DNA from: a virus
Length of the DNA stretch: 64,000 bases
IMG/VR virus record: IMGVR_UViG_3300020473_000023
Coordinates: 42,285 to 106,284 of that record
Direction: 5' to 3' (one strand)
The notes below the pieces were generated by a model. It saw only the letters and a program-made list of their open reading frames with translations. It did not search any database and was not told the DNA's origin. Positions 1 through 64,000 of this stretch are shown here, piece after piece (the first letter of the stretch is position 1; each line of letters starts with the position of its first letter). A program made the translations under genes and the position numbers.

Positions 1-80
1 ATTTGCTCGACAATTTGAACCGGTGCTATTTTTTGGCTTTTGTTAATTAAGAGATATAAAATTTGACCAACATCATACAC
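1..80 (-). CDS. Hypothetical phage protein, N-terminus only (runs off left edge)
   Basis: The reading frame starts at a GTG (78-80) and stays open to the edge of the window, giving 26 residues that begin MYDVGQILYLLINKSQ. A GGAG ribosome binding site lies 7 bases upstream of the GTG, which supports this start. It follows the terminator at 128-156, so it begins a separate transcription unit or is reached by read-through. The product is too short to assign. The start resembles small phage proteins beginning with a hydrophobic beta strand, but no function can be given. Confidence 0.6.
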   Translation of the reverse strand, partial: MYDVGQILYLLINKSQKIAPVQIVEQ

Positions 81-127
81 TTGAATTCTCCGACTAGAAA
101 AGATACACTACAGAACAGAAAAAGTAT

Positions 128-156
128 AAAAAAATAGGAGACCTTTCGGCCTCCTA
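128..156 (-). terminator. Rho-independent terminator for the leftward operon
   Basis: On the minus strand a 9-bp stem (one G-U pair) closed by a GAAA tetraloop (135-156) is followed directly by a run of seven T (128-134). It sits 23 bases after the stop codon of the gene at 180-377, where leftward transcription would end. Stem, stable GNRA loop and U tract are all present, so this is a strong call. Confidence 0.9.
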
Positions 157-179
157 GTTTTAAACTATAGAAAAATAAA

Positions 180-377
180 TCACCGCTTTAAGCTATTGAG
201 ATATTCTTCTATATCACCCGTAAGGACAAGAAAGGTCTCCTTCCCGCCGGATTGTTTTGTATATGGTGATAAGTTAAGTCTCATTAACTCATCTCTTAGG
301 CGATGCTCTTCTCTGTATCCGCCATATGTGGTATAAATCTGTACTAACCGCTCAATAACGGAAGGATGTAGCTGCAT
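180..377 (-). CDS. Small hypothetical protein (65 aa)
   Basis: A short charged protein with no recognised motif. It begins MQLHPSVIERLVQIY and has a predicted helix-rich N-terminal half with many Arg and Glu residues. The ATG is preceded by CAGGAG at 5 bases, a good ribosome binding site. It is the last gene before the terminator at 128-156 and lies 12 bases after the stop of the acidic gene upstream, so it belongs to the same operon. Function unknown. Confidence 0.65.
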   Translation of the reverse strand: MQLHPSVIERLVQIYTTYGGYREEHRLRDELMRLNLSPYTKQSGGKETFLVLTGDIEEYLNSLKR

Positions 378-389
378 TATTTCTCCTGG

Positions 390-998
390 CTATTTAAACC
401 CGATTCCAAGTCCCGCAACAGCAACCTGTCCAGGCTTGCTGTGTTGAGGCTTATTATCACCGTACATCCAGTTTCTTGTAGTGTATAGGCCGCCGTCACC
501 CATTTCTTCAACTATGCTACCAATCTCTTTTCTAATGGCATCTCTAAGTTGATTTTCTTCCTGCAACCTCTTGCTTGACAAGTTGTTTCGCTTAGCTCGC
601 TCTTTCTTCATTCTAGAAATCTCTCTTCGAAGCATAGACTCATTAATCTCAACCATCTCTTCCATCGGGCCGCCAAGCTCTTCATCGGTGATGGCGTCAT
701 AGTCCTGCTCCTCAACTGGGGCGAGCGAATCGAGGGCTTCCGCGTCTTCATCACTCATCGTCATCTCATCACCGCCTCCTGGAGGATCATCAAGTTCTCC
801 CATGGCGAATGGGTTGTTATCTTCATCGCCGCCCTCTGGAGGCTCGTCAAGCTCATTCAGGTCTCCTGAATACCAATCAACTCCCTCATCATGGCCCTCA
901 TCATGTCGGCTTTGATTTCCTGACTCATTTAGTGATCTTCTGTCTGAAGAAGTAGAAATTCCAGCAAGCTTTGCTAGTCTATTGGCATTGAAACGCAT
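390..998 (-). CDS. Acidic protein with amphipathic tag helices, probable virion-associated
   Basis: The first half is a low-complexity acidic stretch rich in Asp, Glu, Gly and Pro. The second half is a basic helical region with two copies of the tag-like helix seen in other proteins of this window (INESMLRREISRMKKE and LRDAIRKEIGSIVEEM), followed by a Trp-containing glycine-rich tail (RNWMYGDNKPQ). The combination of acidic disordered part, tag helices and a basic aromatic tail also occurs in the 600-aa product at 50077-51879, which suggests a related role. The start has TAGGAG upstream. No enzyme motif is visible. A role in the head or prohead is inferred from the tag only. Confidence 0.6.
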   Translation of the reverse strand: MRFNANRLAKLAGISTSSDRRSLNESGNQSRHDEGHDEGVDWYSGDLNELDEPPEGGDEDNNPFAMGELDDPPGGGDEMTMSDEDAEALDSLAPVEEQDYDAITDEELGGPMEEMVEINESMLRREISRMKKERAKRNNLSSKRLQEENQLRDAIRKEIGSIVEEMGDGGLYTTRNWMYGDNKPQHSKPGQVAVAGLGIGFK

Positions 999-1046
999 GA
1001 TAAATCTCCTATACGCTGAATTAAATATTTCACAACTTTAGAAAAT

Positions 1047-1433
1047 TCAATCAACTTTTATATGTTCTTGCTCTGTAGTTTCAGCTTCTAGGTTATTTCT
1101 AACCCTCCCGGTTATTGCAGAACCCTTTGCGGCAGCAACTCCAAGCGGCTCTAATCCCAGAGCGCCTCTAACAATATCGTAAATTGAAGGAGAAAGCTTA
1201 TCTTTAAGAACAGCCATGTCTGCGTATTGGTGAAGATCCCACTCATATACGGGAACCTCTTCGCCCTCCAGCCCCGGTTCGTAATTTCCACTAGCACGAC
1301 TTTCAAATATAAATAGCATTCTGGGCATATCTTCACCCAGTGGAACCATTATAAAGGGTATCTGGGAAGATACACCCTCCTGAGACTCTTCATACATGAT
1401 CTCAGGAAACCAATTAGAAACTTTTTCTGTCAT
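1047..1433 (-). CDS. Hypothetical phage protein (128 aa)
   Basis: A mixed alpha/beta protein without recognised motifs. The first ~65 residues look like beta strands (IPFIMVPLG, RMLFIFESR), followed by an acidic loop and a helix, then an alanine/glycine-rich C-terminus. The ATG has GGAGG 6 bases upstream. It sits in the leftward operon between two acidic tag-carrying proteins, so it may be a virion component, but the sequence does not show this. Function unknown. Confidence 0.6.
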   Translation of the reverse strand: MTEKVSNWFPEIMYEESQEGVSSQIPFIMVPLGEDMPRMLFIFESRASGNYEPGLEGEEVPVYEWDLHQYADMAVLKDKLSPSIYDIVRGALGLEPLGVAAAKGSAITGRVRNNLEAETTEQEHIKVD

Positions 1434-1497
1434 AGCAAACCTCCGCTAATATGTGTATTATGCCACAATTAAATCCAAAAGTTTATATTATATTTCT

Positions 1498-2667
1498 CTA
1501 TAAAGCCGGCTCTGCTTCAAGGGGTCGAATTTGCTGCAGTGTTTCTTCATAGATTGGCTTTATTGCTACTAGGATTGCCTCTTGGACTTCGGGTGAATCA
1601 GAGGAAGTCTCGCTTACAATTCTATCAAGAGACCCCCCGATAACACCAGAAAAAATATCTGGAATTAAAACCCTTATTTGAGAAAATAAATCCTCAGACC
1701 CTGCCTGAATATCTTCGACAGTAACGTTTTCTCCAGTAATCTTTTTCACTCTTTGAGCAAGGACTTGCGGGGTAAAAGACCCTGATTCTCCGGGTTTTCC
1801 CATAAGAGAAGAAAGGCTTATAGCAAGTGAATTTAAATCTTGAGAAGACATGGCATCACGATACATTACCAATAGATTGTCCATGTCTAATCTGGCAGAA
1901 TTTGACAATTCAGAAACTACTTCTGGAACCTGTGACACATCAATCTGTGGCAGCACTTCTTGAGCTGGGTCAGGAAGTTCACCCAATCCATCATCAGGCT
2001 CTTGAAGGTCATCAATCTCTGGATCAACCTCAACGACTTCAGGATCTATTTGACTCTGATCAATGGGCTCTAGATCGACAAGAGGCTCATCTTCTAAGGG
2101 TGTAGCCAAGATAGTTTCTTGTGCCTCTTCCTCTTCCTCTGCAGCCGCCTCAATCGCATCGTCAACTATTTTATCTGCCTCTGCCTCTTCTCCAGCCCTA
2201 GCCTCATCTGCCTCTAATAAAAAATCAAGCGACATATTTTCAAGACTGAACGTATCAAGTGAATAGTGAATGCTTTCTGTTGCAAGGCCAGTTGTCTGAA
2301 GAATTCCTGGACGCTGCTGCGTACGCCCGAGAAAACCTCGTGCCTTTCTAAGTGTTGTAGCTTGATTGGTCACGATGCTTTCATAATCCGGAGTCCCACC
2401 CCCAAGAAGTCCCTTCATCCCTTCAGCACCTATCTTAAATACTGATTCAGCTCCCTTGTAGGCAGCAACACCAGCGTAAGCAAGAGATGAGACAACACCT
2501 ATGGCATGCCCTATTATCTTCTTAACAGAACCTATCCACCCAATAACGTCAGGCATAGTACCCACACCGACAGACTGACCGGCACGTCGGACGTCTCCTC
2601 GATCTTTTCGTTCAGCAATTAAAGACTCTCTAATAAACTGACGGATTAATTTTTCATTTGAGCTCAC
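1498..2667 (-). CDS. Tag-carrying protein with hydrophobic segment and acidic linker, probable virion protein
   Basis: I choose the GTG at 2667 rather than the ATG at 2691 because AAGGGAG lies 7 bases before the GTG. This removes an 8-residue extension and leaves a 14-base overlap with the upstream gene. From this start the protein opens with the recurring tag helix (EKLIRQFIRESLIAE), ending in the LxAE-type sequence that T4-like prohead proteases cut after. Next comes a Gly/Ala-rich hydrophobic region (about residues 40-90) that could enter a membrane, then an acidic Asp/Glu/Pro linker, then a helical C-terminal domain. No enzyme motif seen. The layout (tag, hydrophobic segment, linker, domain) would suit a protein packed with DNA and delivered at infection, which is inference. 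Confidence 0.6.
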   Translation of the reverse strand: MSSNEKLIRQFIRESLIAERKDRGDVRRAGQSVGVGTMPDVIGWIGSVKKIIGHAIGVVSSLAYAGVAAYKGAESVFKIGAEGMKGLLGGGTPDYESIVTNQATTLRKARGFLGRTQQRPGILQTTGLATESIHYSLDTFSLENMSLDFLLEADEARAGEEAEADKIVDDAIEAAAEEEEEAQETILATPLEDEPLVDLEPIDQSQIDPEVVEVDPEIDDLQEPDDGLGELPDPAQEVLPQIDVSQVPEVVSELSNSARLDMDNLLVMYRDAMSSQDLNSLAISLSSLMGKPGESGSFTPQVLAQRVKKITGENVTVEDIQAGSEDLFSQIRVLIPDIFSGVIGGSLDRIVSETSSDSPEVQEAILVAIKPIYEETLQQIRPLEAEPAL

Positions 2668-2923
2668 CAAACAACTCCCTTCTCTCAGCAAGTGTTCTTA
2701 GGACAAGCCTAACACCTGTTAGATCATGATAATAATTAATCAGCTCCTGCTCAAAATTATTAAGCCACTGCTCCTTTGTCTTAGGGTCTCTGGTGGAAAA
2801 ATTCTTTCTAAGCCCTGAGGGTATTCCAAGCATGATCTGCTTCTTAATCATAACCCAGTCATCCATGTCGCCCGCGTAAGATGACACAAATTCAACTTGC
2901 TCCCTGATCCTGTCAGGAATCAT
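2654..2923 (-). CDS. Small hypothetical protein (89 aa)
   Basis: A compact, charged, mostly helical protein (MIPDRIREQVEFVSSYAG...). Its start overlaps the stop of the 491-aa gene by 4 bases in an ATGA arrangement, and its end overlaps the next gene by 14 bases, so the three are translationally coupled. No motif recognised. Coupling to two tag-carrying proteins suggests a shared complex or a chaperone-like partner, but this is only context. Confidence 0.6.
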   Translation of the reverse strand: MIPDRIREQVEFVSSYAGDMDDWVMIKKQIMLGIPSGLRKNFSTRDPKTKEQWLNNFEQELINYYHDLTGVRLVLRTLAERRELFGELK

Positions 2924-4395
2924 CTATTCATTCCCAGCAAGAGCATCTCTCTGACGAACTCTCTTAGGAGCGATTCCCGAATCTTATCATACATGACAAA
3001 TCCACTTTCTTGCCCTTGGGGCGACATCTGAACATCTCCAATTGTAATATCTTCCTTGTTAACAGCCCTAGCTGGATCAAGCATAACAGCAGCTTTTGCC
3101 CTATCTGCTATCACGATTTGAAATCTAAGGCCCATTATCGGCTTGACGGGAGATGATTCCGAGTCTCCAGCGGGAGGTGAAAGATATTTCTTAGGCCTTC
3201 CTGCAGAACCGGTTATAATTACTGTAGGTTTCTCATTTGGAGAGAGGTCATCAATAGAAGAGTAGACAGATCCAGGTATAGTGAGTGTTTTTGTGGATGG
3301 GTCCCATTCTCCTACGGGCTCATCGGCGTAATAGTCTCCTTTAAGGACAAGGTCTGCTCTATTTTCTCCAGACCCAAAGACAGCATGCTCCATAAACTCA
3401 GGACCCAAATACTCATCTGGAACTGTAAAGTTGGTTCTAATCTGTTGACCATCCTTTTCAACAACCATCTTAGAGCCCGCTTGATTTGGACCTGCTCCAA
3501 CTATCTTTGCTATTCCCCCACCGTCAACCTCGACTCCAGAACCTTCCAGGGCCTGAAGGAGCGGGCTTAGCAGGGGAAAGGACATGTCCGCAGAGAGCCA
3601 GTGACCAGCATTTATCATTTTCATGCTGACACCTATCTCACTCTCACCTCCGTTGTACACAATGTCGACATCACTCTTTGAGGTAACTCCGCCCTTCTTT
3701 TCTGTTCCGGCAGCCTTGGCGCTAATAACTCCCTTAAGTGACGTATTATTCTTGCCTTTCCGATCCAGAAAGACAACAGTTAAAGGATAATCTCGACCGA
3801 GATCCGACTCATACGGGGGAAGCCCTTGCACAGCAAGATTTATGTCATCAGTGACTCTTTCTTCGCTTATAATCCCTAGAGACTTCGAGCCTCCTGCCCC
3901 TTGGACCTTAAATGCAAGTTTTTGATGAGGTGTAATGTCATCTTTCCCTGTCTTTGTAAACTGGCCAAGAGATTTAACAAACTCAATTGGACCAAGGCCC
4001 TGTGGGCCTTGCATGACCTGAACTTTTATTCCTTGATTTTTCACCATTTTCTGGAGAGCCTGAGCCCCTGACTCTCTCTGCTCCTGGTCTTTTCCAGAAA
4101 TTAGTGAGAGGTTCTCAAGAAATGTAATTATCTCTCGATTGTGTGGATCATCTTTGAGAATTATACCTTGAATAAATTCTTCTGGATAAAGATCTCCGTC
4201 AATGGAAGCTTCTTTGCGAACGCTAATTGTAAAGTAGTCGCCTGTTCGGATCTTCTCCAGCATTATTAAAAATCTATCAGGCCTACCGGCACTGCTCTTT
4301 GGCTTTGATAGCTCTCCAGCAGTCAGCCCGACCCGATTGGCTTCTAGAAAAAGCTCTCTTATGTACTGTCTAAGAAGTGACTCAGAAATCATCAT
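2920..4395 (-). CDS. Tag-carrying protein with possible PD-(D/E)XK nuclease-like core
   Basis: This 491-aa protein carries the recurring amphipathic tag at both ends: SESLLRQYIRELFLEAN at the N-terminus and IRESLLREFVREMLLLG at the C-terminus. In the middle, D242-V-D244 is followed after 12 residues by S257-M-K259 on what would be the next strand (EIGVSMKM), a pattern like the D...(D/E/S)-x-K catalytic core of restriction-type nucleases. The residues before it (KKGGVTSKSDV) also fit that fold. The nuclease reading is tentative because I cannot run a profile search. If right, it would be a nuclease made with prohead-targeting tags. It starts an overlapping cluster of three genes and is preceded by a 36-base spacer with two GTATAC hexamers. 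Confidence 0.5.
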   Translation of the reverse strand: MMISESLLRQYIRELFLEANRVGLTAGELSKPKSSAGRPDRFLIMLEKIRTGDYFTISVRKEASIDGDLYPEEFIQGIILKDDPHNREIITFLENLSLISGKDQEQRESGAQALQKMVKNQGIKVQVMQGPQGLGPIEFVKSLGQFTKTGKDDITPHQKLAFKVQGAGGSKSLGIISEERVTDDINLAVQGLPPYESDLGRDYPLTVVFLDRKGKNNTSLKGVISAKAAGTEKKGGVTSKSDVDIVYNGGESEIGVSMKMINAGHWLSADMSFPLLSPLLQALEGSGVEVDGGGIAKIVGAGPNQAGSKMVVEKDGQQIRTNFTVPDEYLGPEFMEHAVFGSGENRADLVLKGDYYADEPVGEWDPSTKTLTIPGSVYSSIDDLSPNEKPTVIITGSAGRPKKYLSPPAGDSESSPVKPIMGLRFQIVIADRAKAAVMLDPARAVNKEDITIGDVQMSPQGQESGFVMYDKIRESLLREFVREMLLLGMNR

Positions 4396-4431
4396 TATTG
4401 TATACCTGATTATCTAGTATACATATTCACT

Positions 4432-5241
4432 CTAAGACGTTCTTAATAGCGACTCATTAATATAGTTAGTCGCCCGTAGAGCCTCTCTGGGCATCTTTGA
4501 CTCATAGTCTGCAATGTAATTCATGCCCGTTGCACCTGTGACTCTGTCGCTGAATTCACGCAAAACAGGCCTAATTCGTGCGTCCTTTACACAGTAGTTA
4601 ACGAGACCCTTAAAGGTTCGGACATCTTCAGGTTGCGCCTTAAGCTTAAGGACCTTCATGATGTGCCGTGGACAGGTGATTCTACGCTCTAGAATCGGAC
4701 CCCTGCCTCGCTTAATCATCATCCCACCTGGATAGGCTATGGTAATCTTAACATCCTCTCCTGAAGATTCAGTAATCTCTCTAGATCGATCCTTAGCAAT
4801 CAGGCTAAGTAGAAGGTTTCTAAAGACACCCTTTACCTGGCCTCCCGACATAAGCCACGCAGTTCCGGAAGGATCTTGGCTTGTCATCACATCTATCTGA
4901 ACATGTTCATTTAATTGGGTGCCTCTAATTGGGTACCTGACTGAGACAATTGATCCAACCTTCTTAACTTGGTCTAGACCGAGAGACTCAGATAGATATT
5001 CAAACACCTCATGCTTAAAGTATTTTGGATCTAGATCTCCGCAGCCTACGACCACATCCATGTCACCCAGAAGCTGTGATGTTGATCTACTGTCTGTGCT
5101 TCCCAGTGGGTGGCACTCAGTTATTCCAAGCTGACTAAGGTAGTCATCCCTAAATGAGCATAGCGTCTCTTCAACGTTCTCTCGCCTAATCATTGTAACA
5201 GTTGGATTTCCAAAAGCGTCCCTAAAAACCTTACCACCCAT
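4432..5241 (-). CDS. DNA polymerase beta-like nucleotidyltransferase superfamily protein
   Basis: The ATG at 5241 is preferred over that at 5292: AGAGGA lies 8 bases before it and the overlap with the upstream gene shrinks to 11 bases. Counted from there (269 aa), G47-S48 followed by D60-M-D62 and a third acidic residue at D117 (HVQIDVM) match the hG(G/S)...DxD...D signature of the pol beta/MNT nucleotidyltransferase superfamily, which moves an NMP to a protein, nucleic acid or small molecule. The catalytic triad looks intact. The C-terminus ends in a short piece of the recurring tag (YINESLLR). It follows a ligase-like gene and an HxGH-type adenylyltransferase-like gene, so three different nucleotidyltransferase folds are encoded in a row. 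Substrate unknown. Confidence 0.65.
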   Translation of the reverse strand: MGGKVFRDAFGNPTVTMIRRENVEETLCSFRDDYLSQLGITECHPLGSTDSRSTSQLLGDMDVVVGCGDLDPKYFKHEVFEYLSESLGLDQVKKVGSIVSVRYPIRGTQLNEHVQIDVMTSQDPSGTAWLMSGGQVKGVFRNLLLSLIAKDRSREITESSGEDVKITIAYPGGMMIKRGRGPILERRITCPRHIMKVLKLKAQPEDVRTFKGLVNYCVKDARIRPVLREFSDRVTGATGMNYIADYESKMPREALRATNYINESLLRTS

Positions 5242-6466
5242 GCCAGTAATCCTCTTCAAAAAATGTCTTTGTCCAGTAGGTCTTCTTGGCAAAAGTTATG
5301 GGATCTTTGCCATAGGAAAATAGGGCATTCAATCTATTGACCGGTGTGAACATGCCTACAAGTTTGGTCTCCCTTCCCTTCCACTCAAATACAAAACCCT
5401 CTGTGGATTTTTCAATTAAATCCTCATTGGTCTCAATGCACTTAAGAAGAATTCTAACCTCATCTATCTGATCAACTGTTCCTATCAGGCGACTATTAAC
5501 GAATGCCTCTCTGATAATTGTCATCCCTTTCTTAATCTGATCTGGGGGGTATGCTTCCAGCTTAAAGTCAATGGGTCTAAGAGTGATAGCGCCTATCTTC
5601 TGAATGGCATTATCAAATGGGATTCGGGCCTCTGCGACAATAAGCCTTCCTTTCTTTTGTAATTTTTTAAACTGATCCCAGGAGCCTGGCCTGCCATACT
5701 GCTTAAACTTTCCAGCAATCGGACCCTTGTTAAAGACGAGTCTTTTCGCTGCATCTCTTCTGATCTCAGGTGGAATAAAGGCGTACTTGGAGATGTGGGA
5801 CTCAACTAGAGAAACCACAAGATCTCCAATTGTGTGGTCGTCATTCAAATTATGCTCGACAAGAATCCCGCCGAGTTCGTCACAAATATCTATAATTTCT
5901 TGAAAAGATACGTCGGGCTTTTTAAGATCGACCTTATGTGGATGTCTAATGGGTATTGTTGTAGACGTTCTTGCGGCATCGGAGAGAAGCGCCCTATAGT
6001 TGTCATTGTCAACCTTGGCATCTCTCTCAAGATCCCACCCTTGAATAAAGTAAATTCCCGAGTCCTTATAGGGAATAGTGTTCATATTTTTTGGATCTAT
6101 TAGTGCAGTCTCAACAACAACAGTTCCATCTTTAAAGAATCCAGCGTGCCTCCTTGCAACATCTTTTAGGGAGGAATATGCATTTAGATACGCACGCCTT
6201 ACGCTTTCTTTCTCTTCAATATCGTATTTTTCACAAATCCCGCGCTCATTAAGGCCACCTGACCTGATCGAGGAGAGAGTCACGCCCTTGAAGAAAAACC
6301 TGAGTTCACCGTTTATGACGGTGAATGTAAGGTTTTGTCCATCCATTTTTTCAACTGGATTCTTAATCAACCGGGTGTCTGCAGTAAAAAATGCATCAAT
6401 CATTTCAAACAAATCACCAATTGGAAGATCTGTAAGCTCATAAATATTTTTAATATGTCCTCTCAT
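5231..6466 (-). CDS. Covalent nucleotidyltransferase (DNA/RNA ligase-like)
   Basis: Motif I of the ligase/capping-enzyme superfamily is visible as E39-K40-M-D42-G43, where the Lys would carry the AMP or GMP adduct. Other matches are a motif III-like strand (VVVETALID), motif IV at about residue 356 (EGFVFEW) and motif V with K368 (ETKLVGMF). At 411 aa it is longer than a minimal ligase, with a ~180-residue section between motifs III and IV rich in charged residues. No OB-fold or zinc motif is obvious at the C-terminus. It abuts the adenylyltransferase-like gene upstream and overlaps the pol beta-like nucleotidyltransferase downstream. RNA repair, DNA sealing or protein/cofactor modification are all possible; an RNA ligase is my first guess. 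Confidence 0.7.
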   Translation of the reverse strand: MRGHIKNIYELTDLPIGDLFEMIDAFFTADTRLIKNPVEKMDGQNLTFTVINGELRFFFKGVTLSSIRSGGLNERGICEKYDIEEKESVRRAYLNAYSSLKDVARRHAGFFKDGTVVVETALIDPKNMNTIPYKDSGIYFIQGWDLERDAKVDNDNYRALLSDAARTSTTIPIRHPHKVDLKKPDVSFQEIIDICDELGGILVEHNLNDDHTIGDLVVSLVESHISKYAFIPPEIRRDAAKRLVFNKGPIAGKFKQYGRPGSWDQFKKLQKKGRLIVAEARIPFDNAIQKIGAITLRPIDFKLEAYPPDQIKKGMTIIREAFVNSRLIGTVDQIDEVRILLKCIETNEDLIEKSTEGFVFEWKGRETKLVGMFTPVNRLNALFSYGKDPITFAKKTYWTKTFFEEDYWHGW

Positions 6467-7117
6467 CTAACCTCCGCAAAGCACTTTTAAAAATTCATCA
6501 GAAGACCTAATTCCATTATAATTAGTTTCAAACAGGAATGAAGGTACATAGTTTTTAACTGATTCTACATCTTTTTTAAGAACAGCCCTTCTTATAGCTG
6601 AGCCCCTGACCTTTACAAGATCTTCTATTTTCTTATTAGACAGAGTAGGGTAAAAATTTTTCATTGACATGGTCAATCTTTCAATATCTCCAGATGTAAA
6701 GAAAAGTCTATTATCCGACACAAGATTTCCAAAATACTTCTCTTCAAGGGGAGTTCCAATATATTTGGTAAACCTATGCTCATCATCCTCACCTGAATAT
6801 ACAGTTAACAGGTCGTTGCTATTTTTATCATTTTTAATTCTTTCAATTAGAAAAAATATCTCAACGAGAGGATTGGGAACACCTTTCTTAACAATGATCC
6901 TGTCTCCAAACATTTCATCTAATGAAGACTTAACAATATTAAAGATTCTCTCAGCCATCTCTTCTGTATAGAGAAAGTCCGAGTTTTTCTTTCTAGGTGA
7001 AACACCATAAAATAAATAAGTTATATCATTGTCATCCAGAGATAAAGATATTTTTGAAAAATGACCCGTTGTGAAAGGCTTGAACCCGCCTCCAAAGACA
7101 CCTATTTTCATTTTCAC
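6467..7117 (-). CDS. HxGH-type nucleotidylyltransferase (NMNAT/cytidylyltransferase-like)
   Basis: The N-terminus GVFGGGFKPFTTGHF matches the phosphate-binding GxFxPxHxGH loop of the nucleotidylyltransferase alpha/beta superfamily (G10-G11-F12-x-P14, T16-T-G18-H19), with Thr in place of the first His as in several members. A second signature near the C-terminus, VRGSAIRRAV, corresponds to the (I/V)SSTxxR-type nucleotide-binding helix. Size (216 aa) suits an NMN adenylyltransferase or a cytidylyltransferase. It is directly followed by the ligase-like gene with no spacer. Assignment to NAD, CDP-sugar or another product cannot be decided from sequence alone. Start could be Met1 or Met3; neither has a strong ribosome binding site. 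Confidence 0.75.
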   Translation of the reverse strand: MKMKIGVFGGGFKPFTTGHFSKISLSLDDNDITYLFYGVSPRKKNSDFLYTEEMAERIFNIVKSSLDEMFGDRIIVKKGVPNPLVEIFFLIERIKNDKNSNDLLTVYSGEDDEHRFTKYIGTPLEEKYFGNLVSDNRLFFTSGDIERLTMSMKNFYPTLSNKKIEDLVKVRGSAIRRAVLKKDVESVKNYVPSFLFETNYNGIRSSDEFLKVLCGG

Positions 7118-7128
7118 ACCAGTATTTA

Positions 7129-7332
7129 TTAATCGTTCTTTTCTTCCAGCTCTCTTTCTGCCTTGTCAATTGCGCCCTTAAAAGAAGAATAGACAAATGA
7201 CCTTAGTTCATCATCTGTTATCTCTCTAAACTCAGAGATCTTCATTGACTTTCTAACAATATTATAAAATTCAGGCGTGCAATCTATCTCAAGATTTCCG
7301 CCATTTCGTAGCTTAATAGTTCTTTTTTCCAT
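7129..7332 (-). CDS. Small conserved-type phage protein (67 aa)
   Basis: I place the start at the ATG at 7332 (MEKRTIKLRNGG) rather than the in-frame TTG at 7347. The N-terminal strand-turn-strand (TIKLRNGGNLEIDC) is followed by a charged helical tail rich in Glu and Lys. There is no clear ribosome binding site, but a perfect TATAAT ends 6 bases before the ATG, so the message may be leaderless. It precedes the adenylyltransferase-like gene by 11 bases. Function unknown. Confidence 0.6.
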   Translation of the reverse strand: MEKRTIKLRNGGNLEIDCTPEFYNIVRKSMKISEFREITDDELRSFVYSSFKGAIDKAERELEEKND

Positions 7333-7338
7333 AAGCTT

Positions 7339-7367
7339 ATTATACAATATACTGTGCTATTTTACAT
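7339..7367 (-). promoter_or_regulatory. Possible sigma70-type promoter giving a near-leaderless transcript
   Basis: A perfect TATAAT (7339-7344) stands 6 bases before the ATG at 7332, with a weak -35 (ATGTAA, 7362-7367) at 17-base spacing. It would separate the nucleotidyltransferase cluster from the acidic-protein genes upstream. The -35 is poor, so confidence is limited. Confidence 0.35.
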
Positions 7368-7384
7368 GAGTACGGCTTATAAAC

Positions 7385-8083
7385 CTAATTTCTCATCAGC
7401 TGCTTCAGCCGAGATCTAACTTCTGAAAGGTCTTGGCCGGCGCCCGCTTTAATTGGTGGAGATGTATCTTCTTCTCCCGGGGCAGGCTCTTCTTCTCTCC
7501 GATCTTCTTCGGGCTCTTCTTCAGATCCATCTGATTCTCCGCTAGATACATCAATAGAGGCTGGGGGTTCGGAGGGATCCTGGGCTTCTGTTCCTGAAAC
7601 TTGACTTCGCATGAGTTGGTCAACTGTAGCTAGATATCCGAGAAGAAGCTCTTTCTCACTATCATCTAGTCGGTCAAGCCACGCTTCCATGTCCTGCTTT
7701 ACTTCCTTTCCTTTGAGAGAGGGTGCAGCTCGAATATCATTAATCTGATCTCTGATCTTGTAATATGTTACGTCTGGAGATGTTTCAATCTGTTCTTCCT
7801 CGTCGCCTGCGGGCTCGGGTTCTCCCCCTTCTTCATCTCCTTCAGGCTCGGAGAGATCTGAGCCTTCTTCGTCAGCGGGAGGGTCTTCCCCTTCATCTTC
7901 TTCACCCGCTTCCTCTTCTTCCTGCTCTGATATCTCTCCGTACTTTCTAAGATCGTCTTGGATTCTTTTTGACATCGCCTCTTGGCGCTGTTTGAGAACA
8001 CCCTCCCTGCCTTCGCTCTCTTCTTGAAGAATTGTTAAGAAACTCTCAAGTTGAGATGCATTCCCTATTCTAAAGATGCTCAC
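7385..8083 (-). CDS. Highly acidic, scaffold-like tag-carrying protein
   Basis: A 232-aa protein dominated by Glu/Asp/Gly/Pro low-complexity stretches flanking a short helical core (about residues 105-155). It opens with a tag-like helix (ASQLESFLTILQEE, ending LQEE) and closes with a basic amphipathic helix (SEVRSRLKQLMRN). Acidic, mostly disordered proteins with such ends resemble phage scaffolding or internal core proteins, but no family is recognised. The start is GTG with GGGAGAAAGAA just upstream, overlapping the previous stop by 4 bases. Confidence 0.6.
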   Translation of the reverse strand: MSIFRIGNASQLESFLTILQEESEGREGVLKQRQEAMSKRIQDDLRKYGEISEQEEEEAGEEDEGEDPPADEEGSDLSEPEGDEEGGEPEPAGDEEEQIETSPDVTYYKIRDQINDIRAAPSLKGKEVKQDMEAWLDRLDDSEKELLLGYLATVDQLMRSQVSGTEAQDPSEPPASIDVSSGESDGSEEEPEEDRREEEPAPGEEDTSPPIKAGAGQDLSEVRSRLKQLMRN

Positions 8084-8253
8084 TTCTTTCTCCCATACTT
8101 AATGGTATTTTGCCATCTCTCCCTATAGAGCTTATTATACCTTCTCTGGGGTGTTTCCTCAATTTTTTCAAGATCTTCCTTTGGCATTTGCTTAGCAGCA
8201 TTTTCTCTCTTAACGATATCCTTGATAAACTTATCAAACTTAAACTTGCTCAT
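8080..8253 (-). CDS. Small basic protein (57 aa)
   Basis: The ATG at 8253 is chosen because TGGAGG precedes it at 8 bases; the ATG at 8274 would place that site inside the gene. The product is very basic and helical (MSKFKFDKFIKDIVKRENAAK...), with the FDKFIKDIVKRE segment resembling the recurring tag. It ends in RKK and overlaps the acidic protein gene by 4 bases. A small basic partner of the highly acidic neighbour is an attractive idea, but it rests only on charge and coupling. Confidence 0.6.
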   Translation of the reverse strand: MSKFKFDKFIKDIVKRENAAKQMPKEDLEKIEETPQRRYNKLYRERWQNTIKYGRKK

Positions 8254-8285
8254 TTTTTCTGCCCTCCAAGACATTATTAACTATT

Positions 8286-8639
8286 TCAATCAAGACAAAT
8301 AGTCAACTCAACATTGTGATCATATGAAGATAAATTTACCTTAACGCCTGTGTTTTCTAAATTAATTTTCTCAAAGCTTAGCAAATTTAAGTCACCATGC
8401 TTAACGTACAGTGATCCTTTAAGATTGCCTCTCACAAGAAGCTTAACAAGCTCTGTTGTTGAATTAAATGAAATTTTAACTTTTTTTTCTGCTCTTGCAA
8501 ATTCATTAATTTCAAATGAAAATGCTCTGTTGTCAATAAAGATCTGACCAATGAACAAAGTGCTAGCGTCAGTTGCATCTCCAGATAAACATCTTGGATC
8601 AATCTTTCCTACAAGAGAGTCGCTCATCATAACAGTCAT
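8286..8639 (-). CDS. Hypothetical phage protein (117 aa), beta-rich
   Basis: A predicted beta-sandwich-like protein with alternating strands (TLFIGQIFIDNRAFSF, KVKISFNST, GSLYVKHG, VELTICLD). No enzyme motif is seen. The start overlaps the stop of the pterin-dehydratase-like gene by 4 bases (ATGA), so the two are co-translated. Function unknown. Confidence 0.6.
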   Translation of the reverse strand: MTVMMSDSLVGKIDPRCLSGDATDASTLFIGQIFIDNRAFSFEINEFARAEKKVKISFNSTTELVKLLVRGNLKGSLYVKHGDLNLLSFEKINLENTGVKVNLSSYDHNVELTICLD

Positions 8640-9064
8640 AGCTGATCCTCACCTTGCTGGTCGGAAATATAAAAGTCTTGAATATCTCTGTATAAATTGT
8701 CACAAAAGCCAGCCAGCTCTTTATCCAGCTCTGTAACCTCATTAACATTATGTGTATAAGTTTCAATCTTAACATCGCTACCTTCGATAATAATTCTGGC
8801 ATGATGTCCCATTTCCTCTTGCTCAAAGATTAAGTGTGTCACAAAATCTTTTACCATTCTAGGATCGTTAAAGGAAAACACCCGAGTTAATCTTTCAACC
8901 TCGCCGTCGCTTACAACCATCCACTCAGACCTGCTAACAGCAACAGGAAGCTCTCCGATCACACCGGGAGAAAGATTTCCTAAAATTGAATCTATTCCTT
9001 TCATTTTCATATCACTCTCCTCCTGCAAGATTGACCTTCCAACAACTTCTAAGAGTGACTGCAT
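8636..9064 (-). CDS. Pterin-4a-carbinolamine dehydratase-fold protein with N-terminal tag
   Basis: Residues 45-125 match the PCD/DCoH fold: F63/F65, then E84-M-G-H87-H88, a strand, T104-H105 and a TELD (111-114) followed by a helix. These correspond to the family pattern E-x-x-x-H-H...T-H...(T)-x-x-D, in which the paired His residues act in dehydration of 4a-hydroxytetrahydropterin. The usual Pro after HH is Ala here. Before this domain sits a ~20-residue extension (SLLEVVGRSILQEE) like the tags on other proteins in the window. The role could be pterin recycling or a structural/DNA-binding use of the fold. The gene overlaps the beta-rich gene downstream and has GGGGAT as ribosome binding site. 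Confidence 0.7.
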   Translation of the reverse strand: MQSLLEVVGRSILQEESDMKMKGIDSILGNLSPGVIGELPVAVSRSEWMVVSDGEVERLTRVFSFNDPRMVKDFVTHLIFEQEEMGHHARIIIEGSDVKIETYTHNVNEVTELDKELAGFCDNLYRDIQDFYISDQQGEDQL

Positions 9065-9089
9065 TAGAATATCCCCTGTAGTATTATAC

Positions 9090-10784
9090 TCAAACTTCCG
9101 GATTACTTAAAGCTTTTTGAATGGAATTCTTAACCTTGGCTGGTTCCTCAATCCTTTGAGCGTACTGTTGAGCAAGCGCGGTAGAATTAGCTGGATCAGC
9201 CGACCAAGCTCGAGCTCTTTCTAGTGCTTGTGAGAATTGAATCGGTGTCATTCCAGCTGCAATCTTTGCCTTAGCAGATTTTGAATTTGGACTAGTCTCT
9301 CCAATTAGCATCTTTGCAAATACTTGCTTGGGGTCTTGAATTCCCATTTCTGAGAGTATGACTCCCGCCTGTACCTTCCACGCCTTTAAGAAATCATTGA
9401 CAAAGGGTTGAAAGAATATTAGTTTAAAGTAAGTCCTAAAGTGATCGCCCGACATCTCAGGAGCTATTCTTGATGACCTAACAATCTGATTGACCTGATT
9501 TCTATCAACTCCCAAACTAAAAGATCTCATTCCTCGCTTAAACGTTTGAAGAGCTCTTCCTTTAATTGTTTCCATGACGTCAGGAGGAATTGCCATACTT
9601 TCAAGATAATACTTAATCATCGGCTTAAAGGCAAACTGTCTAGCACCTGCTGCTGATGCAAACCCCTCTTCCTTTGCTATTTGCGTCCAGAGATCTGATA
9701 GATCTTTTGGTGCAGCAACGACTTCTTCTTCCTCTGCAGCATCTTGAGCTCGAAGGGCTTGAATTTCCCTTTCTGATTCTCTTCTTGCTCTAAGTTCTTC
9801 AGCTGCACCCGATTTAGATAAGATCATCTGTGCCATTTCTTGATATGCATTAATCATATTCTGGTCTGTCTCAGATTCAGATCTTCTAACTAGTTCAGCG
9901 GCAACGTCTTCTTGTGTGGCTGGCGGCGCCATCCACTCACCTGTTTGTGAGTCTTTTTCACCCTTGAGCATCCTAAGAGCTATCTGATCAACAGCTTTAT
10001 TTGCATCAAGCTGCTCTTGACTCCAGTCAGTGGGAGGGGGCTCTGACTGTACCGGTGTCACGGACTTCATAACAGCCTGTGTCACTCCGTGCCTAACCAT
10101 ATCAATTTGATCTGGTGTAAGATTGTATCTGCTAAAAATTTGAGAAACCGCAGGATCAACATCGGCAGGACCTATCTTTTGACGGAGCTGGATTTGCATC
10201 ATATCGGGTGACTGAGGCCTTTGTCCGGTTCCTCCTAGAACTTTTCCGACTGTTGTGTATCCAAAGTTTATGGATCTTAAATGGTCTAATACACCTTGAA
10301 TAGCATCTTCAACAGAGGGAGCATCATCCTGCTCTGCAAGAAGCCTACGAATTGACTCTCTTATCTGATCTTCGGCTGACTTCTTTTCAAACTTTTCTAA
10401 ATCAGGGCTATAGTCTATAAGCCTTACACCGCTGCTCCCGTCAAGATCTCCTCGAAGTCTGGCTTCCTCTCTATCTAGTGCCTTATCAAGAAGCTTATGA
10501 AGCTGCCTATAGTAGTACTCAATCTGGTGAGAAGGAACTTCTCTTGCAATAACAGAGGCTGAATTTCCAAGCTCAACTGATGAAGCGGGGATAAATTCTG
10601 GGTCTTCAACCGGTGGTTCGTCAACAGAAAGCTGAACTGCCATCTGCTCTCTTGGGACTATTGGTTCGTCTTCATCGTCTTTGGCAGGAATTTCAGAAAT
10701 ATTTGCAGTATGAAAACTTCTTTCTTCATTAACCATTGACTTAATAAAGTCTTCTAGAGCCCTTCTATCAATAATTACATTCAT
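9090..10784 (-). CDS. Large tag-carrying helical protein, probable virion component
   Basis: The 564-aa product has two copies of the recurring helix: near the N-terminus (LEDFIKSMVNEE) and at about residue 140 (DQIRESIRRLLAEQD, ending LLAE). The first is followed by an acidic Pro-rich linker. The remainder is mostly helical with Gln/Ala/Arg-rich segments and a C-terminal region (from about residue 370) of amphipathic helices. No catalytic motif is visible. Size, tags and neighbours suggest an internal head protein or a protein ejected with DNA. The ATG has GAGGG upstream. Confidence 0.6.
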   Translation of the reverse strand: MNVIIDRRALEDFIKSMVNEERSFHTANISEIPAKDDEDEPIVPREQMAVQLSVDEPPVEDPEFIPASSVELGNSASVIAREVPSHQIEYYYRQLHKLLDKALDREEARLRGDLDGSSGVRLIDYSPDLEKFEKKSAEDQIRESIRRLLAEQDDAPSVEDAIQGVLDHLRSINFGYTTVGKVLGGTGQRPQSPDMMQIQLRQKIGPADVDPAVSQIFSRYNLTPDQIDMVRHGVTQAVMKSVTPVQSEPPPTDWSQEQLDANKAVDQIALRMLKGEKDSQTGEWMAPPATQEDVAAELVRRSESETDQNMINAYQEMAQMILSKSGAAEELRARRESEREIQALRAQDAAEEEEVVAAPKDLSDLWTQIAKEEGFASAAGARQFAFKPMIKYYLESMAIPPDVMETIKGRALQTFKRGMRSFSLGVDRNQVNQIVRSSRIAPEMSGDHFRTYFKLIFFQPFVNDFLKAWKVQAGVILSEMGIQDPKQVFAKMLIGETSPNSKSAKAKIAAGMTPIQFSQALERARAWSADPANSTALAQQYAQRIEEPAKVKNSIQKALSNPEV

Positions 10785-10820
10785 ATTCTAACCCTCAAAG
10801 GATAAATATGGACCAATGGT

Positions 10821-11282
10821 TTAATTTGCTGACGAAGAGATTGAATTTAAAATCCAAACTGATAGTGCAGTCATCCCTATCCCAGCTGCTGTCCCGACGC
10901 CGAACCAAACAGCGTTCTTATTTCCCGAAGCTCTCCTCAGTCTATCATATAAAAAGTTCACTTCTTCACGCTTGATATTCATGTGCATATCATATCTTTC
11001 CTGACATGCATTGGAAGAGATCTCTGACCTTTCTATTTGAAGATTTAGCTCAGCCTCCCTTAGCCCGACCTCTCTATCGATCCTTATCTGGCATGCAGCA
11101 TCTTGATTTTCTAACTGAACAAGTATGTCAGCTGCTGCCCTTGTGCTAAAAAGTGTACCATCAAAGGGTGCAACCTCACCCTCTTCAATTGACACTATGA
11201 CTGCCCCTACTTCGTCATCTGCCTGTGCGGTTGAAGAGAAGATCCCAAGTGAAAGAAGAACCATCAGAGATCTTAATAACAT
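10821..11282 (-). CDS. Exported coiled-coil protein with C-terminal membrane segment (possible lysis protein)
   Basis: A signal peptide is clear: a hydrophobic stretch after LLRS and a cleavage site at SSTAQA/DD. The middle (about residues 55-120) is a charged coiled coil with two Cys residues, and a C-terminal hydrophobic segment (VWFGVGTAAGIGMTALSVWI) would anchor it in the inner membrane. There is no lipobox Cys, so it is not a standard o-spanin. It directly follows an i-spanin-like gene and a holin-like gene, which suggests an envelope role in lysis or superinfection exclusion. Confidence 0.55.
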   Translation of the reverse strand: MLLRSLMVLLSLGIFSSTAQADDEVGAVIVSIEEGEVAPFDGTLFSTRAAADILVQLENQDAACQIRIDREVGLREAELNLQIERSEISSNACQERYDMHMNIKREEVNFLYDRLRRASGNKNAVWFGVGTAAGIGMTALSVWILNSISSSAN

Positions 11283-11285
11283 TTT

Positions 11286-11723
11286 TTACTCCACATGAAT
11301 TTCAAATCCAGTAAGCTCAGAGAGTCTTCTCGTAATTTCATCTGGATCTTTTTTATTTTTCTTGACTAGAGACTCTATTTCCTTCTTCTTCTTTTCATCG
11401 AGTTCTTGATTTGATTTCTCATATTCCTCCTCGACTTTTTTCATAGTCTCAATCATTCTATCTTCTGCTTTCTTGAGCTCTTCTTTTTCATTTTCATGTA
11501 TATCCTGTAACGCTTTCATCTCTTGTTCATGAAGCTTTCTAGAATTTTCCAGAACCTTTGACATTGAAGATGTCTTTGCTCTCTGCGTCGCATACACAAA
11601 AATGACCAGAATGGCGCCTAGAACAAGCTCCCAATGTGCTTTAATCCATATCCAAGATTTCTTAAGATAGTATTTTAGCCTTAACCATGTCAGCATTTCT
11701 AACCATTCTTTCCATGCTTCCAT
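11286..11723 (-). CDS. i-spanin-like protein (N-terminal membrane anchor plus coiled coil)
   Basis: After an aromatic basic N-terminus (KYYLKKSWIWIKAHW) there is one transmembrane segment (LVLGAILVIFVYA), then a long Glu/Lys coiled coil to about residue 125. This is the architecture of phage i-spanins (Rz type): short cytoplasmic end, one membrane helix and a periplasmic coiled coil. The start overlaps the holin-like gene by 25 bases; a later ATG (11696) would remove the overlap and neither has a strong ribosome binding site. Architecture alone cannot separate a spanin from a virion membrane protein. Confidence 0.5.
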   Translation of the reverse strand: MEAWKEWLEMLTWLRLKYYLKKSWIWIKAHWELVLGAILVIFVYATQRAKTSSMSKVLENSRKLHEQEMKALQDIHENEKEELKKAEDRMIETMKKVEEEYEKSNQELDEKKKKEIESLVKKNKKDPDEITRRLSELTGFEIHVE

Positions 11724-11944
11724 GAAATCGCAGCGTCAATAACTGTTTGACCGCCAATATAGATCATTGCAATCATACCCCAAGAGTCAGCATCTAAAAA
11801 ATTATAAACAAGTAATCCTGTGGCTGCTAAAAACACAAAGAACTTTCTTGAGATTAGTCGTCCCATTATCCTATCCAGAAAGCCAAGTTTTTCACCTTCT
11901 GCTATCGCCTTAACTTCTCTCATGACAATTTCATCATCACCCAT
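11699..11944 (-). CDS. Small two-helix membrane protein, holin candidate
   Basis: The 81-aa product has a charged N-terminus with several Lys/Arg before the first membrane segment (FFVFLAATGLLVYNFL), a short acidic loop and a second segment (WGMIAMIYIGGQTVIDAAI), ending in a basic tail (SWKHGKNG). Two close membrane helices with a basic C-terminus fit a small class II holin. It is followed by the i-spanin-like and exported coiled-coil genes. The endolysin lies elsewhere (41566-42486). TAAGGAG precedes the ATG. Confidence 0.45.
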   Translation of the reverse strand: MGDDEIVMREVKAIAEGEKLGFLDRIMGRLISRKFFVFLAATGLLVYNFLDADSWGMIAMIYIGGQTVIDAAISWKHGKNG

Positions 11945-11955
11945 AGTATCTCTCC

Positions 11956-12282
11956 TTAATGAAATATATCATCATCGTCAACTTTGTGAAATGAATAATC
12001 ACTTTCCATATCTTCTATGGATATTTCTGTTAGGTCTGAATTGCTAAAATTCTTTATTCTATCTACCTCTAGGGTAAGCTCTTTTTGAACTGAAGTTAAT
12101 CCGTACTGATTGACAGCGACCTGCTGAATGACTTCACTGTGGATGTCTTGAATCTTAGAAATTTTTACTATAATTTCTGAAATTGAATCTATGTGACTGG
12201 AGTCTTCAATAATCTTTGAGAACTTCTTTGGCTTCATTGAAAAAAGCTTCCATAAATTTCTTAAAAAATAAAAAAGTCTCAT
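11956..12282 (-). CDS. Hypothetical protein (108 aa)
   Basis: The N-terminal 20 residues are basic and aromatic (MRLFYFLRNLWKLFSMKPKK) and could bind a membrane surface. The rest is helical, with repeated Ile/Val spacing suggesting a coiled coil, and the C-terminus is acidic (HKVDDDDIFH). GGAG lies 6 bases before the ATG. It sits just upstream of the possible lysis genes. Function unknown. Confidence 0.55.
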   Translation of the reverse strand: MRLFYFLRNLWKLFSMKPKKFSKIIEDSSHIDSISEIIVKISKIQDIHSEVIQQVAVNQYGLTSVQKELTLEVDRIKNFSNSDLTEISIEDMESDYSFHKVDDDDIFH

Positions 12283-12285
12283 ACA

Positions 12286-12573
12286 CTACTCCGAAGACAG
12301 AGGGTTGTCTGTCTCAATCACACTAAATATTGACTCTGCATCAGTGTCAGAAAGCCTTCCAATTGCCTTATCTCTCTTCTTTTTTTGAATTTCTTCAAGT
12401 ATGTCAATCATATCTGGATTTGCCACTGCAATTCTTTGAACTATCTCTTCAAGAACCTCTTGCATTGAAAGGCTATGCTTAAAGCATGCAATTCTAAAAT
12501 GCGAATGGGTCTCTCGCAACAGGGAAAAGTGAACTGACTTCTTTGTTTCAAAATCAATAAGCTTATCATTCAT
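12286..12573 (-). CDS. Ribbon-helix-helix-type DNA-binding protein
   Basis: Residues 12-45 fit the ribbon-helix-helix fold: a short strand (SVHFSLLRE), helix one (THSHFRIACFKHS) and, after LSM, helix two (QEVLEEIVQRIAV). This fold binds operator DNA as a dimer through the paired strands. The C-terminal half is a charged helix and an acidic tail. At 95 aa it is the only small putative repressor or architectural factor I can see in the window. Its target is unknown; the palindromic operator at 50019-50040 is one possibility. Confidence 0.6.
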   Translation of the reverse strand: MNDKLIDFETKKSVHFSLLRETHSHFRIACFKHSLSMQEVLEEIVQRIAVANPDMIDILEEIQKKKRDKAIGRLSDTDAESIFSVIETDNPLSSE

Positions 12574-12582
12574 CTCAAGTCA

Positions 12583-13191
12583 CTAGTCTCCGCCAGTAGC
12601 GGGCAAGCCTTCAGGGTCACCAATAGCACCGATTCCTGGCTCTCTCCCACCAGCAAGTGCAGAAGCAGGTTCTCTAATAGGGGCTATATTGAAATCAAAG
12701 TTTGTATCTAGAATATTTTTAAATTCATCTATATAACCTTGGTCATAATTTTCGTCTAAGAAGTTAATAGCTCTATTTATTATAACAGTAGGGATATCTA
12801 GTCTAGCTCGGTATCCCAAGGCTAGTTGGGCAACTTTTTTAGTAAAAGAGTCAATATTCATTGCAGGACGCTTGGCAGGCTCTACAGGAGCAGATACATC
12901 GATATCTTCGCTTCCGACGGGATCTTCAACTCCTGGGTCTTCCGGGGCTAGATTTTCATCTTGCTCAAATAGAAATGCTGATAGATTAAGATTGCTCAAT
13001 GACTCAGTGACAAGATCATCTGAGCTGACTATTGAACTAGCCTCGAAGTCAATCATGTGTGAGTCAATTTGATCGTCAACTGAATCCATAGACAGCCTGA
13101 CTTTTGTCGAAGCATCTGCCATTGAAACAGGTTGATTTTCTTCATCCTGCTCTAGGATCATCTTCCTAAGATCATTAATTGAAATTTTCAT
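12583..13191 (-). CDS. Acidic tag-carrying protein, probable head-associated
   Basis: The N-terminus is a clear tag helix (ISINDLRKMILEQDE, ending ILEQ) and a second similar one lies at about residues 66-80 (LNLSAFLFEQDE). An acidic Pro-rich linker leads to a helical domain (about residues 108-175) and a Gly/Pro-rich tail. Two potential (L/I)xE cleavage sites could release two peptides, as with T4 internal proteins. The start overlaps the superoxide dismutase-like gene by 4 bases (ATGA), so the two are coupled. No enzyme motif. Confidence 0.6.
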   Translation of the reverse strand: MKISINDLRKMILEQDEENQPVSMADASTKVRLSMDSVDDQIDSHMIDFEASSIVSSDDLVTESLSNLNLSAFLFEQDENLAPEDPGVEDPVGSEDIDVSAPVEPAKRPAMNIDSFTKKVAQLALGYRARLDIPTVIINRAINFLDENYDQGYIDEFKNILDTNFDFNIAPIREPASALAGGREPGIGAIGDPEGLPATGGD

Positions 13192-13919
13192 GAGAACCTC
13201 AGTGCTTGTGCAATCTTTTCTGCTCTTTCAAACCTTGACTCAATTACAGGCCAGTTGAGCTGTTTCATCATTCCATAGGTATATGTCTTAGCATCCTTAA
13301 GATAATCTCTATAATATGCATGCTGCCAAACGTCCATCACTATAATCGGATATCCGCCAAATGGAACATTTAGACTGTGAAGGTCAACAATAGTATTGAC
13401 ATACCTTTGCAAGTATGTATTAAAATAGGTCACAGCCCAGCCGCAGCGAGATGCCATACAGCAAGCTATAAAATCTTTTTGCCAGGCATCGAACGTTCCA
13501 AAGTCACGCTCCAGCCTCATATATGCCAAAGAGTCCATTCCGATTTGACTGTGTAGATCGCTAATATTTGCAAAATAAAGCTCATGCAAATAAATGGCAT
13601 TCATGTTATATGTTTCATCAATCTTAAGTGCTCTGTACTGAGAATGATTTGAGCTTACCTCTTCTCTATTTGCTGAGTCCAGCTGAGCACTGATTTTATT
13701 GAAATCATCAATGTATTGCTCGTAAAGCTCAAGATGGTTTGTCTTATTTTGCTTACTTAAAAGCTCAGTGGGCAAATTAAACACCTTGTCTTGAGCGACA
13801 TATGCTTCTTTGACTAAATTATTTCCCGGAATATCAGTCTCAGCATCAGTAGTGGGTTCTTCTTTATCAATTCCCAGGGTTTCTCTTATGTTCTTAATGA
13901 TTTCTTCTTCTGTGATCAT
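13188..13919 (-). CDS. Fe/Mn superoxide dismutase-fold protein with N-terminal tag
   Basis: The C-terminal two thirds match the Fe/Mn superoxide dismutase family: H112 in LHELYFANI (second metal ligand), a GWAVTYFNTYLQ stretch, and D196-V-W-Q-H200-A-Y-Y, which is the family signature with the last two metal ligands. The first ligand is unclear: counting back from Y66 the usual His position holds Asn58, and the nearest His is H62. The protein is longer than usual because of a ~45-residue N-terminal extension opening with the tag-like helix EEEIIKNIRETLG and because of extra residues at 80-105. It may be an active enzyme with a shifted ligand or a structural relic of the fold. AGGA lies before the ATG. 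Confidence 0.75.
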   Translation of the reverse strand: MITEEEIIKNIRETLGIDKEEPTTDAETDIPGNNLVKEAYVAQDKVFNLPTELLSKQNKTNHLELYEQYIDDFNKISAQLDSANREEVSSNHSQYRALKIDETYNMNAIYLHELYFANISDLHSQIGMDSLAYMRLERDFGTFDAWQKDFIACCMASRCGWAVTYFNTYLQRYVNTIVDLHSLNVPFGGYPIIVMDVWQHAYYRDYLKDAKTYTYGMMKQLNWPVIESRFERAEKIAQALRFS

Positions 13920-13924
13920 TGAAA

Positions 13925-14221
13925 CTACATCCTTTCATATTTAGAAATATCTGATGAAGGTATGGCATAATAGTCACCGTTTTCATCATCTTTAACTATT
14001 AAGACAGCCCCATCGGGTCGATCCAATAGCTTAACACAGGTGTAAGTATATCCTGAGTCTTTGTTTCGTATCTTAAACCCCTTGCTTATTAGGGAGGTTC
14101 TATCGTCTCCCACACCTGCAAATAGGGAAATACCATCCCCTTCGGAGATATCAGAGTCTTTCTTCTTTCTTTCAGACTCTATTATTTTTAAAATATTGCT
14201 TTTAGACAAGACAGTTGTCAC
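13925..14221 (-). CDS. Hypothetical protein with tag-like N-terminus (98 aa)
   Basis: The start is GTG, supported by GGAG 7 bases upstream. The first 18 residues form a tag-like helix (SKSNILKIIESERKKK, with IESE), followed by an acidic linker and a small beta-rich domain (residues 30-95; FKIRNKDSGYTYTCVKLL, AVLIVKDDENGDYYAIP) that looks like an SH3-type barrel. It lies 6 bases upstream of the superoxide dismutase-like gene. Function unknown; a small virion protein is possible. Confidence 0.6.
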   Translation of the reverse strand: MTTVLSKSNILKIIESERKKKDSDISEGDGISLFAGVGDDRTSLISKGFKIRNKDSGYTYTCVKLLDRPDGAVLIVKDDENGDYYAIPSSDISKYERM

Positions 14222-14242
14222 CTAAATTCTCCAAGATATAAA

Positions 14243-14662
14243 TTAATTATCATCCTTAGAGATAAACTTAACTACTTCTATCTCAGCATCTCTTAAGATT
14301 TCTAAAGAAGTTAAGTCCCTATAGTCTTCTGAATATACCACAGTAGAGATTCCTGAGTTGACAATTGCTTTTGCGCACATCCTGCACGGGCTTAGGGTGA
14401 CATACATAATCTTCTTTTTAGGGTTGTTATAATCCATCTTAAGAAGGGCGTTAATTTCAGCATGAATCATTCCCGACTCTCCTGGAGAAGATGACTCTAC
14501 TTCATTCGGGCCCCCCATATAGTTTCCATTATATCCGACAGCAAGAACTTGAGTATTATCATCTGTCACAACAACAGCCCCCACTTGGTGCCTTTGATCA
14601 ACCGATCTTCTTGCTATTGAATAGGAAAAATCCATCCATATCTGGTGCCACGTAGGTCTCAT
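14243..14662 (-). CDS. dcd: Deoxycytidylate deaminase
   Basis: The zinc site of the cytidine deaminase superfamily is complete: H67-A-E69 and P92-C93-x-x-C96. The start MRPTWHQIWM at 14662 is chosen because GAGAGGG precedes it and because the 27 extra residues to 14743 would lie inside the upstream gene. At 139 aa it fits phage and bacterial dCMP deaminases, which convert dCMP to dUMP and so feed thymidylate synthesis. ThyX, thymidine kinase and a TMPK-like fusion are encoded nearby on the same strand, which supports the dCMP substrate. The symbol is offered for function; ComEB-type naming is also used. Confidence 0.85.
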   Translation of the reverse strand: MRPTWHQIWMDFSYSIARRSVDQRHQVGAVVVTDDNTQVLAVGYNGNYMGGPNEVESSSPGESGMIHAEINALLKMDYNNPKKKIMYVTLSPCRMCAKAIVNSGISTVVYSEDYRDLTSLEILRDAEIEVVKFISKDDN

Positions 14663-14675
14663 TTGTCTTCCCTCT

Positions 14676-15350
14676 CTACAGTAAGTTAGAATAAATTGTA
14701 GAATAGCTTTTATTGTATTTAAATTTTTCAAAATCCTTTTCATAAAATTTTAAAAATTCACTGAGCACATTTGGAAATCTTTCCCACGGAACTCTAATAT
14801 CTGGAACGTCCTTAAGCGACACGTTCTCCCGAGGGAGAGAAGTTGATGGAGATATTATTTTTCTTCTCTGCAACTCAGACAAAAGTTCAGGTATTTGATC
14901 TTCTATCCTATACCAGTCTGTTCCTTCTCCGATAAATTCAAATTGGCTTCTAAAGTGATTATCATCTACCCCGGGTCCATTTTTAGGAATTACATTTTTA
15001 AAAAGATCTGTTACCCAGTCAATAAATCCCAGTGGGTGGGGATATTCAATTCCAAACTCTTTTGCCTGCTGCTTTGCTTTAGAAAATATTCTATCGTATG
15101 GGTTTCTAACAATAGTAAATTCATACTCCCACGTTCTATCCCAAAGATCCCTTAGGGCTCTATGCTGATGCTTGGACCGCTTATTGTCAGATACTTGAAT
15201 CTCTCTAGACATTCTAGTCGGAAGAGGTCTATCTTTTTCAGCAATCTTCCACCCCTGGCTTTCGATCATCTTTCTAACAGAGCTTCCGCCAGCCTTTGGA
15301 ATGTGAACAAATAAAATTCTTCTTCCTTCACGTTCGTATATTGATGACAT
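14676..15350 (-). CDS. PAPS-dependent sulfotransferase family protein
   Basis: Two cofactor-binding motifs are visible. Residues 16-25 (HIPKAGGSSV) form the 5'-phosphosulfate loop, and residues 81-87 (VRNPYDR) with the following Ser form the 3'-phosphate-binding motif. This combination is typical of carbohydrate sulfotransferases of the Sulfotransfer_2 type, which move sulfate from PAPS to a sugar or other acceptor. Size (224 aa) is typical. No membrane segment is present, so it would act in the cytoplasm. Nearby epimerase and cupin genes point to glycan modification. The target (virion or host surface glycan) is unknown. GAGGAATA precedes the ATG. Confidence 0.8.
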   Translation of the reverse strand: MSSIYEREGRRILFVHIPKAGGSSVRKMIESQGWKIAEKDRPLPTRMSREIQVSDNKRSKHQHRALRDLWDRTWEYEFTIVRNPYDRIFSKAKQQAKEFGIEYPHPLGFIDWVTDLFKNVIPKNGPGVDDNHFRSQFEFIGEGTDWYRIEDQIPELLSELQRRKIISPSTSLPRENVSLKDVPDIRVPWERFPNVLSEFLKFYEKDFEKFKYNKSYSTIYSNLL

Positions 15351-16339
15351 TATTCCTCATCTTTAGATGACTCAATTTTATCTAAGATCTCTTCAACCTT
15401 GGCAACTGCCTCCTTGTCGCTCTCTTCTGCTAGAGCACTCTGAATTTTCTTAAGCTCTTCGCGAGCAGCTGAGGTGTCAACAGGCTCCTCTTCGACAGGC
15501 TCCTCTTCGGGGTCAAAGATATCATCAACACAAAGCTCGCCGCTTATCTGAAATCCTGCAGCTTTTTTGTGACCACCGCCTCCAAAACTCTTTGCAATCT
15601 CAGAAACATCAACTGCATCATGAAAAGCCCTTAGGCTTACCTTGTTGATTCTATCCTCATGATCATAATACCATATAACAGCAAAGTCGCAATCAGGTGC
15701 AAGCCTAGCTCCGATCTCAGACATCCAGTGAGAAGAATTAACTACTATGACCTTCATTCCCTTATATTTTCTTACAACTGCCTTTTCACAAACCTTTTTA
15801 ATGACTGTTTTACTATAAGCAAGTATGTAAGATCCACGCTTAACAGCATCATCAAACACAGAATCATCTTCAAACTTCTCAAACTCTTCAAACTCGAATG
15901 GCACCATGTCAAATGCAGCACTAAACTCTTTTGAATAATCAAGCTCCCACTTCCAAAGATCTCGATCCTGAATATACTTGATAAACTTCGGCGGCTCTTT
16001 TCCTGGGTGAAACCACTCCCATGCAAGCATTGCTCCGGATTTTGTCATATCAAAATGTGTGTTCGATATATCGTGAAGCTCTACCATCGCAGACTTATGG
16101 TGATCAATGACCAGCAATGAGTTTGCTTCATCAATCATCTTCTTTGTCGTGGCATTGTCAAAGGAAAAATCTAAGATTACCACATTTTTTCCTTTGACAT
16201 CTGGTGGAGGTGTGCCATGTTTGCAAGCGTAGTATTCTGTTCTATTTCCTAAAAACTTCCAGGCTGAATAAGCCGCACCGAATCCGTCAGTACAGTTTGC
16301 ATGGTAAATTACACAATTCACACTGCTTGGTTCAATCAT
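15350..16339 (-). CDS. DHH-family phosphoesterase (DHH plus DHHA1 domains)
   Basis: The DHH domain shows D18 (HANCTDGFG), D57 (VILDFSF), the name motif D79-H80-H81 and a further Asp pair near residue 125 (YIQDRDLW). The DHHA1 domain carries the substrate-binding GGGGHKKAAGF. Members are Mn-dependent exonucleases or oligonucleotide/cyclic-dinucleotide phosphodiesterases (RecJ, NrnA, GdpP types). The last ~50 residues are an acidic Glu-rich helical tail unusual for the family. In this phage it could recycle short oligonucleotides or destroy cyclic nucleotide immune signals; the sequence cannot choose between these. Confidence 0.8.
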   Translation of the reverse strand: MIEPSSVNCVIYHANCTDGFGAAYSAWKFLGNRTEYYACKHGTPPPDVKGKNVVILDFSFDNATTKKMIDEANSLLVIDHHKSAMVELHDISNTHFDMTKSGAMLAWEWFHPGKEPPKFIKYIQDRDLWKWELDYSKEFSAAFDMVPFEFEEFEKFEDDSVFDDAVKRGSYILAYSKTVIKKVCEKAVVRKYKGMKVIVVNSSHWMSEIGARLAPDCDFAVIWYYDHEDRINKVSLRAFHDAVDVSEIAKSFGGGGHKKAAGFQISGELCVDDIFDPEEEPVEEEPVDTSAAREELKKIQSALAEESDKEAVAKVEEILDKIESSKDEE

Positions 16340-16374
16340 TTTTTACCCACCTGAAACAATAAGTTCATCAATAT

Positions 16375-16932
16375 CTATTTTGACTGATTCATAAAACTGT
16401 GATGAAACCAGGATCTTGGCTCATAGAGCTCAGAGCCACCGACAGTAATTTCATCAAGACCAGAAAGCTTTCTGTGTGTATAGTACGCATCCTGCCCGGA
16501 AATTGGACACACAGCGGGACAAACCTCAATCTTTGTTGCCCATGGCATCATGTCTCTAATTTCCTCAAAAACATTTCCACTAGCAGAAAGCTGAAGTGAA
16601 GATACTACAACAGTCTTTCCCTCTCTAAAGAGGGAGAGAAGTGCTGATGCAGAACCATCTATCATAAAAGCCTCATCTACGGCAATAACATGAATATTTT
16701 CTTTATCCTGTAGATATTTTAATATATCTTCACCAGTTTTTACACATGTGGCTGAAATCTTTCCCCCTGAATGTGTACAGATCTCACCTAAAGAATACCT
16801 GTCGTCCATTGCAGGCTTAAAGCAGACAATATTTCTATTTTGATATCTAAATCGATCTAGAGTTGCCATAAGCCTGGTCGTCTTAGATCCAAACATGGGA
16901 CCAGTAAAAATTATAAATTCAGGAATTCTCAA
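16375..16932 (-). CDS. tdk: Thymidine kinase (type II)
   Basis: The P-loop G11-P-M-F-G-S-K-T near the N-terminus, the Walker B-like DEAFMID, and the lasso/zinc region (CPAVCPISGQDAYYTHRK) identify a type II thymidine kinase that phosphorylates thymidine to dTMP. Length (185 aa) is normal. Start is a TTG with GGAGG upstream at 6-7 bases; it overlaps the end of the cupin gene by 14 bases. Together with ThyX and the TMPK-like protein it supplies dTMP/dTTP. Only some of the usual zinc Cys residues are visible, so metal binding may be altered. Confidence 0.9.
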   Translation of the reverse strand: MRIPEFIIFTGPMFGSKTTRLMATLDRFRYQNRNIVCFKPAMDDRYSLGEICTHSGGKISATCVKTGEDILKYLQDKENIHVIAVDEAFMIDGSASALLSLFREGKTVVVSSLQLSASGNVFEEIRDMMPWATKIEVCPAVCPISGQDAYYTHRKLSGLDEITVGGSELYEPRSWFHHSFMNQSK

Positions 16933-17350
16933 CTATAACCTCCGCAAGGTGTGCAAATGACTTATCCTCTCTTCCATAGTCGTCAATAATTCTAATTACA
17001 CTATGATTTCTAGTGTCCCCTATTTCAAATATTATTGAATCTACTTCGGCTGTTATTCTATATGGACACTCAGATTGAATATTTAAGCACTCACCTTGAG
17101 ACAGCGTCATCTTTCTCATTGGATGATTTGAAGGGTCTTCAAAAAATCCCTGATCTGCACAGTCAACAGAAACTCTCCCTTGAACGACAAATAAAGTTTC
17201 TGTCTTAACTTTATTCATTTTAAAACTTAGCCTCTTTCCAGCTTCAATGGTTAGAATTTTTCCATAAGCATTTGGTGCTGTCCATGAAACCTCTGTGCCC
17301 CACGGCTTTACGTGATTGTTGGAGACACCTCCCCATATTGCCTTACTCAT
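16919..17350 (-). CDS. Cupin, mannose-6-phosphate isomerase-like
   Basis: The ATG at 17350 (MSKAIWGG) is taken as start; the frame is open upstream but that part overlaps the epimerase gene. The VKPWGTEVSW opening, GKILTIEAGKRLSFK, TETLFVVQGRVSV and a later strand pair are typical of the cupin barrel of type II phosphomannose isomerases and related sugar enzymes. Only part of the metal-binding His/Glu set is evident (T-E-T-L in place of H-x-H), so it may bind sugar without isomerase activity. It is coupled to the sugar epimerase upstream, suggesting nucleotide-sugar or glycan work. Confidence 0.65.
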   Translation of the reverse strand: MSKAIWGGVSNNHVKPWGTEVSWTAPNAYGKILTIEAGKRLSFKMNKVKTETLFVVQGRVSVDCADQGFFEDPSNHPMRKMTLSQGECLNIQSECPYRITAEVDSIIFEIGDTRNHSVIRIIDDYGREDKSFAHLAEVIVENS

Positions 17351-18347
17351 CTTTAAGACCCCACCACTCAACTGTTCTTTCTAGTCCCTCCCAAATTCTC
17401 ACAACAGGCTCATACCCAAAATCTTCTCTAGCATTTGTAATATCTGCCTGAGTGTGCATAACGTCACCCGGCCTCCACGGTGCGTCAGTCACCTCTATAT
17501 TAGGAAATTTATCTCTGAAGAAATCTAAGATTTGATTGTTTGTTGTTCTATCTCCGCAGGCAATATTATAATACTGTCCCTCAAAATCATCATCTCGACT
17601 TGCTACTAAAATATTAGCCTGAACAACGTTGTCAATATAGCAAAGGTCCCTTGACTGTGTTCCATCTCCATCACTCCTTAGGGGAAGGCCTCTAAGGACA
17701 GCATTGCACCATGCAGAAACAGCTGTTGAATACGGAGAATCTCCATACTGCCCTGGGCCAAATACATTAAAATATCTTAGGCACACAATATCAATATTAT
17801 AAAGATTGCAAAAAACATTTGCGAGGTCTTCAATTGAAGATTTCTGCCAAGCATATGGAGATTTGGGGTCCTTTGGGTGATCTTCTGAAGTAGGCATTAA
17901 ATCTGCCCCTCCGTAAACAGAAGAGGATGATGCCCAGACAATTCTTCTAACGTTTCCAACACATGCTTCAAATAACCTGACAGTAGATCCAATATTTGTA
18001 TTTGTTGTTATAGAGGGATTTTCAACAGAAAACAAGACTCTGGGTATTGCTGCCTGATGAAATACAACATCATATTTTCTCTGAGATATTTGATAAATTA
18101 TTCCATCGGCAGCGAAGTCATCCTGAATAACCACAACAGTTTCCTGACCCCTTCCTGACTGTTTGTTAAATTCCGGGAGAAACTCTGAACTCGGAATTAC
18201 TCTAAAGCTTAGCCCTTCTAAAAGCTCTAGATGGCCGTTTGACATATCGTCTACGATGTCAACTGTCCAGCCTTGACTGACAAGCTCTTTTGTTAGATTT
18301 GATCCGATGAATCCACATCCGCCTGTAACTAGTGCTCTTTTTTCCAT
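17343..18347 (-). CDS. NAD-dependent sugar epimerase/dehydratase (extended SDR)
   Basis: The start MEKRALVTGG at 18347 is preferred because GAGGT lies 8 bases upstream. The Rossmann motif TGGCGFIG follows at once, with the D-D pair after strand two (VDIVDDMSNG), the HQAAIPRV segment, SSSSVYGG and the catalytic Y-A-W-Q-K. This is an extended short-chain dehydrogenase, most like UDP-glucose/UDP-glucuronate 4-epimerases or dTDP-sugar enzymes. Length (334 aa) is normal. With the cupin and sulfotransferase nearby it suggests the phage modifies a glycan, its own or the host's. Confidence 0.85.
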   Translation of the reverse strand: MEKRALVTGGCGFIGSNLTKELVSQGWTVDIVDDMSNGHLELLEGLSFRVIPSSEFLPEFNKQSGRGQETVVVIQDDFAADGIIYQISQRKYDVVFHQAAIPRVLFSVENPSITTNTNIGSTVRLFEACVGNVRRIVWASSSSVYGGADLMPTSEDHPKDPKSPYAWQKSSIEDLANVFCNLYNIDIVCLRYFNVFGPGQYGDSPYSTAVSAWCNAVLRGLPLRSDGDGTQSRDLCYIDNVVQANILVASRDDDFEGQYYNIACGDRTTNNQILDFFRDKFPNIEVTDAPWRPGDVMHTQADITNAREDFGYEPVVRIWEGLERTVEWWGLKDE

Positions 18348-18366
18348 ATTTCTACCTCGGTATATC

Positions 18367-19275
18367 TTACTCAAGAATGTGTGCAGAGTTTAAAGTGAAA
18401 TGCATTCTACAAAAATTACATCCTTCACCAAGCAGGCTCCAGCATTCTGAAGCTATAAAGTATAGAAACTTTAAATCGTGCTGAAACTTGTTATTAATAT
18501 CTGTTGATCTACAGACAAATCTGATATCTAGGACTCCGCCTCTGTTGAGAATGTGAATCATTGAGATGCAGGTATCTTCTGTGAACACGTACCTTCTAGA
18601 GCCTATACCTTCTTTTCTTTCATACGGATTATTTCCTGCTTGCTCATCATCTATTTTATTCATCAGTGTGTTGTAGATGTGACAATAGTATTCTTTCTCT
18701 GACTCCTCACTCATAGAAGATATATCTGACTCTTTAAATTCACCATCGTCATGAAGTGTAAAGGTTAGTTGATTGCACTCCTTGTTTGGAAAGTGTTTGA
18801 CAAAATTCCCAATCTGGCCGTAGATCTCTTTTAAGCTTAGATTCTTTTCAATGCAATTATGATAGTCAACAACCATGCTTGCAAGACGCCCTGATGCTCC
18901 ATTCATAATGCCATAGACGTTTGAGAGTGCAGGCCATCTGGCAAACTCTTTGTAAAAGTAATCATACGAATCCTTAAGAGATTCAATTGTGTGAATTTCA
19001 TCTCCCCGGTGATTGTACCTTTCTCTAAGGACCTCAAATGTAGGCATCATAAAAACATATCTGTTGTTAAGATTGCTAACCTCTTCATAGAATTCTCTAG
19101 TTGCTTGATCGACATCTCTGTTATACATCTTAGAAAATACCATTCTTGATAGCTTCGACCTATCCATTAGATGCCATCGGTAGTCAGTCTTTTTGTGAAT
19201 GTCACTAATAAGTGTTGTCTTTCCAGAAAGGTCTGGCCCTTCAATGGAGATCATATTGATTGGAAAAGTTAGCAT
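18367..19275 (-). CDS. Fusion: thymidylate kinase-like domain plus thymidylate synthase-like domain
   Basis: The N-terminal ~150 residues begin with a P-loop (EGPDLSGKTTL, 12-22) as in dTMP and other deoxynucleotide kinases, followed by a DRSKLSR segment. The C-terminal ~135 residues (from about 166) resemble the second half of thymidylate synthase: RSTDINNKFQHDLKFLYFIA parallels the nucleotide-binding RSxD...N segment, and the ending FTLNSAHI parallels the conserved GDAHIY end. No Cys in a PCH context is found, so the synthase part is probably not catalytic. True thymidylate synthesis would be done by the ThyX encoded at 24691-25680. The fused domain may bind dUMP/dTMP or act as scaffold. 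GAGGTAGGATA precedes the ATG. Confidence 0.65.
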   Translation of the reverse strand: MLTFPINMISIEGPDLSGKTTLISDIHKKTDYRWHLMDRSKLSRMVFSKMYNRDVDQATREFYEEVSNLNNRYVFMMPTFEVLRERYNHRGDEIHTIESLKDSYDYFYKEFARWPALSNVYGIMNGASGRLASMVVDYHNCIEKNLSLKEIYGQIGNFVKHFPNKECNQLTFTLHDDGEFKESDISSMSEESEKEYYCHIYNTLMNKIDDEQAGNNPYERKEGIGSRRYVFTEDTCISMIHILNRGGVLDIRFVCRSTDINNKFQHDLKFLYFIASECWSLLGEGCNFCRMHFTLNSAHILE

Positions 19276-19284
19276 TATCCTACC

Positions 19285-22200
19285 TCACACATTAATCTTT
19301 CTCATCTTGTAGGAAGATGTACTACATCCCCAAGATTCAGTTGATGCAACTTCAGCAATCCATATTGTATATGGATCAGGAACTTCTTTAAACTTTGTCC
19401 AGACTCTAAGCCAGCAGCTTTCAGAATTGTTATCGCAAACTCTCATTCTATAGAATATCTTTCCATTCTTGGTCTTCTTCTCAATAATTTCCTGAATGCA
19501 GAACCAGACTACATCTTTTGTCTTTCCAGAGAGTGCAGTAATCGGCTTAAGTTCAGACTTCTTAATCTTTTCCATTATCTTGGGAGGAAAGACAAGCGTC
19601 TCGTCAGCTCCTGACATTAAGTCAACACTGAACCCGATCTTTAGGGTTCGAGACCAGTCAGCAGACCCGTAGTTGTCAACAATAAGCTTAGGAACAAATT
19701 CCTCAACAGTTGCCTGTGTCTTGAGGAGGCGCTTATGTGCAGTCTTTGTCATCCCATACCTACCTTTCTTCAATTGATCATAGTTTCCAACAATTATATC
19801 ATGAAGCTGTCTGTGATTTTGAATTTCTCCTTGGGATATTTCTGCTATACTTCCAAACGCCTCTACCTTACAAAGAGAATCAAAGGCTGTTTTATTTAGC
19901 TTGGAAGGCTTCCACTTCCCATCTTCTGTAAATAAAATATCATCAAGGGTGCTATATGGTCTATTTTCCATAATCTCAGTAACAGCAGATCCTCCAACAC
20001 CTTTGATAGCAGTAAGCGGTGGTACGAACCCTTGCCTTTCTTCACTATACACCCAGACGTCTGAAGAAGCATTGATATCGGGTTGAAGGATTTTATATCC
20101 TAGTGACTTGATCTCTGCTATGATCTTTGCAAACTTTGGAGATCCGTTCCACGTCTGAAGGCATGTAGCGAGCCATTCCTTTTCATGGTATGTGTGTAAC
20201 CATGCAGAATAATATGAATCAACAGCGTAGGCGACCGCATGTGACTTATTGAAGCCATAGGCAGAGAACGCCTCAATTGTCTCGTAGAGCTTGGTTGCTT
20301 TGTCTTCTGCCATGCCAGATAGTTTAACGGCACCTCCAATAAACTTCTCTCTAAGGTCAGCCCTCTCTTTTGCCTTTTTGTCATTCATGTCAAGAGACTT
20401 CTTGACAAGAGTCTTTCTCATCTTATCTGAAGCGCCTTTGTCGAATCCGCACAGCTTTTGTGCAATAAGCATGAACTGCTCCTGAAAGACGACGAATCCA
20501 CGGCTTTCGCTTAGGAGATCTTCAAGGACAGGGTGGTCGTATGTAATGCTTTCAATGTTTTCACCGGCCCGAACATATTTCCTATGAACGTTAGCTGCAA
20601 GGGGTCCTGGTCGATAGATTGCTGTAATGGTTGCAAGGTCTTCAATAGATCTAGGCTTGGCAGCCACACAGAAGTTTCTAGCACCTGTATTTGTGAACTG
20701 AAATACTTGGACGAATCTCCCATCGTGATAAACGTATTCCCAAACCTTTTGATCATCCATCTTGTGAAATCTACTATTTAGATTTGCATCAAAGAATTCA
20801 TTAATATCGTCAAACGTAGGATTTTCTACGCCTTGGTTTCTTAGGATGAGTCTGATAGAATCTTCCACCATTTTAAGAGTTGCTAGCCCAAGAAAGTCAA
20901 ATTTAAGAAATCCATTCTCTTCAAGGTGCCTCCAGTTCATTCCTTCTGACCACGGTGTTTGAAGCTCACCCCTAACTTTAATGACAGGCATACTGCTCTC
21001 AAGATCTGGGCAGACTAATACACCGCCAGCATGGCGACCGATCGATCTAGGCTCCATAAAGAGAGATTGAACGTGCTCTGCAATCTTAGGGTTATCGTTC
21101 ATAAATTCCCGATAGGGTTCGCTGTATTTCATGCAGTCCTCATGAGAAAGAACATATGTTGACTTTTCCTCATGATCACCCATGGCTCTTGGCATTACCT
21201 CTCTTTCCAGCGGACCTGTTAGAGCGTTTATCTTATCAAAAGGAATTCCATAAAACTTAGAAACGTCCTTAACAAGTGACCTTAACTTTAAAGTGTTAAA
21301 GTTGGAGACAGGTATGACAGAGTCTTCGCCAAAGAGCTCTCGAGAGACATCGATGAGTACATCTCTATCACCTACGTCAGAATCAATATCAGGCCAAGAA
21401 GCCTTGTGAATGCCAAGAAATCTCTCGAACAGAAGCCCATATTGAATAGGGTCAATGTGGGTAATCCCAAGGACATAGTTTACTAAGCTTCCGCCACCAG
21501 AACCTCGACCCGGACCGAGTAGAGTTCTATGCTGAGACTTCTCAAACACCTTAGTTAGAGTCAAGAAGTAATTTTCAAAGCCTAGCTGCTTAATAACAGA
21601 CATTTCCTCCCTAATCCGATTGACGTACTCGAGATTGTCATGAAGCCCTTCTTTGATCATTCCCTGCTTTACCTGTTCAACAAGCTGAGTAAACGCAGGC
21701 TTCTCAGGTGTTCCGAAGTTTGGAAGCTTTGCTGATCCGTCAAACCAGACTTCTTCGCAGAGGTCCCAGGCAATTCCATGAGATCTCTCAATTGCTTCTC
21801 GAACAGCTGTCTCACTTCCCTTATAGAAATCATATTTATCATAGCTCTTTCCAAATTCATCCCACATCTGCTGTGCATTCTTAGGATAGAGCTCACACTT
21901 TAAATCCTCCTTCTGGGGAAGTTTAGGCATTTCATCGCCTCTTGCACCCATTCTTCCAAGCATCTTATACATCTCTCTTGCCTCCCACATGTCTGGATTG
22001 CAATAGTGAGAATCAGCTGTGGCAAGAAGTGGGACTCCTGTCTTTTCAGAAAGCTTGATCAAGCACCTATTGGCAAGGTTTTGTGCAACAAGATCATTAA
22101 ACTGTATTTCAAGAAAAAAGTTTTCTTCGCCTACGGCATCTACAAATCTGTCTGTCATATTCTCAAGCTTTCTCATGATCTGATTAAGGACAACAGGATC

Positions 22201-22869
22201 GTCTACAAGATCGGGTGTCAGCTCATCAAACCTCTTTCCTTCAAAGTGCTGAAAGATATGGCCCGAAGGACGCCCACCAACACACGCTGTGGACACAGCA
22301 AGCCCTTCAGAGTGTTCCTTAAGCATCTTGTAGTCAATACGGGGAAACCTATAGAACCCCTCCTTGTATGATCTCTTGACCAATCTAAAGAGGTTCTGCA
22401 ACCCTTTGTAATTCTTAGCGAGAACTACAAGATGGTACCGCTTTTTCCAGGAGGGATAGGTTCCCCTCTCTGCCTTGGATTCATCTTCGTTTTCAATAAC
22501 CAAGCCATCGTTCTCATCCCCCTCAGAAACCTCACTCTTTGACTTCTTCTGAAGTTCTTTCTCAAGCCTGACCTGCTCTCTATATTGATTATAGTCTGTT
22601 TGCCATTCGTCTAAGTCATCTACAAAGTAGCACTCACAGCCATAGATGTGTCGATATCCCACCCCTTTGTTCTTTAGCTTTTTAGCATAGTTGTGAGCAT
22701 GAGCAGCAGAGTTCATGTGCCCATGATTTGTTAATGCAAAAGCATCCATTCCATTTTCAAGAACAAAGTCAATATGCTCGTTAGGGTATCCAAGGCCATC
22801 ATATACAGAGCTTCCATCGTGAGCATGAAGACCTACAAATCTTTTAGGTATGGTAAAATTATTAAACAC
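19285..22869 (-). CDS. dnaE: DNA polymerase III alpha subunit (DnaE-type replicase)
   Basis: An N-terminal PHP domain (residues 12-290; LHAHDGSSVYDGL, TNHGH, TADSHY) is followed by the family C palm: GPGRGSGGGSLV (452-463) and P493-D-I-D-S-D498 with the catalytic acids, then LKFDFLGLATL holding the third. A helix-hairpin-helix (IKGVGGSAV) and a C-terminal OB-like region follow. At 1194 aa it is full length. A charged insertion sits in the PHP domain at about 100-140. The PHP His/Asp residues look intact, so it may proofread itself. Start is GTG with AGGAGG 9 bases upstream. Family C replicases are uncommon in phages; here it sits beside a T4-like helicase, recombinase and SSB set. Confidence 0.92.
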   Translation of the reverse strand: MFNNFTIPKRFVGLHAHDGSSVYDGLGYPNEHIDFVLENGMDAFALTNHGHMNSAAHAHNYAKKLKNKGVGYRHIYGCECYFVDDLDEWQTDYNQYREQVRLEKELQKKSKSEVSEGDENDGLVIENEDESKAERGTYPSWKKRYHLVVLAKNYKGLQNLFRLVKRSYKEGFYRFPRIDYKMLKEHSEGLAVSTACVGGRPSGHIFQHFEGKRFDELTPDLVDDPVVLNQIMRKLENMTDRFVDAVGEENFFLEIQFNDLVAQNLANRCLIKLSEKTGVPLLATADSHYCNPDMWEAREMYKMLGRMGARGDEMPKLPQKEDLKCELYPKNAQQMWDEFGKSYDKYDFYKGSETAVREAIERSHGIAWDLCEEVWFDGSAKLPNFGTPEKPAFTQLVEQVKQGMIKEGLHDNLEYVNRIREEMSVIKQLGFENYFLTLTKVFEKSQHRTLLGPGRGSGGGSLVNYVLGITHIDPIQYGLLFERFLGIHKASWPDIDSDVGDRDVLIDVSRELFGEDSVIPVSNFNTLKLRSLVKDVSKFYGIPFDKINALTGPLEREVMPRAMGDHEEKSTYVLSHEDCMKYSEPYREFMNDNPKIAEHVQSLFMEPRSIGRHAGGVLVCPDLESSMPVIKVRGELQTPWSEGMNWRHLEENGFLKFDFLGLATLKMVEDSIRLILRNQGVENPTFDDINEFFDANLNSRFHKMDDQKVWEYVYHDGRFVQVFQFTNTGARNFCVAAKPRSIEDLATITAIYRPGPLAANVHRKYVRAGENIESITYDHPVLEDLLSESRGFVVFQEQFMLIAQKLCGFDKGASDKMRKTLVKKSLDMNDKKAKERADLREKFIGGAVKLSGMAEDKATKLYETIEAFSAYGFNKSHAVAYAVDSYYSAWLHTYHEKEWLATCLQTWNGSPKFAKIIAEIKSLGYKILQPDINASSDVWVYSEERQGFVPPLTAIKGVGGSAVTEIMENRPYSTLDDILFTEDGKWKPSKLNKTAFDSLCKVEAFGSIAEISQGEIQNHRQLHDIIVGNYDQLKKGRYGMTKTAHKRLLKTQATVEEFVPKLIVDNYGSADWSRTLKIGFSVDLMSGADETLVFPPKIMEKIKKSELKPITALSGKTKDVVWFCIQEIIEKKTKNGKIFYRMRVCDNNSESCWLRVWTKFKEVPDPYTIWIAEVASTESWGCSTSSYKMRKINV

Positions 22870-22931
22870 TACTACTTGCCTCCTATGTTTAATTGTAAAT
22901 CAAATAGGGAAAATTTACATGAAAATAGAGA

Positions 22932-24002
22932 TCAATCTATAAATTTTCTTCTCAGCCTGAGGGACTCTAGCTTTTCAATAAGCTCTTTCTCTTCTGGGGA
23001 AGCGTCTGTCGGGATGCTTACAGTAACATGAACATTGTGAAATCCACGAATCTGAGCATTGATATCAACAGGAAGCCCTTCATTTGAAATTTGAATAATA
23101 TCACCTGGCTGAATTCCCGGTCTAATTTCTACAGAAAGAGTCTTATCTATTCCCCCTATATTAACCTTTGACCCAAGAACAGCTTCACTATAGGATATAG
23201 ATACGTGACTATGAATATCACTACCATCCCTATAGAGCTTCTGGTGATCTTTGACTACAATCTCTAAGAAAGCATCTCCGGCAATGTCCGCTGTGGCTTC
23301 TTTGTTTCCCATGCCCGAAAGCTTAAGAACATTTCCAGAATGGATTCCACTGGGTATCGAGACATTAATTTCCTTTTTCTTTCGTACAGACCCAGAACCG
23401 TGACAGCTAGAGCATGGGTTGGATATTGTAAATCCGTATCCTGAGCAGCTTCCACAAGAAGTTGCAAATGTTACAAACCCCCCGACACTTTGCTGAACCC
23501 TTCCTGTTCCGGCGCATGTCTTGCACCTAGACCTATCTGACTTATCTAAATAGCCATGCCCTGAACACGGTTCACATAGAACTATTTGATTGATATGAAT
23601 AGTCTTACTGCAACCTGTTAGGACTTCTTCAAGGTCTATTTCAATCGTATTCTTAGTGTCTGATCCCTTTCTCTTAACATCACGCTGTCTTCTTCCACCA
23701 AAAAAGTGATCAAATCCTGAGAACATATTTTCAAAATGTCCGAATATATCTCTTGGATCGAACTGAGAAGAGAAGCTAGAAGAGACACCCTCGTGTCCAA
23801 ATCTATCATAATTTACACGCTTTTCAGGATCAGAAAGCACTGAATAAGCCTCGGCTGCTTCTTTAAATTTTAGCTCAGCATCCGGATCATCTGGATTCTT
23901 ATCAGGATGATATTTCATAGCCTGCTTTCGATAAGCTTTCTTTATATCACCCTCAGAAGAGTCTTTTTTAACTCCTAGTATTTCATAATAGTCTCTTTTC
24001 AA
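22932..24002 (-). CDS. dnaJ: DnaJ (Hsp40) co-chaperone, full length
   Basis: The J-domain (1-70) contains the HPD motif at H32-P33-D34. A Gly/Phe-rich linker follows, then four CxxCxGxG zinc modules (starting at C143, C160, C183, C197), then the two C-terminal beta domains. All parts of a type I (class A) DnaJ are present in 356 aa, close to the bacterial length. It would stimulate host DnaK ATPase and deliver substrates to it. No DnaK or GrpE gene is seen in the window. It lies just downstream of the 107-bp region containing a small partner gene and just upstream of dnaE. Confidence 0.92.
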
Positions 24003-24256
24003 ATATCTTTCTCGTAATAGTTTCTAGTTACAATCATTTCAGATTTCTCACCGTCTACAGAGTATTTAATCTCCATTTCCCAAGAAGGCTCTTTGACATT
24101 GTTTAAGAATCTTTCCTGAATATAGAATAGCTCGTCTCTTCGCTTAACTTTTTCTACTTCTTCTTTTGCAGACTCCCAAGAAGAGAAAATTCCAACCAAG
24201 GAAGTTGAAATATTTCTACATCGGATAAGGGCATATACTTTATTCAATACTTCCAT
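23999..24256 (-). CDS. Small hypothetical protein (85 aa)
   Basis: The start [12 protein letters not shown] at 24256 is preferred to the one at 24322, since the upstream 22 residues lie inside the deoxyribosyltransferase gene and read like shadow sequence. The product looks like a compact alpha/beta domain: strand VYALIRC, helix [15 protein letters not shown], then strands EMEIKYSV and EMIVTRNYY. Its stop overlaps the dnaJ start by 4 bases. No motif recognised. Confidence 0.55.
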
Positions 24257-24680
24257 AGTAAGGCTCATGAAGAAGCATGCTGAGATCTGAGCATCGAGAA
24301 AGATAATCATCAAGCTCATCAAACGAGGTGCAGACCTTGGCCCCCGATTGTGCTAGCATTAGATTAAATGTAGCTCCTTCTGGAAGCCCTGCACAAAAAT
24401 AAACTATAGGTGTATCAGATTGAAAGGCAACGCCTGCTTCAAAAATACTTCCCATATCTTTATCGCGAGTATTGCAAATTACAAAGTCATTTCCAAGAAT
24501 GTGTTCAACATTTCCCTCAAACGTCTCTCTTTGTGTCTTAAGATCAGCTGTTGGCGGACATACAAAGAAGTCTTTTGGTGAAAAATAGTCAAATCCATTT
24601 TTTGTAAGAAGTGATTTAATAGTTTCAACCTCCTCAAAGGCAGTCGGTGTAAACCAAGAGCTTGCAATATACGCTTTCAT
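24240..24680 (-). CDS. Nucleoside 2-deoxyribosyltransferase-like protein
   Basis: The N-terminal strand YIASSWF, the D-M-G-S-I-F-E-A-G-V-A motif holding the likely nucleophile Glu, and the following PIVYFCAG strand match the nucleoside 2-deoxyribosyltransferase family. These enzymes move deoxyribose between bases, or hydrolyse nucleoside monophosphates (the DNPH1/RCL type). Length (146 aa) is normal. In a gene block full of dUMP/dTMP enzymes it could clean up unusual nucleotides or scavenge deoxyribose. TAGGAG precedes the ATG. Confidence 0.75.
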   Translation of the reverse strand: MKAYIASSWFTPTAFEEVETIKSLLTKNGFDYFSPKDFFVCPPTADLKTQRETFEGNVEHILGNDFVICNTRDKDMGSIFEAGVAFQSDTPIVYFCAGLPEGATFNLMLAQSGAKVCTSFDELDDYLSRCSDLSMLLHEPYYGSIE

Positions 24681-24690
24681 TAACTTTCTC

Positions 24691-25680
24691 CTATTTGTTA
24701 TTGTTCATATAGTTTGCGTATTCATCTTTCATTTCTTGAATTTCTTCAAGAGTTGAAGTCCAAATTTTCTCAAAAATAGTTGGACCGTCATTAGGAACTG
24801 TTCCCTTAATATCTTCTCGACGAGATTGATAAATTGAATCATCAGGGTGATATTCAAACAGATCGTTCTTTGGCTCCGGCCAGTATAGATTTGTTCCCCT
24901 TGAGGTGAAGCCACCTTGTCCATCGGAAACTCTAAAAGTCTTTACATAGTGCATATCAGGCTTGTCAAAGTTAATTCTAGAAGAGGCTTCTGGGAGAACC
25001 TTGATTAGCTCCTTAGCCATATAGGCTGCCAGCAAATTGTCTGCAGCTGGTTGAATTTGCATATCTTGCCTCTGGGCGATGAAGCCTAAAAGATCTTTGA
25101 GATTAAGTCTCATCAGATAAAAAGATGTCATGCACTTTGGAAGAATCATTCTAGCATCCATCATAGAGACATCTTTTGAATCTGTCATGTCTGCATAGAG
25201 CTGCTTTGCCTCCCTTGTTAGTGTAATCCACCTATCTAAAAATTCAGGAGAGTTTTCAACAGCCTCAGGAATAACAGCAGGATCATCACGAAGATCTCGA
25301 TCGCCGGTGCACTGGGCGGCAAAAGAACCGGCTCGGTGTCGAATAATATGCGTGACTTCCTGGAATGACAAGCCGCTTAATTTAAAAGTAAACCCAAAAC
25401 ATTCCATTGGTGTTGGTAGTGCCCTAAAGCAGAGGACGTCTTCCAGATTAGAGGACATTTCTTGCGGTGTGGCTGTTGTAGGATTTGTGTCATCAGGGTT
25501 GTCTGCCCAGGTGGCTTTTACGTACTGCCAGGCAACGTTTAATGCCTGATCCCGAGTTGGATAGTCAACAAGCTCAACCTTTAAGGCTGACAAGTTGTTA
25601 AAAAATTCTGTAGTAGGCTCCTGTCCGAACTTTAGGTCCATTGGGAGACTGATTGGCTTAAGATTATGATTGACTGGCAT
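24691..25680 (-). CDS. thyX: Flavin-dependent thymidylate synthase
   Basis: R114-H115-R116 followed by AGSFAAQ-C124-T-G-D-R aligns with the ThyX signature RHRx7S...R. The family's Ser (x7S) is replaced by Cys and the usual Asn-Glu pair by Ala-Gln, so this is an unusual variant. Other ThyX features are ILPKCMTSFYLMRLNLKDLLGFIAQR, with the folate/dUMP-contacting Arg. At 329 aa it is longer than the typical ~220-250 aa. It would turn dUMP into dTMP using FADH2 and methylene-tetrahydrofolate. AAGGAAG precedes the ATG. It sits between the deoxyribosyltransferase and the dUTPase/HAD fusion genes. Confidence 0.85.
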   Translation of the reverse strand: MPVNHNLKPISLPMDLKFGQEPTTEFFNNLSALKVELVDYPTRDQALNVAWQYVKATWADNPDDTNPTTATPQEMSSNLEDVLCFRALPTPMECFGFTFKLSGLSFQEVTHIIRHRAGSFAAQCTGDRDLRDDPAVIPEAVENSPEFLDRWITLTREAKQLYADMTDSKDVSMMDARMILPKCMTSFYLMRLNLKDLLGFIAQRQDMQIQPAADNLLAAYMAKELIKVLPEASSRINFDKPDMHYVKTFRVSDGQGGFTSRGTNLYWPEPKNDLFEYHPDDSIYQSRREDIKGTVPNDGPTIFEKIWTSTLEEIQEMKDEYANYMNNNK

Positions 25681-25736
25681 TTATCTTCCTTTCATATTGA
25701 TTGTTACACGAAGGTGACACTTTGTTCACCTCTTTT

Positions 25737-26690
25737 TCACATAAAATTATTCTTCATTAAAAGAGCGTCGATGAGAACTCTTAGCTGGCTCGGGCCATAA
25801 TACATCTTGACGCCTTCAACACTTTCAAGCTCTGAATTGTATGAAGTAACGGGAGAAAGAGTTGAAACTCCGTGCTTGGCATATTCAGCGCTATGTTTGG
25901 CAGAATCATCAATAGCACATACAATTTTTCCAGAGTCAAAATATTCAGACTTAGTTAGCCATCTATACTTCTCAGCGCTAAAATCAACTCTGTGAAATTT
26001 TAACCCTGATTTGCTTAGCCACCTGTATGTATCATACTTACATTGAAGAACATCTCCTGGCCGAGCTGTTAAGAGTTGAATCCAGCATCCGCTATCATAA
26101 AAGTGATTTATAGTCTGTACGACACCTGTATCTACTGTGAGAGTTCTAAGCTTTCTTTCTGCCAAAAAGTCATCAAATACTTCTTCAGGATTTAGTCCGG
26201 CATCTCTAACTTCTGATGTAGTATAATACTCAGTAGACTCTCTGTCGACTAAAACGCCTCTCTCGGATTCAAGCCAGTCAATAAAGTTAGATCTAAAATG
26301 TGCAATCACATCATCAATATCAAATACAAGGACAGGCTGGCCCTCCCAGGCCTGAGATTCGATATGATATCTCATATGAAGAAACATGTCCTTATCTTCA
26401 AATGCGTCAGATAGAGATCCTGGGTCTATGTTCCAAAGATTTAAAATTGCAAGAAGATATCTAAAAACATCAACTGATTCGTATAGAATCTTTGAAGGAT
26501 CAGCAACGCTCCTAAGTCGTCTATGATCTTTAAAGTTAACTGCGCTTATTAGTTCAGAAACTTCGGCATGAAGAGCCAGGGCAAAAGATTTTGTCATCTC
26601 TTCTCTTTCACTATCTGACATATTTTCAGGTTTAAAAAAAAGATCAGAAAATTTATTTTGACGATTAAAGAAATAGTCTAAGTCTCTCAT
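25737..26690 (-). CDS. Fusion: all-alpha dUTPase-like domain plus HAD nucleotidase domain
   Basis: Residues 1-115 are all helical with E43-x-x-E46 and an E71-S-V-D74 pair, the metal-binding pattern of dimeric dUTPase/MazG-type NTP pyrophosphatases. From residue 120 a HAD phosphatase begins: VLVFD124-I-D126-D motif I, a Thr in LLTARPG (motif II), a Lys region and CAIDDSAKHS (motif IV). The HAD part is most like 5'(3')-deoxyribonucleotidases. Together one polypeptide could convert a (d)NTP to NMP and then to nucleoside. A separate stand-alone dUTPase gene follows upstream at 26742-27113. AGGAGG precedes the ATG. Confidence 0.75.
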   Translation of the reverse strand: MRDLDYFFNRQNKFSDLFFKPENMSDSEREEMTKSFALALHAEVSELISAVNFKDHRRLRSVADPSKILYESVDVFRYLLAILNLWNIDPGSLSDAFEDKDMFLHMRYHIESQAWEGQPVLVFDIDDVIAHFRSNFIDWLESERGVLVDRESTEYYTTSEVRDAGLNPEEVFDDFLAERKLRTLTVDTGVVQTINHFYDSGCWIQLLTARPGDVLQCKYDTYRWLSKSGLKFHRVDFSAEKYRWLTKSEYFDSGKIVCAIDDSAKHSAEYAKHGVSTLSPVTSYNSELESVEGVKMYYGPSQLRVLIDALLMKNNFM

Positions 26691-26741
26691 ATTTCCTCCT
26701 AGTTCAATTATAACTTAGAAAGAAATAAAGTACATGAGATA

Positions 26742-27113
26742 CTAATATCCTTCTGTCAACCTTTTGTGAATTACTTCGTCCTTTCTAGTATACTCTCTAA
26801 ACAAATCATCTGAGCTAAATCCTGTCATAATGAGAAGAGAGAAAAAGTAATTAAAGGCATCAACCATCTCTTCAAGAAACTTCTCTCTATCGAACCCAGA
26901 GATCTCAGTGACTCTATGCGGTTTCCAGTTTTTAAGATGCTGAAGGGCTTCGAACATTTCTTCGACACCCCTTAGAGCGACATCCCTGCAAATCTGCTGA
27001 TCCTCTTTTTTACTTAGGTCTAGAGGGGCGGTTGGAGTTGATCCGGGAATTTTTTCACCCAAAGATCTCATAAACAGCTCCCTCAGTTCAAACATAGAAT
27101 CAAGCTTGTCCAT
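26742..27113 (-). CDS. All-alpha dUTPase/NTP pyrophosphatase
   Basis: E51-E52-x-x-E55 on one helix, KNWK (61-64), and E81-E82-x-x-D85 with Y89 on the next helix reproduce the dimeric dUTPase (MazG-like) core that hydrolyses dUTP to dUMP and PPi. At 123 aa it is a minimal version. It may keep uracil out of phage DNA and supply dUMP to ThyX. It belongs to the leftward block with the fusion protein and a small unknown gene. The ribosome binding site is weak. Confidence 0.7.
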   Translation of the reverse strand: MDKLDSMFELRELFMRSLGEKIPGSTPTAPLDLSKKEDQQICRDVALRGVEEMFEALQHLKNWKPHRVTEISGFDREKFLEEMVDAFNYFFSLLIMTGFSSDDLFREYTRKDEVIHKRLTEGY

Positions 27114-27121
27114 CTAAAATA

Positions 27122-27361
27122 TCAACTCTCAACTAGAAGAGAGTCAACTGCGAGTGCTTCCGCGTCATCAAGCATTTTCTGAACTTGACCGTCTGATATT
27201 TCCCTATATTCACTTGTTAAAACAAGCTCCTCGTCATTCTCTTCAGAGGTGGTAACCTTAATCATTCTAAGGTGATCAACTACGTCTGTTCCGCTTAGGA
27301 TGGCCATTTGCAAAAGTTTTGCTACGTGGCTGATGACTTCATTTGAAAGTGTATAATTCAT
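27122..27361 (-). CDS. Small hypothetical protein (79 aa)
   Basis: Begins MNYTLSNEVISHVAKLLQM, a helix, followed by a strand (HLRMIKVTTSEENDEELVLT) and an acidic helical C-terminus. CAGGAG lies before the ATG. It is 2 bases from the Nei gene upstream and 8 bases from the dUTPase gene downstream. No motif recognised; its position suggests co-expression with nucleotide and repair functions. Confidence 0.6.
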   Translation of the reverse strand: MNYTLSNEVISHVAKLLQMAILSGTDVVDHLRMIKVTTSEENDEELVLTSEYREISDGQVQKMLDDAEALAVDSLLVES

Positions 27362-27363
27362 AT

Positions 27364-28170
27364 TTACTCCTGTACTTCTGGAACCCAGTGGGTGGTTCTT
27401 CCATCTTTTGTTTTTTCTTTTATGACAGTGTTTCCGTGCGGATCTGTCTTTTGATTATAAACCAAAAACCTTTGACTGTATTCTCCTATCTCTCCTTCAA
27501 ATCCAGAATATGTACTAATTGTAGCACCTCCTGTATCATAGGACGCCCTTATTGTCTTCTTGATGCTTTCATTTAAAAGAATGATCTCTTGATCTGAGAG
27601 AGATTTGCATGCCCTGTGGGGTGAGATTTTTGAAATGTAAAGAGATTCTGCTTTAAGATAGTTTCCAACCCCGGATATCACAGACTGATCCATTACAGCT
27701 TGGGCAATTGTCTTTTTATTGCACGCTCTAATTCTTCTTAAAAAGTCATCATTCTTAACATCGTCATTTAGCATGTCAGGCCCTAGAGAGTTTAACTTAT
27801 TAATTAAAAGATCTTTTCCCCTTACAATCTTTAAAGTTCCAAAGTTTCTAATATCGTTAAAAAAAATAGACTCTCCGCCTAGACAAATCTTGACCCTTGA
27901 GTGCTTGTTGCGGGTTCCCGACCACGTCCCAGACATTCCCAGTGTATTCCAAATAGCCCATTCATTTTCAAGAATTATAAAGATAAACTTTCCATGACAC
28001 CCAGCACCTGCAATTTTCAATGGAAGTTCATGTAAAATACTATCAAAACCGTCGGGCGGACCGTGATTCTTATATCTACCAGATAAAATCTCAATGCCAT
28101 CTAGAGATTTCCCCCCAACTCTTTCAGCAAGAGATTCAGCAATTCTTCTAACTTCTGGGCCTTCTGGAAT
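27364..28170 (-). CDS. nei: Fpg/Nei-family DNA glycosylase with an ATT start codon
   Basis: The frame can be extended 50 codons beyond the first ATG (28020) to an ATT at 28168-28170. The added sequence encodes (M)PEGPEVRRIAESLAERV, which is the catalytic N-terminus of Fpg/Nei enzymes (P2 nucleophile, E3). AGGAGG lies 7 bases before the ATT and no ATG, GTG or TTG is in frame, so ATT is the likely initiator. Other family motifs: the Lys in CHGKF, LGMSG, DIRNFG, the helix-two-turn-helix VISGVGNYLKAES and DGRTTHWVPEVQ. The zinc-finger Cys residues are all missing (VYNQ...PEVQ), so it is a zincless-finger type with the catalytic Arg kept. It would excise oxidised bases. Total 268 aa, normal size. 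Confidence 0.85.
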   Translation of the reverse strand: MPEGPEVRRIAESLAERVGGKSLDGIEILSGRYKNHGPPDGFDSILHELPLKIAGAGCHGKFIFIILENEWAIWNTLGMSGTWSGTRNKHSRVKICLGGESIFFNDIRNFGTLKIVRGKDLLINKLNSLGPDMLNDDVKNDDFLRRIRACNKKTIAQAVMDQSVISGVGNYLKAESLYISKISPHRACKSLSDQEIILLNESIKKTIRASYDTGGATISTYSGFEGEIGEYSQRFLVYNQKTDPHGNTVIKEKTKDGRTTHWVPEVQE

Positions 28171-28197
28171 GACACACCTCCTACTTAGTAGTATAAT
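28169..28197 (+). promoter_or_regulatory. Sigma70-type promoter for the metallophosphoesterase gene
   Basis: ATGACA (28169-28174), a 17-base spacer and a perfect TATAAT (28192-28197), with AGGAG and the ATG at 28218 downstream. The -35 overlaps the ATT start codon of the Nei gene on the other strand. Confidence 0.7.
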
Positions 28198-28218
28198 TTA
28201 TATCAGGAGCTTGTTCAA
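28190..28218 (-). promoter_or_regulatory. Divergent sigma70-type promoter for the nei operon
   Basis: On the minus strand TTGAAC (28213-28218), a 17-base spacer and TATACT (28190-28195). Its -10 overlaps the -10 of the plus-strand promoter and its -35 covers the ATG of the plus-strand gene, so the two promoters cannot be occupied at once. Confidence 0.55.
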
Positions 28219-28877
28219 TGAAAAGAATCATAGTTTCGGACACACACATAGGGACTAGATTCTATAAGTCTGAAGAGCTTTTAAAGTTTCTTAAAACAGA
28301 GGAGTTTGATCAGCTCATACTTGCAGGCGATATCATAGACTTTATTAAGATACCGACATTTACTGAGAGGTGTATGGAGATCTTGGAGGCAATTGGAAAA
28401 AACAAGGAAATCATATACGTCGTAGGAAATCATGATGAAAGCCTGGTTGGATTAATTGGTAGGCAATTTTTTAATATTAAATTTGTTAAGAAGTATGAGT
28501 TTCAAGAGGGAAAGAGAAAGTTTAGAATAGAGCACGGAGATGACTATGACAAGGGTGTAATTCACAATAGAGTCTTTATTAAGCTCCTATCAGTTATTCA
28601 AAATATGCTAGAATTTGCATTTAACTTTGACTTCACAACGTGGTGGACGTCGATTCAAATTAAAAGGCATAAGCTGAGGAGTGTTATTCATATCCTTAGA
28701 CATCACCCAAATATTGATGTATTTATAATGGGACATACACACATACCTGAAGCAGTTATCTGGATAGACGAAGATCAAAATATTAAAACATATATCAATG
28801 CAGGTGACTGGGTTACACACCAGACATATGTTACAGTAGTTAACGGCGTGTCTAGACTAAGAAAGTTTGAATCTTAG
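28218..28877 (+). CDS. Calcineurin-like metallophosphoesterase (LpxH/YfcE-like)
   Basis: The only plus-strand gene in the window. All metal-binding motifs are present: SDTHIG (DxH), AGDIIDF (GDxxD), GNHDES (GNHD), EHGD and GHTHIP. The order and size (219 aa) fit UDP-2,3-diacylglucosamine hydrolase-like and related phosphodiesterases. AGGAG precedes the ATG, with its own promoter upstream. Its 3' end overlaps the convergent MBD4-like gene by 26 bases. Opposite orientation and private promoter suggest a later acquisition or separate timing. Substrate unknown: lipid A precursor, nucleic acid end or nucleotide. Confidence 0.85.
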   Translation: MKRIIVSDTHIGTRFYKSEELLKFLKTEEFDQLILAGDIIDFIKIPTFTERCMEILEAIGKNKEIIYVVGNHDESLVGLIGRQFFNIKFVKKYEFQEGKRKFRIEHGDDYDKGVIHNRVFIKLLSVIQNMLEFAFNFDFTTWWTSIQIKRHKLRSVIHILRHHPNIDVFIMGHTHIPEAVIWIDEDQNIKTYINAGDWVTHQTYVTVVNGVSRLRKFES

Positions 28878-29304
28878 ATTTTTCTTCATTCTCTCTAAGC
28901 CAGCCGTGATAGTCGTTAAGGGCGTGGTCTCTTGGCTCAACATTTCTCCAGTCACCTAAGCAAAATATCCTGTAAGCATCAGAAGCATACTTTCCTATTC
29001 CATACAGAACTTCTGGACTATTTCTCCAGTCTTTTGTTAGGTAATCATTAGACATTCTAATAAGTGTCTTAGATCGTCTCTGAGACAATCCGAGCGGTTG
29101 AATCATATTCTGCAATTTTTTTTGATTTGCACATGCTGCCTTTTCAGGGGTAGGGTAAAGATCAAAAAACTTCCACATATAAGGTTCCGATTCAACCCTT
29201 TTTGTTAGATTGCAGAATATACAGGCTACAAATATCTTCCAGGGGTCTTTCCAGAGACTCTCTTGAATTAAGTTATACGGTGACTTCGGGGGCATCCATG
29301 TCAT
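28852..29304 (-). CDS. MBD4-like HhH-GPD DNA glycosylase
   Basis: The start ATG at 29304 has GGAG 6 bases upstream. The whole 150-aa product reads like the glycosylase domain of the eukaryotic mismatch enzyme MBD4: SPYNLIQESLWKDPWKIFVA, then PYMWKFFDLYPTPE, QPLGLSQRRSKTLI and DYLTKDW. These are followed by the helix-hairpin-helix LYGIGKYASDA (100-110) and EPRD126HALNDYH, where D126 matches the catalytic Asp. There is no Lys at the bifunctional position and no iron-sulfur Cys cluster. MBD4 removes T or U opposite G. In this phage it could remove deaminated bases or act on modified DNA. It overlaps the small membrane protein gene upstream by 32 bases. Confidence 0.85.
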   Translation of the reverse strand: MTWMPPKSPYNLIQESLWKDPWKIFVACIFCNLTKRVESEPYMWKFFDLYPTPEKAACANQKKLQNMIQPLGLSQRRSKTLIRMSNDYLTKDWRNSPEVLYGIGKYASDAYRIFCLGDWRNVEPRDHALNDYHGWLRENEEKSKIQTFLV

Positions 29305-29482
29305 TGTCATCTCCAGTATTATCATACTGAAGCAGATCTCTGTTGTTCAAGCTCTTCTTTTGAACTATCCTGTCTGAAATAGCACATGCTAGTTCGAGAA
29401 ATGTGTTTCCAATAAAATTTATGACTAGAGATAGAATCACCATAAAGACAATTACGATAATTATCGACGGAATCTGTGTCAT
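29273..29482 (-). CDS. Small single-span membrane protein (69 aa)
   Basis: A long hydrophobic segment fills the N-terminus (IPSIIIVIVFMVILSLVINF), followed by a short cytoplasmic-type tail that is polar and acidic (DNTGDDNDMDAPEV). AGAGGAAG before the ATG supports this frame over the alternative frame that overlaps it. It is coupled to the MBD4-like gene. Function unknown. Confidence 0.6.
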   Translation of the reverse strand: MTQIPSIIIVIVFMVILSLVINFIGNTFLELACAISDRIVQKKSLNNRDLLQYDNTGDDNDMDAPEVTV

Positions 29483-29484
29483 TT

Positions 29485-30219
29485 TTAATCTTCCTCTTTA
29501 TCATGACTAGGTATGTCGGAAACATTCTTAAATTTTTTTCTCGCCCATGCGATTGACTTCCCTGGGTGCTTTCTGGATCTCTTCTTTCCCTTTTTTCGAT
29601 TAGCTTCAGACCCTGTCCACCCTCTCATGTCAATAAACTTCTTTAAAATTGACTGTCTCATGTCATCATCAGCGTGTGCCCACTGCCAATACAGACTATT
29701 TTTTATTGTGACAATTTCACCCTTTGTGAATTTAATTTTAGCCTTTATGACAGATATCTGATCTTCATCAATGTCTCCTACTTCTATCCCAAGTTGAAAA
29801 GCTGTCTCAAGAAGGCCAGAATACGATTTTTTATTATATGACTCAACAGTCTTTTCATAGATGTCTTTTAAATTTTTCTTTCTAGATTCTCTTAGATTTT
29901 TTGGAAAATGATCTGGGTGTGTTTCTTTGACAATTTCTCTAAAAATCTTTTTTGCCCAGGCAGGATGCGCCGTCTTATCAGAAGTACATGCGGCTTCTTG
30001 AACTGTGGGAGTGCTATCGTGATCACTAGTCTGTGGAGGGCTATCTGTATTTTTATCTAATGCGCTATCAAAAACGTTTAAATCGTAGTGAAGCTGTCGA
30101 ATTGCATTATTAAATTCTAATTTTGCCTTCTCAAAAATAGAGCTACATTCACTAAGCTCCTCTTCAAGATACTTCATTTGGAACAAGAGCTTTCTTGCTG
30201 TTCTTTCTGGAGATCTCAC
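29485..30219 (-). CDS. J-domain-containing protein (DnaJ-like, divergent)
   Basis: A helical N-terminal region (residues 1-60) with heptad-like spacing is followed by a Ser/Thr/Pro-rich linker. From about residue 88 comes a J-domain-like segment: WAKKIFREIVKETH-P-D-H, then basic loop and LKDIYEKTVESYNKKS as the third helix. The HPD tripeptide that activates DnaK is present. The C-terminus is very basic (KKGKKRSRKHPGK), so it may bind nucleic acid. No Gly/Phe or zinc region exists, so it is a type III J protein. It is the second J-domain gene in this window besides the full DnaJ. Confidence 0.65.
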   Translation of the reverse strand: MRSPERTARKLLFQMKYLEEELSECSSIFEKAKLEFNNAIRQLHYDLNVFDSALDKNTDSPPQTSDHDSTPTVQEAACTSDKTAHPAWAKKIFREIVKETHPDHFPKNLRESRKKNLKDIYEKTVESYNKKSYSGLLETAFQLGIEVGDIDEDQISVIKAKIKFTKGEIVTIKNSLYWQWAHADDDMRQSILKKFIDMRGWTGSEANRKKGKKRSRKHPGKSIAWARKKFKNVSDIPSHDKEED

Positions 30220-30227
30220 CTATGATC

Positions 30228-30467
30228 TCATTTTAAAGATCTTAAAGCATGTGAGACAGTGATTAAATCTTCATATAGCAAATAAGGCCACACAGGGCTT
30301 AACAAAAGATGTCTTCTGGCTCTAAGCTGCCTATCTTTTGATAATAACTTTAAATCTCTTGACTTAGAAGTTTCTAGAATGTGATGATAATCAACTATCT
30401 CTCTAATTGAAGCTAAAAGATAAAAAAATGCAATAAAAAAATAAACAATTAACATTGACTGTATCAT
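30228..30467 (-). CDS. Small membrane protein (79 aa)
   Basis: One N-terminal membrane segment (MLIVYFFIAFFYLLASI) followed by a polar, basic region (SKDRQLRARRHLLLS) and a shorter hydrophobic stretch (PVWPYLLYEDLI). CGGAGGAG lies before the ATG. It precedes the J-domain gene by 8 bases. Function unknown. Confidence 0.6.
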   Translation of the reverse strand: MIQSMLIVYFFIAFFYLLASIREIVDYHHILETSKSRDLKLLSKDRQLRARRHLLLSPVWPYLLYEDLITVSHALRSLK

Positions 30468-30489
30468 AGACTCGCTCCTCCGAATACAA

Positions 30490-31059
30490 TTATTTAATCA
30501 TATTTCTAATTAGATTTCTTATCTGATTTTCAGATAAATCTTTCATACTAACTTCATCACGCTTAGAAGCGTTTTTCCTTTCAGCCAGCTTCTCTCTTTT
30601 TTGAGAAGGAGGTGGTTTAACGACCTTGACGACAGGAGGATGACTTCCTGTCTCACTTATTAGGCTTCCAGCTGTGGGTGACTTCCCTCCTTTCCTTACT
30701 GTGGTTCCAATAAGCTGAGCCGACGCAGATCTAACGGGTCTTTTCTTTCTACTAACTGCTTCAGCTGTCACCCTTACTGACTTTTCAAAGTTAACTTCAA
30801 GCTCAAGTGGGACAAAGACTCGGTCATCAACTATAACTTCTAATCCAGAATTATAAGAGCCCTCTCTTAAAACTTTTTCAAGCGGGGGTACAGTAACATT
30901 GACTGTGCCGTCTCTCTCTATTTCTCCTGGAAAGGCAAAAGACATTTCTTGACCTTCAATCAAAAATCTGCAGGATGGATGAGCGGGAGAGCTCCCCTCG
31001 ATATTTACCTGAAATGTTATTTCATTATTGTTGTCTAAAGATAGATCTATGGAGCTCAT
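30490..31059 (-). CDS. Beta-domain protein with C-terminal tag helix
   Basis: The first ~95 residues form an Ig-like or beta-sandwich domain (EITFQVNIEGSS, CRFLIEGQEMSFAFPG, VNVTVPPLEKVL, LEVIVDDRVFVPLELE). A basic linker rich in Lys, Arg, Pro and Ser follows, ending in a helix like the recurring tag but at the C-terminus (LSENQIRNLIRNMIK). This arrangement occurs in structural or prohead proteins of large phages; the exact family is not recognised. It lies upstream of a block of small genes and 1 base from the neighbouring 118-aa gene. Confidence 0.6.
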   Translation of the reverse strand: MSSIDLSLDNNNEITFQVNIEGSSPAHPSCRFLIEGQEMSFAFPGEIERDGTVNVTVPPLEKVLREGSYNSGLEVIVDDRVFVPLELEVNFEKSVRVTAEAVSRKKRPVRSASAQLIGTTVRKGGKSPTAGSLISETGSHPPVVKVVKPPPSQKREKLAERKNASKRDEVSMKDLSENQIRNLIRNMIK

Positions 31060-31060
31060 T

Positions 31061-31417
31061 TTATATTATTCCTTTTGCAACATTTAGTACGTTTATAACT
31101 ATCTTATAGGCGGGCTTATAGACATTAGAAACTGCAAAGTTATTGATAGAGACCATGATTTCTTTGCTTCTATTTATTGAACCCCTTTTTGTACTTGTTA
31201 CAGGATAGATGAATTCTTCACCATTTACAGATATTAAAGAGACAGTCACCTTGTAGGTATCGACTACCTCACCGGCGAATCGGATCGATTCACGGGTAGC
31301 TTTTTTAACAGTCTGCGCTGTGTATGTGGCAATCGCCTCAACAGCCCGGATGACTACACCCTGGCCTCTGGTTATTAACCCTCCGCCTTCACCGAAACCA
31401 CGGGAGAGAATGGACAT
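31061..31417 (-). CDS. Hypothetical structural-type protein (118 aa)
   Basis: Begins with a Gly-rich stretch (RGFGEGGGLITRGQG), then a helix (VVIRAVEAIATYTAQTVKKA), then a beta-rich half (YKVTVSLISVNGEEFIYPV, IVINVLNVAKGII). It is the middle of three small genes following the fibre region. No motif recognised; a small tail or baseplate component is possible from context only. Confidence 0.55.
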   Translation of the reverse strand: MSILSRGFGEGGGLITRGQGVVIRAVEAIATYTAQTVKKATRESIRFAGEVVDTYKVTVSLISVNGEEFIYPVTSTKRGSINRSKEIMVSINNFAVSNVYKPAYKIVINVLNVAKGII

Positions 31418-31422
31418 TTAGA

Positions 31423-31854
31423 CTAGTCCAGTCTATTTCTTTCAAAAACGTTCTCAACAGAAGGAGATCCGTCACTTCCTGACATTCCGAATTGCGCAAC
31501 TACAGTTTGATTATCATCTGCATAAAAAGTCATAACCTTTGTAGTCTTATCCAGCTTCCACTTTCCCCCTTCAATGTTCTTAATAAAGTTTATCTGTTCA
31601 GGCTGAGGATTGTACTCTTCAGTTGCGTAAACAGGAGAATCTCCCCCTGTATCCCATAGAATTGATCCCTTAAAGTCAGCAGAAAAATATACACTTGCGC
31701 TATAGATTCCCGTACCTGCAAGAATTTCACCGACACCAGATGTCACCCTAGAGCCGCTTAGTGCTCCAGTAGAGCTAAACAGCCTATACCCAACTGTGGT
31801 AAGTCCTGTTAGACCTGATCCAAAATTAACATTTTTGACTAAAGTAATGGGCAT
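31423..31854 (-). CDS. Probable tail/appendage protein (143 aa)
   Basis: Beta-rich, Gly/Ser/Thr-rich sequence (GYRLFSSTGALSGSRVTSGV, YSASVYFSADFKGSILW) followed by a C-terminal part with KVMTFYADDNQTVVAQF. Phage tail and neck accessory proteins commonly look like this. It lies next to the fibre genes. Spacing to the gene upstream (31978-32406) is 123 bases and contains an A11/T11 run. Confidence 0.55.
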   Translation of the reverse strand: MPITLVKNVNFGSGLTGLTTVGYRLFSSTGALSGSRVTSGVGEILAGTGIYSASVYFSADFKGSILWDTGGDSPVYATEEYNPQPEQINFIKNIEGGKWKLDKTTKVMTFYADDNQTVVAQFGMSGSDGSPSVENVFERNRLD

Positions 31855-31977
31855 ATAATTTCACATCTTTAAAATAGACAACGACTTCTTACTCATGTGC
31901 TGTAATATTTTCAACTTCAGAATTTCTAACTGTCTTTATGCGTTGAGGTTTTTCACCTATCTTTCTTATTTTTTTTT

Positions 31978-32406
31978 TTAGGAAGTGCCTGCCCTTGCCA
32001 TTCTGGCTGTTGGAGAAACACTCTCTTCCTTTTCTTTCTCTGCCTCTTGTTGTGCCTTTATCAAAATATCTTCTCTCTTAGCAGCAGCCTCTAAGATCAT
32101 CTCATCAAGAACTTCTACCTGGCATTCGACCTTCATGAGATAATCATTCTCATTAGACTTTAAATCTATCAAGACAGTTAAGATGTTGTTTGAAAATGTC
32201 TCGACATACTTGGCAAGGTCTTCATTGGTCTCTTTAACTCTTAAAACCTCTTCAACACAAGCTGTCTTCACACTCTCAAATGCTGTCTCAAGGCCAGCAA
32301 TAGAAGTTCTAGAACTAGATAGTTCTCTTTTACTATCTCTATTTTCAACTAATTCTGAGATTAATCTCTCAAGATACTTACTTTCGAATTCCACTTTGCA
32401 CCTCAA
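31978..32406 (-). CDS. Coiled-coil protein (142 aa)
   Basis: Almost entirely helical: RLISELVENRDSKRELSS, FESVKTACVEEVLRVKE, VEVLDEMILEAAAKREDI, then an Ala/Glu-rich tail. Heptad patterning suggests a coiled-coil oligomer. It ends at a TAA that starts an 11-A run on the coding strand, after which a different frame stays open for about 30 codons. No family recognised. It follows the fibre gene and the terminator at 32472-32503, so it should have its own promoter or rely on read-through. Confidence 0.55.
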   Translation of the reverse strand: MRCKVEFESKYLERLISELVENRDSKRELSSSRTSIAGLETAFESVKTACVEEVLRVKETNEDLAKYVETFSNNILTVLIDLKSNENDYLMKVECQVEVLDEMILEAAAKREDILIKAQQEAEKEKEESVSPTARMARAGTS

Positions 32407-32471
32407 TTATTTGCTGGAATGTACATAGAATATTACTGCAGCTTATTATTAAATTAAACCCAAACTTAAAC

Positions 32472-32503
32472 AAAAAATGGGGGACCCCAAAAAGAGGTCC
32501 CCC
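32472..32503 (-). terminator. Rho-independent terminator after the fibre gene
   Basis: On the minus strand an 8-bp G/C-rich stem GGGGGACC...GGTCCCCC (32479-32503) with a 9-base loop, followed by A then T6. It lies 26 bases after the stop of the 1008-aa gene. Confidence 0.92.
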
Positions 32504-32529
32504 AAAAATATCTTCTAGCCTAGTTTAGA

Positions 32530-35500
32530 TCATGCCCAGACGACGAATGTAAGAATATCATCTGCCTGAACAGCGAATTCAAACTTAACTCTACCGGCTG
32601 AACCACCTGGGTACCAGTCACCGTTAGAAGCAGCGTCGTTTCCGGCAGTCATAAGCTGACCGTTGACATAAACTTCCTTAGCGGCTATACCAGCATTTGT
32701 CCAAGTTGCACCGAGACCTGTATTGACGTCTGCGTTAGCACTTGCTGCTGTACCGGAAAGAATAGCCTTCTGCCTCTTAGAGATGACGTACGTTGCCATG
32801 TCTGATGCCGGCTGAAGCTTGGATGTTCCACCATCATTGACGAAGATACCATCACCATCAGCAAGTGTGATTGAACCACCAACTGAAGTTCCTCCATCTA
32901 GAAGGTTGATTTCTCCAGCAGTTGAAGTGATAACAGTTCCGCCGTAAGAAAGCTTAGCAGCAGTGAAATCAGCTACGTGGCTAGAGTCGATGGTGAAAGC
33001 AGTTGTTGAACCATGAGCAGCACCGAGACCAAACTCGAGCTTATCTGTTCCATCATCAAGTCCGATACGATAGTCCTGAGCGTTTCCGTCAAAGACCAGC
33101 ATTGTATCTTCAGCACCAGCATCACCGAGTACAAGCTTTGGATTTGTACCAGCAATAACAACACCAGCAGCAGGCTGATGAATGCGAAGCTGATCTGTTC
33201 CATTCTCATCATACTCAATGCCGGCATCACCAGCGTCACCAAACTCAATCTTGACATCATCGCTGATTCTTAGACTAGCACCGGCATAAAGAAGAACATC
33301 GTTACCGTCTTCATCGTACTCGAATGAAGCATCATTTCCGTTACCGAAGACAAGCTTCTTATCATCAGCAATGTTAATACCTGTTGCATTCATAGCGTAG
33401 AGGTCATTTCCGCCAAGCTCGAATGTAATAGTATCATCCGCTGAAGCGCGAATTGATGTGTCATCATCAGCATCAAGATCAATACGACCTGTTCCACCCA
33501 TGCTGATTGAACCCTGACCGTTTAGATCAATTGCATCAACATATAGGTTGGCCCAAGCTGTACCAGAAGCACCAAGTGAATCAGCTGAATCGCTGTTTGG
33601 AACGACATTACCGTCAACCTTTAGCTCACCACCTGCAGGGTCAATAACAACATCAGCACCGGCAATGATCTTAAGATCAGTGTCAACGTCGATGTAATCA
33701 CTAGCGCTATCAATCTCAAGACGATCAACTCGTGTGTTACCACCGGCGGCAACGAGAAGGTTGTTTGTCTGTGTAAGAGTAAAGTCGCCATTATCCCAAT
33801 TAATAACACCACCTTCCGCGAGATAGAGATCTGACCATCTCTCATTAGCATCACCAAGAGTAGCACCATCATCGCTTATTGGCTTGAGGTGACCGGTCTT
33901 GAGGGGAACACCTGCCTGAGGTGCGCCCATTGATCCTGATGAAGGAGATGCTGCGAAAGTTCCAAATTCAAACTCTGAATTTGAAGCATCATAATTGATA
34001 GCAGGAAGGAATGAATGGACCGCTGCTCCTCTTGCGAAGATGATAGCTCTATCGCCAGTATTGTTCCAGTCTTCATTTAGTGATCCTGAGACACCGAGTC
34101 CGATGATTGAGTCCTGGAATACTGTGTTGGATGACGAAACTGTCGTTGTTGAACCCTGAACAATGAAGTCACCTTGAACAGTTAGATTTCCACTAATGTC
34201 TGCAGCACCGTTGATGTCAATAAGAGTAGAATCAAGATTGATCTCATCTGTAGCAGCAACAGTTAGCTGGGCAGCTGTGTTTCCATGAATGTACTGAGTA
34301 GCATCATTAAATTCAATCTTCTTGGTTGAAGCCATGAGTAGTGAATCAGCAGAGCCATCAAGTCTGAAGATTTCTGTCCCGCCTGCATCCTTAACAATAA
34401 GATCTCCACCGGCTGACATATCAAGTGACCCGTGAAGGGTACCAGCCTTCTTGAAGTCAATCATGTCTCCACCAGCATCGATAATAATATCATCACTAGC
34501 GTCAAGAACGATGTCACCACCACCGACGGCGATTGTCATATCTGTTCCATCTGAGGAGATCTTGTCATCGTGACCTGTTCCATCGAATGCTAGAGGAATA
34601 TTAGCAGGAACCTCAACGAAACCACCAGCTGTCAGCTTAATATCTGTACCACCGGCAATTGTGAGGTCAGTTCCATCACTCTGAAGATATTCACCACCTT
34701 CGTCATATAGGAACATCTTACCGCGTGTAGCTGACAGACGAATTTGCTCTTGCCCAGCTTGATTTTGGAAGACGAGGTCGTCTGAGGCAACCTGAAGCTT
34801 TACAATGATCTCACCAGCTGTTCCATCCATGTCAAGAGCAAGCTGTGCTGTTCCGCCATCTTCAAATGAGATATCACCAGAGTCAGAATCGATCTTAACA
34901 GTCGTAGCAGCATCAAGCTCAATTGTTCCATCTGACCCAGCTAGAAGTCTAGCATCTGCTGGCTGATGAACGAATGTGCCTGTGTCACCGACATGAAGCT
35001 TCATTGTGCTGTTGAGTGTAACACCGGCATTGTGAACGTGCGTCAGTGTGACATCAGAATCATCACCCATCTTAAGAATGACACCATCATCCTGAAGATC
35101 GAGAACAGGTGAGTCAACAATGACAGAGCCATCAGCTTCAATTTCAAGATTTGAATCTGAAACTTGCTTGATGTGTGTAGCAGAGTCACCGAACTGAAGC
35201 TGACGTGATGAGTTCAGAAGAACACCTGTATCAGCAACGTGAGTTAGCTTGACATCCTGATCTGCACCAAGATTGACAACACCTCCATCAGCGAGGAAGA
35301 GGTCTGACCACTCCTTGTCTGCAGCACCGAGAGCAGCACCGTTTGCTGATGCTGGGAATATGCTTGTTGAAAATGCTCCAGAGGCTGCTGAAGTAAATGT
35401 TGCAGCGCCGTGAATTCTCTTAATAGAGGAAGCCATGTGATTTAGAATATCACCTAGATCATCTAGAGCAAGACTTGTAGAAGCTGCAGCTGATTCGGAG

Positions 35501-35556
35501 TCGGTTGGAATAGACCCTGAGATCTGACCCAACCTTACTTTTGTTTTTAAAGCCAT
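32530..35556 (-). CDS. Large repeat-rich tail fibre/appendage protein (1008 aa)
   Basis: The sequence is dominated by short repeats rich in Asp, Gly and hydrophobic residues. One repeat type is LGAADKEWSDLFLADGGVV (about residue 80), repeated as LGDANERWSDLYLAEGGVI (about 575) and in weaker form as LGASGTAWANLYVDAIDL. Between them are FGD/VGD and DDIIIDAGGD-type beta-helix turns. Such sequences form elongated beta-helical or triple-stranded fibres. The last ~70 residues (from VISKRQKAILSGTA) carry a KEVYVNGQLMT domain similar to the end of the 417-aa protein at 36029-37282. AAGGAAAA precedes the ATG, with a stable hairpin 35 bases further up. A terminator follows. A single-gene unit with a leader hairpin suggests a highly expressed virion protein. 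Confidence 0.8.
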   Translation of the reverse strand: MALKTKVRLGQISGSIPTDSESAAASTSLALDDLGDILNHMASSIKRIHGAATFTSAASGAFSTSIFPASANGAALGAADKEWSDLFLADGGVVNLGADQDVKLTHVADTGVLLNSSRQLQFGDSATHIKQVSDSNLEIEADGSVIVDSPVLDLQDDGVILKMGDDSDVTLTHVHNAGVTLNSTMKLHVGDTGTFVHQPADARLLAGSDGTIELDAATTVKIDSDSGDISFEDGGTAQLALDMDGTAGEIIVKLQVASDDLVFQNQAGQEQIRLSATRGKMFLYDEGGEYLQSDGTDLTIAGGTDIKLTAGGFVEVPANIPLAFDGTGHDDKISSDGTDMTIAVGGGDIVLDASDDIIIDAGGDMIDFKKAGTLHGSLDMSAGGDLIVKDAGGTEIFRLDGSADSLLMASTKKIEFNDATQYIHGNTAAQLTVAATDEINLDSTLIDINGAADISGNLTVQGDFIVQGSTTTVSSSNTVFQDSIIGLGVSGSLNEDWNNTGDRAIIFARGAAVHSFLPAINYDASNSEFEFGTFAASPSSGSMGAPQAGVPLKTGHLKPISDDGATLGDANERWSDLYLAEGGVINWDNGDFTLTQTNNLLVAAGGNTRVDRLEIDSASDYIDVDTDLKIIAGADVVIDPAGGELKVDGNVVPNSDSADSLGASGTAWANLYVDAIDLNGQGSISMGGTGRIDLDADDDTSIRASADDTITFELGGNDLYAMNATGINIADDKKLVFGNGNDASFEYDEDGNDVLLYAGASLRISDDVKIEFGDAGDAGIEYDENGTDQLRIHQPAAGVVIAGTNPKLVLGDAGAEDTMLVFDGNAQDYRIGLDDGTDKLEFGLGAAHGSTTAFTIDSSHVADFTAAKLSYGGTVITSTAGEINLLDGGTSVGGSITLADGDGIFVNDGGTSKLQPASDMATYVISKRQKAILSGTAASANADVNTGLGATWTNAGIAAKEVYVNGQLMTAGNDAASNGDWYPGGSAGRVKFEFAVQADDILTFVVWA

Positions 35557-35590
35557 TATAGTTTTCCTTTGTTTGTAGATTATTGGCTTT

Positions 35591-35616
35591 GTCAGTTTGC
35601 AACGTGCAAATCTGAC
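35591..35616 (-). promoter_or_regulatory. Stable hairpin in the 5' leader of the fibre gene
   Basis: GTCAG-TTTGCA-ACG-TGCAAA-T-CTGAC forms an 11-bp stem with one bulged base and a 3-base loop. It lies 35 bases upstream of the ATG on the transcribed side, so it would be in the leader of the minus-strand mRNA. It is followed by the ribosome binding site rather than a U tract, so it is not a terminator. It may stabilise the message. Confidence 0.55.
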
Positions 35617-35647
35617 ACATAACCTAACGTGCCTTTAACGAAACGTG
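35601..35647. repeat. Three AACGTG direct repeats in the leader/promoter region
   Basis: AACGTG occurs at 35601-35606, 35626-35631 and 35642-35647, spaced 25 and 16 bases, with a fourth at 36013-36018 near the preceding gene junction. The first lies in the loop region of the leader hairpin. The 141-base gap between the fibre gene and the 73-aa gene holds these and the hairpin and no further gene. They may be protein-binding sites. Confidence 0.35.
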
Positions 35648-35697
35648 ACTATAACATTAACGAAAACTAACTTAATATTGAGACTCTAAAAGAGCCA

Positions 35698-35919
35698 TCA
35701 CCTACTATATATCATCCTCTTCAAGTTCCTGACGTGATTATCGTAGTCAGAAAACTCAGAATTAAGAAACTCTAATGATAGATTTTGACACTTCTGATCG
35801 GGATCAGCAAATGTAAAATTAAATTTTCCCGACTTCAGTCTTTCCGCCCTAATAAGCTTTACACCCTTCATTAATAAAAAGGCAGCAATAGAGAGGTCTG
35901 GGGTTGAATATTCTTTCAT
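35698..35919 (-). CDS. DUF5659-like small protein (73 aa)
   Basis: The opening KEYSTPDLSIAAFLLMKGVKLI followed by FNFTFADPDQKCQNLSLEFL resembles the small phage/plasmid family annotated as DUF5659 (a YxTxDLxLAAFL... pattern then a strand). The N-terminal residues form a helix, followed by two strands and a terminal helix. It stands alone between fibre genes, preceded by a putative promoter at 35941-35969. Function of the family is unknown. Confidence 0.65.
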   Translation of the reverse strand: MKEYSTPDLSIAAFLLMKGVKLIRAERLKSGKFNFTFADPDQKCQNLSLEFLNSEFSDYDNHVRNLKRMIYSR

Positions 35920-35940
35920 CTAGTTAAATTCCAAGGTTGA

Positions 35941-35969
35941 GTGATATCTCACAAATAAGTATCATTCAA
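35941..35969 (-). promoter_or_regulatory. Putative sigma70-type promoter for the DUF5659-like gene
   Basis: On the minus strand TTGAAT (35964-35969), a 17-base spacer, and TATCAC (35941-35946), 22 bases before the ATG. The spacer ends in TTTGTGAGA, resembling the AATTGTGA before TATCAT in the promoter at 50029-50057. The two may share a regulator. Confidence 0.45.
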
Positions 35970-36028
35970 CACAATAACTTCAAAAATGAAAGAAAGATTT
36001 TCGATAAAAATAAACGTGGTTCACATAG

Positions 36029-37282
36029 CTATGTGGTCGGTGCATTTGTTGAATAGTTTGCAAAAATGACGCTCCCAGACTCAGGAAGAGAGCCAGTTGT
36101 GAAGTACATATTTGATCCTGTTACTGAGTAATCTTGATATCCTGCACTGGTAATCGACGTTGCTGGAGCTTGGAAAATACCGTTAACAAAAACAGAGACG
36201 TTCTTTACATTGTCGGGTTGATAATTCAATGTAAATTTTGTATTGGAGCCATTGCTCATTCCAAGATACTCACTAAACACATAGCTTGGTGATGATATTG
36301 TAATTGACCCACCAGTTCCAGAAGAAACAGAGGCAGCGCCTGCAGACCTAATATAGCTTGTCCCATCAGATAGCTTTGTAATAGACCCAGTTATTTGAGA
36401 AGACTTTACAGGACCAGAAAATACTGAACCTGTAAGAGTTGCAATAACAGAATTATTTACAGACAGCGTTAAATTTCCATTCGCACCTGAGTCTGCAGAG
36501 CTTAATCCGGTTCCTGCAACTAGAGCTCTTTCTGCGCTTAGAGACCCAGTCGCTGTCTTGACAAGATACGTTGCATTTGGATCTCCGTCTCCGCCACCGC
36601 TGCTGCCACTAGAGACAACTTCATCAAGCATTTTTCCGACATAGGCAAAAGCTTTTGCATATGCTGGTATCTTACCTGAATCATAGTCCTGTAAGAATAA
36701 TATTCCATTATAATAGTCTACATTCCAGTCAATATTGTCCAAAAGGGGGATCTCATCGCCAACAGACCCGCTATCATCTTCAAAAATTTTCACTATATAC
36801 GGATTTGGTGAGTCCTGTGAAAAGAACGGAGGAATTAGCTGAAGCGAGCCAAGTGTTTCATGAACGATCTTGTTATTGTTAAACGTTCCATTTCCCTCTC
36901 TGGAATTGCTAGAGTTTGACACATAGTCGGAAGGCATTACAAACTTATAACAGTGCGGACCAGACGACTGAGATGACTCTCCAGAATCTGATCCAGCACC
37001 ACCGCCAGAAGAGTCAGCATCGTATGTAGTTCCAGTTAGTACTGTGAGGGCAAATTGAATATATTCAACAGTTGCCGGAGCACCGTTTGAAGCACTTTGA
37101 AGCAGATAGAGCGTCTGACTTGGGCCCGTAGGTATCTCTTCTCCAAATATAAGCTTTGATGAAGCTTGGATGTTTGATCCAATAACTTCCTCACCGTCAA
37201 CTTTTAGATTTGATGTGTGAGCTTTCCCAAGTAGCTTCTTCTGTGCGAAGAAAGTTGCTGAAGTGTTACTTTTTCCTGCCAT
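36029..37282 (-). CDS. Tail fibre/appendage protein (417 aa)
   Basis: A Ser/Gly/Thr-rich protein. It opens with KSNTSATFFAQKKLLGKAHT, has a middle region with a conserved-looking Cys (HCYKFVMPSDYVS) and beta-rich segments, then SGTGGSITISSPSYVFSEYLG-type strands. The C-terminal ~60 residues carry a VSVFVNGIFQAPATS domain with an aromatic strand pair, like the KEVYVNGQLM end of the 1008-aa protein. The stop codon falls in a 14-base perfect palindrome (36022-36035). It lies 1 base after the 1260-aa gene, so the two are likely made together and assembled into one appendage. Confidence 0.7.
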   Translation of the reverse strand: MAGKSNTSATFFAQKKLLGKAHTSNLKVDGEEVIGSNIQASSKLIFGEEIPTGPSQTLYLLQSASNGAPATVEYIQFALTVLTGTTYDADSSGGGAGSDSGESSQSSGPHCYKFVMPSDYVSNSSNSREGNGTFNNNKIVHETLGSLQLIPPFFSQDSPNPYIVKIFEDDSGSVGDEIPLLDNIDWNVDYYNGILFLQDYDSGKIPAYAKAFAYVGKMLDEVVSSGSSGGGDGDPNATYLVKTATGSLSAERALVAGTGLSSADSGANGNLTLSVNNSVIATLTGSVFSGPVKSSQITGSITKLSDGTSYIRSAGAASVSSGTGGSITISSPSYVFSEYLGMSNGSNTKFTLNYQPDNVKNVSVFVNGIFQAPATSITSAGYQDYSVTGSNMYFTTGSLPESGSVIFANYSTNAPTT

Positions 37283-37283
37283 A

Positions 37284-40200
37284 CTAGCTCCAAGCCACGC
37301 TTACTTGTGACACATATCCGGTCCAGCTTTTATGAGCAGATATCTTTATTACGAGATATTCTTGACCTGATACAGTTCCATCTACTGTAGATCCATTAAA
37401 CGTGCACGAGTTTGCTGCACCACCACCATCGACAGTTGCATCGAGGTCTCCGCTTAGGCAGCCATCTCCAGCACTAATGTTTCCTGCTCCGGCAGAAGGC
37501 TTACCTAGATCTAAAAATCCCGTCTTTCCTGGAACATTAACTTCAATAAAGATATTTTTATTAGCACCTAGAGAAGCAGCATTTCCCCCTGTCTTTCCTA
37601 CAATTGTAGCATCTCCATATACTGTAATTGTCACACTGGGTCTATCGTTTGCTGTGTTATTTAAAAATCCTCTGTAATATTCTCTAGTTGCAACACCAAG
37701 AGAGCTGTAGTTTACGTTGCTTATCGGACCATCAAGAACACCTCCCTCACTATATCTTCTAAAGTCTCCGCTATTGCCGCCCTTTAGTGGGCTTATTAGT
37801 TTTCCATCGTATAGCATAAGGCCTGTGTAATATCCAGAAAAATTACTATTATCATTGATTGACCCTGTAGATGACCAGTTATAAGCAACAGCAGTGACAT
37901 TTGCCTGTGCAGAAAAACTCCCACTCTGAATTCTAAATACCTCTCCATTAAAGTACTCAGTGGTATTTGCATTTGAATTATCGCTTGCAGAGTAGACATG
38001 AAGAATTGATGATGTCACAACAGACGTTGTTAGATTTGTCTTGAGTGGGTGATCAAAAACTAAAGATCCAGATGCACTATATGAAGTTGAAAAAGATCCG
38101 CTTAGCGATGATGATCGAGAAAACTGTATAGATCCTGTAATATGAACATCAGCATTTTGAGAATTTGTAGATGTGCTTAGTGTTTGAAGGCTGTCTGTAG
38201 AAGAGTTAGTTGACTTTGTCGAGGAAAGTCCGGTACCGGCCTGAACTATCTTTACACCTGTTGCATTTGTCAGATTTGTAAATGATATTGCTGAATTACT
38301 GTCTGAGTAAACGTTTTTATAGAGGTTTGACACCCTGGCTTCGATGCTTCCGCTCGGCTGTACAAAGTATTTTACACCGCTTAGGTAGAATAGATTGTCG
38401 TCTCCAAAGGGTTGCAGAATTAACCCAGCAGCACTTAGTGCGTTTGAATCATTGTCATTTACCCATTCAACATAATTTGTAGTTCGTGTCCCCCAGCTTC
38501 CAACATGCTTTACTCTTGCATAATTCCATCCATTTCTCTGATGCCCTGTATGCACTCTATACTTTCCTGTTCTATGTGTCTCAAGGTAGTAGGGAACTTC
38601 ATTATCCCACTCTGCAGGTCTCCAGACGCTTAGGTCAAAAAATCCACTATTGCTAGTAAAAGATGTGCCTGTTCCTGAGCCTGGCTCTCCGGCACCGACG
38701 TTATTATATGCACCTGCTAAGCTAACTGTATGAACATCAGAGCCATTTACCTCTAAGACTAATGATCCGCTACTTGCATCAGAGAATGAATTAGCAACAT
38801 AGTCTGGAGAATTTGCAGAAACATCTTCGTTTAAGTCTCCTTCAACGATCGTATTAAGTGCAAACACAGAGCGCCTAAGGTTGTTAGAAGAGGCAGCAGT
38901 CTGATATTTTCCATTAACATCTACAGCAGAAAATCCAGCAGCAGTCCCTACATCTGTATATCCCGATATTGACTTTGAAGATCCAAAAGAAAGATTACAA
39001 TCTGTACCATCATCATTGCAGTCAATATCATCTAGATCTGGAATAGCGGTTATTGTACCTGTTCCTGCTCCAAATGTAACAGTAATTTGGCTTATATAGC
39101 CTGTCCAACCAGTGTCTGCCTCAATTCTTAGTCCAATATATTCATCATCTCCGACTCCAACTGTACCAAGCGTAACATAGTTTGTAGCGTTTAAGCTGCT
39201 ATCAAAGCTTAGTGCGCCATTGGCTGTGTGTGCACCATCATTATCATCATAGTCATCAAGTACAAACTCAGTTGCTAGATCAAGCCAGCCAGTCTCCCTA
39301 GTTCCATCTGACGGGAATTTAACAAAGACTCTAATTCTCCCACTATTAAGTGCTGTCGCTGCTGTGACAATCGTTGTTCCCGATCCGTTAATTGCAATCG
39401 TTAGATCGTACTTTGTTGATCCAGTTTCATTTTTAAACCATCTATAGAATGTTCTCTGTCCGGACTCTCCAGAATAATTTGGATTTCCCGGTGGAGAATT
39501 ATCTAGCTTTCCGCTCTCTGAGGAGTCTCTAAAGTCACCCGATCTTAATGTACTAGTTGGCGAATAAAGTCTTGAGTTATAGAATTGCAACCCATTGCTA
39601 TGCCCACCGTTTGAGGATGTTATATGCTTCTCAGAATCCCAATTATTTGCAGAGTTGATTAAAGAAGCCTGTGTACTATAAGCCCCGCTAGTAATCCTAT
39701 ATTCTTCTCTTCTAAAGGTTTCTGACTGAGCTGTTGATGTATTTGACAAGTTATACATCAATATTCCTGTGGTGGATGCTTGACCACTATTTGAAAGATT
39801 GGACTTAAGTGGGTGTGTAACGTTTATACCGGCTGTTAGTGCTCCACTTATAAAGTAATTTGAAGTTACAGCCCCTGATCCAGTTATATGAAGAACCTTT
39901 GTGTGTGTTTCGCCTGCTCCTATGGAAGGCTTTGACTGTGCACTTATTGAGAATGATGGGCTTGAGCTCTCTGCAGCACTATTTGAAGTTGTAAAAGTTA
40001 TATTAGTACTATCATAAACATACTTGTATGCATTCGTGACCCTGGCAGCATACGTTGCTGTTCCGCTTTGAAAGTATTCAATTCCAGACAAATGGATGCT
40101 ACCGGAGCCTACAAATGATAATTCATTTCCTGCAGCAGCCAGGGCATCGGGATTGTCATCATTGACCCATTCAATATAATTTGTATTTGAGGTTGTTCCT

Positions 40201-41066
40201 GTCATAACATGTGAAACTCTAGCATAGTTCCATCCACGCCTTTGACTTCCTGATGCTATAACAAATTGACCTGTTCTGTGCTTAAAGGATGCAAAAGAAT
40301 TTCCATTTGAAAGTGTCCCTGTTGACTCAGTAGAAAAGAAATTAAAGCCGGAGCCATTTGCATCAAGATAGGAGCCCGTTCCAAGCCCAGATGTCCCACT
40401 TCCGATGATTGCAGTAGTTAGATCAATCTCCTTAATTGTAGACCCATTAACCTCAAGTCGAAGAACACCCGTCTCACCGTTTCCAAAGGAAAATTCAGGA
40501 TAATTTTGTACGCTATTTCCCTGGCTATTAGATCCTACGTCAGCATTTAAGACACCGCTTATGTGTGCATCACCATCAAAGACCCCAAGCCGTATATTAT
40601 TACTACTAGTCGTTACTGTATAAGATCCGTTTACATCAACAGCAGAAAGCCCAGCAGAAGTTGAAACACTAATATATGCAGGGGACCCAGAAGACTGGTT
40701 GTTGCTAGACCCAAAAGAAAGAATTGAAGCTGTCCCAGTATTTTTAGAGCTTATGTCATCTAGGTCCGGAGCGGGATCAGGCGCAAGTGCCTTAAGAACT
40801 TCATTAAATTTATCAATAGCTGTACCTATTGCTGTCGAAGAAGTAAAGCTAGAAAATAATCCGTCTGTGTAGTCACTATCTTCTGCGGTCCCAATTGTAG
40901 ATCCTGCTGATATTGATGCTGATATTGCAAAGGAACCAGATCCCATATCAGCTATTGTAATATTGTCTCCAGCCTTCAGAGTACCAGATAGAAATCCGCC
41001 AAATCCGTCAGCAATTTGAATAGACCCAACAGACCCTGAGGATTCAGTAACTCTAGTGGCTGTCAT
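37284..41066 (-). CDS. Giant fibre/appendage protein with two tandem ~576-residue modules (1260 aa)
   Basis: After a 100-residue head region the protein contains two copies of one long module, at residues 101-676 and 677-1260. Matching landmarks in both copies: DLDDI at the start, SAVDVNG, a RxGWNYARV block, NTNYIEWVND / TTNYVEWVND, GDFR followed by Tyr-rich sequence, and WTGY(I/V)SQ at the end. Copies have diverged considerably, so the duplication is old. Strands dominate and Ser/Thr/Asn/Gly are abundant, as in fibres and receptor-binding proteins. Copy two contains DCNDDGTDCN, a possible Ca site or disulfide. It starts an operon with the 417-aa protein, after a terminator at 41087-41130. 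Confidence 0.75.
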   Translation of the reverse strand: MTATRVTESSGSVGSIQIADGFGGFLSGTLKAGDNITIADMGSGSFAISASISAGSTIGTAEDSDYTDGLFSSFTSSTAIGTAIDKFNEVLKALAPDPAPDLDDISSKNTGTASILSFGSSNNQSSGSPAYISVSTSAGLSAVDVNGSYTVTTSSNNIRLGVFDGDAHISGVLNADVGSNSQGNSVQNYPEFSFGNGETGVLRLEVNGSTIKEIDLTTAIIGSGTSGLGTGSYLDANGSGFNFFSTESTGTLSNGNSFASFKHRTGQFVIASGSQRRGWNYARVSHVMTGTTSNTNYIEWVNDDNPDALAAAGNELSFVGSGSIHLSGIEYFQSGTATYAARVTNAYKYVYDSTNITFTTSNSAAESSSPSFSISAQSKPSIGAGETHTKVLHITGSGAVTSNYFISGALTAGINVTHPLKSNLSNSGQASTTGILMYNLSNTSTAQSETFRREEYRITSGAYSTQASLINSANNWDSEKHITSSNGGHSNGLQFYNSRLYSPTSTLRSGDFRDSSESGKLDNSPPGNPNYSGESGQRTFYRWFKNETGSTKYDLTIAINGSGTTIVTAATALNSGRIRVFVKFPSDGTRETGWLDLATEFVLDDYDDNDGAHTANGALSFDSSLNATNYVTLGTVGVGDDEYIGLRIEADTGWTGYISQITVTFGAGTGTITAIPDLDDIDCNDDGTDCNLSFGSSKSISGYTDVGTAAGFSAVDVNGKYQTAASSNNLRRSVFALNTIVEGDLNEDVSANSPDYVANSFSDASSGSLVLEVNGSDVHTVSLAGAYNNVGAGEPGSGTGTSFTSNSGFFDLSVWRPAEWDNEVPYYLETHRTGKYRVHTGHQRNGWNYARVKHVGSWGTRTTNYVEWVNDNDSNALSAAGLILQPFGDDNLFYLSGVKYFVQPSGSIEARVSNLYKNVYSDSNSAISFTNLTNATGVKIVQAGTGLSSTKSTNSSTDSLQTLSTSTNSQNADVHITGSIQFSRSSSLSGSFSTSYSASGSLVFDHPLKTNLTTSVVTSSILHVYSASDNSNANTTEYFNGEVFRIQSGSFSAQANVTAVAYNWSSTGSINDNSNFSGYYTGLMLYDGKLISPLKGGNSGDFRRYSEGGVLDGPISNVNYSSLGVATREYYRGFLNNTANDRPSVTITVYGDATIVGKTGGNAASLGANKNIFIEVNVPGKTGFLDLGKPSAGAGNISAGDGCLSGDLDATVDGGGAANSCTFNGSTVDGTVSGQEYLVIKISAHKSWTGYVSQVSVAWS

Positions 41067-41086
41067 TTTTTACCCCGAGATGATAA

Positions 41087-41130
41087 CAAAAAGATCACAG
41101 ATGTTTCATAAAAGTACCATCTCTATGATC
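41087..41130 (-). terminator. Probable terminator after the thioesterase gene
   Basis: On the minus strand an imperfect stem with arms GATCATAGAGATG and CATCTGTGATC (about 41093-41130) around a 14-base loop is followed by TTTTTG. It lies 15 bases after the thioesterase stop. The stem is interrupted, so confidence is moderate. Confidence 0.5.
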
Positions 41131-41144
41131 TATTGTTAAAAAGC

Positions 41145-41561
41145 TTACCGTTCCTTTTCAGTCCGCCTATCCTGATAGTCAGACCGAATAGTTTTAATTG
41201 GAACAGGCTCACCATCTCCATCTATTCTGACAAAAACCATATCAACAGAAACAACATTTCTCTGTGACCCATTGTAGACACTATGCCTTCTAGCTTCTAG
41301 CCTAATTGTAATTGATGAAGTTCCGATTCTTATAACATCAGCGTATATCTTAATAATCTGTCCAGCCCTAACAGGTTTCTGAAAGACTACTTCAGAAATT
41401 GACTTAGTAACCATTTTTGGTGTACCACACACTTGGGCTGTGAACGCAGCTCCTGCTTCATCAAGCCACGAAAGCATTACGCCTCCGAACAAGTTTCCAT
41501 GCATCCCTAAGTTCTGGGTCTTGCAAATGTGCGTTGATACAAGTTCCATTTTATGTCTCAC
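41145..41561 (-). CDS. Acyl-CoA thioesterase (hotdog fold, YciA-like)
   Basis: The hotdog signature N-x-x-G-N-L-F-G-G-V-M-L-S-W-L-D-E-A-G is followed by VFQKPVRAGQIIKIYADVIRIGTSS, both typical of acyl-CoA thioester hydrolases of the YciA/BFIT group. The Asp of WLDE is the usual catalytic acid. 138 aa is normal size. Start is either the GTG at 41561 or the ATG four codons later; neither has a strong ribosome binding site. It lies between the endolysin and the fibre operon. It may change host fatty acyl pools or membrane composition late in infection, which is inferred. Confidence 0.8.
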   Translation of the reverse strand: MRHKMELVSTHICKTQNLGMHGNLFGGVMLSWLDEAGAAFTAQVCGTPKMVTKSISEVVFQKPVRAGQIIKIYADVIRIGTSSITIRLEARRHSVYNGSQRNVVSVDMVFVRIDGDGEPVPIKTIRSDYQDRRTEKER

Positions 41562-41565
41562 AAAG

Positions 41566-42486
41566 CTATAGACAATACATAGGAGACTGTCTCACGATTT
41601 GAAGGTTTGATTCGAGATCAAATCCAGCGCAGTCAATCTTTCTCCTTGTCAGGTGAAAGTGATGAATAAAACCCTCAAACTTTCCCTTAGAAGCCTCTGG
41701 TGACACACCAGTTGACATCTCACCATTTTTCATTGGACAGGCTAATGGGATTCCGTATCCGATATGGATTGCTTTCCACAGCGCTCTGGCTGCCTCAATC
41801 TGTATTGGATAAAATCCGAGATGAGGCTTATGCTTGCTCCCATGGGTCCATGAATCCTCCAAAATTGGTCTAGCTCCCAGGCCATTTTTTTCATACCAGC
41901 TCTGATACTTTGTATAATACGCATTTGATATCTCCACACCAATAGATTTTTGATTCCACTTTTGACCACCGGCGTGCCAGGCACCGTGCTGAGTGTCTAG
42001 CAGCTGATAAATTGTACCATCATTATCAATACAAAAGTGAACAGAGGCACCTCTCTTCTTTAGTACATTTGCACATGAATCTGATGACAGGCAGACATCC
42101 CAGTGATTAACGAAGAATGTTGGCTTTCTTTCTGGCTTTCCTGAATAGTCGTAGTAGTTTCCCTTCTTTGTTTCTAGCCCTCCGTGCTCATCCCAAAGAA
42201 CAACCTTTTTCCACTCAATTGGAATGAACTTTCCATTATGAACTATCCATCTATTAGAGTCAAATCGCCTATTAGCTGGTTTAAAGCTAGATATTTCTGA
42301 CTCTCTTTCAGTCCAGATTCTTCTGTATGTGGTGGGCCCAACCAGGCCGTCAGCTGTTAGACCATTCTCTCTTTGCCACTTTCTAACTGCTGATGTTAAA
42401 GTATCGTCAAAATAATCACATCCAAACCATCCAGGCTCCCACCCAAGATTTGAGGCAGAAGATCTATTATAAAATACTTTATCCAT
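41566..42486 (-). CDS. Endolysin: peptidoglycan-binding domain plus N-acetylmuramoyl-L-alanine amidase
   Basis: Residues 1-65 form a PG_binding_1-type helical domain (DDTLTSAVRKWQRENGLTADG, VGPTTYRRIW). From about 110 an Amidase_2 domain follows: VNHWDVCLSSDSC, VHFCIDNDGTIYQLLD, AWHAGGQKWNQKSIGVEIS and the final HFHLTRRKIDCAGFD, giving the zinc-binding His residues. It cleaves between MurNAc and the stem peptide. No signal peptide or membrane segment, so it would need a holin (candidate at 11699-11944). Gene order places it just after the ClpP-like gene. Confidence 0.85.
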   Translation of the reverse strand: MDKVFYNRSSASNLGWEPGWFGCDYFDDTLTSAVRKWQRENGLTADGLVGPTTYRRIWTERESEISSFKPANRRFDSNRWIVHNGKFIPIEWKKVVLWDEHGGLETKKGNYYDYSGKPERKPTFFVNHWDVCLSSDSCANVLKKRGASVHFCIDNDGTIYQLLDTQHGAWHAGGQKWNQKSIGVEISNAYYTKYQSWYEKNGLGARPILEDSWTHGSKHKPHLGFYPIQIEAARALWKAIHIGYGIPLACPMKNGEMSTGVSPEASKGKFEGFIHHFHLTRRKIDCAGFDLESNLQIVRQSPMYCL

Positions 42487-42489
42487 ATC

Positions 42490-43092
42490 TCACTCAAAAT
42501 CTATGTCAACTGAGACGTTAATGTTAAACTTGGGAACTCTTAGCTGATTTGCCATTCCATGCTTTTTAGCCTCAGTTGCATCTAGAAACCAATCAGCATG
42601 ACCCTTCCTGTGGACAATCTTAAGAAAATAATCATCTTTCTTTCCACAATTACGAGCCATCATTGAATATACTTTTTGATTTAGTCTGTCTGTCTCTTCC
42701 GCACTGACCTTGACTTCTTCAACCTTCCCCCACGCCATACTTGAAACGTCGTGAATCATCACAGTGGCATCAGGATCCATAAACCTCATTCCCTGCTCAC
42801 CAAAGGAAAAAAGTATGGCGCCGCAAGACATCGCTTTTCCTTCAACGATTGTAGCTATGGGAAGCTCTGAATGACTTATGGCACTAATCATGGACATCAA
42901 ACTGTAGACCTGTCCGCCATACGAGTCTATAACAACAGGAACTACCTTTTGTCCTGTATTGTGAGCTTGGGCCATTTGCTGCTGAAACTCTTTTGCAGAT
43001 TTTTCATCAAACTTATTTACAGTAATTATTACTGGATTTTTTCTTAGCTCCACTTCCTTAATAAGCGGAGACATACTAGTCGTCCATTTCAT
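42490..43092 (-). CDS. ClpP-like serine protease
   Basis: The crotonase/ClpP fold is clear: VVPVVIDSYGGQVYS, EGKAM-S89-C-G-A (nucleophile), VM-I-H114-D (catalytic His) and WFLD171-ATEAKKHG (catalytic Asp). The full triad is present in 200 aa. Phage ClpP-like proteins serve as prohead (maturation) proteases or as processors of other proteins. The tag-carrying proteins in this window would need a protease that cuts after (L/I)xE, and this is the only protease seen here, but nothing ties it to them. AAAGGA lies 13 bases before the ATG. Confidence 0.8.
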   Translation of the reverse strand: MKWTTSMSPLIKEVELRKNPVIITVNKFDEKSAKEFQQQMAQAHNTGQKVVPVVIDSYGGQVYSLMSMISAISHSELPIATIVEGKAMSCGAILFSFGEQGMRFMDPDATVMIHDVSSMAWGKVEEVKVSAEETDRLNQKVYSMMARNCGKKDDYFLKIVHRKGHADWFLDATEAKKHGMANQLRVPKFNINVSVDIDFE

Positions 43093-43108
43093 TGTATATA
43101 CTATTCCT

Positions 43109-45571
43109 TTAAGAGCACTTTGACCAGCCGCAAGACATGCATGTCACACAGCCTTCTTGATATCTTAGTGAATCCACTGCATCACAGCTTTCACAAATAT
43201 TTTTTCCTGGAGAGGTTCCATCCTGGATGTAAGTTTTTAGGACTCTTGCAATCACTCTGGAGAATGAAAACATATCCATTTCTCTATCTTTTTGAAGCTG
43301 TTCAACAACATAATTGATAGGTGCTCCGTGTCTCAATGCAAGAGAGATAGTCCTTGTAAATCCAGCGTGATTTGGATTATCAAACACATCAACAATATCT
43401 TTTATAAGAATTTCGTCTTCAGGGACACCAATTCTAAGATCATATCTAGAATTCTTCGTCTTATAGTGGTGCTTGATAATCGTGCCTTTTCTATACTTCT
43501 TAGGGATCTCTATATACTTCTGGAGACCTCCCATGACCTCATAGGGCCTTCCACCCATTAGGCCAACAAGAATAGTCCAGGCCTCACCCTTGATGGTTGC
43601 ATGGTGTATAGAGCACTCTAGCTCGAAGGGCCTGAAGGGTGCCTCGTGCGTCTTAAAGGCCTGGTCCTCTTCTTTTTCTTCTCCGATCAAGACGCCAGTT
43701 CTACATCCGTCTCTGTATACAGTTAAGCCCTTACAGCCTAACTCCCAACCTGCCTCATAAATCTTTTTTACCTCATCGACAGTCACATCACTGGGAAGGT
43801 TAATGGTAGAGGATATCCCGTGATCAATCCATCTTTGTGCCGCAGCCTGAAGCTTGACTCTTGATTTCCAGTTAATTTCACTTGCTGTTGACATGTGATA
43901 CGGAGAGTCTTCAATTTCGGAAAGACCAGTTTTATCCATCCAGTCTTTAAATCCATGATGATACACTTCATACTCCTTCCAGGAGTCTCCGAGATCATCT
44001 ATAAAGTCTGCCTCTACACCTTCAGTTGTCTGACTTATCTTTCTTCTTCTTGTGTATTTTAACATAAATGCTGGTTCAATTCCACTTGAGGTCTGTGTTA
44101 AAGTTGAGACAGATCCAGCAGGTGCAGTTGTTAAAATTGAAATATTTCTTCTTCCTGTGCTCTTGCTCATTTTAAGTGTCTGATTGCATGAATCCCAGAT
44201 TCTCTCTAGAAATGGGTGCCCGACCTCTCTATCATGATTGTGAATGGGGAAGGCCCCTCTTTCAGATGCCATAATACATGAAGACTTGTACGCAGAGACA
44301 GCAAGAGTTTTATATATTTCTTCAACTATGGTAATAGACTTTTCACTTCCGTATCTTATTCCAAGAGAGGCAAGTGTGTCTCCTACAGCAGTAACTCCCA
44401 GCCCCGTTCTTCTTCCATTTAGTGCCTTTTTTCTAATTGTCTCCCATAGATCCTTTTCAATCTTCTTGACTTCTTTGGCTTCCGGATCCCTCTTAATTTT
44501 TCTTAAAATCTTGTCTATTTGTTCAACTTCAAGATCAATCATGTCGTCCATTAGCCTTTGTGCCTTGACGGCACAGTCACCAAATCTTTCAAAATCAAAC
44601 GAAGCTGACTCAGTAAATGGATCATCAACAAAAGAAATAAGATTAACAAGCATCAGTCGACACGAATCATAGGGAGCAAGAGGTAGCTCAGAACAGGGAT
44701 TGGTAGAGGTTGTTCCATACCCCTCTTCTCCATAGACATCAGCAGGAGAATTTCTAATAACTGAATCCCAAAAAATTAAACCCGGCTCAGCAGAATCATG
44801 AGCAGCATCAATTATTTCATCCCAGATCTCTCTTGCATCAACCCAGCTTTCAACAATGTGATCTGCATCTTTCTCAACTGGAAACCTGAGGTGTAGATTT
44901 TCATTATTCTTAACAGCCGTTAAAAATTCATCAGAAAGCCTAATTGAAATATTTGCGCCTGTTACCTTCTTTCTGTCTCTTTTAATGTTGATATAGTCAC
45001 TAATCTGAGGATGATGGACAGAGATAGTAAGCATTAGGGCACCTCTTCTGCCTCCTTGTGCCACCTCTCTTGTAGAGTTGGAAAATCTCTCCATAAAGAC
45101 TTCTATTCCATCTGTAGTTCTAGCTGCATTTCCAGTCGGCAAACCTTTCGGCCTTAGGGTAGAAATATCAAATCCAACTCCTCCACGACGCTTGGCAATC
45201 TGAACAAGCTCTTGATCCGACTTTAGTATTCCTCCATAAGAATCTCTAGGCGATTCAATGACAAAGCAATTAGAAATAGACTGTATCTGATTATTGTTTC
45301 CAATTCCCGCCATGGGCGACCCTTGTGGGACTACGTATTTAAACTCTCTAAAGAGCTCGTAGATCTCATCTTCTGAAAGTGGGTTGGGATACTTTGATTC
45401 AATTCTAGAAAACTCTTTAGCAAGCCTCCTGTGCATATCATCAGGGGTTCTCTCTTGGTATCCTCCGGCACGATCACAAAGAGCATACTTGGTCGCAAAG
45501 ACACTGGCTGCCAAATCATCACCATTGAAGTATTCAGTCGAAGAACTGATCACATCTTCAAGTTTATGCAT
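43109..45571 (-). CDS. nrdJ: Ribonucleotide reductase, class II (adenosylcobalamin-dependent)
   Basis: The SNCFVIES, GGVGFDISTLRP, LMLTISVHHP and NPCSELPL segments are those of the class II ribonucleoside-diphosphate/triphosphate reductase; the N-x-C-S-E holds the radical Cys. The C-terminal ~30 residues form a Cys-rich zinc ribbon (CESCDAV, CVTCMSCGW), typical of the NrdJ group. At 820 aa it is a complete single-chain enzyme that needs vitamin B12, so the host must make or import cobalamin. It supplies dNTPs to the DnaE and helps the thymidylate genes. AGGAG-like TTGGAG precedes the ATG. Confidence 0.92.
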   Translation of the reverse strand: MHKLEDVISSSTEYFNGDDLAASVFATKYALCDRAGGYQERTPDDMHRRLAKEFSRIESKYPNPLSEDEIYELFREFKYVVPQGSPMAGIGNNNQIQSISNCFVIESPRDSYGGILKSDQELVQIAKRRGGVGFDISTLRPKGLPTGNAARTTDGIEVFMERFSNSTREVAQGGRRGALMLTISVHHPQISDYINIKRDRKKVTGANISIRLSDEFLTAVKNNENLHLRFPVEKDADHIVESWVDAREIWDEIIDAAHDSAEPGLIFWDSVIRNSPADVYGEEGYGTTSTNPCSELPLAPYDSCRLMLVNLISFVDDPFTESASFDFERFGDCAVKAQRLMDDMIDLEVEQIDKILRKIKRDPEAKEVKKIEKDLWETIRKKALNGRRTGLGVTAVGDTLASLGIRYGSEKSITIVEEIYKTLAVSAYKSSCIMASERGAFPIHNHDREVGHPFLERIWDSCNQTLKMSKSTGRRNISILTTAPAGSVSTLTQTSSGIEPAFMLKYTRRRKISQTTEGVEADFIDDLGDSWKEYEVYHHGFKDWMDKTGLSEIEDSPYHMSTASEINWKSRVKLQAAAQRWIDHGISSTINLPSDVTVDEVKKIYEAGWELGCKGLTVYRDGCRTGVLIGEEKEEDQAFKTHEAPFRPFELECSIHHATIKGEAWTILVGLMGGRPYEVMGGLQKYIEIPKKYRKGTIIKHHYKTKNSRYDLRIGVPEDEILIKDIVDVFDNPNHAGFTRTISLALRHGAPINYVVEQLQKDREMDMFSFSRVIARVLKTYIQDGTSPGKNICESCDAVDSLRYQEGCVTCMSCGWSKCS

Positions 45572-45608
45572 ATTTTAATCTCTCCAAGATTTTTAAAATT
45601 ACAGCAGA

Positions 45609-47018
45609 CTAACTATTACTGTTAATCTCCTTCCACTTATTCTTCAGTATGGTTTTCATGTCATTATTATCTGACCTTAAAGCCTCGCTCAGTGTCATTT
45701 CATCGTCATTGTCGACAACAAGGATTTTTGACCTAGCAGTGTCCATCCTCATTGGAAATAAAACACCGTCTCTTCCTGCTCTATTTTTTGCAATAAATAT
45801 TCTACCAAGGCCGCTGGACTTTTCTGTCGGCTTTCTAGAAAGTGAAACCACAACATCGGCAACCATCGCTTTTCCATATGCTTCTGACATATTTTCAAGA
45901 CCAACAATGTCTGAATTAGCAGAATCTCTATTGGCTTGAGAAGCGGTCCAGACAGGAATATTCATATCCATTGCTAGATTTCTTAATTCTTCATAGATCA
46001 GCTTGAGTTCATGCCTAAGCGAATCATACTTCCTAGAAGATCTCATGATATCAGCGTAATCAATTACAATTAAGCTTGGAACGAATCCCTTTAAGGATAG
46101 CTTTTCCATGTGGTTCCTAATCATCATTACTGTAGCTGATCCTGTCGGATATTCCTTAATAATCAGTCTTCCAAGATCCATATCATTATACTTCTTAAGT
46201 ACTTCATCCTTTCTATCAATAACTTCATTGCTTGGAATGTCACAAAAATTAGAATCGTATCTTAAGCCGACAGCAGTTTCTGAAAGTTCGAAAGTGTAGT
46301 GAACGACATTCTTTCCACGCCTTAAAGCTTCAGCACCCACACTAACGAGGAAGTGACTCTTTCCGACACCCGTATTGGCTGTCACAACTCCAATCTCACC
46401 TCGACCAAGTCCGCCGTTTAATATGTCTTTCTTATCAAGCTGAGGGATTCCAGTAGGGCATGCACATCTACTAATGTGAACAAACCGAGCTTCAGCGTCT
46501 TCCATAAAGTCATGGCCAATTGAAGCGGGCATTCCTACAGATAGTGCGTGTCTCATAAGATCCATCACAGACTCTAGCTTACCACCTGAAATTCTTTCAA
46601 CTGCCTCTTCCAGGGCTTCTTTCATTGCTTGCTGCTTACAGAAATCAAGCGTCTTTTCTTTGACAAACTTAAGATCCCCCACATCAGGGTTCATCCTAAT
46701 TCTATGCAAGAATTCAACTATTTGATCTCTAAGAATTATGTCCTTTCCCTCTCTTAGATCGTCACGAACTATCGTGATCAAGAGAGGGAGTGTGGGAAAG
46801 TCCTTGTACTTAAGATAGTAAGAAAAGTACTTGTCTGAGAGATATCTCAAATACTTTAAATCAAAGTACGTCGGAGTCATAACCTCCGACATCTGTGTAG
46901 ACCAATTCTTGTCAGTGATTAGGCACTGAAAGATTTTCTCCTGAAAGGACTTGCCATATTGCTTAAAGTGTGCAGTCCCTTCAGAAGCATACTCATTTAT
47001 CATTACTACGTTTTCCAA
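45609..47018 (-). CDS. Replicative DNA helicase (DnaB/gp41-like)
   Basis: An N-terminal helical domain (1-165) precedes a RecA-like motor: GEIGVVTANTGVGKSHF (Walker A), then a Walker B strand SLIVIDYADI, EELRNLAMDMNIPVWTASQAN (motif H3-type) and the arginine-finger region near RIFIAKNRAGRDG. This is a DnaB-family hexameric helicase that unwinds the fork. 469 aa is normal. The start is uncertain: TTG at 47018 with GAGGA 4 bases upstream, or ATG at 47003. It overlaps the exonuclease gene. No primase domain is present. Confidence 0.88.
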   Translation of the reverse strand: MENVVMINEYASEGTAHFKQYGKSFQEKIFQCLITDKNWSTQMSEVMTPTYFDLKYLRYLSDKYFSYYLKYKDFPTLPLLITIVRDDLREGKDIILRDQIVEFLHRIRMNPDVGDLKFVKEKTLDFCKQQAMKEALEEAVERISGGKLESVMDLMRHALSVGMPASIGHDFMEDAEARFVHISRCACPTGIPQLDKKDILNGGLGRGEIGVVTANTGVGKSHFLVSVGAEALRRGKNVVHYTFELSETAVGLRYDSNFCDIPSNEVIDRKDEVLKKYNDMDLGRLIIKEYPTGSATVMMIRNHMEKLSLKGFVPSLIVIDYADIMRSSRKYDSLRHELKLIYEELRNLAMDMNIPVWTASQANRDSANSDIVGLENMSEAYGKAMVADVVVSLSRKPTEKSSGLGRIFIAKNRAGRDGVLFPMRMDTARSKILVVDNDDEMTLSEALRSDNNDMKTILKNKWKEINSNS

Positions 47019-47970
47019 TGTTCCTCATTGATAGAAAAAGGTGATCGATGTCAAGATTTTGAATTCCATTCTTTATCATCATCCTGATTAGTGATATTTT
47101 ATTTGGTGCGGGGCTAAAAGTATCAATTGAACTTTCAATCTTTTTAATTTGTTCGGGAGATAGGTTTGAAGTATCTAAGTAAGTCAATTTCCAGTTGGTT
47201 CTAATTAGGTTCTCACTATCAGCTATTTCTTTAAAAATCTTAGGTGATCTCTTCTCTTGGGCTCTTTCTTTAGCCTCTGATATTATGTCTAATATTGTGC
47301 AGTCGTCCTCTGATGATAGCACTGGAAATCTTTTTGATATGGTCTTAAACCCAGCCCCCTTTACACCCTTTATATTGTCAGAGGGATCGCCGCATATGGA
47401 TTTTGCTAAGCAAAAATTATTTGGGCTTATTCCAAACTTTCCTACAACCTCTCTCTTGTTGACAAATTTTTTCCATGTAGGAGAGTAAATGACTGTCTTG
47501 TCATCTAGAAGCTGGTAGTAATCTCTATCAGAAGAGATAATCACCTTTTTATCATTTCTAAATTTGTACCTAGAAAGATATCCTATAACATCATCTGCCT
47601 CACAGCTGTCAACATAAACTTGAATTACAGGTAGCTTTTTTAATGAACTTATCAAGAAAGAAACTTGATCATTTCTATTCTCAATTGTGTTGGGAATATC
47701 TTCATCTTCATAAAATCGATTTAGCTTTTGAGGCCTTCTTCTCATCTTATAGGCAGGAAGAACATCCCTTCTCTTTTTAGACCCGCCACCTTCCCATACT
47801 ACGACAACAGACGTGGGAGACATTTCAAGACATATCTTTTTTAGGCCGTTTAAAAATCCAACTATGCCCCCTACGTGGTAGCCTTGATCGCTCATTGCTG
47901 GATGAGCAACATAGTGACGCATAAAAAGATTAAATGCATCAACTAAGACTACAGGTCTTATCTTGTTCAA
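46993..47970 (-). CDS. 5'-3' exonuclease / flap nuclease (PolI N-terminal or T4 RNase H type)
   Basis: The opening VVLVDAFNLFMRHYV, the arch region with KKRRDVLPAYKMRRR, EADDVIGYL and SSDRDYYQLLD, followed by ICGDPSDNIKGVKGAGFKT (helix-hairpin-helix-type DNA binding), identify a FEN/5'-3' exonuclease. The acidic metal ligands of the active site are present. It would remove RNA primers and flaps. 325 aa is normal. TTG is the start. It is coupled to the helicase gene downstream and the recombinase upstream, as in T4-like replication clusters. Confidence 0.88.
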   Translation of the reverse strand: MNKIRPVVLVDAFNLFMRHYVAHPAMSDQGYHVGGIVGFLNGLKKICLEMSPTSVVVVWEGGGSKKRRDVLPAYKMRRRPQKLNRFYEDEDIPNTIENRNDQVSFLISSLKKLPVIQVYVDSCEADDVIGYLSRYKFRNDKKVIISSDRDYYQLLDDKTVIYSPTWKKFVNKREVVGKFGISPNNFCLAKSICGDPSDNIKGVKGAGFKTISKRFPVLSSEDDCTILDIISEAKERAQEKRSPKIFKEIADSENLIRTNWKLTYLDTSNLSPEQIKKIESSIDTFSPAPNKISLIRMMIKNGIQNLDIDHLFLSMRNIGKRSNDK

Positions 47971-47976
47971 TTGATC

Positions 47977-49128
47977 TCACTCGATCTCAAGGGCTATAGA
48001 TCTTACTTCCTCATATGACTCAATATCAATATCGGGATCTTCACTAAACTTCTTAACCATTGCTGCTTCTAAAAGATCATCAATATATTTTGAGTATTCT
48101 GGATCTTTTAATATCTCATCAAATTTTGGCTTATGAAACTTCTTTTCAATCATCACTTCCCCTGTTTTAACATTGGTTACAGTAAAACACTTCCATGCAC
48201 CTGTTCCAGAAATCGTGACTTCATTCCCGTTAATAACTTCTGGACCATGCTTTCTTAGAATATCAAATACCTGCTCATGCTCTTTGATTCCAACGCCGAA
48301 GTGAATTTCAAAATTAATCTTTCTGAAGGGTGGGGCAACCTTATTTTTAATAGTCTTAGCAGAGACGTGAATTCCTATAACATCGTCTCCGTCCTTAATT
48401 TGCTGACCCGCACCTAGCTTTATTCTGGTAGACGAGTGAAATGGAATTGCCTTTCCGCCGGGAGTAGTGTCTGGATCTCCATACATGACACCAATCTTGG
48501 TTCGGATCTGATTGAGAATTACAAATAATACATTTTGATTTGCAATGACACCAGTAATCTTACGCATTCCCTTAGAGATGGCTCGTGCTTGGAGCCCGAT
48601 CGACTCTTTGTCGTAATCTCCGAGAAGTTCTGCCTTTGGAGAAGAAGCAGCAACAGAGTCCCATACAATCGTTACAGGGATGTTTTTATCCATCGCCTTT
48701 GCCTTCATAATTGTCGCCTCAGCGATTGAGAGAACCTCCTCTGTGCAATGTGTATCAACATACACAAACCGCTTGGCCACGTCTACTCCAAGCATCTTTA
48801 AATTCTCAACAGACGTAGCGTTCTCTGTGTCAATATACACAACAATGCCTCCCATTCGCTGAGTCGTTCTTGCAATCTGTGTTGCAATGTGGGACTTTCC
48901 AATAGAAGGAGGCCCAAATACCTCTACAATTCTACCCTCTGGAAGGCCTCCATCCCGCCTATTTGAACAGATGTAGTCAAGAAGCTTTGATCCTGTGCTA
49001 ATCCATCGATTAACATGAGTAGGAGATTCATCTTGGCTCAGGTTATATGCTACACGGCTCCCATGCTCCTTATTAAGAGACTTAATTAATTCACTAGTAA
49101 AATCAGCTGTCTTTGGCAAACTATCCAC
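47977..49128 (-). CDS. RecA/UvsX-like recombinase
   Basis: Walker A G72-P-P-S-I-G-K-S79, Walker B PVTIVWDSVAAS, the L1/L2-type loop NQIRTKIGVMYGDPDTTPGGKAI and the ISTGSKLLD opening match bacterial RecA and T4 UvsX. It forms a filament on ssDNA and drives recombination-dependent replication. 383 aa is between RecA and UvsX. The C-terminus is acidic. Start is GTG with a weak site. The gp32-like gene upstream is followed by a terminator (49141-49171), so this gene depends on read-through or its own promoter. Confidence 0.9.
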   Translation of the reverse strand: MDSLPKTADFTSELIKSLNKEHGSRVAYNLSQDESPTHVNRWISTGSKLLDYICSNRRDGGLPEGRIVEVFGPPSIGKSHIATQIARTTQRMGGIVVYIDTENATSVENLKMLGVDVAKRFVYVDTHCTEEVLSIAEATIMKAKAMDKNIPVTIVWDSVAASSPKAELLGDYDKESIGLQARAISKGMRKITGVIANQNVLFVILNQIRTKIGVMYGDPDTTPGGKAIPFHSSTRIKLGAGQQIKDGDDVIGIHVSAKTIKNKVAPPFRKINFEIHFGVGIKEHEQVFDILRKHGPEVINGNEVTISGTGAWKCFTVTNVKTGEVMIEKKFHKPKFDEILKDPEYSKYIDDLLEAAMVKKFSEDPDIDIESYEEVRSIALEIE

Positions 49129-49140
49129 CCTTCATATCTA

Positions 49141-49171
49141 AAAAAGAGTGAGGGAGGGGAAACTCCCTCAC
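49141..49171 (-). terminator. Rho-independent terminator after the ssDNA-binding protein gene
   Basis: On the minus strand a perfect 9-bp stem GTGAGGGAG...CTCCCTCAC (49148-49171) with a 6-base loop, then TCTTTTT. It lies 11 bases after the stop of the gp32-like gene. Confidence 0.93.
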
Positions 49172-49182
49172 CCAATATTCAA

Positions 49183-49974
49183 CTATTCCATCAAATCTGC
49201 AAAAGCATCATCAAGAGACTTATAGCCAGACCCATCAGAGGTAGAGCTTGTACTTTCAGATGTGCTGGTTCCAGTATTTGAAGATCCGCCCATGGAGGTC
49301 CCCATAGAGTCATCATCTGTATCTGAGTTTAGCCAGTCATTGATGATCTTGGTAAGCTCGTCATGCGACTTGCACTCGTACATCTTAGTAGGGTCTGGAA
49401 TATCTGACATCCACTCAGAAGCCTGAGACTTGTTTGTAGAAAGAGCAGTCTCCTTTCCTCGGGGTCGAACTGTAGTTGTTGCCCACTTTCTTCCCGCTTC
49501 TCGAGTGCAAGTAACCTTGACGTCTCTTCCTTCAAGTGGGTCTGTAATATCTCCATAATCCTCATCAAGCATAATGTTAAGAAGGGACTGATAAACCATC
49601 TTTCCAAATCCCCAGATCTGGACGCCTTTTTCCTCTTCTCCTCGAACAATGATGGGTGCATAAACGCGCATCTTTGGATAGAGCTTCTTGGCTAGCTCGT
49701 ATGATTCACGGGCGTCATCCCCTCGAAGCTTTGTAATCAAATCCTGGATAGGGTCTGGATCTCCGAACTGATAGGGGGCCAGAAGGCCGGGATTGTTTCC
49801 AATATTATAGTAAAACCACAGCTCCTTAAAGGGCTGTCCGTCATTATCTGGAAAAGAAATAAGCCTAATTGTGGAGTCTTCACCCTCAGTAGGTCTCCAA
49901 GTTGAAGACTTCTTCCTTCTATTTCCACTTAGTGCATCGAGCCTTCGCTGTAATGCCTCTCTGTCAAATGCCAT
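49183..49974 (-). CDS. Single-stranded DNA-binding protein (T4 gp32-like)
   Basis: The order of features matches gp32: a basic N-terminal stretch (RRLDALSGNRRKKSS), an OB-fold-like core (about residues 25-190; TIRLISFPDNDGQPFKELWFYY, RVYAPIIVRGEEEKGVQIW, GRDVKVTCTREAG) and a Ser/Thr/Gly-rich linker ending in the acidic tip SLDDAFADLME. The acidic tip recruits other replication proteins. No zinc Cys/His set is evident, unlike T4 gp32. It forms its own transcription unit with a strong promoter and operator upstream and terminator downstream, as expected for an abundant, autoregulated protein. AGGAGG precedes the ATG. Confidence 0.85.
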   Translation of the reverse strand: MAFDREALQRRLDALSGNRRKKSSTWRPTEGEDSTIRLISFPDNDGQPFKELWFYYNIGNNPGLLAPYQFGDPDPIQDLITKLRGDDARESYELAKKLYPKMRVYAPIIVRGEEEKGVQIWGFGKMVYQSLLNIMLDEDYGDITDPLEGRDVKVTCTREAGRKWATTTVRPRGKETALSTNKSQASEWMSDIPDPTKMYECKSHDELTKIINDWLNSDTDDDSMGTSMGGSSNTGTSTSESTSSTSDGSGYKSLDDAFADLME

Positions 49975-50018
49975 GTTAACCTCCTAGATTTTTAAACTGG
50001 TAAATTGGCAATATATTT

Positions 50019-50040
50019 TTGTGATATAATGATATCACAA
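50019..50040. promoter_or_regulatory. Palindromic operator overlapping the ssDNA-binding protein promoter
   Basis: A perfect 9-bp inverted repeat TTGTGATAT with a 4-base centre (CATT on the minus strand) covers the -10 element and the likely start site of the promoter at 50029-50057. It could be a repressor-binding operator or, in RNA form, a hairpin near the 5' end. The ribbon-helix-helix protein at 12286-12573 is one possible binder. Confidence 0.7.
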
Positions 50041-50057
50041 TTTAAACATACAGTCAA
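50029..50057 (-). promoter_or_regulatory. Strong sigma70-type promoter for the ssDNA-binding protein gene
   Basis: On the minus strand TTGACT (50052-50057), an exact 17-base spacer and TATCAT (50029-50034), about 55 bases before the ATG. It lies in the 102-base gap between genes and reads leftward into the gp32-like gene. Confidence 0.8.
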
Positions 50058-50076
50058 AAAATAGGTTGTTCAACAA

Positions 50077-51879
50077 TTAATAGCTTTTTACCGGATAGGT
50101 CATCCAAGCCTTAGATCTCTTACCGCCTCCGAAGCCTCTCTCATTTGCATAGATCGACCTTTCTCGAGCTTGATGGTCGTGATCTATTCCTGCATCAGGG
50201 CCAGTTCCAAGGGGAGTTACAGGTCCACCTCCACCTGCTGCTGCACCGCTTGCCTCTTCTACCTCATCGTCATCTTTTTTTTTTAATTTCTTTGAATCAT
50301 CTTTTGCATCAAGAATTTTCTTCGCCTCCTCGCGAATAATTCTTCTAAGCGCCTGCTCCTCAAGACTTCCGGGAATTGTCCTCACGGGCCTGGCAGAATA
50401 AGCCGAATAGCCGTCGTCTCCCTTGTAGGAGACAATATATTCATCTGATATATCTTCTCTCTCTTCTTGCTCTTCAGAAGATATGTACTCTTGACCATAA
50501 GGTAGGACGTCACTAGGAAGATATCCTGGACCGCCGTGTCTGCTTGGAAGCTCTTCTGTAACCTCTTCTTCCTTTGCTTCTCTAATCATCTCTCTGATAA
50601 AAGTTCTCAATGTTGATTCTGACATTCCTAAATTCCTCATTATCATATTATATCTATTCTCAAGAAGCTGAAACCTTGCTTCTGAAATTGGGCAAGCACA
50701 CCCCTCTGCCTCCGGAAAGCTCACCTCATCACCTGGCATCACCGGGACAGCCGGCTCTATGCCTCCTTCAGCATCAGGATTGTCTGCTTCTAGATCGGGC
50801 TCATCTTCCTCTATTTCTGCCCTTGCTTCATCAGAAATCGGCAACTCTTCAACGATACAAAGTGAAGTATCTCCATCCAGTGCAGTGTATAGAGAGCCTA
50901 GCCTTGAAAGTGAAAGAGAGGGCATTTGCCTAACAGCAGAAAAAACCGGACCAAACCCAGACTCTAGTCGACTCATCGCCTCTCCAAACTTTGGAGAGAC
51001 TGATTCAATATTCTGTGACACCTCTAATGCTCCAGAAAGCATCTGTGCTAATCTTGAAGATAGGCTAAATATAAGACGCTCTATTGGAAGTGTTCGAACA
51101 AAAAATCCAGAAAGTCCTGAGATGAAATTCACTGCAGGAAGAGTTGCGGGTTCATCGCCGGGTATGGGAATTGCAACTAGTGCAAATACGGAGTCGTATG
51201 CTTGAACTATTGTTACAATTGCATCTTTAAGGGCAGTTAGGAATTCTCTAAAGCGAGATCTTGACTCGAGTCTGATTGCTGGATCCAGGTTGCAAATATT
51301 CTGAATTATCTGGATCATCGGTCCATCTGACGGCTCTATCAATGATGATGAAAGGATTTCTGGATCGACACCTATTAAATCACACATCTCTTCAATGGCA
51401 ACTCTTCCAGCCTCTGCCTCCCTATCTAGAATCATCTTTCCAAGAAGGAGGTCAACGCCTGGAACCGAAAGCCCGAGGCTTTTTGCTGCATCTTCGACAA
51501 ATCCTGGTAAAAATCCCTCCTTCAGCGGGTTAAGTTTTTCCTGTCTTCGTCTAGGTCTCATTCCCAGTGAATAGAGAGGGAGCTTTCCTGTCCTTAAAAA
51601 GAAATCATCATCTTCAAAGTCTTCATCGTCAACCTGGGTTGGAAACATCGGTTCTGCACATGAATCGTCTTCAAACCCCCTGTTGACTCTTCCAATCCCA
51701 TCGATAGAAGAAAATCCACTATCAGCGCTCATTGAAGGTTGACCTGATGATCCTGTATATTTGTATCTTCGAGGTCTTCCAAGATATTGAGATCCGTCAG
51801 ATGTAGCAGAGGGTCCTGATGGAACCTTTATTCCGTGACTAGAATAGTACCCAGTCTTACTCTCGCCATTATCTTTCAC
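50077..51879 (-). CDS. Large acidic tag-carrying protein, probable virion component (600 aa)
   Basis: The middle third is helical and contains hydrophobic stretches (AIVTIVQAYDSVFALVAIPIPG, FISGLSGFFVRTLPIERLIF). Two copies of the recurring tag lie in the C-terminal half: ESTLRTFIREMIREAKEEE at about residue 425 and EEQALRRIIREEAKKIL at about residue 510. The rest is acidic linker, a Gly/Ala stretch and a basic aromatic tail (SKAWMTYPVKSY) resembling that of the protein at 390-998. The start is GTG without a clear ribosome binding site. No enzyme motif. It sits inside the replication block yet looks like a virion or scaffold-type protein. Confidence 0.6.
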   Translation of the reverse strand: MKDNGESKTGYYSSHGIKVPSGPSATSDGSQYLGRPRRYKYTGSSGQPSMSADSGFSSIDGIGRVNRGFEDDSCAEPMFPTQVDDEDFEDDDFFLRTGKLPLYSLGMRPRRRQEKLNPLKEGFLPGFVEDAAKSLGLSVPGVDLLLGKMILDREAEAGRVAIEEMCDLIGVDPEILSSSLIEPSDGPMIQIIQNICNLDPAIRLESRSRFREFLTALKDAIVTIVQAYDSVFALVAIPIPGDEPATLPAVNFISGLSGFFVRTLPIERLIFSLSSRLAQMLSGALEVSQNIESVSPKFGEAMSRLESGFGPVFSAVRQMPSLSLSRLGSLYTALDGDTSLCIVEELPISDEARAEIEEDEPDLEADNPDAEGGIEPAVPVMPGDEVSFPEAEGCACPISEARFQLLENRYNMIMRNLGMSESTLRTFIREMIREAKEEEVTEELPSRHGGPGYLPSDVLPYGQEYISSEEQEEREDISDEYIVSYKGDDGYSAYSARPVRTIPGSLEEQALRRIIREEAKKILDAKDDSKKLKKKDDDEVEEASGAAAGGGGPVTPLGTGPDAGIDHDHQARERSIYANERGFGGGKRSKAWMTYPVKSY

Positions 51880-51900
51880 ATAGATAAATATTCACAGCAA

Positions 51901-52488
51901 CTAGCTATTGCTAGTCTTGGATTTGTGAATTACCATAGCTTTAGCACTTTGCAAAGCAAGGGCAAGAGTGGGCTCGTGTCCCACATAGAACCTATTTTCT
52001 TCAAAATGACTTCCAGAAGCTATTTGAATAGCAATCCATTCTTCGGGCTCTAGTGTAATCCCAAACTGCTGTATCAGACAGAGTGATCTGTGAGAGACTG
52101 ACATTCTACTTAGATTTTCGTTAAATTTAAACATCTGGCCAAGCTTCTCTCTATGCCAGTCTGAATCTTGCAAGATAAAATAGTCTTGATCTGTGGAGCC
52201 TACTTTTCCAATATCATGAAGCAACCCGACCCTAAGAATTGAAGAAGTTGACAGCCCAAGATCATGAGACTCGTTTATCTTTCTCATCGTAGAAGTAACG
52301 TCGAGAGAGTGCTGAATCAACCCTCCGGGAAAGGCTGAATACTGATCAAGTCTTGAGCTAGCTGGGCAGGTAGAAAGTCTTTCTCCCAGAGATTCTAGCA
52401 TGTGATTTAAATTATGATCAGAAAGCCTTCCGCAAAGCTTTTCAAACACACTCCAATTATTTTCAATATTCTCTATAGATGGATTCAT
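51901..52488 (-). CDS. HD-domain phosphohydrolase
   Basis: The ATG at 52488 (MNPSIENI) is chosen since AGAGG lies 5 bases upstream; the GTG two codons earlier is inside that site. GLIQHSLDVTSTM, LLHDIGKVG and later SHRSLCLIQQF give the H...HD...H metal-binding pattern of the HD superfamily. Members are dNTPases, nucleases or cyclic-nucleotide phosphodiesterases; substrate cannot be read here. It lies among replication genes, so a nucleotide or nucleic acid substrate is likely. 195 aa. Confidence 0.75.
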   Translation of the reverse strand: MNPSIENIENNWSVFEKLCGRLSDHNLNHMLESLGERLSTCPASSRLDQYSAFPGGLIQHSLDVTSTMRKINESHDLGLSTSSILRVGLLHDIGKVGSTDQDYFILQDSDWHREKLGQMFKFNENLSRMSVSHRSLCLIQQFGITLEPEEWIAIQIASGSHFEENRFYVGHEPTLALALQSAKAMVIHKSKTSNS

Positions 52489-52532
52489 AGTCACCTCTTA
52501 TAGAATTATATTTTAGCAGACAGCAGTGTACA

Positions 52533-53153
52533 CTAAAGTCTTACTATCATCATCAGTGATTTTTGTGCCCTGTCTTTAAAGCCGCATGGGTTGATTGCGT
52601 ATCTTTCAGCCGGGTTTATCTTATTGTCAAGTAAGTTTCTTAGGGCACATGCTATTTGCTGATCAGTTGCAATTCTTTTTTCAGGTTTTTGAAGATAGAC
52701 AGCAATCTCACCTCGGCGGATGTCTGTTTCAATCTTTTCAATATCGTTTCTTAGTGGGTGAGATCCACCTGAGACGAGGGAGCTAAGCTGGCCTCCGACA
52801 GATTGGACAGACAGTTGAGACTTTTTAAGAGGCTTTGGTTCTTCTGGAACTTGTAGGGCTTTCAGCTTTCTCTTTTTTGAAACGGGCTTTCTTAGACTTT
52901 GATCAGGATTTGCCTCTATATTATACAGACGCATCAGCCAGTAAGCTGAATCAGGGCTAATTTCATTAAATGACTGACCTTTTGAAAGAATTAATTTACC
53001 CTTTTTAGGCTCGAAAAGATCACTAGAAATAGGCTCATCAGGAGAACCTATGATCTTCTGAATGATGTACCCAAATTGGCCTACATTTCTAATATTTAAA
53101 ATTTCAATCTCCTCTCTTATGATCCGAGAAAGATTTTTTCTGCTTATCTTCAT
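52533..53153 (-). CDS. Tag-carrying basic protein (206 aa)
   Basis: The start MKISRKNLSRIIREE at 53153 is supported by GAGGGG just upstream (inside the few codons to the next ATG at 53165). The first 20 residues are a textbook example of the recurring helix (ISRKNLSRIIREEIEIL). The rest is basic, with a Lys/Arg/Pro-rich linker (LRKPVSKKRKLKALQVPEEP) and a mixed C-terminal domain containing a Cys near the end (NPCGFKDRAQ). No enzyme motif. It could be a DNA-binding internal head protein. Confidence 0.6.
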   Translation of the reverse strand: MKISRKNLSRIIREEIEILNIRNVGQFGYIIQKIIGSPDEPISSDLFEPKKGKLILSKGQSFNEISPDSAYWLMRLYNIEANPDQSLRKPVSKKRKLKALQVPEEPKPLKKSQLSVQSVGGQLSSLVSGGSHPLRNDIEKIETDIRRGEIAVYLQKPEKRIATDQQIACALRNLLDNKINPAERYAINPCGFKDRAQKSLMMIVRL

Positions 53154-53183
53154 TACGCCCCTCATAGGATAAGTATTTCGAAA

Positions 53184-54395
53184 CTATGCTATGATCTCAG
53201 TCGCAACGGGGAAAGATCCATCAATTCCCGGGATAGAGAGTGGGTTTGAGATAATCTTTAAAAATTCTCTCATGCTTGAATCTGGAACATCAACAATTAC
53301 AGCATCGTGAATAACGAAGACAGGATCTATATCTAGCCCCCGGTCTGAAAAGTCATCCATTAGTTTTGAAAAACCTAAAAGTGCCCCATCAGCTGCAGTT
53401 GACTGAATAAATCTATTTACTAAAATATGTTTGGGAGCATTTTCAACTGATAGTTGTCGACCATAGTGATTTTTAACTGTCTGATCTTTCTCTGCTTCTT
53501 TTTTTAATCTTCCCTCGAGGGCACTTATTTTAAAATATTTTCTAATTTTTTCAAGAATCTTTTTTGCCTCCGATGGCTCACAATCTCCAATAAGCTTTGC
53601 GAGTTTTCTAGGAGACATCCCATATAGAGAGCTGATGGTTGCAATCTTTGCAACATCCCTGTTGACTGAGGACTCTAGGGCGTTGGATCTTACTATTTCA
53701 TAGACATCACTGCAAGTATTATTTCCTGAGATAGAGAGTGCTATTCTAGGCTCAAGTGAAACAAAATCAATCTGAACAAGCTTAGACTTCTTCCGGGCAG
53801 ATCTAAGAAGAGATCTTCTATCTTTTCTCAAGGTTAGAATTGAGGGTCCGGACGTAATGGTGAGCCTTCCGCTGCAAGATGAAATCTGGCTATACGTCGT
53901 AGCGGGAAGAAGTCCACTATCCAGCGGAATGAAAGTTTTTAGTGCCCCAGTTCTTTCATCTTCACTATTGATTATCCTGTAGAGCTCTTTCTTATTAATT
54001 GAGCACTGCACTAGACCCTGCAGGAACTGCCGTATTGTCACGAACTCTTTTGCATGATAGGAATCACCATACGTCTCAAGAAGATCGCTAGACTGTCTTA
54101 TAAGCCGCTTCAAGTAAGCTTGAAAGTCAGCCCCCTTAAGTGCGTAACGAAGTGGCACATCTTTTATCCCACTTTCTCTCAATGCAGACCACATTGTCAC
54201 ATGCGATTCGCCCGGAGTTGTTTGAAGTGTTGAGTCTGTGGCAGCAGCAAGCAAGTCTAGGCTTCTACTATATTTTTCAGAAAACCCACAGACCCAAGCA
54301 CCATCCGGAACACTATCTGACCACCTGAACATCTGATCTTCACTGACTAGGTGCAAGTCACTTCCGATCAATCTTTTATTAATGCATATAGCCAC
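53184..54395 (-). CDS. Short family A DNA polymerase (no exonuclease domains)
   Basis: Only the polymerase part of a PolI-type enzyme is present (403 aa). Before motif A there is TYSQISSCSGRLTITSGPS, like the TxTGRLSSxxPNL region. Motif A is LVQID210-FVSLEPRIAL, motif B R246-D-V-A-K250...Y258-G and motif C VIH363-D364-A. Catalytic Asp residues are kept, but the usual Glu after the motif C Asp is Ala. There is no 3'-5' or 5' nuclease domain. It coexists with a DnaE replicase (19285-22869), so it may act in repair, Okazaki processing or lesion bypass. The start is GTG without a ribosome binding site. Confidence 0.82.
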   Translation of the reverse strand: MAICINKRLIGSDLHLVSEDQMFRWSDSVPDGAWVCGFSEKYSRSLDLLAAATDSTLQTTPGESHVTMWSALRESGIKDVPLRYALKGADFQAYLKRLIRQSSDLLETYGDSYHAKEFVTIRQFLQGLVQCSINKKELYRIINSEDERTGALKTFIPLDSGLLPATTYSQISSCSGRLTITSGPSILTLRKDRRSLLRSARKKSKLVQIDFVSLEPRIALSISGNNTCSDVYEIVRSNALESSVNRDVAKIATISSLYGMSPRKLAKLIGDCEPSEAKKILEKIRKYFKISALEGRLKKEAEKDQTVKNHYGRQLSVENAPKHILVNRFIQSTAADGALLGFSKLMDDFSDRGLDIDPVFVIHDAVIVDVPDSSMREFLKIISNPLSIPGIDGSFPVATEIIA

Positions 54396-54420
54396 AATAT
54401 TATTTTAAATAAATGTCAGC

Positions 54421-54432
54421 ATGTGTACACAT
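54421..54432. promoter_or_regulatory. Short perfect palindrome between the polymerase gene and the structural operon
   Basis: ATGTGTACACAT is a perfect 12-base palindrome in the 55-base gap between the giant structural gene (stop at 54451) and the polymerase gene. No good -10/-35 set is visible. It could be an operator, but the evidence is only symmetry. Confidence 0.25.
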
Positions 54433-54450
54433 TTTAGATTGCAGTGCCTA

Positions 54451-57400
54451 TCAATCGCCCACGTAGGCTGGCTCCTCCATTCCCTCGAGACTTCGCTCGA
54501 CATGAGGAGCTTCACTCGCCACAATGGTGCTGTAGTTATCGTGCCAATCATCATAGGTGGGAAGGCTTTCAGAGTCGGGAAAGAAGGCACGAAGAAGTGC
54601 TTCATCATTCTGGACCATCCAGTCGTACTGTTGTCGTGTTGTTAGACCTCTTCCAAAAAGGTCATTAAACACGACGACGCCATCCATCGGGTCGGTGGCT
54701 ACTTCTGGTTCAGTAATGGTTGAGCTTGCGCCGGCTTCCTGGAGACGCCACTCATCCTCGAGGAAGGAGCCGTCATTCTCCACAGTCACACCGTTTGCGG
54801 CAAGAATAGCGTCCATTCCAGCTCTCCTCGATTCTTGGGTCGATGCTTGGCTGCCAGCCTCTTCTCGCCTGGCCTCACGGGATAAGCGCTCATTTCCGAC
54901 ATGAAGCTTGCCCTGAGCCTGCTCAATGAGGTGCCCGACGACGGATGAGCCAAAGAGGCCATGATCGAGGAGAGATTCTTGATCGTCAGGCACGGGTCTC
55001 CGAAGCGGGTTATTATCACCATCTCTACCCTCGAATGAGTCAAGAAGATTTAAGGTGCTAATCGTATTGGTTCTAATGGAGTCAACTGTAGCTTGCTGTC
55101 CCGAGGGATAGAAGGATAGGTCAGTTGTAAACTTTCCTGGGCCAATGTTATGTGTAACATCTCTAACAGTAAAGATATTATCAGCTGTAGTTCCTGTCTT
55201 AAGGTCTAGGTAGAATTGCTGGCCATAGTGAAACATTGGATTTCCCAATCCTGAGACTTTGGCAGTTGCAGGAACTACAGTCACCTCGTCTATTGACGAC
55301 GCTGCGCTCGTCGATGTTTGATTATCCTCGGGCTCTCTAAAGGTTCGGGATAGCAGGGCATTAAAAAGAGCTCCGCTTGACATTCCTGATATCGTTACGT
55401 TTGAAAATGGGCTATTGGAGGTGCCAAATGGGATATACGGAACACGAGATTTAATGTAGTTGTGAATAAAATCTCTATCCATGTCAGTCAAAAAAGTTTC
55501 CAATGCATCGAACTGATTAAAAGAATCAGTGCCGTTTAAGTAGGAGTGGAAAGCGCCCTCGTATGCGCTGTTCGGATCTTCTAGGAATTCGGATCGGAAC
55601 TGAGTCGTGCGATCAAAGACTACCCCTGCACGCTCTCGAAGGCCCTGAATGGCTGAATTAAATGAACTAGCTGCTCCGGAACGTGCGTCGGGGTCCCTGC
55701 CCTGGAAGAATGATGGTGCGATTCTTCCGGTAATGCAGTCCAATATGAGCTGCTCTCCAATGTGGGTAGATGCATTCTGATCCATTAAGTGAATTCTCAA
55801 CAGGGTCTTTGAAATGTCTCTGCTGCCATCAGGTCTCATAAATGGAACGGCCTCATAGATAATCTTAAGGCGTGGAATTTTAAATCTTGGCCTAAAGAGG
55901 CCCATTTCCCACATTCTTTCAGACAGTTTTTCATTAAGATTAAAAGTAGGACCGAGGTCGCGAGCAGCCCTCTGCTGGGGAGTCTCTTGGTCATCAGACG
56001 GGGTCCCTGAAGTTGCGGCAGCAGCTTGTTCAGCTGCGGCAGCGTTTGCTTCAGCCTCTCTCTCAAGCGCATCATCATAACCACGATATACATCTTTAAA
56101 GCCATATGCCTGATGTGATCCATTTCCGATCATCGATGAAAATATGGACTCGAGCCTGCCCGTTGTTAGATTTGAATTTTGAGAAATTGCATCTTGAATC
56201 AGCTGATTAAAATGATAAAATCTTATTGGGAAGGCCGATATCGGCCTTCCAGCGAGGGCACCTGCACACTCATTAAAGGTGTAAAACAACATCTGGACTT
56301 CATCATACCTTCCCGTTCGTGACATGGGGTAGCCCATAAACTCTACTGCAACCTTTCCAAGAGAGACCCAGTCACCGTGACCTTCACCAAGATCAGGCTC
56401 TACATCCTCAAGACCGCTCGAATCATCACTAGTAGCCTCATCTGACTCATCAGATGTACCAGAGCCTGCCTGACCGTCTGTAGGATACAGGGGATTTCGG
56501 GGATCTAATGATAGCTGAGCAAATCTAAGCTCATACATTAATCGACCGGTCGACCGAAGTGCCAGGTGGAAGTTTCTAATAAACGGATCATCAGAGGCCA
56601 TTAGTGCTGGATTGATATTGTCTAGCTTTGAGCCTAAAAGTGCTTGAACAGTATTTGTCGAGCCAATTACCTGACTTTGGAGCTCGCTGCTAGTGGTCCC
56701 ACCCAGGACCAGCAGCGCTGCCCTAAGGGTTTCTTTGACCTCGGTGGACCTTGCACCTCCGGAATGGATCATGTCTTTTGCTCTAAGGAGGGAATCATAG
56801 AGGGCTCTCTCGATCATCTCATTTGACGAACTCTCAGGAGGGCTAAGGTGCTGAATATCAAAAACTTCTTCAGAAATTACCCCTCCTGCAGCGGCGGTCC
56901 GCCTAAGAAGTGCACAGACCTCTCTAATAAGACTTGTAACAACGGAAATGTGAACATAGTCTCCCGTACAGACGTGTGTTGTCTTAGTGTCCTCTCCTCC
57001 AGTTGTTCCCATCTCTAGTGTAATTTTAACCTGACCGTTTTGGTCCATGTTGTAATTTCCCTTGATAAGCCTGTATTTTTGAACTGACCTAAGAGAGTTT
57101 AAAAATATTCCCCAGGGAGATCCTGTCGCTGGGTCACTGTTGGGATGAGACCATCCAAACTCTAGAAAAGCTTCAGTTAGACCAAAAGTTCTAGGTGCTA
57201 TAAACTGTGCAATTTCACCAAGCCTGGATCTGTCATGAAGTGTTATGTTGACCGTCGCCTTCTTGAATCCTATCAGACCGTATCCGGAAGAGTATTCTTT
57301 AATTGTAACTCCATCTAGAGACATAAAGGGAGCAGCAGGATCAATAACAGGCGTCGTTCTCTCTCTGTTAATGTCCATATTGACAAGCGTCTGGGGGGAT

Positions 57401-59190
57401 GTGAAAAGCTCCATTCCTGTGCGCCTATGCCTTGATGCAACTCGTGTTGAGACAAAGTTAATACCCCACTGGTCGACTCTCTCTTCTGATCCATCGAGAG
57501 ATTCAATAAATTCTTCCGTGCTACTGTGGGCTTCGTTTCTGAAGGCTTTCTCTATCACGTCTTTACTTTCTGCGGATATCCTATTTGCAATGTGCCAGTT
57601 AGGTGAATCCATCTCAACTGATCCGTCACTTAAGAATGAAATTATGTTTCCATGGGTCTTCCCTCTATCATCTATGGCGGGGGTGTCGACTTTAAATTGA
57701 AGATTGATAAAGGGTGTGCAAAGTGACATTTCTATTGTGGGGATTCCAGATGAGAAGAGGCTTGCCTGAAGAACATGTCTCGTGTTTGGGTTGCAATAAA
57801 TCTTTGGAAGCACTAAGACGCCTAGTGTCGGTGAGATGATTCGATCTGGATTCGCTGGATCTTCATTGACCCCTGTATACACATTGTAGGTTCGAGGAGT
57901 TCTTGGAACTCTAATATTAGCTGCAGACCACATAGAGGGACCTCCAGCCTTTTGGATAATTTCCTCTGTGAGCCTCTCGATAACATCTCGAGCAAGGTCG
58001 TCAATCTCTAAGTCACCCATTTCGGCAACTTCTCCGGCAAAAGAGAAGTCGTCTGCGTTGGCTTCAGCGCGAACCGTGATTTGTGATTTGATCTCCAGGA
58101 GAAAGTCATTCTCAGAAGCACCGGTGTCATCTCTCCCACCAGCAATAAGCTCACTGATAAGAGTGCCTCCGACAGTGACTCCCCAAGCAATTCGTTCCCT
58201 TCCAGATGACGATGGCCTATTTTCAAGGGCTATCACATATGGTTGAACATCGAACCCATCTCTGTCGCGTCGACTCCCACCGAGTCCGGCATATCGGTCA
58301 GGTGGGCTGAGAGCTCTCCTATACTGATCTCGTAGCGCGGTCACTTTTGCTCCATCGCTGAAATTCATTTCCCATCCAATCTGGGTGGGGCTTGATTCTA
58401 AATTCCATGGACTGCGAGGTGAGAACCCCCCCGTGTCGAGCCCAGCGGCTTCAGCCATATCTCTCATGTCTGTGCTAGAAAAACCGAGTAGATCGTGATA
58501 GTGCAGACAGACTGCAACAAGACGGTCGACAGCATTTCGAGCGTCTGTGCTAGAATTAGTGATCACCTCTGAAGCTCCAACCATCTTAGAGATGCTTATG
58601 GGCAAGGCAGCAGAAGGTGGCATGTCAAATGTTGCGTTGTAAGAGTATCTCAAGGTCCGCGGATCAGCACCTGGGAGAGCTGAAGCAGCGTTACCCAGGC
58701 CGTAAGTCGCACCGGTATCTTCAGCAATTGTAGCTGCTCGTGTCTCAGCATCTTCATTGGATATTTGATATCGAGCTGCAACATCAAATGTGAATGAGCT
58801 AGGCTGAATTGCGCCTAAGTTGGAGTCTAGCTGACCATCTGATTTCCCCTGTATGGGCTCAAAGTAAATCATCATATCCTCAGAGAGACCGTCAGGTAGG
58901 TCGCTTCCTGCTGCATAAAAGGATCTTGAATAATCAATGAGATCACACAGGGGAATGCCTCCGGAGCTTACATCAAGAACTGATTCCATCAACTGGGTGG
59001 CACTCGTGTCGCCTACTAACAAGGTAAATCCACCGAAATTGAGGTGTTCTCGTCCTAGTGCATCACGCTCACCTCCACCCGTTTCTTCGGCGCCAAAGGA
59101 AGTGAAGTTATCTCTAATCTGAAACTGTGTAAGAGACAAAAGATCCATAGTGGCATTGTAAGCTGTATTTGGTGGGTACTTTTTTGCCAT
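54451..59190 (-). CDS. Very large virion structural protein, baseplate/tail type (1579 aa)
   Basis: This is the longest gene in the window. The sequence is mixed, with beta-rich sections (ITLHDRSRLGEIAQFIAP, VKITLEMGTTGG) and repeated Pro/Gly turns. The region around residue 650 (KEYSSGYGLIGFKKATVNIT, EAFLEFGWSHPNSDPATG) looks like tail-hub or baseplate wedge domains. Later segments include an acidic Ser/Asp linker and a C-terminal portion with TDLSFYPSGQQATVD. It belongs to a structural set with the LysM/gp53-like gene (59202-59498) and the 1191-aa gene. It has no recognised enzymatic core. Role as a baseplate hub or central-tail protein is inferred from size, neighbours and strand content. 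Confidence 0.65.
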   Translation of the reverse strand: MAKKYPPNTAYNATMDLLSLTQFQIRDNFTSFGAEETGGGERDALGREHLNFGGFTLLVGDTSATQLMESVLDVSSGGIPLCDLIDYSRSFYAAGSDLPDGLSEDMMIYFEPIQGKSDGQLDSNLGAIQPSSFTFDVAARYQISNEDAETRAATIAEDTGATYGLGNAASALPGADPRTLRYSYNATFDMPPSAALPISISKMVGASEVITNSSTDARNAVDRLVAVCLHYHDLLGFSSTDMRDMAEAAGLDTGGFSPRSPWNLESSPTQIGWEMNFSDGAKVTALRDQYRRALSPPDRYAGLGGSRRDRDGFDVQPYVIALENRPSSSGRERIAWGVTVGGTLISELIAGGRDDTGASENDFLLEIKSQITVRAEANADDFSFAGEVAEMGDLEIDDLARDVIERLTEEIIQKAGGPSMWSAANIRVPRTPRTYNVYTGVNEDPANPDRIISPTLGVLVLPKIYCNPNTRHVLQASLFSSGIPTIEMSLCTPFINLQFKVDTPAIDDRGKTHGNIISFLSDGSVEMDSPNWHIANRISAESKDVIEKAFRNEAHSSTEEFIESLDGSEERVDQWGINFVSTRVASRHRRTGMELFTSPQTLVNMDINRERTTPVIDPAAPFMSLDGVTIKEYSSGYGLIGFKKATVNITLHDRSRLGEIAQFIAPRTFGLTEAFLEFGWSHPNSDPATGSPWGIFLNSLRSVQKYRLIKGNYNMDQNGQVKITLEMGTTGGEDTKTTHVCTGDYVHISVVTSLIREVCALLRRTAAAGGVISEEVFDIQHLSPPESSSNEMIERALYDSLLRAKDMIHSGGARSTEVKETLRAALLVLGGTTSSELQSQVIGSTNTVQALLGSKLDNINPALMASDDPFIRNFHLALRSTGRLMYELRFAQLSLDPRNPLYPTDGQAGSGTSDESDEATSDDSSGLEDVEPDLGEGHGDWVSLGKVAVEFMGYPMSRTGRYDEVQMLFYTFNECAGALAGRPISAFPIRFYHFNQLIQDAISQNSNLTTGRLESIFSSMIGNGSHQAYGFKDVYRGYDDALEREAEANAAAAEQAAAATSGTPSDDQETPQQRAARDLGPTFNLNEKLSERMWEMGLFRPRFKIPRLKIIYEAVPFMRPDGSRDISKTLLRIHLMDQNASTHIGEQLILDCITGRIAPSFFQGRDPDARSGAASSFNSAIQGLRERAGVVFDRTTQFRSEFLEDPNSAYEGAFHSYLNGTDSFNQFDALETFLTDMDRDFIHNYIKSRVPYIPFGTSNSPFSNVTISGMSSGALFNALLSRTFREPEDNQTSTSAASSIDEVTVVPATAKVSGLGNPMFHYGQQFYLDLKTGTTADNIFTVRDVTHNIGPGKFTTDLSFYPSGQQATVDSIRTNTISTLNLLDSFEGRDGDNNPLRRPVPDDQESLLDHGLFGSSVVGHLIEQAQGKLHVGNERLSREARREEAGSQASTQESRRAGMDAILAANGVTVENDGSFLEDEWRLQEAGASSTITEPEVATDPMDGVVVFNDLFGRGLTTRQQYDWMVQNDEALLRAFFPDSESLPTYDDWHDNYSTIVASEAPHVERSLEGMEEPAYVGD

Positions 59191-59201
59191 GCCTTAATGT
59201 C

Positions 59202-59498
59202 CTAGACCATTCTTAAAGCAGCACCGGGGCTACTGGGTATTGATAAAATTGTCCCAGCTGGGACTTGGAGACCCCATCCGATTCCAGATGCTGCTGCAAT
59301 AATCCACCACAGGCTGGACCTTCCATAAACTTGACCGGCAATGGTGTCAAGCCTCTGGGATTCAGATAGCTGAATGGTTGTATAGCTTAGTGCACCTGAT
59401 ATAATTGCACTTCGTATTCTTGTAGATGCTCCAGAGGCTGGAATGCCCCTTCCACTATCGATTGGAATCATATTTGAATATCTTGAACTAAAAGACAT
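59202..59498 (-). CDS. LysM-like baseplate protein (gp53-type)
   Basis: The segment LSESQRLDTIAGQVYGRSS then LWWIIAAASGIGWGLQVPAG and TILSIPSS is a LysM fold (helix-strand with the typical D-x-I-A...Y-G and the PAGxxLxIP end), as in phage tail protein X and T4 baseplate wedge protein gp53. 98 aa is normal for a single domain. Located between two giant structural genes, which fits a baseplate or tail-completion role rather than a wall hydrolase accessory. Confidence 0.75.
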   Translation of the reverse strand: MSFSSRYSNMIPIDSGRGIPASGASTRIRSAIISGALSYTTIQLSESQRLDTIAGQVYGRSSLWWIIAAASGIGWGLQVPAGTILSIPSSPGAALRMV

Positions 59499-59503
59499 GG
59501 CAG

Positions 59504-62500
59504 CTACTCATTTTTAAAAGTTTTTCTATGCTCAAACTCATAGGTTTCTCTTGATGACTGGCCTCCGTCGTCGTAGACGTCTCCAGACATTGCTCCAGCA
59601 GCTTTTCCAACATTATAAATTGGAGCTCTGTTGAAGCCCTCTCTGTCGATACCCGGAGGAATATCGTGAATGGGTGTAAATCCAATAGAGACTCGGCACA
59701 TCTTCGGTGCCCTGCTTCCCCAGTTGATCTCCCACGTTGTCTCTTCTGTCATCCAGTCAAATTTTATATTCTTAATAACGCCCGCAAGACCTCGACCACG
59801 TGTGCTTTCAAACCCGCGGGTAATGACATTTCTTTCACTACTCATAAACCCCTGAGGGCCGCTTAAAAACTGAGAAAGCTCGCTTGAATCAACACCAAGG
59901 GCAGCTGCACCTTTGTTAACCAAATTTTTAACTCCTGCTACAAGAGCTTCAGCTGGATTTAGCAAGGGCATCATAAATCTATTAAAGATAATGTTTGGAT
60001 CATGAATGATATCGGAATGATTTATCGTAATGTGGCATCCAAAAAAATCTTTAGGGACATTAAGATCTATAATAGCAACCCTGTAGACTGTACGTCGTCG
60101 AGCCTTGTCATTGGCATTGTCAGACCTGCCCGAAACACCCTCTGTATATCTTGATAAAATAACTCCTAGAACAGGCCTATTGAACCTGACTTTTTCAACA
60201 GTTGAAAGATCATTTCCAGCGGAATCGGCAACGACACGATACGGCTTAGACTGGCTGGCTTTAATAAAAACTCGATTTCCTGCAACCTGTCGCATTGCTG
60301 GTCCGGATAATGCAGCTGATGTTGGCCTATACCCAGAATTAGAATTATCAACCTTAGACTGTAAAGCAGCCCCGGCATTTGCGGTTAAGTTTCCCTTGGT
60401 TGAGATTACTGATGTTGGATCACCATCGGGATCAGAATACTGTCCCAAAATTAATCCTAAGATTGGGTTAGCAAATCCATTCTCCAGTAATTTTGATGCT
60501 GCTAGCTGAAGTGTAGGATTGGCCATGGCAGATCCGAGCATAGAGGCCCCACCTCGATCTGAACCGATTAATTTGCCAGATGCAGCGTTAAGTGTCGATA
60601 TTGGACTTCCCATAACACCCAAGAAGATCTTGAGCATTAGCTCGTCTGCGGCATTTGTAAGCCGATTAGAGATAGCAGCAGCAAAACCCTCACCAGGACG
60701 GCTTCCCATCGTATGATGAATGAGATCCATATTATGTAACTGATTTCCGACACCAAAAATTCTTGAAAGATTAAATTTAGAATAGTTGCTCTTAATAACA
60801 TCTCCCACCCTAAGCCTAATGAGGGGTGTGGCACCTATGACCTGGCTGAAAGGTTGTGTAAAGGTGGCATCCGAACTTCCGAGACTCCGATAAGTCCCCA
60901 CAGAGTCTCCTGCAGACCACTGGGGATAGACAAGCGTCACAAGCTTGTTGATCTTAAACCACATCTCATCAAAATCTTCTTCAGACGTTGAAGCAATTGT
61001 AAATGAAAGACCGATGTCCCGCTTGGTGCTATTGTAGATTTGAACGTTATCCATTCTCCCATACCCGCCAGTATCACTAAAGCTGGCTGTATAGGAATCA
61101 CTTAAAGTATCTAAAAATGCATGGAATGAAATTATCTCATTGGTCCGGATGTCGTGAAAATAGAATGGAACATACTCTGAATCCAATAGATCTTCGAGTC
61201 TCCGAACAACGGTGGAGGGAATTCTTTTTCCATTTTCAATATCTAGCCCTGCATACATTTTCTTTCCCATGGGTGAGGCTAAAAGCTTAGCGGGATTTAC
61301 ATCCTGCTCACCCATTCCCATTCTCACAACTGATCGAAACACACCAGCAGGAAGAATGTATGCAGAAGGTGTAGCACTTGTTCTCATGGAAAGTGAACCG
61401 GCATTAAATCCATCTGATGTCCTGCTCTTCGAAACACGTGTCGAAGGACCATCAGGTAAGTCGTCAACTGACCATGGGTGAGAACCCCTGGGGATTCCAA
61501 ATTTTCCTGATTTTGATTTTTTGATTTTTAGCCTAATGTCTCCCACTATTGCCAGAGAGTTTAATATTCCAAAAACCCTGCTATCACCCACCCTATTAAT
61601 TAATCTTTCTGCATCGTCAGGATCGAACCCCTCTCTTGTAGATTTCGATATTAGCTGATTTGCAACGTGGACTGATCTAAGAATCGATCTTGCCAGGACT
61701 AAAGAAAAACCCGGAGACGTCTTCACGATCTTTGAACTACCGATCTTTTGTCCCTCAAGCGCTGCTACAGAGTCAATATTAGAAAGAGCCTTATCTAGCC
61801 CAAGCATAAATTTTGCACCAGCATTGACACAATTTAGATAGGGCCTGTCTGTTGGAACAAGAATGGAGTTCATAATAACAGACATCCTTGATCTTGCATA
61901 AAAGCTTCCCTCACCGCTGAGAAGTATTCCTCGAGATGTGTCTATTTTTGAATTTGGCCCAGCTGAAGCTTTTAGCGCTATTTTCTTAAAGGATTCGATA
62001 GCAACCAGGGCAGATTTTAAAGCTATAACTGCTCTTGCCTTGAGAAAGGCGGTTGAAGATGGGTCAAAAGACTGCTCGTCTGGACCTGTCATTGCTCCAA
62101 ATGAATTAGAAGATTCTGTGGGATCAGCAGATAAAAACTCACCCCTTCCTGCCCGAATTGAGGACTTGTCCTCGATTTTTTGATCGATTCCTCTGGTTGG
62201 AAACCCTTCAGCGTTCTTGGCTCGGAGGTCAAATGGAGATATTTTTTCAACTGGGTTTGAGGAGCCAAGCCCGGACTCGGGTGGGCTTTCATCATTTCCT
62301 GTCCACCTAATGGACTGATTAATTAAAGATTCACCAATCTTTGCCAGAGAGGTGAGGTTAACTTTTACAGAGTGCCTATCATACTCACCGAATTCTCTCT
62401 GGGTCGATAGAACATCCTCTTCTTCAAATTCTTCCTCTAGCTTTCCCCTTTCAACGAAAGCATCTCCCACAGCATCGCCGGCAGGAGAAAATCTATTATT

Positions 62501-63079
62501 GTTTCTCAATATATTAACAGAGGCATTTATCAGTTCTTTCTCCTTGTCACCGGCAGGAGATGATGGAAACACTCTCGGAACAGTCACAGAAAGCTGTCCA
62601 TCGGAACCGATATCTTTTCCTGAAACAGTGGAGAGAAGATCGTGCCCATCTTTTCCGGATTCCTTGTCTATGAGGGATCCAAGGGTCACTGTCTCTTGGT
62701 CAAATTTTCCACTATTTGAATACTCAACAAGAGACACAGAGAGCGGAGAGGAGCTACTTGTATCAACAAAGGGTCGATCGACCCCAGAATTTGATGGAGT
62801 GAGGGGTGAACCCCTAACAGGAGAGATTGCCTCTGTGCTTCCTGGGCTTACATTGAAGATGACGTCATGGTTATCTTGAATAAAATTGACGTAATCCCCC
62901 AGAAGCCCTGTGGCGTTGTCAGAGAAGTCAATAAGCTCCTTTCCTGTGTTCGGATCGACACCAAGATCATCTCCCTCTCCAAAACTTCCATCGCCAGTGT
63001 CATCTCTCAATCGATAAGATATTGAGTCTGCACCACTTCCAAGGGATGTCAAAAAATCTTTCAGCGTTTCTCTGGCCAA
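59504..63079 (-). CDS. Large virion structural protein (1191 aa)
   Basis: Start is TTG with GGAG 8 bases upstream. The N-terminal ~250 residues are acidic and Ser/Gly-rich. The middle is helical with repeated Ser/Ala/Gly helices (AFLKARAVIALKSALVAIES, ANPTLQLAASKLLENGFANP). The C-terminal third contains DVIKSNYSKFNLSRIFGVGNQ, a LVYPQWS segment and the end FDWMTEETTWEINWGSRAPKMCRVSIGF, a sandwich-like domain seen in tail/baseplate proteins. No catalytic motif. It abuts the LysM-like gene and overlaps the 89-aa gene by 19 bases. A baseplate/tail protein is inferred. Confidence 0.65.
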   Translation of the reverse strand: MARETLKDFLTSLGSGADSISYRLRDDTGDGSFGEGDDLGVDPNTGKELIDFSDNATGLLGDYVNFIQDNHDVIFNVSPGSTEAISPVRGSPLTPSNSGVDRPFVDTSSSSPLSVSLVEYSNSGKFDQETVTLGSLIDKESGKDGHDLLSTVSGKDIGSDGQLSVTVPRVFPSSPAGDKEKELINASVNILRNNNRFSPAGDAVGDAFVERGKLEEEFEEEDVLSTQREFGEYDRHSVKVNLTSLAKIGESLINQSIRWTGNDESPPESGLGSSNPVEKISPFDLRAKNAEGFPTRGIDQKIEDKSSIRAGRGEFLSADPTESSNSFGAMTGPDEQSFDPSSTAFLKARAVIALKSALVAIESFKKIALKASAGPNSKIDTSRGILLSGEGSFYARSRMSVIMNSILVPTDRPYLNCVNAGAKFMLGLDKALSNIDSVAALEGQKIGSSKIVKTSPGFSLVLARSILRSVHVANQLISKSTREGFDPDDAERLINRVGDSRVFGILNSLAIVGDIRLKIKKSKSGKFGIPRGSHPWSVDDLPDGPSTRVSKSRTSDGFNAGSLSMRTSATPSAYILPAGVFRSVVRMGMGEQDVNPAKLLASPMGKKMYAGLDIENGKRIPSTVVRRLEDLLDSEYVPFYFHDIRTNEIISFHAFLDTLSDSYTASFSDTGGYGRMDNVQIYNSTKRDIGLSFTIASTSEEDFDEMWFKINKLVTLVYPQWSAGDSVGTYRSLGSSDATFTQPFSQVIGATPLIRLRVGDVIKSNYSKFNLSRIFGVGNQLHNMDLIHHTMGSRPGEGFAAAISNRLTNAADELMLKIFLGVMGSPISTLNAASGKLIGSDRGGASMLGSAMANPTLQLAASKLLENGFANPILGLILGQYSDPDGDPTSVISTKGNLTANAGAALQSKVDNSNSGYRPTSAALSGPAMRQVAGNRVFIKASQSKPYRVVADSAGNDLSTVEKVRFNRPVLGVILSRYTEGVSGRSDNANDKARRRTVYRVAIIDLNVPKDFFGCHITINHSDIIHDPNIIFNRFMMPLLNPAEALVAGVKNLVNKGAAALGVDSSELSQFLSGPQGFMSSERNVITRGFESTRGRGLAGVIKNIKFDWMTEETTWEINWGSRAPKMCRVSIGFTPIHDIPPGIDREGFNRAPIYNVGKAAGAMSGDVYDDGGQSSRETYEFEHRKTFKNE

Positions 63080-63330
63080 TCTATTGTCTCCGAACCAATG
63101 TTTTCATTTATGTTACTCATACTTATTGACTTCCCAAGAGTGTCAATAAATTTAATAACAGAATCCTCATCTACTAGAATACTCGCAAGCAACTGAAGAG
63201 AATTGTTGAGGCCGTTGGATATCTCCTTCATCTCTAATATGATCTGACTCTTCTGGTCTTCTGTCAGCGTGCTCAGAAGATCCTGAACTTCGGGATCGGA
63301 CTCTAGCTGTAAAAATAAATCTTTCATCAC
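63061..63330 (-). CDS. Small helical protein (89 aa)
   Basis: Predominantly helical: LFLQLESDPEVQDLLSTLTEDQ, IILEMKEISNGLNNSLQLLASI, DEDSVIKFIDTLGKSI. Start GTG (63330) or ATG (63327), both at the stop of the previous gene in a 4-base overlap; AGGG precedes. It overlaps the 1191-aa gene by 19 bases, so the three are coupled. No motif. It could be a chaperone or small structural subunit. Confidence 0.6.
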   Translation of the reverse strand: MMKDLFLQLESDPEVQDLLSTLTEDQKSQIILEMKEISNGLNNSLQLLASILVDEDSVIKFIDTLGKSISMSNINENIGSETIDWPEKR

Positions 63331-64000
63331 ACCCTATCTACGACAAAGTCATAATCTCCGGTTGCTGACGATTCAACTAGCTGTTGCTTAAAGTCAGCAA
63401 GGGTGACACCGCCAAGACTGACTTGTAGGTTAAGATTAACAGGGCGGTCAGCTGTAGCTGCTGTGCCAGTCTCAGCACCAGCAGCTGGAGATGGGAGAGC
63501 TCTACCCGCTTGAGGGGTTGCCCTAGGGGGAGACGCCATTCGGGTCATCCCAGTCAGCTCATCAAGTTCTGCAAGAACAGGGTGAATATCAGCTGCCGCT
63601 TCGGTCCTCTCCAGATCTTCTACAGACATTCCAAGCTGTTGTGCCATAGCATTTCTCTCTAGCATGGTGCCCTCGGCACCTATTTCTTGGAGCATGTCGG
63701 CAACTCCAGGACCGAAGACCGCCTGATCTCCTGGATTAATTGTCTTTTGAATAGAGCCGAATCCCAGGTTCAGCTCGGCACCAGGTCCAAGTTCACCAAA
63801 CAGGGCATCATTTACACCACCGGTTTCTGCAGGTGCAATCTCCCCAGTCGCCTCGTAGCTAAATGTAATTGCCTGACCATCAACACCCTCCTGGACGTAG
63901 TCGACTATCTGACGACCTCCATCATTTAGTATCTGCTGGGAGGCTGGATCTCTAAGACCGACTAAAACGTTCTCGGGAACACTAAGACCTATATCCCCAG
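63327..64000 (-). CDS. C-terminal part of a structural protein running off the right edge
   Basis: The frame is open from the window edge to the stop at 63327 (223 residues visible); an internal ATG at 63695 is not the start. Visible segments include VLVGLRDPASQQILNDGG, AITFSYEATGEIAPAETG, GELGPGAELNLGFGSIQKTI and an Ala/Pro/Thr-rich stretch before NLNLQVSLGGVTLADFKQQL. Gly/Pro/Ala-rich, mixed sequence is common in tail tape-measure or baseplate proteins, but the family cannot be named from the end only. Confidence 0.6.
   Translation of the reverse strand, partial: GDIGLSVPENVLVGLRDPASQQILNDGGRQIVDYVQEGVDGQAITFSYEATGEIAPAETGGVNDALFGELGPGAELNLGFGSIQKTINPGDQAVFGPGVADMLQEIGAEGTMLERNAMAQQLGMSVEDLERTEAAADIHPVLAELDELTGMTRMASPPRATPQAGRALPSPAAGAETGTAATADRPVNLNLQVSLGGVTLADFKQQLVESSATGDYDFVVDRV

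Follow-up and report, generated by a model that had tools for sequence, protein, structure and literature searches.

Known mismatch glycosylases and related phage genes

Eukaryotic MBD4 guards the genome against deamination of methylated cytosine. Deaminated 5-methylcytosine and 5-hydroxymethylcytosine are thymine and 5-hydroxymethyluracil (5hmU), respectively, neither of which is removed by ordinary UNG-type uracil glycosylases. Mig.Mth (PDB 1kea), a further protein with the HhH-GPD domain, is an Fe-S T/G mismatch glycosylase for G:T arising from 5-methylcytosine deamination and is linked genetically to a cytosine-modifying enzyme. Genes of the Mig type are cellular or plasmid-borne and lie beside a DNA methyltransferase. 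On a Haloplanus plasmid we observed a Mig/MutY-like HhH-GPD gene (L102, 2908-3552) with Pycsar genes on one side and the gene of a DNA cytosine methyltransferase on the other.

Among phages, Stenotrophomonas phage AXL1 encodes an ENDO3c protein, gp65, which among its relatives is reported to occur otherwise only in Xp12, a phage with 5-methylcytosine in place of every cytosine (PMC9206674). AXL1 DNA was resistant to most restriction enzymes with G/C in their sites, and related Pamexvirus phages without a gp65-type gene also showed some restriction resistance (PMC9206674). The authors drew no link from gp65 to MBD4. The Xp12 gene was not among our phage tblastn matches.

The phage protein described here belongs to the same family as gp65 in our tree (100/98) and matches it by tblastn (5e-15). 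The gp65 gene adjoins genes for an NTP pyrophosphohydrolase and for an enzyme with the thymidylate synthase fold, functions akin to those surrounding our gene. The two proteins differ in that they share ~38% identity, with gp65 on a deep branch, and the partner enzyme is ThyA-type in AXL1 and ThyX-type here. BLASTP between our NTP-pyrophosphatase/HAD protein and AXL1 gp64 was not significant, and we therefore claim a similar set of functions rather than a shared operon.

An MBD4-type glycosylase domain encoded by a marine phage

The window, i.e. the whole stretch of 64,000 nucleotides analysed, belongs to a 106,284-base IMG/VR virus record in which phage replication genes are present. An earlier note made from the sequence had described one of its products as an MBD4-like mismatch glycosylase with a helix-hairpin-helix (HhH), a catalytic Asp and no iron-sulfur cluster. 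The gene and its neighbours are:

28852-29304, minus strand: MBD4-type HhH glycosylase, 150 aa (sequence, fold, residues, tree)
28218-28877, plus strand: calcineurin-like metallophosphoesterase, convergent with the glycosylase gene with a 26-bp 3'-end overlap; 18 loci of the clade
27364-28170, minus strand: Fpg/Nei-type glycosylase/AP lyase with H2TH and C-terminal domain; catalytic N-terminal Pro-Glu intact (I/M-PEGPEV)
27122-27361, minus strand: small conserved cassette protein, 79 aa; 28 loci
26742-27113, minus strand: all-alpha NTP pyrophosphatase, dUTPase_2 (PF08761; Pfam 4.8e-06); 37 loci
25737-26690, minus strand: second NTP-pyrophosphatase-like protein; N-terminal part PF08761 below cut-off (0.0049), C-terminal half HAD-like (DxDD motif)
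24691-25680, minus strand: divergent ThyX, 329 aa; ThyX homology, signature altered
24240-24680, minus strand: nucleoside 2-deoxyribosyltransferase-family protein (PF05014, Pfam); 18 cassette loci

The longest reading of the glycosylase frame is 28852-29325 (157 aa). We prefer the start at 29304, as given in the earlier note: it is preceded by GGAG at a distance of 6 nt, it coincides with the start in close relatives, and the extra N-terminal residues of the longer form are poorly modelled. A phmmer search against PDB matched the protein to the human/mouse MBD4 glycosylase domain at 1.6e-48 over 144 residues, with ~50% identity to human MBD4 across the whole domain, whereas the best non-MBD4 glycosylase in the same search, MutY, reached 0.015. 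Profile searching gave 2.4e-64 for MBD4 versus 7.7e-13 for the Mig T/G glycosylase, a far weaker similarity; this profile was built from phage members and human MBD4, and since it includes the human sequence the phmmer search is the fairer test. Pfam HhH-GPD matched weakly (3.2e-07), Pfam and NCBIfam together offered no more than HhH-GPD or a weak Nth/MutY assignment, and PHROG families gave no match.

The AlphaFold model, calculated from an alignment of 41 viral sequences, had a pLDDT of 93.8 and superimposed on human MBD4 on a G:T mismatch with a TM of 0.97 and 0.7 A (Foldseek). TM was 0.97 to 6vjw and 4e9g, both with T-containing DNA, and 0.93-0.97 (target-normalised) to 16 MBD4 structures, which identifies the fold as that of MBD4. 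Against MBD4 complexes with T:G, thymine or 5hmU DNA the rmsd was 0.7-1.3 A (Foldseek), and the MutY, Nth and Mig structures among the matches listed had a TM of at most 0.57. By inspection, the C-terminus lacks the cysteine motif of the Fe-S cluster (CX6CX2CX5C), as the earlier note had stated. A methyl-CpG-binding domain is also absent, the 150 aa comprising the glycosylase domain alone. Judged by its sequence, the phage protein is a homologue of the MBD4 glycosylase domain and not of the two-domain full-length MBD4, and its membership in the glycosylase-domain family is firm.

Purifying selection acts on the gene (dN/dS ~0.11-0.23 where dS is measurable), which together with the 1e-48 match rules out a chance open reading frame or pseudogene. 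Cellular contamination is ruled out by the virus record and by relatives in hundreds of viral contigs.

Active-site and wedge residues

Residues were compared across 71 distinct viral proteins in human MBD4 numbering. Asp560, Tyr540, Asn467, Gly507, Arg512, Gly538 and Tyr566 were invariant (71/71), Gln449 was retained in 63/71, and the Lys of the HhH motif GxGKY was found in 60/71, including the window protein. The latter also has the equivalents of Tyr540, Gln449 and Leu508, and its counterpart of the catalytic Asp560 lies at position 126, or 133 in the longer 157-aa form (codon 28929-28927). The alignment thus located both the HhH and the catalytic Asp named beforehand.

The position of Leu508 is occupied by L, M or F across the viral proteins, and that of Arg468 by Leu (65/71, including the window protein) or Gln (6/71), with Arg in no viral member. 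Lys562 is replaced by Ala in 43/71, again including the window protein. In human MBD4, Arg468 and Leu508 fill the space that the base vacates on flipping (PMC5406665). This pair is a trait of the characterised mammalian MBD4 rather than an established family criterion, and the phages keep its Leu508 side (as L, M or F). As read from the alignment, the catalytic chemistry is conserved and the DNA wedge is not; given the changes of Arg468 to Leu and Lys562 to Ala, substrate preference may have shifted.

Compared with eukaryotic MBD4 (human/mouse; 6vjw, 4e9e, 1ngn), the window protein shares about half of the residues, the fold, the Asp, the pocket Tyr, the HhH, Leu508 and the lack of Fe-S. The differences are the missing MBD, Leu/Gln for Arg468 and mostly Ala for Lys562 among the viral proteins, and the phage setting within a cassette for nucleotide metabolism and base-excision repair. 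The family represents a compact, predicted G:T/G:U glycosylase that is free of Fe-S and MBD and has an altered wedge residue.

The gene cassette around the glycosylase

Downstream of the glycosylase follow Fpg/Nei, the small protein, the two NTP-pyrophosphatase-like proteins, the divergent ThyX and the deoxyribosyltransferase-like protein, an order that recurs across contigs. Within the window's clade, Fpg/Nei was found at 16/36 and NTP pyrophosphatase at 25/36 loci with at least 3 kb downstream, and the ThyX variant at 20/32 loci with at least 4.8 kb downstream. The Fpg/Nei family occurred at 29/85 loci and neighboured the glycosylase in several separate clades, more distant members among them (L048, L050-L059, L068, L074), and a UvdE-type UV endonuclease (Pfam 4.5e-62) was encoded near the MBD4-type gene in two other clades (L063-L067, L035-L039). 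Both Fpg/Nei and UvdE enzymes are able to cut abasic sites, and such neighbours fit a monofunctional glycosylase in need of a partner. The location of the glycosylase beside genes for making and policing DNA building blocks suggests cytosine repair in these phages and perhaps also chemical modification of this base. The metallophosphoesterase may stand outside the repair function.

The Fpg/Nei gene apparently begins at an ATT codon (28170), shortly 3' of a strong AGGAGG, and read from there it is complete. A TTG open reading frame at 28020 is a truncated call of the same gene; ORF callers would miss the rare ATT start and with it the catalytic Pro. At one related locus (L003, 5443-5781) the MBD4-type gene and Fpg/Nei are separated by a phage gene for ClpS, a Clp protease adaptor (Pfam 1.8e-23). 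Elsewhere in the window we found NrdJ, an adenosylcobalamin-dependent ribonucleotide reductase (43109-45571) that in relatives often lies upstream of the MBD4-type gene, as well as a DnaE-type polymerase (19285-22869), a separate 5'-3' exonuclease (46993-47970), a short PolA-like polymerase of 403 aa (53184-54395) and DnaJ (22932-24002). A GroEL-like chaperone is encoded on the same record beyond the window (L105, 1118-2728).

Divergent ThyX and co-occurring thymidylate synthases

The divergent ThyX is a ThyX homologue that keeps RHR, while the remainder of the signature is RHRAGSFAAQCTGDR where RHRX7S is expected. It reads RHRAGSFAAQC, with Cys for Ser and without a following GRY. Its structure model (pLDDT 63.8) was too poor for reading the pocket; among its fold matches was PolB, a UMP/dUMP methylase and thus a ThyX-fold enzyme with another substrate.

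ThyX was found in 23/31 MBD4-bearing records versus 2/28 random viral contigs, and the MBD4-type gene in 19/40 variant-ThyX contigs (at least 40 kb) versus 1/28 random contigs (at least 35 kb), the random control being small and biome-unmatched and the co-occurrence confounded by shared ancestry. The glycosylase is often missing from variant-ThyX contigs. ThyX or ThyA family enzymes were present in 28/31 MBD4-bearing records, the other three being G817, G819 and G824, the last of which ends near the gene. Two enzymes of these types occurred in eight records: canonical ThyX with the ~330-aa variant in G802, G806, G809, G811 and G813, ThyX with ThyA in G812 and S-TIM54, and two ThyA in G815. As canonical ThyX stands beside the variant in several genomes, the latter probably makes another C5-alkylated nucleotide, and we propose that it is probably a C5-alkylating enzyme of a pyrimidine nucleotide. 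On one 9.5-kb stretch (L029) a canonical and a divergent ThyX (3232-3924 and 7852-8811) flank the MBD4-type gene.

A C5 DNA methyltransferase was absent from 29/30 MBD4-bearing records, in contrast to the setting of Mig-type genes. A polymer-level 5-methylcytosine methyltransferase was therefore rejected as partner, and any modification would arise at the nucleotide level. The divergent ThyX (46% identical) was also seen in an isolate, Geobacillus phage GR1 (L094, 9001-9969), where genes for a glycosyltransferase and a deoxyribosyltransferase lie close by; the DNA of this phage may be glycosylated.

Proposed function and alternatives

Homology makes it very likely that the protein acts as a G:T/G:U/G:5hmU glycosylase. 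An enzyme of the MBD4 type would flip a T, U or 5hmU that faces G in a mispair out of the helix, and the conserved Asp would cut the N-glycosidic bond. The resulting abasic site would be cut by the neighbouring Fpg/Nei, or by UvdE in other lineages, and the gap refilled by phage or host enzymes. These phages may carry C5-modified pyrimidines, most likely, if less certainly, 5-methyl- or 5-hydroxymethylcytosine, which the divergent ThyX (or ThyA) enzyme would produce on the nucleotide. Since such cytosines deaminate to bases that UNG misses, they would give a phage reason to keep an MBD4-type enzyme. We hold it to be rather probable that a monofunctional glycosylase starts phage base-excision repair on account of C5-modified pyrimidines, and of the reasons for its presence the link to modified DNA has the best support, with moderate confidence on our part. 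The gene directs attention to phages in which cytosine may carry a C5 modification introduced on the nucleotide.

The main rival is plain uracil repair, in which cytosine is ordinary and the enzyme substitutes for a uracil glycosylase; a phage without UNG would use it to repair G:U arising from cytosine deamination and perhaps also G:T mispairs made by the polymerase. Leu in place of the Arg wedge resembles UNG-type enzymes, and three records were without any ThyA/ThyX. No UDG superfamily gene was found in 31/31 MBD4-bearing records, which is weak support because, to our knowledge, most phages are without UNG. Human MBD4 is active on G:U as well as G:T (PMC5406665). However, uracil repair explains neither why thymidylate-synthase-like enzymes, duplicated or divergent, are enriched in these records nor the Xp12 report, and we consider it possible but unlikely.

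The target might instead be host or rival DNA, from which deaminated or modified pyrimidines would be excised for takeover or counter-defence. Phages carry many takeover genes, and the nucleotide-scavenging setting (ribonucleotide reductase, NTP pyrophosphatase, deoxyribosyltransferase) would suit host DNA breakdown too. A base-specific mismatch glycosylase is, however, ill-suited to degradation and the pairing with Fpg/Nei or UvdE is a repair pattern, which makes this explanation quite improbable.

Phylogeny and distribution

The tree set mammalian MBD4 and all viral members apart from Nth, MutY and Mig-like proteins with support of 100/98. Membership in a different HhH-GPD group (Nth, MutY, Mig or AlkA type) with a mere likeness to MBD4, as the generic Pfam/NCBIfam assignments would allow, is ruled out to a negligible residue of doubt by the PDB scores, the fold, this split and the missing Fe-S motif, MBD4 being far closer in sequence, fold and tree, contrary to the refuting outcome named in the earlier note.

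Mammalian MBD4 grouped with the window's clade, which comprises 36 rows, with support of 96/88 that rose to 99/95 or 99/97 once long branches or the outgroup were removed, the eukaryotes in these trees being two mammals. Forcing all viral rows into one clade was not rejected for the full set (AU p 0.34) and was borderline rejected for a reduced set picked after the tree was seen (AU p 0.032). A large virus-borne branch that is nearly missing in sampled bacteria is a candidate source or sister of animal MBD4. The combined reading, that large marine phages replace cytosine by a C5-modified cytosine through a re-purposed flavin-dependent ThyX and guard it by an MBD4-type G:T/G:5hmU glycosylase with Fpg/Nei, and that the eukaryotic MBD4 domain descends from this viral family, appears doubtful to us.

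Related loci numbered 289 in IMG/VR at the pattern level applied. By tblastn we found eight phage records representing five distinct phages (AXL_1, DoCa6, YB23, Donnerlittchen and S-TIM54). A few phage relatives figure in public records under the labels 'ENDO3c', 'endonuclease III' or 'hypothetical', which indicates that the gene had been seen before with its MBD4 nature unrecognised. A literature search, with subscription journals largely outside its reach, found no report of a phage MBD4. These public records qualify the earlier note, which knew of no described phage versions.

A scan of prokaryote genome contigs gave eight loci, the majority of which lie in phage-like neighbourhoods within MAG contigs. 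In profile searches of two phyla (397 + 399 genomes) the centre genome was the sole match, with none in the ~795 others. Both results argue against a cellular origin in the sampled prokaryotes; the MBD4-type family is virus-borne. One likely cellular copy was seen in a Candidatus Actinomarina MAG (L092, 3986-4375), where the MBD4-type gene has apparently chromosomal neighbours.
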